From a virus, in IMG/VR virus record IMGVR_UViG_3300029309_000152, positions 4,022 to 34,030 of that record: 30,009 bases of DNA. The stretch is one strand, 5' to 3'. Position 1 is the stretch's first letter, and the number at the start of each line of letters is the position of its first letter. The notes below the pieces were generated by a model. It saw only the letters and a list, made by a program, of their open reading frames with translations. It was not told the DNA's origin and searched no databases. A program made the translations under genes and the position numbers. This document shows, piece by piece, positions 1-30,009 of this stretch.

Positions 1-29
1 GCTGCTTGTTGTGCTCTATTCTTTGCCAT
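1..29 (-). CDS. 5' end of a further late gene (partial)
   Basis: An ATG at 29 overlaps the TAA stop of the preceding 1534-residue gene in a TAATG arrangement. The frame stays open to the window edge and reads MAKNRAQQA. Only nine codons are visible, so no function can be given. The same TAATG junction recurs at six other places in the window, which supports a real start. In crAss-like phages the gene after the nozzle protein often encodes a virion cargo or tail-associated protein, but that is only inference from position. Confidence 0.6.
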
Positions 30-3000
30 TATCTATAACTTTTTCTTTTAGATGTATCTGTAAGATACAAAGATATAATATTTAATCTTTGTGTGTTCCT
101 GTCTATCAGCCTAACTCCCATATATTTATCAATAAACTTCTTTCTTGTATCAAAAGATTTTGCAATATCTAAGTATCCAGCATTCTGAGTTATCTCCATA
201 CCATCACTATTAAACTGCAAAGCAGTATTATCAGCTTCAATTGTAGCGCCTGGAACATTTGTTAAATCTGCATCATCTCTAAAGTTATTAAAATACCATC
301 CTCTTTCATTTCTCCTTGTATTTGCTCCTAAAATATATGAACCACTAAAAGGTACTATAGGTATTTCTCTAGACATCTGTTCTGAATTGTAAACAAATAT
401 ATGAGTAAATCCTGGATCATGTAATAAACTTCCCGTTGCAGCAACGTTAGTATTGTATGCTTCAGACGCTTCTACATCTACAGTCCAGTTTACAGATGAA
501 AAAAGTTTATTGTCTGAAGGACCAGCATTATCTATAAATTCAAATATAAATGGTGCAGTTCCACCCGAACCTGTAAAAAGCCCTGGTGTTCCCTTTTGGT
601 GCTGCAAATTAGCAGCAGCATATAAACTAACATTATCCTCTAGTTTATACATCTTTGTATTTGTATATGGATAAAATATAGAGCCATAATCATGAAAAGA
701 TCCCCAAGCCTTTAAGGCAGGGTAATAAGAAATAGTCCAATACTTAGCTGTAAAATATGTTAAATTAGTTATAGCTATAGCTTTTTGAGCGGGCTGACTT
801 AGTGTTTTAGGTTCAAAACTATAGGTACCAGTGTCTCGATTAAAAGTATAATTATAATCGTTAAATATATCTATCATATCCTTAGAAGGTTCTAGATAAT
901 GATATGTAAGAATAATTCTATCTAGTTGTGCATCATACCCTGCTGTAGCACCTATATTTATAGTAGGCTTATCATAATCTATAGGCAGGGCATATTCCCA
1001 CAAAGGCTGCGTCATGTTCTCCTGAAACCAACCAAACATACCCATAGTTATATCCTCTAGCTTATCAGTAAACAAAAAACATCTTTTAGAAGCAACATCA
1101 ACATAAAAATATCCATTAGTAGTAACAACTCCTGACCACTGTGATTGTGTACCACCTTGCCCTCTTTCAGTTGTTATAACTTCAGATGGATCTCTTTCAA
1201 AAAAGTCACCGCTACCTAATGATGCAGCTACTGCTCCAACAGCTAGTTCTTCTTTACCTCTTGTAAGCATAAGACTTCTTTCCATATGAGGTATAAGTAA
1301 AGATCTCATAGCTTCTAATCTCCAAAGCTCTCCACGGTGTCTAGGTAAATCTCTAAACTGTCCAGGTTTAAATACTCTAAAATTATCTGTAAGACCTGAT
1401 TGATTATACTTAACGCTTCTTATAATTCTAGTAGGAAAATCTTCTAGTGTAGATATAGGATCTTTATAGTTGTAAGGAATTATAAGTTTTATATCTCCTT
1501 CTGCATTATAATCATCATTAAAATCATAATCCCTCTGGTAGAAACCTTCTGCTGCTGCATCTTGTAATAATTTACTTCTAATATTTACGGCTGGAAAAAA
1601 TGCACTACTCTTATCTTCAGGATCTCTCTCCCGCAAAGCAGTATGACTTCTACTACTTGTAGGAAACAAATGTGTAGCACAATCAAATATTGGATTTAAG
1701 TCGTTTCCAAAATAAAGAGATGTACCGTGTCCTGGATGTATTCCTACTTGATTTATTCCTCCTTCTGGTCCAAATGCTTCTACATCAACTACATTAGATA
1801 TTTTAACCTTTGTGATACCAACCATGCCTAAGAAAGTATCTCCGCCCATAACAGTTTCAGCTGTCACTGACGTAGGATTTATAATCTGTGCGTCGGCTAA
1901 TCCTGAGGTTCTATATAAATGTCCTGTATATACAAGCTCATTTTGTTCTTCAAAGTTATTATATACATCATCTCTAATAGCATATAAATTACCAAATACA
2001 CTACTGATTCTAGTATCAAGTGCAGTATTCCAACCTCCAAAGCCTGGTTCTACACTATCAAATGGTTCAGCATCATGAACCTCTGGTACATGATATATAT
2101 TAGCATCATTAACAAGACCATTAAAATTAAGATCATCACTTAAAATTAAATATCTATCTATAGGATATACATTTAATATTATAGTTTGAGTACCATTTTC
2201 ATTTTGCACAGAACTTCCAGGCACAGTTACATTATCTGCACCTCCTGCTGGTAAGTATGATTTACCCGCTAAAGGAACTACATAGTTACCAAAGCTACCG
2301 AAAGAATTATAGTTTTGCAATCTAGCTCCTGTAGTGTATGCTCTATAATCATATTCAGCTAAATATTCACTAGGTCTAAGTCTGCACCAATCTATAAATA
2401 ATCTACTAGCCCTACCACTCCCCATATCCGCACCAGTATCATCATCTGCCACAGAAGTTATACCTTTATGAAAACCATTATTTGCATATCCTGCAGCAGC
2501 TCCCCCAGATCTATCACATAAGTTATGATACCTACATCCCTTAAACACATTAGCAGCTTCTATGCTATCTCCTGTAATTAAACTATGATACCCATCAAAT
2601 ACAGGATGATTACCTGTTTGTTTGTTGCCAGGAGAGTTCAAACTTACATCCGAAAAAGTACTTGTAGGCATTGGTATAATAATAGAATTACTGTCACTAT
2701 TATTTCTACCTGGTTCAGAAATCATACCATGATCTATAACAGTAGCATTTTCAGATGATCTGTTTGCATAATATATTTTATAGCCTAATACTAATTCTCT
2801 AATTTCTTCTGGGAATGGTATGTTATAAGCTTTAAATCCCATAGGATTAAAATACACAGTAGTATATCCCATACCTGTATACGCACCATCCCATATAAAT
2901 CCTCCACCTTGATCTGATCTAGCTCCCATACAGCTAGCTCCTGCAGCTGCGTTAGTCTCTTCACTACCGTCAGGAACAGGATTTTGTACTTGTGCTTGAG

Positions 3001-4633
3001 CACTTATAGACTCTGCAGGAAAATGATGATGTCTAACCGGTGTATTATGTAATGAGTTACCAGTAAACACAGAATTACCACCTGCATCTACTGTCCATAT
3101 TTGAAAGTCATTATTAGGATCATTAGCAACTGTAGGATAATTTTCATTATCATTTTGCCAGTACCCCATACTATTAGAACCCGGTGCTGTAGAACCTTCT
3201 GTAGTTAGATGATACATTCTAGCTGTAAGTCCTGTAGCGTTATACGCCACATTAGACCCTAAATAAGGTTGATTATCAGGATTATCTACAGCATCATAAA
3301 AGTCTGTTTCTGAAGCACCATTCTGCATAAGAGTATTTACTGCAGCTCTTCCAGGAATATGATATGCCATAGATTCAGAACCATCTTTTAGTACCCAAGT
3401 AATATAAAAAGCATAAACTTCATCTCTATCATATCCTTTAAAAAAATAATTATCATATGCAGATCTACCAAACCCCTGATTATTATTTGTTGTTCTAAAT
3501 AATCCGTCTACAGTTATACCTGCAAAGTCTCTTTGATGTGATGCATTAGCATTATCATTAGTACCTGCATTTGGGTCAAGTTGTACTGATTCTATTATAA
3601 TACTATTTGCATACTTCTGATACCCTAAATCTATCTTAGTTCTTACAAGGTTACCAAGATATAATACATCATCTACTTGAGCTATTGTTTTTGCTTTTTT
3701 ATAAGCTGCTCTAGGAACTTGTGCATCAGCTAGAGTAAATGGTTCAGCAGTCTCATACCCTGTATACTGAATAGTCATTGTAGTACCAGTAATAGGTTTA
3801 TCTGGAAGTTGAACAGCAGTTTTAATTCCTGATACCTGCTTTATAAATATAGGTCTAACTGCTGCGTACGAGACATCAATATGTCTAACATCCATAAGTA
3901 TCTTCTTACCACTGCTAGTTCCTGCATCTGCACCCATATAACCATTAACAGCATAATTTTCTGCTGCACCAAAAGGAGTATCTGCTAAACCTTCCGATAC
4001 GGCATTAATATATATAGGATTACTTACATCCAAGACATTTGTAGTAGCACCAGTTTCACTTACAAACTGTAATGTAAAATAGTATGTGCCTACATTTAGT
4101 GTACCACCACTACTTACTTTATTAAGAATTACCTTTGGATAAGATGCTATTTTTGGAAATATATCAAAAGTAACTTCTATATCTAAACCAGCTACAGGTA
4201 CAGGAGGATTAGTAAGATTCATAAATCTAGGAGGATTGTTGTCATCCGTCCAATATACTGTTACATCATCTGTAGCATTTATTTTATATTCTCCTTCAAT
4301 AGGAAATAATACATCAAAATTTAACTTATCGTTACATACAGTATCATCAAATAGTACAGTATATGTCCCTAAGCCAGAAGTAGCAGAAGTCCATCTACCT
4401 ATTCTAGAGCTGCCTAAATTATCAATAGTAAATATTACAATATCATTATCATCTAGAACTATGTACCCAACTACACTCTCATCATTATTTCCAAGTTTTT
4501 GTTGTACATCGCCTTTCTCAGAAACAATACACATTTTCTTTATATCGATAACAGCATTTTTTGCATACCGATATGTTCCAGCAGGCTGATCTATTGGACT
4601 AGTGTCCCTATTTAATCCATTTACTCTCTTCAT
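29..4633 (-). CDS. Large tail nozzle / stabilisation protein, crAss muzzle-like
   Basis: The product has 1534 residues and no signal peptide or membrane segment. The start MKRVNGLNRDTSPIDQPAGT is the pattern seen at the N-terminus of Bacteroidota podovirus tail-stabilisation proteins (conserved N-G-L/M-N-x-D, then Q-P-x-G-T-Y-R). Around residues 390-420, FKGYDRDEVYAFYITWVLKD matches the family motif of a beta strand following a R-x-E/D-x-Y-x-F core. Around 600-630, LGYKIYYANRSSEN followed by a V-I-D-H-G segment matches another repeated core. Nearly all the sequence is predicted beta, with many Asn/Gly/Tyr/Asp turns, fitting a propeller-like nozzle at the tail tip. Its start is coupled (TAATG at 4633) to a ring-like protein gene, the same pairing as ring protein and muzzle in crAss-like virions. 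It could instead be a receptor-binding tail hub. Structural role is fairly sure; exact position is inferred. Confidence 0.55.
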   Translation of the reverse strand: MKRVNGLNRDTSPIDQPAGTYRYAKNAVIDIKKMCIVSEKGDVQQKLGNNDESVVGYIVLDDNDIVIFTIDNLGSSRIGRWTSATSGLGTYTVLFDDTVCNDKLNFDVLFPIEGEYKINATDDVTVYWTDDNNPPRFMNLTNPPVPVAGLDIEVTFDIFPKIASYPKVILNKVSSGGTLNVGTYYFTLQFVSETGATTNVLDVSNPIYINAVSEGLADTPFGAAENYAVNGYMGADAGTSSGKKILMDVRHIDVSYAAVRPIFIKQVSGIKTAVQLPDKPITGTTMTIQYTGYETAEPFTLADAQVPRAAYKKAKTIAQVDDVLYLGNLVRTKIDLGYQKYANSIIIESVQLDPNAGTNDNANASHQRDFAGITVDGLFRTTNNNQGFGRSAYDNYFFKGYDRDEVYAFYITWVLKDGSESMAYHIPGRAAVNTLMQNGASETDFYDAVDNPDNQPYLGSNVAYNATGLTARMYHLTTEGSTAPGSNSMGYWQNDNENYPTVANDPNNDFQIWTVDAGGNSVFTGNSLHNTPVRHHHFPAESISAQAQVQNPVPDGSEETNAAAGASCMGARSDQGGGFIWDGAYTGMGYTTVYFNPMGFKAYNIPFPEEIRELVLGYKIYYANRSSENATVIDHGMISEPGRNNSDSNSIIIPMPTSTFSDVSLNSPGNKQTGNHPVFDGYHSLITGDSIEAANVFKGCRYHNLCDRSGGAAAGYANNGFHKGITSVADDDTGADMGSGRASRLFIDWCRLRPSEYLAEYDYRAYTTGARLQNYNSFGSFGNYVVPLAGKSYLPAGGADNVTVPGSSVQNENGTQTIILNVYPIDRYLILSDDLNFNGLVNDANIYHVPEVHDAEPFDSVEPGFGGWNTALDTRISSVFGNLYAIRDDVYNNFEEQNELVYTGHLYRTSGLADAQIINPTSVTAETVMGGDTFLGMVGITKVKISNVVDVEAFGPEGGINQVGIHPGHGTSLYFGNDLNPIFDCATHLFPTSSRSHTALRERDPEDKSSAFFPAVNIRSKLLQDAAAEGFYQRDYDFNDDYNAEGDIKLIIPYNYKDPISTLEDFPTRIIRSVKYNQSGLTDNFRVFKPGQFRDLPRHRGELWRLEAMRSLLIPHMERSLMLTRGKEELAVGAVAASLGSGDFFERDPSEVITTERGQGGTQSQWSGVVTTNGYFYVDVASKRCFLFTDKLEDITMGMFGWFQENMTQPLWEYALPIDYDKPTINIGATAGYDAQLDRIILTYHYLEPSKDMIDIFNDYNYTFNRDTGTYSFEPKTLSQPAQKAIAITNLTYFTAKYWTISYYPALKAWGSFHDYGSIFYPYTNTKMYKLEDNVSLYAAANLQHQKGTPGLFTGSGGTAPFIFEFIDNAGPSDNKLFSSVNWTVDVEASEAYNTNVAATGSLLHDPGFTHIFVYNSEQMSREIPIVPFSGSYILGANTRRNERGWYFNNFRDDADLTNVPGATIEADNTALQFNSDGMEITQNAGYLDIAKSFDTRKKFIDKYMGVRLIDRNTQRLNIISLYLTDTSKRKSYR

Positions 4634-5541
4634 TAGTAATCGATACTACGTGTTAATCGTTCTCTTGTGTTAAGGTTTTCAAATGCTGTATTGTGTCTGT
4701 TCATGTTTGGTATCATACGTACCCACTGATTCAAGAATGACTCCCATCTATCAATGTCTGGATATACAGCAGCATTTCTAGCTTGCGAGCAGTAGTATCT
4801 CCACTTCTCATCTGCAAACTGATAGTTTATACCATTAACACTGTGAGTTATTAACCCACCTAATAATAATTTTTTATATATGTACCAGAACATAGCCTCT
4901 TTGAAACTAACGTCATCTGGTATCATTGGGTAGCCATCCTCATCACAAGGAAAAGCTTTATAACTTAAACATACTTTACCTGATACAAAAGATGTTTTTA
5001 TAACACCCTCATCTACAAAATATGTTTCTTTATGCTTAGCTACTTCATTTACACAATCATCACAGTGTAAGGCTTTAGGAAACGTTCCAGTAGCATAAGA
5101 CAGTGGCTGTAAACCATTACCATCAGCAAGGTATATATTTTCTAATACAATTATTCTATTGTTTAAATCTCTAAGATCTCTTATCAAAGTTCCTGTAGGA
5201 TCTTCACAGTCTTCACAAAGAGATGCAGTATCTTGTAGTTTAAGATTTATAGCATCTACCTTTGTTATAAGCTCTGTAAGCTCGTTTTCTATAGAAGGAG
5301 ATATTGTAGTATTTATTGCTACCTGATTTATGTAATACAAATCAGCAGGCAAAGTAGCTCTATAGTTGCTAATAGTCAATACACATCCTTTTTCTACTAA
5401 CTGTGCTGATGCACCAATATGCTCAAGAGCTTCTCCTATCCATTCCACAGCATCAATAACCCAGTTACCATCAGATGTCTGTAGGTCTCTCATAACTTTA
5501 CTTATGATAGCTCTACTAGTTATATTTTTATATACTGCCAT
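4633..5541 (-). CDS. Tail ring / connector-like structural protein
   Basis: The product has 302 residues and no export signal. The first 80 residues (MAVYKNITSRAIISKVMRDL onward) are helical and are followed by ATLPADLYYINQVAI, a helix-strand-P-x-D-Y/L-Y pattern typical of connector or ring subunits in podoviruses. Two acidic cysteine pairs are conspicuous: CEDCED near residue 110 and CDDC near residue 162. A W-rich C-terminus (W-R-Y-Y-C-S, D-R-W-E-S-F-L-N-Q-W) follows. Its stop overlaps the start of the 1534-residue nozzle gene by one base, and its own start lies 14 bases inside the preceding HU/IHF-like gene. By analogy with crAss-like phages, where a ring protein precedes the muzzle, it may form the ring holding the nozzle. 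The family was not confirmed by search. Confidence 0.5.
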   Translation of the reverse strand: MAVYKNITSRAIISKVMRDLQTSDGNWVIDAVEWIGEALEHIGASAQLVEKGCVLTISNYRATLPADLYYINQVAINTTISPSIENELTELITKVDAINLKLQDTASLCEDCEDPTGTLIRDLRDLNNRIIVLENIYLADGNGLQPLSYATGTFPKALHCDDCVNEVAKHKETYFVDEGVIKTSFVSGKVCLSYKAFPCDEDGYPMIPDDVSFKEAMFWYIYKKLLLGGLITHSVNGINYQFADEKWRYYCSQARNAAVYPDIDRWESFLNQWVRMIPNMNRHNTAFENLNTRERLTRSIDY

Positions 5542-6010
5542 TCTTTTTAAATCTTAAATAGGCTAAGTCATCATTCCGCAATAGCCTTGTTAGTTTTTCC
5601 TTATTGCCCTTTATACCTCTACTAGCATCAAATCTATATACAGATTTATTTTTTACTTTGCATCTACCTTTATACCAATAGTATTTACAGTAGTATTCAT
5701 CTGTATAATATATATGCCATTTAGTTCCTTCACCTGTAGAGACATCATACAATTTTATTTTGTTTTTTACAAGTTCTGACTTGTATTTATTTGACTCTAT
5801 CCAATCTATAACTTTACGCTGAGGATCTCTGTCCATTCTAAGTATAGAAATTGTAGATAAATTATTACCCATATTAAACTCTCCGCCTTCTAAGATCATA
5901 TCAATAACCATCTCATTGAAGTCAAAACAAAGTTCTTTAAAAAGGTTTTTATCTATATCTTCTACATTAGAGTTGTAATCCTCATATATATTAGTTATAG
6001 TGTGGTTCAC
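5528..6010 (-). CDS. HU/IHF-like DNA-binding or virion protein
   Basis: The product has 160 residues. It starts with GTG at 6010, overlapping the TGA of the preceding gene as GTGA; the next in-frame Met is at residue 34, inside the conserved core, so the GTG start is preferred. The core around residues 22-68 has a helical stretch (DKNLFKELCFDFNEMVIDMI), then a G-G-E-F...L-S-T-I-S-I-L-R strand pair, then R-D-P-Q-R. That order resembles HU/IHF: helices, then a lipophilic beta arm with a basic tail and R-x-P. The C-terminal half is rich in Tyr, Lys and Arg (YYCKYYWYKGRCKVKN). IHF-like genes are known between ring protein genes in crAss-like phages, which fits this neighbourhood. It may bind packaged DNA or the genome end. 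The call is based on pattern, not a search. Confidence 0.4.
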   Translation of the reverse strand: MNHTITNIYEDYNSNVEDIDKNLFKELCFDFNEMVIDMILEGGEFNMGNNLSTISILRMDRDPQRKVIDWIESNKYKSELVKNKIKLYDVSTGEGTKWHIYYTDEYYCKYYWYKGRCKVKNKSVYRFDASRGIKGNKEKLTRLLRNDDLAYLRFKKNGSI

Positions 6011-6348
6011 TTCTTCTTAGCTTTCTTCTTTAGGCCTCCGTACATTTTGTATCCCATCTTGTTACGTACAGCTTTAGACAACATCTTTAATCCTTTCTGA
6101 TCTTCTGTAGGAGTCTTTAATCCCCCTGGTTGCATCTTCTTATAACCGCCTATCATTTTCTTCATACTTCCGTATTTATACTTCATAGTCTTCATAAGCT
6201 TATTAGCCATTCCACCCTTTTTCATCTGACCTTTGCCGTCAGCTGCATAAAAAGGAACCATTTTACCAGTCTTAGGATCTTTTACCATCTTAAGTCCTTT
6301 TTTCTTCTTTAAGCCCCCAGGCTTCATTTTAATTTTACCGTATCCCAT
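6007..6348 (-). CDS. Lys/Met/Gly-rich repetitive basic protein
   Basis: The product has 113 residues and is extremely cationic, with few acidic residues. It is built from short degenerate units around a double glycine: MKPGGLKKKKGLKM near the start, MKKGGMANKL in the middle, MIGGYKKMQPGGLK after it, and MYGGLKKKAKKK at the end. There is no signal peptide or membrane segment. It sits between two other basic or DNA-binding candidates (the DUF6321-type gene before and the HU/IHF-like gene after) inside the tail connector block. Such a composition suits contact with DNA, RNA or an acidic virion surface. The GG-centred motif recurs in the partial gene at the other end of the window (FEEGGMK, FEDGGLS). 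No named family is recognised. Confidence 0.55.
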   Translation of the reverse strand: MGYGKIKMKPGGLKKKKGLKMVKDPKTGKMVPFYAADGKGQMKKGGMANKLMKTMKYKYGSMKKMIGGYKKMQPGGLKTPTEDQKGLKMLSKAVRNKMGYKMYGGLKKKAKKK

Positions 6349-6359
6349 AATTGTATAGT

Positions 6360-6668
6360 TTAACGCCAGTTACTGCAACTACCGCAGTTCCAAGCTCTTA
6401 ATGATTTATTAATTCTTGATTGTGGATCTCTAGCCGTCTTACTAGATGTACGTCTTCTCTTCATTCCGCACATTCTACTACAGAAACTTGATCTCCTTTT
6501 ATTACCTTTCTTTTTGCTAGGAGCTTTTAGGTTACCTCCTGTTGCTCTATTATACGACGCACGACCTTTTGCATTCAATCCTCCTTTTGGATTCTTACCT
6601 GCTTTTCTTGTCCATGCTGGAGATTTAGCTCCTCCTCTTGCGTATTCTAAAATATCTTTTGCTGTCAT
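6360..6668 (-). CDS. Small basic DUF6321-type phage protein
   Basis: The product has 102 residues and is strongly basic. The signature SPAWTRKAGKNPKGGLNAKG followed by A-S-Y-N-R-A-T-G-G-N-L-K-A-P, then S-F-C-S-R-M-C-G-M and a closing L-R-A-W-N-C, is recognisable as the DUF6321 family, which is found in many marine podoviruses and myoviruses. The family is small (about 80-120 residues), so this copy looks complete. Its function is unknown. Five cysteines (C in SFCSRMC and in WNCGSCSNWR) could bind a metal, or the protein could bind nucleic acid. It lies in a compact run of short genes between two ring-like proteins. Confidence 0.75.
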   Translation of the reverse strand: MTAKDILEYARGGAKSPAWTRKAGKNPKGGLNAKGRASYNRATGGNLKAPSKKKGNKRRSSFCSRMCGMKRRRTSSKTARDPQSRINKSLRAWNCGSCSNWR

Positions 6669-6671
6669 ATC

Positions 6672-7532
6672 TTATTGTGTTGGTGGATCTTGCAGCCTAT
6701 CTAATTCTGTATCATTCATTGCAGGATTAGCAAGCATCATCATGCTACCACTAATTAAACCTTGCGTAATAGCCTCAGTCATATCTGCAGGCATAGGAAA
6801 CAGATGATTATCATCATAACAATCAGAACCATTACAATCATAATATTTCAATGCCTCAGGATCTTCAAATACCCCTCTAACATTTACAAGCTCCATGCCA
6901 CCTGGATTAAACACATATAAATAGTCTTCTATAAAAAATGCTTTCTTAGTATCTTTAGTATACTTATCATATGGTAAATATTGTATTCTATTTACATCTA
7001 CTAAAGGTATTCTCTCAAAACCATCAACAGCTCCAACAAAAGTTATAAGCTCCTTAAAATTAGCTCTGACAGATCTAGGTATAGTCATTTCAGTTCTAGC
7101 TATAATACAGTTTGTACCATCAAATGTAGGCTTTAGTCTTCCAGCATACTGATAGTTCTCTTGTATAAATGCATTAAGCTGCCCTTCTGTAGCTCCTTCT
7201 TCTTGCATAGCAGTATATTCCTTTGAGAGTTTATCAAAGATCTTATCAGTCATTTCTGCTTGTTGCATACTAAGACCTTCACTAGGTACAATATTTAAAT
7301 TGTATTCGCCACAACACCTACTTGCATCTACAGGTATAAGCCTTAAACATTTTAAATCTTGTTCTATATGTCTAGACATAAAATTATTACGAGCTAGATC
7401 TCTACGAATCATCATAGCTCTGTAATGTTTTATATTAAACTTTACTTGACTAAGAGATATATGATCATCATTATTAGATCTACCTCCTCTAACAATGTTT
7501 AAAATATTATATGCAATTTCATTTAATGTCAT
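6672..7532 (-). CDS. Tail ring / connector-like structural protein
   Basis: The product has 286 residues and no signal peptide. Its start, MTLNEIAYNILNIVRGG, then S-Q-V-K-F-N-I-K-H-Y-R-A-M-M-I-R-R-D, is a helical N-terminus shared by a ring-protein family of Bacteroidota phages. The middle carries strands with R-T-E-M-T-I-P-R-S and Y-L-Y-V-F-N-P-G. A Cys pair (RCCGEYN, near residue 93) and a C-N-G-S-D-C segment near residue 250 stand out. The last 30 residues are helical and Met-rich and may pack into a ring. It precedes the DUF6321-type gene by three bases. Together with the ring-like protein at 4633-5541 and the nozzle protein it would make the short tail. Tail-connector role is inferred from position and pattern. 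Confidence 0.45.
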   Translation of the reverse strand: MTLNEIAYNILNIVRGGRSNNDDHISLSQVKFNIKHYRAMMIRRDLARNNFMSRHIEQDLKCLRLIPVDASRCCGEYNLNIVPSEGLSMQQAEMTDKIFDKLSKEYTAMQEEGATEGQLNAFIQENYQYAGRLKPTFDGTNCIIARTEMTIPRSVRANFKELITFVGAVDGFERIPLVDVNRIQYLPYDKYTKDTKKAFFIEDYLYVFNPGGMELVNVRGVFEDPEALKYYDCNGSDCYDDNHLFPMPADMTEAITQGLISGSMMMLANPAMNDTELDRLQDPPTQ

Positions 7533-7535
7533 GTT

Positions 7536-8666
7536 TTATATATTTGTTTGTAAATACCCTTCATATCCGCGCTCTTTACTCCATATATGTGCCTGTCCTG
7601 TTCTCTTTGCTTCATACCCCATCATCTTATGCCAAGCATCGTTAGCACAGATAGAAGGTATAAATCTTACTTTTATTCCCCTATACTCATCAACCTGTTC
7701 CTTATGTTTATGTCCACAGTGTACTTCTCTAAACTTAGACTGAGCAAACAACATAGGCTGTTCTGTTGCCATTATCAGTGGCATCTCAGCAGGTTTTTCT
7801 TTATCTCCGTGTGTAAACATAATTAAGTTAACTCCGTATTTATAATATTTTCTAGAGTCAAAGTTGTTATCAACATCAACTCTCTCATCGTTTTTAAAGA
7901 ATGCTCTTAGGTATTCACCTGCATAAAACATTCTCTCGTAGTCATGATTACCTTGTACAACAACCACATCTACAGGTGCAGCATTGGCTAAGTAGTTTAT
8001 TGCTCTTACCATAAGATTACAATATCCTACAAATGTTTCTTGCCACTCTGCTGAATCTTGCTGAGGTGTACCTTTTGTAGTAGCACGGGAATATCCCTCA
8101 GAGTTCATACCATCATTACCTATTGGCAATAAGATTTTTTCTATGTTTAGGCCTTCTGCCTTAGACAGTAAATCCTTTACAGTATTCATATACTCCTCCT
8201 CAGCTTCGTCAAGTGTCTGTCCAGTATACTTACCATAGTGAATATCTGGTAAGGAGATCTCATATACAACTGGGTCTTGAACAGTATTATAGTCTTTTTC
8301 AACCTTTGGGCTGTAGGATTCTAATAAAGCAATCATTTCTTCTTTTGCTGCTTTCATTATATTATCCTCTCCTTTGACCACTACAGAGAATCTATTGTCT
8401 CCTTGCATATTCTGCCAAAACTTTACAGACTTGACATCTGTTTCATTTATTCCATTTTCTTTTAAGAACGTTTTGAACTCACTTATCTCTGAAGTACTTA
8501 CGTTGTCCAAATCAAAGTCAGATCCTTTTGCATCTATTCGCGCTTCTGTTAATGCATGTCTGCATGTTTCCACACTACAGTTTAGCTTTTCTGATAATCT
8601 GGCTGCACCTTCTTTCAGGTAACCAGGCTTCTCTCTTAGAAAAGCTTTAATTTCATCTTTAGTCAT
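7536..8666 (-). CDS. Calcineurin-like metallophosphoesterase with N-terminal helical domain
   Basis: The product has 376 residues. The di-metal phosphoesterase motifs appear in order: D-x-H at 141-143 (PDIHYG), G-N-D at 183-185 (in place of the usual GD), GNHD at 239-242, H-G-D at 286-288 and G-H-x-H at 318-321. These are the metal ligands and catalytic His of the calcineurin/Mre11/SbcD-like superfamily, so hydrolysis of a phosphoester (DNA end, nucleotide or phosphoprotein) is likely. The first 50 residues (YLKEGAARLSEKLNCSVETC) look like a helix-turn-helix or small helical domain, which may position it on DNA. It is unusual in lying among lysis and tail genes rather than replication genes; related phage proteins do occur in late regions. 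Substrate is unknown. Confidence 0.85.
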   Translation of the reverse strand: MTKDEIKAFLREKPGYLKEGAARLSEKLNCSVETCRHALTEARIDAKGSDFDLDNVSTSEISEFKTFLKENGINETDVKSVKFWQNMQGDNRFSVVVKGEDNIMKAAKEEMIALLESYSPKVEKDYNTVQDPVVYEISLPDIHYGKYTGQTLDEAEEEYMNTVKDLLSKAEGLNIEKILLPIGNDGMNSEGYSRATTKGTPQQDSAEWQETFVGYCNLMVRAINYLANAAPVDVVVVQGNHDYERMFYAGEYLRAFFKNDERVDVDNNFDSRKYYKYGVNLIMFTHGDKEKPAEMPLIMATEQPMLFAQSKFREVHCGHKHKEQVDEYRGIKVRFIPSICANDAWHKMMGYEAKRTGQAHIWSKERGYEGYLQTNI

Positions 8667-8680
8667 ATATCTAGGTTTAA

Positions 8681-9100
8681 TTAGTTTTTCTGTGTATCAT
8701 TTTTCTTTGAGCTACCGCCGAAAAAGAAGTCAACAATTGTGTTAACTTTTGCACTCATGGCCCCAAAGATAGTAGAAATAAAACTAATTTCAAACTCTCC
8801 TAAATTTATATCTCCTAGAACAAAGTGATTAAACATCACAAAACTAATACCAAAGTACGCAACTGTGAACAAAGTTGCTAACACTTTTTGTATGATAGCA
8901 TCGTCTTTATACATGTCACGTGCAGACTTTCTATCTTCTACTTCTTTAGCAAAAGCTTCACGCTCTGCTTCAAGCATTATCTTTTGTAATTCTATCTTAG
9001 CCTGATCTCTTTCTTTATCAGTTGTAATTACTTTGTCTAATATTCCTTCGGCGTTGTCTAGAACCTTGCCAAACAGTCCGCCCATTACTTTTTGTATCAT
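8681..9100 (-). CDS. Holin, three-TM phage/GTA holin family type
   Basis: The product has 139 residues. It matches the 3TM holin pattern: an amphipathic start (MIQKVMGGLFGKVLDNAEGI), a charged helix 27-68 with the typical K-E-R-D-Q-A-K and EREAFAKEVEDRKSARDMY, two hydrophobic segments (about 70-94 and 102-118), and a last helix with the hallmark NTIVDFFFGGSSKKND near the C-terminus. Holins of this group make the inner-membrane lesions that release or activate the lysin. The stop of the preceding gene directly abuts its ATG. It lies about 1.4 kb downstream of the DUF5675 lysin candidate in the same operon, giving a plausible lysis module. Confidence 0.85.
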   Translation of the reverse strand: MIQKVMGGLFGKVLDNAEGILDKVITTDKERDQAKIELQKIMLEAEREAFAKEVEDRKSARDMYKDDAIIQKVLATLFTVAYFGISFVMFNHFVLGDINLGEFEISFISTIFGAMSAKVNTIVDFFFGGSSKKNDTQKN

Positions 9101-9436
9101 TTAATTCTCTGTTTCTATTAATAGATCTACCTCTCCAGTATGTGCAGTAGCAAATAATCTTACTGATAGTGGCACTGGATTTGGTATATCAGCTCCTGTA
9201 TATGCTGGCCCCTGTTTATAGCCATCCAGTTCTATTGTTACACCTACAGGTATATTTACTTGTGATAAAATCTTAACATCTACTAGTCCTGAACCAATAC
9301 CAGTTTGCATTAACTGTAAAGTAAATATAGCATTATCACCTACTATGGTACTTGGGTTAGTTATATACATTTTATTAAATGAGGTTATACCTAAGTTATT
9401 AGCATTATTTGTATTTATTGTTCTAAGTATTAACAT
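9101..9436 (-). CDS. Small beta-rich virion or fibre-associated protein
   Basis: The product has 111 residues, with no signal peptide and no recognised family. It is made of short strands rich in Ile, Val, Thr and Asn (MLILRTINTNNANNLGITSF at the start; P-V-P-L-S-V-R-L-F-A-T-A-H near residue 88), with no Cys or Trp. It follows a tail fibre gene by one base and directly abuts the holin gene. Size, composition and place suggest a small capping, trimerisation or decoration domain associated with the fibre. That is inference only. Confidence 0.5.
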   Translation of the reverse strand: MLILRTINTNNANNLGITSFNKMYITNPSTIVGDNAIFTLQLMQTGIGSGLVDVKILSQVNIPVGVTIELDGYKQGPAYTGADIPNPVPLSVRLFATAHTGEVDLLIETEN

Positions 9437-9437
9437 A

Positions 9438-10481
9438 CTATATAGTAAATATTGGTGTTCCTATTATTATATTAAAGTTTCCTTGCATAGATACAGTTGA
9501 ACTACCTGTACTATTACACACTGCTGGCATAATAAGATCTCCTGCAGATAAACTAAAAGGAGTTCCAAGTACAGTATTAACTTTATATATCTTGCTATTA
9601 GAAGTACCTCCATCATCATCACCAGCTGCAAAAAGTCTTTGAGTGTATGTTGAAGGATTACTTGTTCCTATATCAGGAGTACCTACAAATATGGCCACAT
9701 CTCTAGGATTAACCTCGTTACCGTTATTTCTAAACGATCCACTAACAGCAACTAGCTTACAGGCATGTGGCACAAACCAACCTTGTTGTTGCAAATTGCT
9801 AGCTAGTGACATAGTAACAGTACCATCAATAGCCGTGTCTCTAGCTACTCCACTATTTATAGTAAAGCTATCAGAACCAAAACCTCCATTAGCTGCAGGT
9901 AACTCATAGTTCGTACTAGTAAAACTATTAGTGTTAACTTCCCAGTTCAAGTATTGATAAGCATATAAATCACTTGTAGGTATATTTGCTGCTACAATCT
10001 CACCTCTTATAGTTGCTGATGATTTGTTTTCAACATTACCTAATGCCAAGGATGTTCTAGCTCCAGCAGCGTTAACTGCCCCAGTTCCACCATTTGCAAT
10101 AGGTAAAAATCCACTAACATCTGCAGCTAAGTCAATAGCATTCCTAGTTATCTCTTGCCCTGACAATGTTATATAATCAAGACTACCTGCTAATGTTACG
10201 TTAGTAGAGTTATCAGTTCCTGCTGCATCCACACCTAGTGCAGTTCTAGCATTTGCTGCTGAGTTTGAGTTTGTACCTCCATTAGCTATAGGTAACACGC
10301 CTGTTACATCACTAGTTAAATCTGTTGTACCACCACTTACAGTGTTCTTTACTATCTTGTTGTTTGAGTCTAGGCCTAAGTTAGCACCACTAGCAATAGT
10401 ACCCGTGCTTATATCTTCTAAATAAACATCGTTTCTAAATCTAGCAATTAAATCTTGTATGTACTGACCTATAAACTTCAT
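9438..10481 (-). CDS. Tail fibre / receptor-binding protein
   Basis: The product has 347 residues. The N-terminus MKFIGQYIQDLIARFRNDVY followed by L-E-D-I-S-T-G-T-I-A-S-G-A-N-L-G-L-D is a conserved virion-attachment start in fibre proteins of marine Bacteroidota phages. Two copies of a fibre repeat follow, at residues 57-85 and 118-148; each has a V-T/S-G-x-LPIANGGT core and then A-A-x-A-R-T-x-L. Repeats with this PIANGGTG core form the triple-stranded shaft in many tail fibres. Residues 175-347 have no repeats and are likely the receptor-binding head. The start overlaps the stop of the DUF5675 gene by one base (TAATG). The core repeat is shared with the fibre at 16952-18418, so the virion may carry two fibre types. 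Confidence 0.75.
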   Translation of the reverse strand: MKFIGQYIQDLIARFRNDVYLEDISTGTIASGANLGLDSNNKIVKNTVSGGTTDLTSDVTGVLPIANGGTNSNSAANARTALGVDAAGTDNSTNVTLAGSLDYITLSGQEITRNAIDLAADVSGFLPIANGGTGAVNAAGARTSLALGNVENKSSATIRGEIVAANIPTSDLYAYQYLNWEVNTNSFTSTNYELPAANGGFGSDSFTINSGVARDTAIDGTVTMSLASNLQQQGWFVPHACKLVAVSGSFRNNGNEVNPRDVAIFVGTPDIGTSNPSTYTQRLFAAGDDDGGTSNSKIYKVNTVLGTPFSLSAGDLIMPAVCNSTGSSTVSMQGNFNIIIGTPIFTI

Positions 10482-10948
10482 TAAGCAAAATCAATGTATT
10501 CTATTGTTACTTCTTCTCCTTGTTCTATAGCCTTCGCAATAGATGGATAAATCCTTTTATACGCATTAACGCTTTTACCAACGAACCCATCACGGAGAAT
10601 AAGATTGTTTTCTTGACTGTCTCCAACGATAAGACAGCCAGCAGTATGCTCGTCAGTATTTCCAGTATGAATAAGAATATATTCAAACCCAGGTACATCA
10701 GTGACATGCAACATACCACGGTGTATACCAGGATATTTTTTATCATATCTAGCATGAAAGCCTCCTTCTTTTCTTAGTTCTATTTTATATGTTCCTGCAG
10801 GTATTCTTGTTTCACCTTTTACTTTTAAGACTCTATGCTCATCCTCTAAGGTATAACATAAGAAATGTTTTTTTACATCACTCACCTCAAATAATGCACC
10901 ATGCGTACAGTCTGACTGTGAACTAAATCTTAATACTTCTAATTTCAT
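10481..10948 (-). CDS. DUF5675-type protein, probable peptidoglycan-acting lysin
   Basis: The product has 155 residues. It matches the DUF5675 family: R-I-P-A-G-T-Y-K-I near 48-56, YPGIHRGMLHVTDVPGFEYI at 72-91, I-H-T-G-N at 93-97, and H-T-A-G-C-L-I-V-G at 101-109. The conserved His (81 and 94) and Cys105 in a G-C context recall L,D-transpeptidase/carboxypeptidase-like sites, so a peptidoglycan-cleaving role is plausible but unproved for the family. There is no signal peptide, so release would need the holin, whose gene is downstream. Its ATG overlaps the stop of the T9SS-protein gene (ATGA). In phages of this type no other endolysin is visible in the window, which favours this gene as the lysin. 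Confidence 0.7.
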   Translation of the reverse strand: MKLEVLRFSSQSDCTHGALFEVSDVKKHFLCYTLEDEHRVLKVKGETRIPAGTYKIELRKEGGFHARYDKKYPGIHRGMLHVTDVPGFEYILIHTGNTDEHTAGCLIVGDSQENNLILRDGFVGKSVNAYKRIYPSIAKAIEQGEEVTIEYIDFA

Positions 10949-12768
10949 TCTATAATTAGTTTTGTTGTTATAGTTAAGTTTTCCTTAGAAATCTTAATTA
11001 GATATATACCTTTGTTAAGTTTTATTCTGTTTGTTTTATCTTCTAATATTAACTTACCAATAATATTGTATACCTGTAAATCTACCTTAGATACAAAGTT
11101 TACTACACCTGTTGATGGGTTTGGATATGGAAGTACACCTAATCTTTCAAACATAGTAACATCTGTAGGACCACTCCAACCTTCTTCGCAATAGTTATAT
11201 AACTCATAACAAGTATTGTCCCATGTATTATCACAGCAATATTGGTCAACCTGTATCACCCACTCAAAACATGAGTTAGGTATATAGTACGGCACACTTG
11301 CAGCACATCCTGATTCATAGTAACAACTACTATCAGGTATGTTTGCATCTACATTATAATTAACAGCAGTTATATCAGTACAACCAGCTAATGGTAATAT
11401 ACAAGAACCATTATCTACATTTGCTAAAGGATCATAGTTAAGTGCTAAACTATCCATACAGCCATTTACAACATCTATACAGCTACCATTATCTGTGTTG
11501 CATGTATCACAATAATTAAATGCTGTAGGATCTATACATCCAAAGATAAGTGGTATACAGCTACCATCATCTACATTGGCATTAGGATTATAGTTAAATG
11601 CACCGTCATCCATACATCCTTCTACAACTTCAATACAAGATCCTTCAAGCTCTACATTTGCCTCAGGATTATAATTCAAGGCCGTAGAATCCATACAACC
11701 AAGAACGATTGGTGTTAAACACGAGCCGTCGTCAAAATCTGCTTCTTCATTATACTCGATGTAGCTTGGATTCATGCATCCAGCAATATAGTAACAGCTT
11801 CCGTCGTCTGTGTTTACACTATCATTATAATTAAGTGCTGTACTATCTATACAGCCATATGTTCTATCTATACAATTATTACCACAGTTAGGCTCACCAA
11901 ATATGTAAACAAAAGGTGGTATAGGATTTACAAATCCTCCTTCAATATCTATAGCTACATACTCTTCAGAATATATACTATATCCACATTGAACTGCAGT
12001 AAAATCTGATTGTTGAGTTATATTAAACTGTACTCTTACAGGTTCTGATATACTTAGCTCAAATGTAAATGTAGTATCAAACCCTTCTTCTAGAGTAAAT
12101 TGACCTATAAAATTGTCACCTTGATAAACGTTTAAATATGATCCAGCCCAACCATTACCTGCTAAATCTGTTAACTCTAATGTGTGCATGCAGCTGTCTA
12201 TAGACTCATCTATGTTTGCCATAGAGTCATAGTTAAATGCTAGCGAATCAGTGCAACCAAATAGTTTTGGAGTAAAACACATACCTGTATCTACTGTTGC
12301 TTCTGGTAAAAACTCTAAAAAGCTATCATTCATACAGCCATATACGGGCGGTGGTGGTGCACAGTCTTCTAATGTAAATCCATGAAAAGCAGCATAACCA
12401 AAGTCTGCAGAGTCTGGACTTACTAAAGTATCACCACAATGAACTATATAGTATGATCCATCTTGACCTCCCCATATACTACCAGCCATACCGTCACCAT
12501 ATTGATCAGCTATATTAAATAAGTAATCACCATTAGGTATGCATATTTGTACTACTTGAGGCTGATAATCTACTATATCAACATACGGTCCACCAGTAGC
12601 AATAGTGTCTTCTAAAGGCGTAATAATAGCCCAAGAAGTTTCTTCTGGATATTGGTCAGGATTAATAATTATATTTACATACGTTCCGTTAGGACATTGT
12701 GCATTTGCAACACATGATACTATCATTGCAAAAAATAAAACTATATATATGTATGCTATTTTTTTCAT
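10945..12768 (-). CDS. Secreted repeat protein with T9SS C-terminal sorting domain
   Basis: The product has 607 residues from the ATG at 12768, one base after the previous stop. An upstream in-frame ATG at 12798 would bury the signal peptide, so it is rejected. Residues 1-23 (MKKIAYIYIVLFFAMIVSCV, then ANA|Q) are a Sec signal peptide. Residues 24-135 hold a domain with N-P-D-Q-Y-P-E-E-T-S-W and DQYGDGMAG, found in exported Bacteroidota proteins. Nine Cys-bounded repeats of form G-C-[TMI]-D-x3-[AF]-x-N-Y-[ND] ... D-G-S-C lie between 144 and 482. A YCCDNTWDNTC segment lies at about 510-520. Residues about 543-607 are a type-A T9SS sorting domain: LGVLPYPNPSTG, then L-Q-V-Y-N-I-I-G-K, then K-G-I-Y-L-I-K-I, ending T-K-L-I-I-E. 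PorU-type processing and cell-surface anchoring or release are expected. A host-type surface protein inside a phage late operon is very unusual. Confidence 0.88.
   Translation of the reverse strand: MKKIAYIYIVLFFAMIVSCVANAQCPNGTYVNIIINPDQYPEETSWAIITPLEDTIATGGPYVDIVDYQPQVVQICIPNGDYLFNIADQYGDGMAGSIWGGQDGSYYIVHCGDTLVSPDSADFGYAAFHGFTLEDCAPPPPVYGCMNDSFLEFLPEATVDTGMCFTPKLFGCTDSLAFNYDSMANIDESIDSCMHTLELTDLAGNGWAGSYLNVYQGDNFIGQFTLEEGFDTTFTFELSISEPVRVQFNITQQSDFTAVQCGYSIYSEEYVAIDIEGGFVNPIPPFVYIFGEPNCGNNCIDRTYGCIDSTALNYNDSVNTDDGSCYYIAGCMNPSYIEYNEEADFDDGSCLTPIVLGCMDSTALNYNPEANVELEGSCIEVVEGCMDDGAFNYNPNANVDDGSCIPLIFGCIDPTAFNYCDTCNTDNGSCIDVVNGCMDSLALNYDPLANVDNGSCILPLAGCTDITAVNYNVDANIPDSSCYYESGCAASVPYYIPNSCFEWVIQVDQYCCDNTWDNTCYELYNYCEEGWSGPTDVTMFERLGVLPYPNPSTGVVNFVSKVDLQVYNIIGKLILEDKTNRIKLNKGIYLIKISKENLTITTKLIIE
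11323..12339 (-). repeat. Nine GC(T/M)D...GSC cysteine-bounded repeats
   Basis: Within the T9SS protein, units of about 21 residues begin with G-C and end with S-C, each containing a N-Y-[ND] core and an Asp/Asn-rich end. Two are separated from the rest by a beta domain; seven run almost in tandem (for example GCMDDGAFNYNPNANVDDGS with a closing Cys). The two Cys likely pair, and the D-x-D-D-G end resembles a calcium-binding loop. The unit is common in surface proteins of marine Flavobacteriia. Confidence 0.85.
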
Positions 12769-12769
12769 A

Positions 12770-13333
12770 TTATTGTATTGTAAGTTGAATACTACCAAAG
12801 ACTCTACTGCCGTCTGTACTATTACATTTTATATTTATTACCTGACCGCTTGATTTAGGCAGTGATTGAACTCTATTAATGCTACCTGTTGTACTTTGCA
12901 ACCTTGCATGAATTGAGTCAATACTCCAATGAAATTTTGTTTTTTCTGTAGCGTCACTTGGTCGTACAACCGCCTCAACATCTATAGTGCCACCATTATC
13001 TACAAGCACTGCACCTTTTGGTATTCTTAAATCTAAGCGAGTAAGTCTTTTAAAAGGTATTTCACTATGGCTTTCTATAAATGCTAATTTTTTTGCTGTT
13101 TCTTTGTCTTCGTTTTCAAAACCTCTTGTAGTAGTTACTTTTGTTTTTTCACTTGTGCTTAAAGCATTTTTCTGCGTGCCTGTAAATATAACAACTTCAT
13201 ATACATCAGCGCTTGCATCTATAGCATACGGCGTATCTATGCTTGTACCACTAGGATAACCTAACGCGGCGTTAGCTTTTGCTATAATTGTATTGCACTC
13301 TGCTTGTGTTCCTGTAAAAATTTCTCTAGCCAT
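12770..13333 (-). CDS. Protein with C-terminal Ig-like (BIG2-type) domain
   Basis: The product has 187 residues and no signal peptide. Residues 1-100 begin MAREIFTGTQAECNTIIAKA and are of unknown type. Residues about 103-187 look like a bacterial Ig-like domain: L-D-L-R-I-P-K-G-A-V-L, then T-I-D-V-E-A-V-V-R-P-S-D-A, then F-H-W-S-I-D-S, ending G-S-I-Q-L-T-I-Q. Ig-like domains often decorate capsids, tails or fibres and bind cell-surface sugars weakly. Its start is coupled to the LamG gene by TAATG at 13333. CGC/GCG-containing codons are visibly more frequent here than in the flanking genes, suggesting recent acquisition together with the LamG gene. A virion decoration or fibre-tip role is likely. 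Confidence 0.6.
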   Translation of the reverse strand: MAREIFTGTQAECNTIIAKANAALGYPSGTSIDTPYAIDASADVYEVVIFTGTQKNALSTSEKTKVTTTRGFENEDKETAKKLAFIESHSEIPFKRLTRLDLRIPKGAVLVDNGGTIDVEAVVRPSDATEKTKFHWSIDSIHARLQSTTGSINRVQSLPKSSGQVINIKCNSTDGSRVFGSIQLTIQ

Positions 13334-14118
13334 TATGTCATACTATTACGTGCCTTTATATCTGCTCTAACTAGAGCACATTCATCGACTGTTAATTTTC
13401 TATTAAATATTGCTATCTCATCTATATATCCTTTTACATAAAAATTACTATGATCTACACTTACCGCGCCAAATTCCATGTTATGATTACCACTATTAGC
13501 TTTTGTTGCCGATACAACTTGAGTAAGACTACCACCATTTGGATCTGTACTTATAACCATACTTTTGTCTCCAGCGCCATCACCACCTCCGTAAACAAAT
13601 TGTATAATAGTTTTTTTATCGTTTTCTATAGCTCCGTTAGTAGTAGTAGAAAGAAGCGAATTATCTGCAACACCACTACCTTCTGTTATAACTTGCCAAA
13701 GCTGAGAGGTTGTTCCACGCATTTCACCCCACATTAAAGTATCAAGCGTACTATTAACATTAGTTGCGTTTAAAAGCGCGTTAAAATTATTATCAGATAT
13801 TAAACTAAACTCTACTACTAAAAAAACTGAATACGCGACAGAATTAGGCACAGCGCCATTAGTTATATTCATATAACTCTGTCCAACATCGCCAAAGTTA
13901 ACACGCCCACTTTCATAAGTTGGGCGTTTATTAGTTGCAGTAGTATTAGTTAGTGTATGATTATTACCACTAGCATCTGCCCACGATTCTAAAGCGTCAC
14001 CATCTACAACTTGTCCTGTATTAAAAGGATACCAAGCAACTAGACCTGATAAGCCATCTATTGTAAACCCTCCAGTATAAGAAGGCCTATGTACTCCTAA
14101 TCCTAAACCTAATCCCAT
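13333..14118 (-). CDS. LamG / concanavalin-A-like lectin-fold protein
   Basis: The product has 261 residues. It starts with an odd Gly-Leu run (MGLGLGLGVHRPSY), then a LamG-like jelly roll from about residue 22: L-S-G-L-V-A-W-Y-P-F-N, D-A-L-E-S-W-A-D-A-S-G-N-N-H, Y-S-V-F-L-V-V-E-F, and a closing G-Y-I-D-E-I-A-I-F-N-R-K-L-T at about 232-245. That last motif is the hallmark of LamG/laminin-G-like glycan-binding domains. No export signal is present, so it is more likely a virion adhesin than a secreted protein. Its codon use, richer in GCG and CGC than the neighbours, matches the downstream Ig-like gene, so the two may have arrived together. Glycan specificity cannot be told from sequence. Confidence 0.8.
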   Translation of the reverse strand: MGLGLGLGVHRPSYTGGFTIDGLSGLVAWYPFNTGQVVDGDALESWADASGNNHTLTNTTATNKRPTYESGRVNFGDVGQSYMNITNGAVPNSVAYSVFLVVEFSLISDNNFNALLNATNVNSTLDTLMWGEMRGTTSQLWQVITEGSGVADNSLLSTTTNGAIENDKKTIIQFVYGGGDGAGDKSMVISTDPNGGSLTQVVSATKANSGNHNMEFGAVSVDHSNFYVKGYIDEIAIFNRKLTVDECALVRADIKARNSMT

Positions 14119-14119
14119 A

Positions 14120-14458
14120 TTAAAATTTACTCATTATTAATTCGTCAATATAATTCTGTATCTCTTTTCTTGTAGCTACCATTTCAAAACTAAGATCTGC
14201 TTGAAATCTTTTAACTTCTTCTCCTTCATCAAACACTATAATAGTAGGCACAATAGCAATAGCATATTCTTTTTGTATATCCGTATCATCTATACTTAAA
14301 CTTTTTTTACCAGCATCTGATAGTTTATCAAACCACTCAACATCATTAGCTTCATTCCAGCCTGCATTAAAATGAATCACTGTGATCTGCGAAAAAGCAG
14401 TATACGAGGCCGTACAAAAAAATACCAATAATAAATGCTTGTATATAACTTTCCACAT
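14120..14458 (-). CDS. Exported thioredoxin-fold protein without CXXC
   Basis: The product has 112 residues. Residues 1-23 (MWKVIYKHLLLVFFCTASYT, then AFS|Q) form a signal peptide. The rest has a thioredoxin-like order: strand ITVIHFNAGWNEAND (25-39), helix, D-T-D-I-Q-K-E-Y-A-I, the cis-Pro loop I-V-P-T-I-I-V-F (69-76) and strand G-E-E-V-K-R-F-Q-A-D, then a C-terminal helix. The active-site position, normally W-C-x-x-C, reads W-N-E-A-N, so redox activity is not expected. It may act as a periplasmic binding or folding partner. Its ATG overlaps the stop of the membrane-protein gene by one base (TAATG at 14458). Similar exported proteins occur in marine phages, but a function is not known to me. 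Confidence 0.7.
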   Translation of the reverse strand: MWKVIYKHLLLVFFCTASYTAFSQITVIHFNAGWNEANDVEWFDKLSDAGKKSLSIDDTDIQKEYAIAIVPTIIVFDEGEEVKRFQADLSFEMVATRKEIQNYIDELIMSKF

Positions 14459-14736
14459 TATTTATAAAGTTTATCTTCTATTTTTTCTAATGTAGCTTTT
14501 ATTTCAGTTACATCTTCTTGTGTATTCATAATAGTATTACGAATCATTTGATCCTTCATATCAAACTCCATTCGTGTTACTTCTGGGTCTGGGGCTACTG
14601 GCAATTCTTTTGCCTCAGCTATTTCGCCTTTCAGTGTAAACCACATGCCTGTCATAGTTACTAATACAAAACCTAATGATATAATTGTTTCTAAGCTTAA
14701 TTTAATTTTAGTGTCTTTTCCTATTTCAGTTGCCAT
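14458..14736 (-). CDS. Single-pass membrane protein with coiled coil
   Basis: The product has 92 residues. One transmembrane segment lies at about 15-36 (LETIISLGFVLVTMTGMWFT). It is followed by a proline-rich spacer (L-P-V-A-P-D-P-E-V) and a charged coiled coil over about 55-90. The topology and size resemble small lysis-associated membrane proteins such as an i-spanin, or a second holin, but no spanin partner is obvious. It is coupled by TAATG to the exported thioredoxin-fold gene and follows the outer-membrane barrel gene by two bases, so the three could act together across the envelope. The membrane call is firm; the role is inferred. Confidence 0.6.
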   Translation of the reverse strand: MATEIGKDTKIKLSLETIISLGFVLVTMTGMWFTLKGEIAEAKELPVAPDPEVTRMEFDMKDQMIRNTIMNTQEDVTEIKATLEKIEDKLYK

Positions 14737-14738
14737 TT

Positions 14739-15770
14739 TTAAAATATAACGTAGTTAATTCCTAATTTAAAGTCGTACCATTCTTTGTTCCAATACTTAT
14801 TGTATTTACCTTCAATGAAACAACCTAGGTGCTTAGTCGCTTTTAGTCCAAATATCAGTCCTCCTGAGTAATCATACCATTGTTCTCCGTCATTAAAGTT
14901 ATGGAATGAATACTGCCCACCATCATCATAATGGTAAGGCATTAGGTTACCCCAGGAATGTAACCAAAAGTTTTTCTTATAGTGATAGAAATCAAAACCT
15001 ATAACTAATGAGTGTTGCCACTGATTAGCTAGTTCATTTCTTTTCTTCTCTACATAGTTTTCTAGAACCTGTGGTATAATTACTTGATTCCATACCTCAG
15101 CGCTAGTAGCTACAATAGCACCATCTGGTGCTCTGTATTCTGATTCATATACATCTATACTATAACCTTCTTCAATAGCTAGTTGTGTATAGTGTATATC
15201 ACCAGTAGTCATTGTCCACTCTTCTAGTGGATCATAACCGTATGGTTCTGCTAGTCTTTGTACGGCACCTATATTGAATGATAGCTTTTTACTACCATTC
15301 AATCTTAGTCTATGTGTTCCTTCAAAATACTCTATGTCTGCAAAACCATCTTTAATATATTCTGCTTTTGTAAACCACTTAGATCTAGCATATCTTATAA
15401 AGTGGTGCTGATCAAGATACTCTACACCTTCCTGTCTTCTATATTCTATCTCAAATAGATACTCAAAAGGGTTTCTTCCTATACTGGCAGCGTCACTAAA
15501 TGAAGACTCTGTACCATCTTTAAATGGTGATGAGCCTTCATACTGAAACCTTTGTATCTTACGAATACCCATAGATAATGAGTAGTCATAAGGAGTAATG
15601 ATAGTATCATATAGCAAGGTACTGCCATCTACAGAGTATATCTCCTGATCAGATAGTGATGTACCACCATTAGCAGCCACATAGAATGTAGAAAACTTTA
15701 TAGCCTTCTTAAACTGTGCAGAACTAACTAGTGAACACAGTAAAAATAATATTAAAAATTTTATTCTCAT
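14739..15770 (-). CDS. Exported outer-membrane beta-barrel-like protein
   Basis: The product has 343 residues. A signal peptide ends near residue 18 (MRIKFLILFLLCSLVSSA|Q). The mature part is rich in aromatic, alternating strands (Y-L-F-E-I-E-Y-R-R, H-S-L-V-I-G-F-D-F-Y-H-Y, L-G-C-F-I-E-G-K-Y-N-K-Y-W) and ends with D-F-K-L-G-I-N-Y-V-I-F. The closing aromatic residue suits recognition by the BAM outer-membrane assembly machinery. I recall similar proteins in uncultured marine phages. A phage-made outer-membrane protein could alter receptor display, block superinfection, or disturb the outer membrane at lysis. Its start is TAATG-coupled to the small protein upstream. It is well supported as an exported barrel; its role is unknown. 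Confidence 0.7.
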   Translation of the reverse strand: MRIKFLILFLLCSLVSSAQFKKAIKFSTFYVAANGGTSLSDQEIYSVDGSTLLYDTIITPYDYSLSMGIRKIQRFQYEGSSPFKDGTESSFSDAASIGRNPFEYLFEIEYRRQEGVEYLDQHHFIRYARSKWFTKAEYIKDGFADIEYFEGTHRLRLNGSKKLSFNIGAVQRLAEPYGYDPLEEWTMTTGDIHYTQLAIEEGYSIDVYESEYRAPDGAIVATSAEVWNQVIIPQVLENYVEKKRNELANQWQHSLVIGFDFYHYKKNFWLHSWGNLMPYHYDDGGQYSFHNFNDGEQWYDYSGGLIFGLKATKHLGCFIEGKYNKYWNKEWYDFKLGINYVIF

Positions 15771-16090
15771 TATGAAGCAGCTACAGTTACATCTCCGTCA
15801 GCATATGCTAAAACAGATCCACTATCTAATTCAATACTTGTAAAGTTTCCATAGATAGTAGCCCCTTTTGGAATAGTAAAATTTGTAGCAATAGATTGTA
15901 AAACTCCATTACCAGTATTATTTTCTAATATATTTGTACTACACTCAGATACATCTACCACAGCATCTTCTAATGCTGTTACAGCATAGAAAGGTCCTGT
16001 ATGTGCTACAGCGTCATCTATATGTACAACTCTGTTAGGTCTACTATTTATAGCCTTTAATAATTTTTCTTGATTGTTACGAATATCCAT
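15770..16090 (-). CDS. Small beta-rich structural protein
   Basis: The product has 106 residues with no export signal. A short basic N-terminus (RNNQEKLLKAINSRPNRVV) is followed by strands: G-P-F-Y-A-V-T-A-L-E-D-A-V-V-D-V-S, T-I-P-K-G-A-T-I-Y-G-N-F-T, then S-I-E-L-D-S-G-S-V-L-A-Y. The I-P-K-G-x-x-I-Y-G pattern is typical of small trimeric decoration or fibre-cap domains in marine phages. It lies between another small beta protein and the outer-membrane barrel gene, at the boundary of the fibre block and the exported-protein block. Likely a virion protein. Confidence 0.55.
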   Translation of the reverse strand: MDIRNNQEKLLKAINSRPNRVVHIDDAVAHTGPFYAVTALEDAVVDVSECSTNILENNTGNGVLQSIATNFTIPKGATIYGNFTSIELDSGSVLAYADGDVTVAAS

Positions 16091-16107
16091 ATTATTAATT
16101 TTTAATA

Positions 16108-16494
16108 TTATTGATCTGTTCCAAATATACCAAACTCTAACATAGTACCAGTTGTGGTAGCATATACTTTGTAAGTCTTATCAGCATTGTTTGGTAAAAA
16201 AGCCCAATCTCCACCTGCTAGCTTAGCTATGATAGGATCTCCTGTAGACGTATCGTCAATTACCCAAAGAAAATCTGAAGCAGTAGTATCTAAATTTTTA
16301 AGATATAAATACATAGGTGCTGCAAAATCATCTGCAGTATAAATTAAGTTAGCAGTTCCTGAATTAGTGCCAGTTATTTTTACAGTTTTAACTCCACCTC
16401 CAGTTACAGTTATAGGCTTAGTTACAGCTAATGAAAGATTGCTAGTACCAAGATCACTTGATGATAGTGTTACTTTTGCATTTAATGTTGCCAT
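16108..16494 (-). CDS. Small all-beta virion protein
   Basis: The product has 128 residues, is rich in Thr, Ser, Ala and Gly, and has no Cys or signal peptide. Strand-like segments include KVTLSSSDLGTSNLSLAVTK, then M-Y-L-Y-L-K-N-L-D, W-V-I-D-D-T-S-T-G-D and M-L-E-F-G-I-F-G. This is a common look for capsid-decoration or fibre-associated jelly-roll proteins. It is preceded by a coiled-coil protein and followed by another small beta protein, a group that probably dresses the virion or the fibres. No specific family is recognised. Confidence 0.55.
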   Translation of the reverse strand: MATLNAKVTLSSSDLGTSNLSLAVTKPITVTGGGVKTVKITGTNSGTANLIYTADDFAAPMYLYLKNLDTTASDFLWVIDDTSTGDPIIAKLAGGDWAFLPNNADKTYKVYATTTGTMLEFGIFGTDQ

Positions 16495-16506
16495 GTTTAT
16501 TTAATT

Positions 16507-16917
16507 TTAATTGTTCACTATTTTAATTATAGCACTTAACTGTTTAGGAGTAATATCTTGAGGCAAATTCTTTTCAGACATAGTAACTAGTTCTAGTTCA
16601 ACTGTCTCCTCTAAAATATCATTAACTTCTTCCAATTGTGCTTTTCTTTTATCTATAAGCTCTTTATTCTCTTTTTCAAGTTTCTTAATTAATTTTTCAG
16701 ACTCTTCAGACTTTTCAATCTTGTCAGCCTCTTGTAATAACTTTTCAAACTCTGGAGAAGGTTTTGAAGCCTCATCAATATGCTTTAATTCATTCCTAAG
16801 CTTTTCTATATTCTTAGAAACTGCTACTGCAAATTTTACTCCTTTCAAATCTTGAACTGCATACAGTCCATGTAATGTTTCTAACATCTCTTTGTTAGTT
16901 GCTTTAATCTTTGTCAT
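16507..16917 (-). CDS. Coiled-coil protein, possible fibre assembly factor
   Basis: The product has 136 residues, mostly helical. Residues about 30-110 are a highly charged coiled coil (K-I-E-K-S-E-E-S-E-K-L-I-K-K-L-E-K-E). The first 30 residues (MTKIKATNKEMLETLHGLYA) and the last 25 (NLPQDITPKQLSAIIKIV) are helical caps. There is no signal peptide. Its place directly after a long tail-fibre gene suits a fibre chaperone or a trimerising partner, since such factors often follow the fibre gene in phages. It could also be a minor virion protein. Confidence 0.5.
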   Translation of the reverse strand: MTKIKATNKEMLETLHGLYAVQDLKGVKFAVAVSKNIEKLRNELKHIDEASKPSPEFEKLLQEADKIEKSEESEKLIKKLEKENKELIDKRKAQLEEVNDILEETVELELVTMSEKNLPQDITPKQLSAIIKIVNN

Positions 16918-16951
16918 TGTCTATTTGGTTTTAAAATTTAATAATTAGTTA

Positions 16952-18418
16952 TTATACACTATTGTTAACAATCATATAGTGTACTTTTCTTGCATTGGTA
17001 TCTGTTGCAGCATCTCCAACATTTTTTAATACTACATTAAAATGTCCGTCTGATTTAGTTCCTATCTGTGCTATTATAACAGAATCATCTGTACTACTTC
17101 CTATAGTTACAGATTCTACTGTAAGTAATATTAATGAATCTGCCTGAGCCGAAGAATTTGTTACTCTAAACTCGGCCTCAGCTCCTGACGCTAATGACAC
17201 AGCTGCCAAAGTAATAATACCTGCCATAGCATTAGATGTAACAAGTGTACTATGATTAGTTAATTGGGTAACATCTCCTCTACTAGTATACACTATACCT
17301 TTGGTAGGTGTATGAAATATTGCATTACCGTACTTTATAGTTACATCCAAGTTTTGATCAGCTACTAAAGCCTCAGCATTGACTCCTGTAGAAATAGTGC
17401 TATTAGTATCATTTACAGGTTGAAGTGATACAGAACCAGAAACCCCGCCGCCTTCTTTTGCTCCACCTTGAATAGCTATACTACCTCCATTACCACCACC
17501 TCCAGTACTAGAGCCAGCCTTAATGGTTATAGAGCCTCCAGCCCCATTTGAACTGCTGCCTCCTATAAGTTGTGTTAGACTTCCTGCTCCTGATGTAACA
17601 GCTTTTGTTGTAATATCAGTAGCACCTACTAAAGTAATTCCACCTTTTACATTAAATGCAGAATCAAAAGTATTACCACCAGCAGTAGTATCTCCTGTAA
17701 AAAGATTACCAGAGGCATCAAACTGAATACCTTTTGTAGCAGAACCGTCTCCATTGATTCTACCATTAGTACCCATATCTATATTATTATTGTTTACATC
17801 TAGATTAGAAGTAAGTGCAGCATTTACAGCAGCAACTTTCCATGCTAGTCCAGTAGCTGTAGAAGAGTCTGCTGTAAGTACAAAATCATTTGTACCAACT
17901 GCAAGAGTTTGAGGAACAGAACCAGTTCCAGCTAAAAGCATACCTTTAGTAGCAAAGGCTACGGCTCCTAGTGATGCTGTACCTCTTCCATATAATAAAC
18001 TATTTGCTGTAACTTCAGCAACTCCTGTACCCCCGTTTGCTACAGGTAATATAGTTGCTCCCACATTTGATGTTAGATTTACTGTGCTTAAAAATCCAGA
18101 AGTACTATTATTACAGTTATTAAGATCTAAGCTAGCTTCTACTAAACTTAATAATACATGACCATCTGTATGTAGTGTCGAAGTTAGTGCTCCACTTGAT
18201 GTACTTGTAGCTGCAATTTTTCTTAAATTTAATTGAGTTGTATTAGTTAAGCCGTTGTGAGATTTTACACCTGCACTACCTGTATCACTAATAGTAGGAA
18301 ATATAGAATTTAATTGAAATCTAAAGTCTGATGAAGTAGCAATATTTTGTACATATACATAATGACTATTTGTAGTAGTACTCTTTGATAAATTTGCTAG
18401 ATTTTTTATTTGTGCCAT
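16952..18418 (-). CDS. Glycine-rich tail fibre protein
   Basis: The product has 488 residues. The N-terminus (MAQIKNLANLSKSTTTNSHY) is a virion-attachment-like start. A fibre-repeat core LPVANGGTG lies at 124-132, followed by N-S-L-L-Y-G-R-G-T-A-S and K-G-M-L-L-A-G-T-G, typical shaft sequences. Residues about 283-330 form a glycine-rich stretch of alternating strands (G-G-S-I-T-I-K-A-G, G-G-S-I-A-I-Q-G-G) that could make a beta-helix or polyglycine-type stack. Residues 340-488 are a distinct C-terminal domain ending H-Y-M-I-V-N-N-S-V. Its core repeat matches the fibre at 9438-10481. It precedes a coiled-coil protein, possibly its assembly partner. Confidence 0.75.
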   Translation of the reverse strand: MAQIKNLANLSKSTTTNSHYVYVQNIATSSDFRFQLNSIFPTISDTGSAGVKSHNGLTNTTQLNLRKIAATSTSSGALTSTLHTDGHVLLSLVEASLDLNNCNNSTSGFLSTVNLTSNVGATILPVANGGTGVAEVTANSLLYGRGTASLGAVAFATKGMLLAGTGSVPQTLAVGTNDFVLTADSSTATGLAWKVAAVNAALTSNLDVNNNNIDMGTNGRINGDGSATKGIQFDASGNLFTGDTTAGGNTFDSAFNVKGGITLVGATDITTKAVTSGAGSLTQLIGGSSSNGAGGSITIKAGSSTGGGGNGGSIAIQGGAKEGGGVSGSVSLQPVNDTNSTISTGVNAEALVADQNLDVTIKYGNAIFHTPTKGIVYTSRGDVTQLTNHSTLVTSNAMAGIITLAAVSLASGAEAEFRVTNSSAQADSLILLTVESVTIGSSTDDSVIIAQIGTKSDGHFNVVLKNVGDAATDTNARKVHYMIVNNSV

Positions 18419-18438
18419 TTTATTTTATTTTTTAATTT

Positions 18439-21400
18439 TTAATCTGAGACATCTAAAGATTCTCCTCCTCCTAAACTTATTCCTCCAGGTCCACCTAAAT
18501 TTAATATTGGAGTTCCTGTATAAGTAGTAGTCCCAGGCATATACGTTACATCTTGGAATGCTCCATAAGGAGATTTAAGTATACCACTTCTCTCTCTACA
18601 ATCCTCACAGTATGTTAAAACTATTTTTATAAACTCTCTTAATCTTGCGTTTGAAGCGTCTTCACCATCAAATAGACATGCAGCTGCTTTCTTTCTTAAA
18701 AGATCGTTTATCATAGATAAATGTAAATATCTATCCTCGTCTATTGTCTTACCTGTTAACATAGCACTAAAGTATTTTTCACCCTTATACTGCAAGCAGT
18801 GCTGCAAATATACTAAAAATGCCTCAAAGTCTGGTATCTCTGGTGGTACTACCGGTCCTTCAGGTTCTCCGTCAACTAAACATGTACCATTATCAATACT
18901 AGCTAATGGATTATAATTTGATGCTTCAGGGTCTGTACAACCAAATATTACTATATACTGGCATAGTGTATTATCTGCTAATATGTATGGAGGATTAACT
19001 TCACTCACATAATTTATAGCATCAGGATCTGTACACACAAATTCTGGATATTGACAACTTCCATTATCAACATTAGCGTTTTCATTAAAGTTTATAGCTG
19101 TAGGATCAATACAACCAGGTATCTCCCCACACTCTCCATATATATTAAATGTAGCCTGAGGATTATAATTTTCTGCAGTTTGAATCATACATCCACATAT
19201 TTCAACATCATCATTATTTAAATTATATGTATAAGTTAGTGGACACTCTGTAGCATCTGCAGATCCAATCAAAGGTATTAAGTTATCAAAAGTATCGTTA
19301 AATGTATTTAAACTAATATAAAAAGTAAAATTAAAAGTATACTCTCCAAATGCATAAGGGCTTCCAGTTATAGCTGCTATTTCTTCTAGTGTAAAAGTCA
19401 TACCAGTACTACCAAGAACTTCTCCTGTATCTGGAATGATAGCAAAGTTTGTACCAGACATTCCTGTTAAATAGTGATCAAATATTTGACCAGTATTAGT
19501 ACTAACGCTAACTGAGAATATCATACCTGGAGTTCCTGAAACTTGAATATCAAAATATCCTGAGCAGTTTACTGTCTCTCCTTCTGGAGATGTATATAGT
19601 TCAGTGCCTATAAAATTAACAGATCCGTTAGTTGCAAAATCATCACAGTTAGTTGATGTAATACATAAATCATTATTAGCAAATTGTGTAATAGGATCTA
19701 ATACTTCTACACAATTAGTAACTCCTATACCACAATCATTACATACACCTTCTTGTAAAACAAACGATCCATTTGTTACACATCCACCAAGTGCAAAATT
19801 AGCTAGCATCAATCCTGAAGATCTAGCACTATCTGACACTGGATATACATAAAAGAAATATCCATTATGACTTGTAGTGTTTACTTTCCATGGATGATCT
19901 AAACTAAAAGTTTGAACATTATCATTAGCAGAAGTATTTAAAGCAGTAATAGTATTTGTAAATATTACATTAGCGTTAAAAGGATCTGCACTAATAATAT
20001 CACCTATATATTCAGTAAATGCAGCATCAGCTTGAGCTCCATTTGTTACAGTAGCCGGATCAAATACTACTATACCAAAAGTTTGAGTATCTATCATAGA
20101 TGCTGCCGGTTGATTCAATGTTAAGTATAAAGTAACATTATAGCCATCAGGAATAACATCTCCAGCTACTAATTGTAAATCTGCGTATTCGTTATTAGTA
20201 AGAGCTACATTATTAGAATGTGCAACACTAATAAAACTACTTCCAAGTCCATTAGCATTATTACAATATACACATAAACTATTATCAGTAATGTTAGCAT
20301 CAGGATTATAATTTAGAGCAGTATTATCAGTACATCCTGTAATATCTGTACTAGTTACTTCTACATAAAAGTTGTTTTGTACTGAACACAATGTGTTTAC
20401 CTCAGCCCAACTTGCTGAAGCAATTTCTACAGCTACTATATTTATTTGAGTAATACCGTCTTCTTCAACAGGAAATGCCAGATCTACTATACCAATTGTA
20501 AGCTCTCCTCCAGTAGAAGCTTCTTCAAACGATCCGTCGTTAACTACTATAGTTACATTAGGCAGAACCTCTTGAGATACTGGATTATAAGCTTGAAAAA
20601 CATTAGGGCCTGTTTGAAATATTCTTAGGTTAAAATTAGATACATCTCCACCACTTACAACTTCTATATATACCATTAGTGAAGTTACAGTAGAACCATT
20701 GTAAAAAGGATTATTAGTACCCTCATAAGGATCTAATTCTGCATTATCTCCAAAGGCTAATAAAAAAGTTGTTTCTACTAACATAGAACTTCCTGATGAC
20801 CCTTGTATATTGAAGCTCTGTTCAGTATCTGATTCATATATATAAAACTCTGGGAAAGTACAAGACAGATCATCAACGTTAGCTTCAGGATTATAATTAC
20901 AAGCTGCAACATGTGTACAACCTAAAACCTCAGGATCTCCAACTGGGTCAGTTACTTGATTATCCTGATATGAATAATAGATGGCTTGAAAACCCATAGT
21001 TTCTACATATTGATCACTATTAAATGGATCTAACTTTCCAGCATTTGGATTTGCTGCAACACCACCTTCTTGACTGTGCGTGCCATATTTATATGCTAAC
21101 ATTCCATACTCACTAGGAGTATTGAATACTAAAACTTTTTCAGCAGCTCTTTTCCACCATCCTGCAGGGTTAAAGTATTCATCTACTGCAACGGCTGGTG
21201 CTCCTGCTACCGGTATTGCAAATCCTGAGCCCTCTGCATCTTCAACACCCCAATTATAACCTGAAAAAAATAGGTTTTGCAGTGGATCAGAATCAGCTAT
21301 GTCAGCACTAGGTATTGTGCTATAAAGTGTTCCTACTGGAGCAGCATTATTTCCTTCAAATATATCCACAGCAAATGGTCCTGTAAAAGCATCGTGATAA

Positions 21401-22413
21401 CCTTGAATATTACTACCACCAAAACTTAAAGTATTCCAGGCAAATCTACTGGTGTCTTTATTCATTACATAACCAGTTTCACCACTTGTATCAGTAGGTA
21501 ACTTTCTAGCACTAGCTGCAAAATTATCATTAGTCCTTGCTTTTTTAGGAACATATAATGCAGCATATATTTTTTTTGTTTCGTTTGTTACACCATACCC
21601 TTCACCTTGAAATGGAATTGAACTTCTTACCATTCCAGGTTTTAAAAATTGAAAAACAGCTCTTTGCTGAGAATTTTCTGTTCCAAAAGTACTTCCGTCT
21701 GCATTGTTTGTATTAGGCCCTAGATTATTAGGGTCAGTATCTATAGCTCCCATGGCTTGCCCATATATATTTCCTACTTGAACTCCAATTGGGTGAGGTA
21801 GATCTATAGGCTTTCTACACCATGCTACCTCCTCATCAGCATTTATATACATTTTGTAAAAAACCTGAATGTTTATGTAAGTGTCAAGAGCATTATTGTT
21901 ATATGGATTAGTACCATCTATAAAATTTCTTATAACATCTGAACCACCACCGCGAGTAATATATATAGCATATGAAGATCCTCCATACTCTGCTGAACCC
22001 ACTGGCGACATAATATAGTTAACATCAGCAGAAGGTATGCTAAAACCTGGAATACCTTTACTACCTATAACAACTTCAAAAGGATTAGAATTATCACCAT
22101 CTCCAATACTAAAAGCATCTTGACCAGTAGGAGCTCCGTCTACAATACCCTGAGCAAAGTTTAAAGCAGCCATAATATTACCAGTCAATATTGATCCTAC
22201 GCTTTCTGGACCATCTTCAGTATAAAAATCATTTATAAGTATTACATACTTAATATATCCTGGTACAACCTGTTTTACATCTTCATATAGAAATTGACCA
22301 GCTGGACCTGCTGCTGAATTATCAAAATTATCACTACCACCATGTCTTGGCTGGCGCATTCTTCTAATATCAATTATTTGACCTGTTAAAGTTAATCTTG
22401 TAGTACTAGACAT
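18439..22413 (-). CDS. Giant repeat-bearing virion adhesin or tail protein
   Basis: The product has 1324 residues without a signal peptide. Residues 1-480 are an unidentified structural part (I-D-I-R-R-M-R-Q-P-R-H-G, then Y-I-K-Y-V-I-L-I-N-D-F-Y), including a segment with W-K-R-A-A-E-K-V-L-V-F. From about 496 onwards it carries six GC-T-D type repeats (about 496, 692, 1074, 1099, 1124 and 1157), separated by long beta domains. The C-terminal 130 residues are helical with cysteines (I-N-D-L-L-R-K-K-A-A-A-C; Y-C-E-D-C-R-E-R) and end in a glycine-rich tail. The repeat is also in the T9SS-exported protein at 10945-12768. The lack of an export signal and the company of fibre genes suggest a virion-borne adhesin. 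Exact location in the virion is unknown. Confidence 0.65.
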   Translation of the reverse strand: MSSTTRLTLTGQIIDIRRMRQPRHGGSDNFDNSAAGPAGQFLYEDVKQVVPGYIKYVILINDFYTEDGPESVGSILTGNIMAALNFAQGIVDGAPTGQDAFSIGDGDNSNPFEVVIGSKGIPGFSIPSADVNYIMSPVGSAEYGGSSYAIYITRGGGSDVIRNFIDGTNPYNNNALDTYINIQVFYKMYINADEEVAWCRKPIDLPHPIGVQVGNIYGQAMGAIDTDPNNLGPNTNNADGSTFGTENSQQRAVFQFLKPGMVRSSIPFQGEGYGVTNETKKIYAALYVPKKARTNDNFAASARKLPTDTSGETGYVMNKDTSRFAWNTLSFGGSNIQGYHDAFTGPFAVDIFEGNNAAPVGTLYSTIPSADIADSDPLQNLFFSGYNWGVEDAEGSGFAIPVAGAPAVAVDEYFNPAGWWKRAAEKVLVFNTPSEYGMLAYKYGTHSQEGGVAANPNAGKLDPFNSDQYVETMGFQAIYYSYQDNQVTDPVGDPEVLGCTHVAACNYNPEANVDDLSCTFPEFYIYESDTEQSFNIQGSSGSSMLVETTFLLAFGDNAELDPYEGTNNPFYNGSTVTSLMVYIEVVSGGDVSNFNLRIFQTGPNVFQAYNPVSQEVLPNVTIVVNDGSFEEASTGGELTIGIVDLAFPVEEDGITQINIVAVEIASASWAEVNTLCSVQNNFYVEVTSTDITGCTDNTALNYNPDANITDNSLCVYCNNANGLGSSFISVAHSNNVALTNNEYADLQLVAGDVIPDGYNVTLYLTLNQPAASMIDTQTFGIVVFDPATVTNGAQADAAFTEYIGDIISADPFNANVIFTNTITALNTSANDNVQTFSLDHPWKVNTTSHNGYFFYVYPVSDSARSSGLMLANFALGGCVTNGSFVLQEGVCNDCGIGVTNCVEVLDPITQFANNDLCITSTNCDDFATNGSVNFIGTELYTSPEGETVNCSGYFDIQVSGTPGMIFSVSVSTNTGQIFDHYLTGMSGTNFAIIPDTGEVLGSTGMTFTLEEIAAITGSPYAFGEYTFNFTFYISLNTFNDTFDNLIPLIGSADATECPLTYTYNLNNDDVEICGCMIQTAENYNPQATFNIYGECGEIPGCIDPTAINFNENANVDNGSCQYPEFVCTDPDAINYVSEVNPPYILADNTLCQYIVIFGCTDPEASNYNPLASIDNGTCLVDGEPEGPVVPPEIPDFEAFLVYLQHCLQYKGEKYFSAMLTGKTIDEDRYLHLSMINDLLRKKAAACLFDGEDASNARLREFIKIVLTYCEDCRERSGILKSPYGAFQDVTYMPGTTTYTGTPILNLGGPGGISLGGGESLDVSD
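18880..19194 (-). repeat. Four near-tandem GC-T-D...C repeats
   Basis: Four repeats sit in about 105 codons of the 1324-residue protein: one starting GCMIQTAENYNP, then GCIDPTAINFNENANVDNGS plus Cys, then a longer variant starting C-T-D-P-D-A-I-N-Y, then GCTDPEASNYNPLASIDNGT plus Cys. They share the G-C, N-Y/F-N and D-N-G-[ST]-C positions with the T9SS protein's repeats. Two further single copies lie upstream near 20926 and 20336. Confidence 0.8.
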
Positions 22414-22422
22414 TTATTAATA

Positions 22423-22974
22423 TTAGCATCCACAGTCACAACTGGACGTGCATAGGTTAATAGCTTTATTGTATTTTTCTGTGGCTCTCCCAGCATTTAT
22501 AAAAAAGCCTTCTAAATCTGCTCTTGCAGCAGTTTGTAATAAATAAATTTTCATTGCTTTTTCTAACTTTGGAGACTTTGCTGGGTCACATGGACAAGCT
22601 AAATAGTCATCCATTGCGTCTCCTAAGCAGCAATCTAAAGCGCATCCAGCAAGAACTGCTGTGCTAAAACTGTGCTCTCCTTGGTTAAAAGCAAACACAT
22701 ATACGCCTGCAAATGGTTGTGCTTGATTTAATGTTAATGTTGTATTACCTGCAGTTAATTGGTCAGGAGTAAAAACATTATCATTTATTTCAACAGCATT
22801 GTTATTCACAAAGCCTGTTATAATTACATCTTCGTCAAAGTTTTTTGGAACGAAGGTTATTGTTATAGTCTTGCAGTCTCTGGTTATTGTGGCATTGAAA
22901 CCTGCATTTATATTTGTTAGCATTGCATTCTGCATTCCTCCTGCAATACCTGTAAGGCTTGGAATATTAGGCAT
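22423..22974 (-). CDS. Cys-rich structural protein with helical C-terminus
   Basis: The product has 183 residues. The first 100 are beta-like (N-A-T-I-T-R-D-C-K-T-I-T-I-T-F-V-P-K, then V-Y-V-F-A-F-N-Q-G). The rest is helical with many cysteines: C-A-L-D-C-C-L-G-D-A-M, A-C-P-C-D-P-A-K, and the ending N-L-C-T-S-S-C-D-C-G-C. The helical Cys part resembles the end of the 1324-residue protein encoded next (K-I-Y-L-L-Q-T-A-A-R-A against I-N-D-L-L-R-K-K-A-A-A, each followed by a C-x-x-C type end). It is the first gene after the terminator at 22982-23024 and probably starts the fibre transcript. The Cys could bind metal. Function is unknown. Confidence 0.55.
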   Translation of the reverse strand: MPNIPSLTGIAGGMQNAMLTNINAGFNATITRDCKTITITFVPKNFDEDVIITGFVNNNAVEINDNVFTPDQLTAGNTTLTLNQAQPFAGVYVFAFNQGEHSFSTAVLAGCALDCCLGDAMDDYLACPCDPAKSPKLEKAMKIYLLQTAARADLEGFFINAGRATEKYNKAINLCTSSCDCGC

Positions 22975-22981
22975 ATCTTAA

Positions 22982-23024
22982 ATTTTTAAAAATAAAAAAT
23001 CATCCCCATATTTCAGGGGATGAT
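22982..23024 (-). terminator. Rho-independent terminator after the 351-residue gene
   Basis: On the minus strand a perfect 9-bp stem (22999-23007 with 23016-23024; ATCATCCCC / GGGGATGAT) with an 8-base loop is followed by TTTTTTATTTTT. It lies 13 bases past the stop of the 351-residue gene and before the next start at 22974. This is the best intrinsic terminator in the window. Confidence 0.85.
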
Positions 23025-23036
23025 ATTAATTAATTA

Positions 23037-24092
23037 TTATCCAACGTAACGGTTATGCTTGTTGTAAATTTCAGCATCAGTAGTACCGATATTGATATTA
23101 CCAAAAGCATTGTTCCAATTTGTTTCAGTTGAAAGTCCATCAGGAACTGCAATAAGAATAGAATTCTCACCAGTAAATAACCATGGATTAGCATGTCCTT
23201 TGTTAGACTGATCCCAAGTTAACGTGATTGTGAAGTAATCATCTGCAGCATCTGCATAAAGAGTTTCAGTCATTGGTAAATAGATATTGTTGTGACGTCC
23301 GAAATATGCTCTAGACATTTTTTCGTAACCAGCAATAATTCTACCATCACCATTACCTAAAACAAATCCAGTATTAGTTATGGCTGTTGAAGTAGGAGCT
23401 GCTGTTAAACCTGAAAAATCACCAAGTAATTTAAAGTTTACACCCTCTTGATCAGCTGTAAATGTTAATGTATCAGTACCAGCATTATAAGAAGCTGTGA
23501 AAGGCATGTTATCAATTGCATTGAACTCAGTAACTAAAGCAGCAAATTCAGTATCTAATGTAGCTGAAGTAGCAACACGCTCGTAGTTAATTACTTGTCC
23601 TACATATGATGGTCTTTCATCATTTGAAGGATCAATGAATCCTTGATATTCAGTATCTAAACTTGTAATCACAAACTTGTAGCTGTGAATTTCACCTACA
23701 GCAATGTTAGCACCTGTAGCAACAAAAGAAGCTGAAGCAGCAGCTGATGGAGTATCAGGATGCGTATTGATTTTAATTACATCATCAGAATAGATAATTG
23801 GTGAACACTTAGGATTTCCACTAGCTTGTCCTTGAACAATTTGAAATCTCTTAGGTACGATAGCTGATGGTAATGCTGTTGTTACAGCACCCGCTGCTGT
23901 AGTATCCGCAATTGAAGCTGCTGCTACAAAGTTGTTTACTAGGAAAGATTCAGATGCTGATAAGTATGCGGCTGCGTCTACATCCCAAATACCTATTGCT
24001 CCTGAAGCAATCGCTCCATAAGCTGTTCCGTTTGCAGTTAAATCTGCATCGTTACCAACAAAAGTTAGTCGTTGTATTCCACTATGACTCAT
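23037..24092 (-). CDS. Probably abundant virion structural protein
   Basis: The product has 351 residues. It starts MSHSGIQRLTFVGNDADLTA and continues with Ala/Thr-rich, low-charge beta segments; S-R-A-Y-F-G-R-H-N-N-I-Y-L-P-M and the C-terminal T-D-A-E-I-Y-N-K-H-N-R-Y-V-G are other marked segments. There is no signal peptide or coiled coil. The gene is isolated by a palindrome just upstream and a strong terminator just downstream, an arrangement typical of genes made in large amounts, such as an auxiliary capsid protein or a tail tube subunit. It follows the capsid and connector genes. Which of these it is cannot be told from sequence alone. Confidence 0.55.
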   Translation of the reverse strand: MSHSGIQRLTFVGNDADLTANGTAYGAIASGAIGIWDVDAAAYLSASESFLVNNFVAAASIADTTAAGAVTTALPSAIVPKRFQIVQGQASGNPKCSPIIYSDDVIKINTHPDTPSAAASASFVATGANIAVGEIHSYKFVITSLDTEYQGFIDPSNDERPSYVGQVINYERVATSATLDTEFAALVTEFNAIDNMPFTASYNAGTDTLTFTADQEGVNFKLLGDFSGLTAAPTSTAITNTGFVLGNGDGRIIAGYEKMSRAYFGRHNNIYLPMTETLYADAADDYFTITLTWDQSNKGHANPWLFTGENSILIAVPDGLSTETNWNNAFGNINIGTTDAEIYNKHNRYVG

Positions 24093-24107
24093 AGTTTTAA
24101 AATTTGT

Positions 24108-24123
24108 GTAGTCATATGACTAC
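24108..24123 (-). promoter_or_regulatory. Perfect 16-base palindrome in leader of the 351-residue gene
   Basis: GTAGTCATATGACTAC is a perfect inverted repeat between the stop at 24137 and the start at 24092. As RNA it folds to a 6-bp stem with a 4-base loop. It could be an operator, an mRNA end or a 5' stabilising hairpin. Lack of a following U-run argues against a strong terminator. Confidence 0.55.
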
Positions 24124-24136
24124 GTTAATAATTAGG

Positions 24137-25276
24137 TTATTCAGACTGTAGACGTTCTACAGATCCGATCTGATACCTAGGATCTGAGATATTACCCAAG
24201 ATCGTAGCTACCGTCATGTCTACAATCTCCTGATGTACGTTATCAGGAAGATCGCAGTTTACCTGCAAAGATAATGAAACCGTTGCAGGTTTTCTTATGT
24301 ATAACATTTTTACGTTATCTATTATAAATATATCATTACTATATAATTCTAACTTGTTATCTGTAATTGTGTATAATGGCGCCTTATGACTGGTTTTATT
24401 AAAAGGGTCTCCTAACATTTTATATATATCATCATGCTGAGAAAACTTAGCAGCATATACTCCTGGAGTCATATCTGCTAAACCATAACCAGATGATGGA
24501 TCAATTACTCTTGTGTAGTCTGAAGGAGAAGCTGCTACATATGCTAAATTAGTTGTATCTCCTAATACAGTATGAATTATAGTATTGGCATTTAGTACAC
24601 CAGCAGTATCTGCTAGACTTTCAAATGTATTAGGATTAGCTATAATAATAAAATTATTAGCTGCAAATACTTGATTATACTGTTGCCAATATACTTCTAT
24701 ACCTGGTACTAAATTTACAGGATCAGTTAAATAAGTAATAACTGCATCTAAATTTTCAAAATTAGGAACTTCATCTACAGCATTTAGAATAGATGTTCCT
24801 AATCCTAAATATGTATCATCTGATGCTATATTAACAGTTGTTGCAAAACCATTAGATGCATTATACAAAGCGGTAGAAGGAACTGCAATGTACTGAAATC
24901 CATCTATCTCTTCAGTTGAAGTTAGTATTCTTCTACACTTATATACATTTGTTCGAGCACTTACTCTTATCAAATGATAATAATCTATTGGAAAGGCTAC
25001 AGTATCTACAAATATATTACTTAATATTTGTTCTTTATATAAAGGTAAGAGATCCACTTCAGTAAGTAAAGTTCTAAGGTCATCAATTCTTTTTTGACTT
25101 TCCTCAAATCCTACTCCATACTTATTACCTTTTGAATTAAATCTTTGACTGATAAATCTATGTATATTTTTATTCAGTTCTATATCTATTTCTTCAGGTA
25201 AAATTAAGTCGGCCTGAAAGGAGTGGATTTTATCCACCCCTTGATTGACCGCAATATGCATCTCTTGTACATTCAT
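24137..25276 (-). CDS. Conserved head-to-tail or tail structural protein
   Basis: The product has 379 residues. The N-terminus MNVQEMHIAVNQGVDKIHSF, then L-N-K-N-I-H-R-F-I-S-Q-R-F-N, is a helical start seen in late structural proteins of many Bacteroidota phages. A beta middle (F-P-I-D-Y-Y-H-L-I-R-V-S-A-R, with a C-R-R pair) is followed by a long insert at about 150-260 and a C-terminal strand-helix (L-Y-I-R-K-P-A-T-V-S-L, then E-I-V-D-M-T-V-A-T-I-L-G). The P-x-D-Y-x-x-L pattern resembles that in the ring-like proteins nearer the tail end, so it may be another ring or connector subunit. Its ATG overlaps the stop of the upstream gene by one base. Confidence 0.45.
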   Translation of the reverse strand: MNVQEMHIAVNQGVDKIHSFQADLILPEEIDIELNKNIHRFISQRFNSKGNKYGVGFEESQKRIDDLRTLLTEVDLLPLYKEQILSNIFVDTVAFPIDYYHLIRVSARTNVYKCRRILTSTEEIDGFQYIAVPSTALYNASNGFATTVNIASDDTYLGLGTSILNAVDEVPNFENLDAVITYLTDPVNLVPGIEVYWQQYNQVFAANNFIIIANPNTFESLADTAGVLNANTIIHTVLGDTTNLAYVAASPSDYTRVIDPSSGYGLADMTPGVYAAKFSQHDDIYKMLGDPFNKTSHKAPLYTITDNKLELYSNDIFIIDNVKMLYIRKPATVSLSLQVNCDLPDNVHQEIVDMTVATILGNISDPRYQIGSVERLQSE

Positions 25277-26088
25277 TAAGCTCTAGCGTCTTTTAGTTTA
25301 GCTCTTAGTTCCATAAGCTTTCCAGAGTTCTTCTTATCATTCAGCTTAATTACAGCATCATTCATAGTATCCCCTAAAATCTCATCAATATAAATGATTT
25401 GGTTACCAATCTTACGTAAGATCTCTAAACTAACCATCTCTTCTAATTGTGCCTTTAATTCTAAGTTCTTATCAGTTGCATACTTCAAAAACTTAGCAGG
25501 CTCAGAGTTTTTAAGTTCGTAAAGCATATTCTCTAATTCTTCTTTTGTTAGAGTATCAGGATTAGTTGTGTTAGACATCAGTCGCGCAATATGCTTCATC
25601 TTATCTAAACTTCCTGAAGCTTTAATAAACTCCTTATCAGCATCTTTAAGAACTTGTATTTTATTGTTCTTAGTTCTTATCTCTTTCTGATTATCCAAAA
25701 TGTAAAACCTTTTTATAAAGTCTTTTTCCATTTCGTCTTTACTAGATGCTACTTGTGGATGTCTTAATGCCCACTTGTATTTAATCCAATCTTCCATAAT
25801 AATTGGATTACCATCTTCATCTTCAGAGATGTCTAATTCTACTCCCGCAAAGGGAACACTTATTGTCATTTCTGCCCAATAGTTTTTTTCATACTTTGGC
25901 CAGTCAACGTGATCAGCTCCTACATCTAGAAGCCCATCTAAATATTTTTTGCAATCTGCCGGGCTAAAGCCTCTTAGCGGTTGCCTATCTTTGTATACAC
26001 TACTTAGATACATTCTTGATTCTAATTGAATCTCCTTAGGTAAGAAACTCTTAGTCTCTTGTCTCCTAATAACTATTTTTCTTGTCAT
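25276..26088 (-). CDS. Conserved hypothetical head-region protein
   Basis: The product has 270 residues, mostly helical and highly charged, without signal peptide or membrane segment. It begins MTRKIVIRRQETKSFLPKEI; its middle has D-W-P-K-Y-E-K-N-Y-W-A-E-M-T-I-S-V, and residues about 140-265 are long helices. It follows the capsid gene across a 141-base gap containing a hairpin, and is coupled by TAATG to the next structural gene. Possible roles are head completion, a scaffold-like helper or a minor virion protein; nothing in the sequence decides. Confidence 0.5.
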   Translation of the reverse strand: MTRKIVIRRQETKSFLPKEIQLESRMYLSSVYKDRQPLRGFSPADCKKYLDGLLDVGADHVDWPKYEKNYWAEMTISVPFAGVELDISEDEDGNPIIMEDWIKYKWALRHPQVASSKDEMEKDFIKRFYILDNQKEIRTKNNKIQVLKDADKEFIKASGSLDKMKHIARLMSNTTNPDTLTKEELENMLYELKNSEPAKFLKYATDKNLELKAQLEEMVSLEILRKIGNQIIYIDEILGDTMNDAVIKLNDKKNSGKLMELRAKLKDARA

Positions 26089-26159
26089 TTTTAAGTTCTT
26101 TAAATTAATTTTCCATTCGGGTTTGTAAGAATACTCAACCCTACTTTCTTATATAAATA

Positions 26160-26193
26160 GAGATTTGGGGGGCTTTGACACCCCCCTCATCTC
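26160..26193 (-). terminator. GC hairpin after the capsid gene
   Basis: A stem of six G:C pairs (26167-26172 with 26181-26186) with an 8-base loop is extended, after a 2x2 internal loop, by a 5-bp stem (GAGAT/ATCTC at 26160-26164 and 26189-26193). On the minus strand it lies 37 bases past the capsid stop and is followed by TATTTATATAAG, only moderately U-rich. A terminator or an mRNA 3'-end stabiliser is likely. The rest of the 141-base gap shows no other clear element. Confidence 0.65.
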
Positions 26194-26229
26194 AGAGAAA
26201 CCAGATATATAGACTGCGATTAACGCCTC

Positions 26230-27645
26230 TTACGAACGTACACACTCAATGTCTAGTGAAGTATCAAATCTCTTTAATACAATACCACCAGTTTTTAACA
26301 TGTGTACAGACGCCCCGTCTACATCAGATGCACGTAAATCTGACTCATTGAACCCTTTAGGTACAACAGAACCAGCTACTGCCCATCTTAAATACTCACG
26401 ACCTTTTTTGTTGATCATCTGAATGTTGGCTTGGCCATCATAGTTAGAGTTGTCAACAAATACCATACGGTAAGATTCTAATGAATATCCTGTAACAGGG
26501 TGTTTTGCACGAGCTTGTGCTACTGGACCGTGATCAAACATATCATGTTTAACAACGTTTACTACGTGTCCATCCACGTGCTCGTATGTTGTAAAGTAAC
26601 CAGTCAATCCTAATGAACGACCAGTACCCGTGATGAATCTATTCTCGCCACCGACTTTAAAAGCATTAGCACCTGCTGAGAAGTGATTCTTTAATGCTTC
26701 ATCAAATTCTCTCATACCACCTGTTCCAGTGTAAAGAGTAATTTGTTTTTGAGATGCGTCAGTCATTCCGTAGAATAAGTCACCGATTACATTTTTAAGT
26801 TTAGTTTCAGTCAATGTAGAATAAGTATCCTTATTGATAATTTGCTGTAATAAACCAGGACCAGAGATAACAGGTTGTCCGTTCTCATCTGTCATAGTAG
26901 TTACACCATTATTATCATAAGTCTTCTCACCATACATGTACATCAACTCACATTCTTGTTTGAAGTGTAACATATGCTGATACTCTTCATAGTCCATCCA
27001 TAACTTAGTAGTTGAACCTTCTTTAGTTGGTAATTCAAACTCTGCAACATAATCTTTTGCATTACCAGACATGTGATAAGATTTACGTACTGTACCAATT
27101 TTGTTACGTACTAAACCTGGAGCTGTCCAGTTAGAAGCATTACCTCTTGAGAAGTCAACACCTACGTTAGCGTACAATTGACCAAACATTGCACCTGCTA
27201 ATAAATCAGCTGCTGGCACTTGTAAAGTTGTACTTGGGTTAACTAGTTTTACATCATACTGATAACCTCCCTCAACTGGAGTTGGCTCACTCATGATTCT
27301 CACTAATACACCTGATTGAGAAACCAATGTGTAAGGGAATATGAACCACTTGTCTGGGAAAGTAATTTGAAATACAGCACCTCCAAGGCCGTCACCAGCG
27401 CTTGCTACTACAGGACGAATATGCTGAGTATGAGACTTCACTCGGTACTCGTATTCAAATCTATCAATAGATACGGTGTTACCGACACCCTCTGTTAACA
27501 TAGTTAGAGGAAACTTTCTGTCCTCACGTCCTGCGAGATGTGTAATAATTGGAGAAAGCTCAGTAGGCTTTTCCATTAACGCATTAACTAACGAGTTAGT
27601 GTCAGTCATTTGCGAATCATTGTAATAAGTTTTTAATACTCGCAT
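26230..27645 (-). CDS. Major capsid protein
   Basis: The product has 471 residues without export signal. It starts MRVLKTYYNDSQMTDTNSLV and has the length and mixed alpha/beta make-up of HK97-fold capsid proteins of large podoviruses. Segments include L-T-M-L-T-E-G-V-G-N-T-V, Y-E-Y-R-V-K-S-H-T-Q-H-I-R-P, a long helix region with Y-E-E-Y-Q-H-M-L-H-F-K-Q-E-C, and a C-terminal V-A-G-S-V-V-P-K-G-F. It directly follows the acidic scaffold-like gene, the usual order of phage head genes. Hairpins lie at both ends of the gene, fitting a heavily translated mRNA. The capsid call rests on order, size and overall pattern; a fold search would be decisive. Confidence 0.7.
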   Translation of the reverse strand: MRVLKTYYNDSQMTDTNSLVNALMEKPTELSPIITHLAGREDRKFPLTMLTEGVGNTVSIDRFEYEYRVKSHTQHIRPVVASAGDGLGGAVFQITFPDKWFIFPYTLVSQSGVLVRIMSEPTPVEGGYQYDVKLVNPSTTLQVPAADLLAGAMFGQLYANVGVDFSRGNASNWTAPGLVRNKIGTVRKSYHMSGNAKDYVAEFELPTKEGSTTKLWMDYEEYQHMLHFKQECELMYMYGEKTYDNNGVTTMTDENGQPVISGPGLLQQIINKDTYSTLTETKLKNVIGDLFYGMTDASQKQITLYTGTGGMREFDEALKNHFSAGANAFKVGGENRFITGTGRSLGLTGYFTTYEHVDGHVVNVVKHDMFDHGPVAQARAKHPVTGYSLESYRMVFVDNSNYDGQANIQMINKKGREYLRWAVAGSVVPKGFNESDLRASDVDGASVHMLKTGGIVLKRFDTSLDIECVRS

Positions 27646-27663
27646 TTTAAAAAAATTTAATTG

Positions 27664-27682
27664 CTATAGATTCGTCCTATAG
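27664..27682 (-). promoter_or_regulatory. Weak hairpin with T-run before the capsid gene
   Basis: CTATAG at 27664-27669 pairs with CTATAG at 27677-27682 across a 7-base loop. The stem covers the stop codon of the scaffold gene, and on the minus strand it is followed by a run of seven T ending just before the capsid ATG. It may be a weak attenuator or processing site. Stability is low, so this is tentative. Confidence 0.3.
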
Positions 27683-28798
27683 ACTTGTTAGGCTAAGATC
27701 TAAGTTATCTAAATCTGTTGACTTAGTTTTACCTACACCTTTTGCACCTTTTACAGATGTGGTCTTGTTAGACCTAATCTGCTTTCTCAAAGTTTTGGCT
27801 GTTTCTGTTTTAGCCTTAGCTTTGATAATATCATTTAATTTAAACCCTTTGAACATTAGATAGTCAATTGCTAATCTAACATCCATATCTGCATCGCCGT
27901 GATCTAGATCTCTTTTGGTATTACCCTGAGAATCTACTGGCTTAGAGATATAATCAAAGAATTTTTTCTTATCTCTTTCTTGTACTACTATTCCTGAGAA
28001 CTCTCTTGAGTCTTGTATAGTACTATTTACATTTTCCCAGAACTCTCTAGCCTCTTCTTGCTGCTGTTCTTGAGATTGTTTCTGCTGCTCCATAATCTCA
28101 CTTTGACGAGAATTTTCATATTTTACTAGAGCTTCTTTTGCTTTTACGGACTGAGCATATAGTTTGTCTCCAGCCTCGTAGTCATTTAGTAAGTCAGCTA
28201 TAAAGTCATCTTCATGGCCTTTTACTCTAAAGTATTCTGTTAATACTGCTTTTTGCATAAGTGCATTGTCTTCTGTAATATTAGCATTACTAATACTTTG
28301 CATTCTGCTACCCATTTGATAGAACTGAGTTGAATCCCCACCTGATAATACATACTCTAAATGTTTTTGTATTTCAGGAAACTGATCAAATAAATTGTCA
28401 AGTTGTTCTTCTGCCATTGTGGATGCAACATCTTTTGTAAGAGTTGTCAATCCATCAACAGTATCATCATACTCACCATCCATTTCATAACCAAGATTTG
28501 AAAGAACTTCGCTAACTACTGCTGTCTCTGCTGGTTCTGTAGTTTTAGCTTCTACCTCATCTTCTGAAGCTGAAACTGTTTCTTCTACTTTTTCTTCTTC
28601 AATCTCGTCTATCTCTTCTTCTGTTTCTTCTATGTCCTCAATCTCTTCAGACTTAGGCTCTTCCTCAATATTTTTGTCTTGAGGTTCTTCTACTGCAAGT
28701 TCACTAGCTACTTGCTCTTCACTAGTTGTTGCTACACCACTATCAATGAAGTCATCGAAAGTAATGTCATCTAAATTAAGTTTCTCTTTATTGTCCAT
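27677..28798 (-). CDS. Acidic capsid scaffold candidate
   Basis: The product has 373 residues. Residues about 20-90 are extremely acidic and Glu-rich (E-E-E-P-K-S-E-E-I-E-D-I-E-E-T-E-E-E-I), then a helical part (Q-L-D-N-L-F-D-Q-F-P-E-I-Q-K-H-L-E-Y-V-L), a Gln/Glu coiled coil near 235-260, and a basic tail (A-K-T-L-R-K-Q-I-R-S-N-K-T-T-S-V-K-G). An acidic start, a helical middle and a basic C-terminal end that contacts the capsid are typical of phage scaffolds. Position just before the capsid gene agrees. Scaffolds are lost or cut from the mature head. Confidence is good for the role, low for any family name. Confidence 0.65.
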   Translation of the reverse strand: MDNKEKLNLDDITFDDFIDSGVATTSEEQVASELAVEEPQDKNIEEEPKSEEIEDIEETEEEIDEIEEEKVEETVSASEDEVEAKTTEPAETAVVSEVLSNLGYEMDGEYDDTVDGLTTLTKDVASTMAEEQLDNLFDQFPEIQKHLEYVLSGGDSTQFYQMGSRMQSISNANITEDNALMQKAVLTEYFRVKGHEDDFIADLLNDYEAGDKLYAQSVKAKEALVKYENSRQSEIMEQQKQSQEQQQEEAREFWENVNSTIQDSREFSGIVVQERDKKKFFDYISKPVDSQGNTKRDLDHGDADMDVRLAIDYLMFKGFKLNDIIKAKAKTETAKTLRKQIRSNKTTSVKGAKGVGKTKSTDLDNLDLSLTSL

Positions 28799-28840
28799 AT
28801 CTTTGCAAAATTATAATTATTATGTTAAATTTTATAGTTC

Positions 28841-30009
28841 CTATTCTGTTTCCTTACGCGTTTTATTATATAGCACTTTATAGCTATTCAACAATTTCTT
28901 GTACTCACTTCTAGTATATACTTTATCATTTTCAACATGATAGTACATATCATGTTTATCTGTCTTACCAGATGTCGATCTTCCATAAGGACTATGATGT
29001 AGTGATACACGACCTTTATTTGGTATTTTATTTGCAGCACTATCTCCAAAAATTATATCACCGCTAAATTTTTCTCCAGTCTTAAGATCATAGGCTACCC
29101 CTTTATTATCAAATTTTAATTGATCTATAGGCCTTGCTGCTGTTTGAAGTTGATCTACTAGAGGATCATTTTTCTGAATTATAGTGCTGTCACTTTTTGT
29201 AGAAAGTCCACCATCTTCAAATGCCTTCGTTCTATTTCTAGCAGATGCTTTTGATTCAGCCATTGTTTTGTCATATTTAGCTGCCCCCCTTTTAAATGCC
29301 TTTGCAGACTTCTCAGCCAGATCAAATATAGTTCCCAGTGCTCTTGCTTGTGGCGTACTCTTAATACCTTCATTAACAAGTTTTAATGAATCTTCTACGA
29401 TTGTAGCATCCCCGGTTGTTGATCCTTTAACTGCTCTTGGATCATTTTTAAGTGCATCAAATACTTGTTGCGGTGTTGTTACTCCTAATGCTGTATACTT
29501 AGATTGATCTAGTCCAAAAGCTGCGCATGTCTGATCTGCACAGTTATTAGTTAAAAAATTATAATCACCTTTTTGAGCTGCATCCAAGTAAGTTTCTAAA
29601 TCTTTTTTATTTAAGTTTAAAATAGTTGTTTCAACACCTGGAGCATAACTACGCTCTGGACTATAATAGACTCTTCTATTTCCTTCAGGCCATGGATTCA
29701 ATTCCTTTGTTACATTACCATACTCTTCTGGTAAATCATCTACATTTAATATCCTTGACTCAATATGACCAGGCGGCATATTTTTATAACCAAGTGGATA
29801 TTTAATTACTTCTACTTGATACTGTTGAGGGCTAGAATCTTTCATGCCACCCTCTTCAAAATTTTTCATAGGAGGCATATGCTCTTGCTTCATAAATCTT
29901 TGTAAAGACTCAGACATTGTTGGTTTAGGGTCAGGGTCAGGTAAGTTAGCAAAACCCCCAGCTCTTTTAAACCTAGTAACACCAGGATCATAATCTGTTC
30001 TAAACCTTC
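28841..30009 (-). CDS. Papain-like (NlpC/P60-LRAT type) domain virion protein, 5' partial
   Basis: An ATG at 29917 gives 358 residues, but the frame stays open upstream to the window edge for 30 further codons (ending P-D-P-D-P-K-P-T before that Met), and the ATG has no ribosome-site-like leader. So the gene is probably longer and cut by the window. A hydrolase-like dyad is visible in ATG numbering: His51 in M-P-P-G-H-I-E-S-R-I and Cys126 in YNFLTNNCADQTCAAFG. That N-N-C-A-D context is typical of papain-like NlpC/P60 or LRAT folds, which cut peptides or acyl bonds. Double-glycine motifs (F-K-R-A-G-G-F upstream, F-E-E-G-G-M-K, F-E-D-G-G-L-S) separate segments. It precedes the scaffold gene, so a virion-borne cell-wall hydrolase is possible, or a head-maturation protease. 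Confidence 0.6.
   Translation of the reverse strand, partial: RFRTDYDPGVTRFKRAGGFANLPDPDPKPTMSESLQRFMKQEHMPPMKNFEEGGMKDSSPQQYQVEVIKYPLGYKNMPPGHIESRILNVDDLPEEYGNVTKELNPWPEGNRRVYYSPERSYAPGVETTILNLNKKDLETYLDAAQKGDYNFLTNNCADQTCAAFGLDQSKYTALGVTTPQQVFDALKNDPRAVKGSTTGDATIVEDSLKLVNEGIKSTPQARALGTIFDLAEKSAKAFKRGAAKYDKTMAESKASARNRTKAFEDGGLSTKSDSTIIQKNDPLVDQLQTAARPIDQLKFDNKGVAYDLKTGEKFSGDIIFGDSAANKIPNKGRVSLHHSPYGRSTSGKTDKHDMYYHVENDKVYTRSEYKKLLNSYKVLYNKTRKETE

Follow-up and report, generated by a model that had tools for sequence, protein, structure and literature searches.

Three described phages offer the closest comparison for the DNA analysed here. In Bacteroides phage PhiCrAss001 (Steigviridae), whose virion structure has been solved, the late genes run in the order major capsid protein (MCP), gp33, ring 3/4 (R3/4), gp36, ring 2 (R2), IHF, ring 1 (R1) and muzzle, with two R3/4 genes and with the fibre and lysis genes ahead of MCP. 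Cellulophaga phage phi14:2 (Steigviridae), a seawater isolate, holds fibres, an endolysin and a phosphoesterase between R3/4 and R2, keeps the order R2-IHF-R1 and encodes a giant RNA polymerase; a large virion protein occupies its muzzle position. Flavobacterium phage Fpv3 (Fipvunavirus) has three ring genes and a nuclease before R2. Phage genes with sorting domains of the type IX secretion system (T9SS) have likewise been described, in Cryophage (PMC7468147, Bellas et al. 2020) and in the BACON cluster-2 phages (PMC6949934), and the accessible portions of these papers describe cargo of enzymes, PA14 or BACON proteins, mention no cassette of the kind described below, and suggest a superinfection role for the Cryophage cargo. 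In cells, T9SS cargo has the barrels PorP/SprF as partners (PMC9143113).

The stretch analysed here, called the window, comprises 30,009 nucleotides of IMG/VR record IMGVR_UViG_3300029309_000152 (positions 4,022 to 34,030), and almost certainly it comes from a crAss-like podovirus, whose late genes it covers from capsid to muzzle. Six adjoining minus-strand ORFs lie at 29-7532, where the first-pass annotation had placed them, and in order of transcription they encode R2, two basic proteins, an IHF-family protein, R1 and the muzzle.

6672-7532, minus strand: ring protein 2, 286 aa (Pfam CrAss_Ring_2, E 1.3e-28, above cut-off)
6360-6668, minus strand: small basic protein with DUF6321, 102 aa (Pfam E 6.8e-22; 28 K+R against 3 D+E)
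6007-6348, minus strand: small basic protein, 113 aa (35 K+R against 4 D+E; no family in Pfam and PHROG searches)
5528-6010, minus strand: HU/IHF-family protein, 160 aa (hhalign and phi14:2 homology)
4633-5541, minus strand: ring protein 1, 302 aa (Pfam CrAss_Ring_1, E 3.9e-60, above cut-off)
29-4633, minus strand: muzzle (nozzle) protein, 1534 aa (matches to PhiCrAss001 gp44, Fpv3 gp29 and phrog_15100)

Further along the window, the capsid gene and the structural genes near it are as follows.

26230-27645, minus strand: MCP, 471 aa (Pfam Crass_capsid, PF23898, E 3.8e-80)
25276-26088, minus strand: homologue of crAss001 gp33, 270 aa (E 1e-12)
24137-25276, minus strand: ring protein 3/4, 379 aa (Pfam CrAss_Ring_3_4, E 2.5e-5, below cut-off when the sequence is searched by itself)
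23037-24092, minus strand: homologue of crAss001 gp36, 351 aa (hhalign 93.9%, E 1.6e-7; no match in a search of solved structures)
22423-22974, minus strand: Cys-rich protein, 183 aa, possibly a tail-hub protein by its position and weakly TPR-like C-terminus (hhalign against gp38, 11% only)

The suggestion that this is a crAss-like phage is borne out by these matches, as MCP, R1 and R2 exceed the crAss-specific Pfam cut-offs and as comparison with the PDB recovers chains of the PhiCrAss001 virion only: gp32 with MCP (E 7.8e-13, searched up to 0.001), gp34 with the R3/4 profile (E 9.9e-7), gp40 with the R2 profile (E 1.2e-6) and gp44 with the muzzle family profile (E 2.7e-11, searched up to 0.1), the last over profile positions 3-375 of 1672, about the N-terminal quarter. 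In addition, the R1 profile matches gp43 (E 3.4e-23), and the muzzle matches Fpv3 gp29 (E 9.7e-108), gp44 (E 2e-15) and phrog_15100 (E 3.8e-43). Even with E values up to 1 admitted, the muzzle profile has no match in phi14:2, its large tail protein included, and the tail-block order that had been proposed thus agrees with PhiCrAss001, with Fpv3 and, this muzzle apart, with phi14:2. Since the R2, IHF and R1 profiles find their matches in the same order in all three phages, that order reflects more than chance. The window virus differs from PhiCrAss001 in having one R3/4 gene instead of two and an MCP only 23.8% identical. The IHF label is based on homology, namely the hhalign match of the 160-aa protein to the gp42/phi14:2-IHF family (97.4%, E 1.3e-11) and the match of the phi14:2 'IHF subunit' to its family profile (E 1.1e-10); a sequence search of solved structures found no match, and the AlphaFold model is poor (pLDDT 53), its best two Foldseek rows being IHF at E values of just 2.3 and 3.4.

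We infer the tail assembly from the solved structure of the PhiCrAss001 tail. R1, R2 and R3/4 would form a stacked 12-fold barrel beneath the portal, six copies of the muzzle would shut the end of this barrel and open upon contact with the cell, and the IHF-family and basic proteins would probably bind or condense DNA.

The terminase (TerL) and portal genes lie beyond the 34,030-nt record and were read from relatives, among 396 related stretches in IMG/VR; a scan of genome contigs with the MCP found no relative. All five long relatives that extend that far carry crAss-type TerL and portal (E 3.2e-207 for TerL in G002). The outcome that the first-pass annotation had named as refuting, a capsid and portal outside Crassvirales, was not seen with the capsid of the record itself and the portals of these five. 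The giant RNA polymerase (DxDxD motif) is likewise outside the record, and in 6 of 6 relatives, G001 among them, a giant protein with SDFD[IV]D is homologous to that of phi14:2 (E 3.8e-21 to 4.2e-9). G001, a 58-kb contig with an MCP 99% identical, carries the genes of the window record in the same order, which rules out a chimeric contig. Phylogenies of MCP, TerL and portal, the latter two called for by the first-pass annotation, place the window virus and its relatives in their own clade among the sampled families of Crassvirales (support 100/99 for MCP, 7 sequences; 100/100 for TerL and for portal, 5 sequences each). The sister group of this clade differs among the three trees, all of which carry long-branch warnings.

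It is improbable that the virus belongs to an existing family, such as Steigviridae with phi14:2, or groups with Fpv3. The slot of phi14:2 is arranged alike, down to the phosphoesterase before R2, and Fpv3 gives the top profile scores of the three phages for muzzle, R1, R2, R3/4 and MCP; the clade nonetheless stands apart from phi14:2 and from Fpv3, itself on a separate long branch, and in none of the three trees does it nest inside Steigviridae, Intestiviridae, Suoliviridae or Crevaviridae, the last sampled by one sequence and Darmviridae being absent. No family of marine crAss-like phages was apparent from titles and abstract openings in the open-access literature, among the matches listed, and no open-access paper searched brings together Flavobacterium psychrophilum, phage and crAss-like. 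The marine habitat put forward in the first-pass annotation stays a suggestion, six of the IMG sample numbers having turned up in none of the open-access papers searched.

Between R3/4 and R2 the window virus carries the following genes, in addition to the cassette at 10945-15770 listed further below.

18439-22413, minus strand: large fibre-like protein, 1324 aa, at the position of the phi14:2 pectate-lyase fibre (no match in Pfam and PHROG family searches)
10481-10948, minus strand: DUF5675 protein (Pfam E 1.4e-28)
8681-9100, minus strand: probable holin, 139 aa (phrog_3427 holin, E 1.9e-4; Pfam GTA_holin_3TM, E 0.0017, below cut-off)
7536-8666, minus strand: calcineurin-like phosphoesterase, annotated as an exonuclease family (phrog_704, E 6.2e-59)

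These genes occupy the usual fibre and lysis slot. The DUF5675 protein is homologous to crAss001 gp30, annotated as an L,D-carboxypeptidase (E 3.8e-17), and the phosphoesterase adjoins R2 as in phi14:2, where g075 matches it (E 3.1e-6). The slot differs from that of Fpv3, and PhiCrAss001 has its fibre and lysis genes elsewhere. An envelope-targeted island gained by the phage had been proposed for this region; phi14:2 has fibre and lysis genes in the corresponding slot as well, so the region taken whole is no insertion, and an isolated gained island is rejected. What stands of the proposal is the part at 10945-15770, which is patchy among relatives: the window virus, G001 (a near-copy of it), G002 and G005 have it, G006 and G009 lack it although their slots are intact, and in G004, where contig ends interrupt the slot, it was not seen. 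This part holds a cassette of four genes and one optional member.

14739-15770, minus strand: OMP, cassette gene 1, a predicted 12-strand outer-membrane beta-barrel, 343 aa (AlphaFold pLDDT 76.4)
14458-14736, minus strand: h92, cassette gene 2, 92 aa, one apparent membrane helix and a charged tail (read from sequence; 46-sequence alignment)
14120-14458, minus strand: TRX, cassette gene 3, thioredoxin-like with a signal-peptide-like start and no CxxC (Pfam Thioredoxin, E 0.026, below cut-off; alignment)
13333-14118, minus strand: 261-aa protein, optional member (phrog_10356, E 1.4e-4; 16 family hits within fetched cassette loci)
10945-12798, minus strand: T9S, cassette gene 4, secreted, 617 aa, with a type IX secretion C-terminal domain (Por_Secre_tail, PF18962, E 5e-9, above cut-off)

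In each structure search with OMP the 50 PDB matches listed were all, by title, membrane barrels or barrel-holding complexes, with one Foldseek match at E < 0.001 among those listed. A viral-structure search returned phage protein A0A516LKJ4 (TM 0.59, E 4.6e-25, 24% identity), which is likely a homologue of OMP. OMP, TRX and T9S match no PHROG at E 0.01, and CxxC is found in 9 of 99 hits of the TRX family. T9S qualifies as T9SS cargo by its Pfam C-terminal sorting domain and a signal peptide read from sequence.

The cassette appears to have moved between phage lineages. Three other capsid classes include records with the unit of OMP, h92, TRX and T9S, and one of these classes has no crass-capsid match at all; cassette genes also lie in two Bacteroidota MAG contigs. 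The class of G018 is based on a capsid match of just 1.3e-8. The 50 kb compared in phi14:2 and in Fpv3 gave no hit to a cassette protein. At least one partner is missing in 24 of the 66 loci tested, 13 of the 79 cassette loci being cut too short for testing. The rule applied used a 6 kb search window and counted T9S only within 1.8 kb of TRX; loci where a T9S-type ORF had no TRX close enough, L162, L195, L196 and L199 at the least, fell outside it. Alignments took in non-redundant ORFs (T9S 35/59, OMP 62/67, TRX 48/51, h92 45/45) and in each case the window's own, and the OMP tree, limited to loci with an assigned capsid class whose OMP measured at least 300 aa, comprised 48 of these 79 together with the window and two outgroup loci. 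When T9S, OMP and a distantly related OMP served as tblastn queries against phage records, none gave a match, so no phage record within reach of those three queries carries T9S or OMP.

Viruses with a phrog_13704 capsid also carry the envelope cassette, and these bear on whether the window could come from another type of podovirus, for instance a Pachyviridae-like one, with a borrowed or convergent ring and nozzle tail. Three controls with another capsid type (G029, G079 and G039) weakly match the Crassvirales profiles for TerL (E 4e-22 to 1.6e-21) and portal (E 1e-11 to 3e-6), yet none of them matches R1, R2, R3/4, IHF, MCP or muzzle at E 1e-4, whereas in the window the whole series of MCP, gp33, gp36, R3/4, R2, IHF, R1 and muzzle is of crAss type and follows the crAss arrangement. 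We therefore reject a non-crAss origin, on the capsid, ring and muzzle matches, as exceedingly improbable. The 'Pachyviridae-like' type of G079 is a provisional assignment, from its TerL hits (phages of Cellulophaga hosts #13, #18 and #19; among named hits an unclassified Manatee Spring podovirus ranks first, at 65%) and from the species names of the family. As phi13:2 has only an R3/R4 gene, according to the PhiCrAss001 structure paper, Pachyviridae-like phages may be distant kin of the crAss-like group.

Placed in the slot, the cassette would alter the outer surface of the host late in infection, and this is likely to be its task. One more specific reading, which we hold tentatively at slightly below an even chance, is that it masks or rebuilds the surface (for superinfection exclusion or release from debris), with the T9SS of the host displaying the cargo and the barrel acting as its partner. 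Signal-peptide-like starts, by our own motif, occur in most ORFs of the fetched loci, some contigs being included twice (101/115 OMP, 89/98 TRX and 81/91 T9S), and 30 of the 36 aligned T9S members have the Por_Secre_tail domain; the barrel partners of cellular cargo and the role proposed for the Cryophage cargo point the same way. Against it, the sorting domain matched by T9S is one that we take to be type A, whereas PorP/SprF partners serve type B, and the 63 aligned OMP members gave no Pfam match to the PorP/SprF family. A FadL-like barrel has 14 strands, the OMP model (pLDDT 76) 12. Alternatively, the cassette could have a lytic function, disrupting the outer membrane as infection ends, which we regard as possible but rather doubtful: in many mapped loci holin-like and DUF5675 genes are close by, the T9SS cargo gene shares its last 4 nt with the start of the DUF5675 gene, and h92, which weakly matches a 'lipoprotein' PHROG (E 0.0096), has an outline that presumably resembles an inner-membrane spanin, but lysis would have no need for a T9SS export signal, and no lipoprotein partner in the outer membrane was noticed in passing.

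Phage-borne T9SS cargo has already been published, and the OMP/h92/TRX/T9S cassette was not found in the literature searched, where no phage T9SS or outer-membrane cassette was apparent from titles and abstract openings of open-access papers, among the matches listed. We propose, as a suggestion nearly as apt to hold as to fail, that Bacteroidota phages, crAss-like or not, trade this cassette of about 3 kb and commandeer the host T9SS to rebuild the cell surface at a late stage of infection, which would make it a new mobile, family-crossing module for envelope takeover.

The crAss-like phages, studied mainly in the gut, thus gain a separate branch with many uncultured members, in which the gene block for stacked rings and muzzle persists at 24% capsid identity. 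Furthermore, as more than one phage lineage has the cassette and its cargo is addressed for secretion by a signal of its own, whether phages use the T9SS of Bacteroidota to control the surface of the infected cell becomes a testable question.

The six genes from which the first-pass annotation proposed a crAss-like tail block are all present, and they are listed here with the capsid and third ring genes; all 31 non-overlapping ORFs of the whole 34,030-base IMG/VR virus record, of which the window covers bases 4022-34030, lie on the minus strand.

26230-27645, minus: major capsid protein (MCP; Pfam Crass_capsid, E 3.8e-80, over cut-off)
24137-25276, minus: ring protein R3/4 (Pfam CrAss_Ring_3_4, E 2.5e-5, under cut-off)
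6672-7532, minus: ring protein R2 (Pfam CrAss_Ring_2, E 1.3e-28, over cut-off)
6360-6668, minus: basic protein with DUF6321
6007-6348, minus: second basic protein
5528-6010, minus: IHF-family protein, by homology to gp42 of PhiCrAss001 and the phi14:2 'IHF subunit'
4633-5541, minus: ring protein R1 (Pfam CrAss_Ring_1, E 3.9e-60, over cut-off)
29-4633, minus: muzzle (nozzle) protein of 1534 residues, by profile matches to Fpv3 gp29 and PhiCrAss001 gp44

For the DUF6321 protein, eight PHROG families with lengths of 99 to 928 positions give matches, in each case at their C-terminal end. One profile per window protein, built from relatives, was searched against ORFs taken from a late region of 50 kb in each of PhiCrAss001, Cellulophaga phage phi14:2 and Flavobacterium phage Fpv3. 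Profiles of R1, the IHF family, R2, R3/4, the gp33 homologue and MCP match in all three phages, and in PhiCrAss001 they find gp43 (3.4e-23), gp42 (8.4e-6; 1.1e-10 for the phi14:2 'IHF subunit'), gp40 (2.4e-9), gp34 (4.4e-11), gp33 (1e-12) and gp32 (1e-22), respectively. The muzzle profile matches Fpv3 gp29 (9.7e-108) and PhiCrAss001 gp44 (2e-15), with no match listed in the phi14:2 late region. A search of solved-structure sequences gave, at the threshold used, a single distinct match for each of the muzzle, R3/4, R2 and MCP queries, and all four matches belong to the PhiCrAss001 virion. Neither the IHF family nor the 351-residue family had a match there; hhalign pairs the former with gp42 (97.4%, E 1.3e-11) and the latter with gp36 (93.9%, E 1.6e-7), and a 183-residue protein reaches only 11% against the hub protein gp38. 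The proposed tail block and crAss affinity are borne out by the Pfam capsid and ring families and by solved-structure matches to PhiCrAss001 alone, and terminase (TerL) and portal genes of crAss type are present in relatives. If the tail is built as in PhiCrAss001, for which protein roles are taken from passages of PMC10172136 and the record annotation, the rings would stack beneath the portal as a 12-fold barrel, its end gated by a muzzle hexamer, and cargo proteins, here probably including RNA polymerase, would be carried in head and tail.

An MCP scan of IMG/VR gave 396 related stretches, the best 80 of which were kept, and six longer relatives were used (G001, 58 kb; G002, 80 kb; G004, 93 kb; G005, 90 kb; G006, 87 kb; G009, 88 kb). 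Five of the six carry crAss-type TerL and portal genes, G001 ending before them. A giant protein bearing SDFD[IV]D is encoded in each of the six, and it is a homologue of the phi14:2 catalytic RNA polymerase subunit (E 3.8e-21 to 4.2e-9). In the gene set of Yutin et al., with its tail names equated by us with muzzle and R1, MCP, IHF, muzzle and R1 are on the record, and TerL and portal were found in the relatives. In trees that include 14 or 15 reference phages from four families of Crassvirales plus Fpv3, with the root placed on csAssE-Sib and phi4:1, the group around this virus forms one clade every time (TerL 100/100, 5 rows; MCP 100/99, 7 rows; portal 100/100, 5 rows). Its sister is Intestiviridae with Crevaviridae for MCP (100/99), these two with Fpv3 for TerL (91/98), and no resolved group for portal, the tree program warning of long branches in each. 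Because the best named match of the G002 TerL, cr60_1 (Suoliviridae), is 42.6% identical and the best rows for the window MCP are about 30% identical, we read the distance as one of family level; among the papers listed by a literature search, no earlier naming of the clade was found. G002 also has genes for a RIIA-like protein and for a DNA polymerase of family A (L099:14884-17619, L100:4771-6675).

Between R3/4 and R2 lies a slot of 18 genes, in reading order from R3/4:

genes 1-3, minus: 351-residue gp36 homologue, 183-residue protein, 1324-residue fibre-like protein (18439-22413)
genes 4-7, minus: 488-, 136-, 128- and 106-residue proteins
genes 8-13, minus: 343-residue outer-membrane barrel (OMP, 14739-15770), 92-residue membrane protein (h92, 14458-14736), thioredoxin-like protein (TRX, 14120-14458), 261- and 187-residue proteins, 617-residue type IX secretion (T9SS) cargo (T9S, 10945-12798)
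genes 14-18, minus: DUF5675, 347-residue and 111-residue proteins, probable holin, phosphoesterase

The same slot in phi14:2 holds structural proteins, a pectate-lyase fibre, an endolysin and a phosphoesterase, and the slot is therefore an ordinary one. Of the gained envelope-targeted island that had been suggested for this virus, what stands is the OMP-h92-TRX-T9S cassette inside it, which appears to be exchanged between lineages.

IMG/VR scans gave 100 relatives of the OMP (79 distinct loci kept, 13 too short to test for partners) and 44 of T9S. By our own distance rule, TRX accompanies the OMP in 56 of 66 testable loci, T9S in 51, h92 in 48 and all three in 42. Across 63 OMP members, the only Pfam matches are those of single members at E 0.003 or worse. 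The predicted structure is a 12-strand barrel (pLDDT 76.4); the PDB matches listed for it are membrane barrels or complexes containing one, the best among them by VIA-align being the OmpG variant 4ctd (Z 12.2, rmsd 5.3, 189 aligned), and NanC porin (8.2e-6) is the single Foldseek row listed below E 0.001. A T9SS sorting domain is found in 30 of 36 aligned T9S members, and TRX lacks CxxC in 90 of 99 matches, some contigs counted twice. A GC.D..A.NYN-type repeat occurs six times in T9S and twice in the fibre-like protein (zero in 1000 shuffles of each), as though the virion fibre and the displayed protein shared a single stock of repeats.

A crass capsid is matched in 27 of the 79 OMP records (14 at E <1e-75, this clade; 6 at 1e-31 to 1e-38; 6 at 1e-18 to 1e-23; one at 1e-8); many of the other 52 are fragments, and in the 50 of these examined the phrog_13704 capsid is present in 23 and neither capsid in 27. 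Three phrog_13704 records (G029, G079, G039) have no match to MCP, R1, R2, R3/4, IHF or muzzle and match Crassvirales profiles weakly (TerL about 1e-21, portal 1e-11 to 3e-6); the G079 TerL shares 65% identity with an unclassified podovirus and 46% with Flavobacterium phages, and it also matches Cellulophaga, Tenacibaculum and Maribacter phages. In the 51-row OMP tree the four capsid classes are intermixed, well-supported branches requiring at least five label changes for this clade. In G048, whose MCP is 29% identical to that of the window, the OMP shares 95% identity with the OMP of G055, which has the capsid of this clade. The DNA of the two records is 83.6% identical over 2,945 columns of OMP-h92-TRX-T9S, and the remaining matches are two further T9S pieces (332 and 173), one in DUF5675 (458) and one of 138 bases. 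Between unlike phages, DNA identity is concentrated on the cassette (window 10945-15770; loci L142-L264). Conversely, the window and G002 share 92.8% identity in MCP but only 71.3% in OMP. Exchange of the cassette between phage lineages is the simplest reading of the intermixed tree and of these two opposite cases.

G048 (L273-L275), a crAss-like record of 60 kb that has R3/4, R2, IHF, R1 and a 1716-residue muzzle and whose capsid is divergent (E 3e-37), may represent a second compact branch. Large records of 72-129 kb also occur: G061, G062, G066, G067, G069 and G078 have distant crass capsids, and G081 (L279-L282) has a 2521-residue muzzle-like ORF with R1 and R2. In 84,980 species genomes, a pattern-limited scan found just two loci encoding the OMP: one on a contig in a Sphingobacteriales-labelled MAG, with a gene neighbourhood closely resembling that of G039, and one on a contig in a Winogradskyella-labelled MAG.

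Phage-encoded T9SS cargo is already reported for Cryophage (PMC7468147) and BACON-phage cluster 2 (PMC6949934), and PorP/SprF barrels are described as holding cellular T9SS type B cargo (PMC9143113); among the papers listed by our literature search, no earlier report of the four-gene cassette was found. It is this cassette that is worth following.
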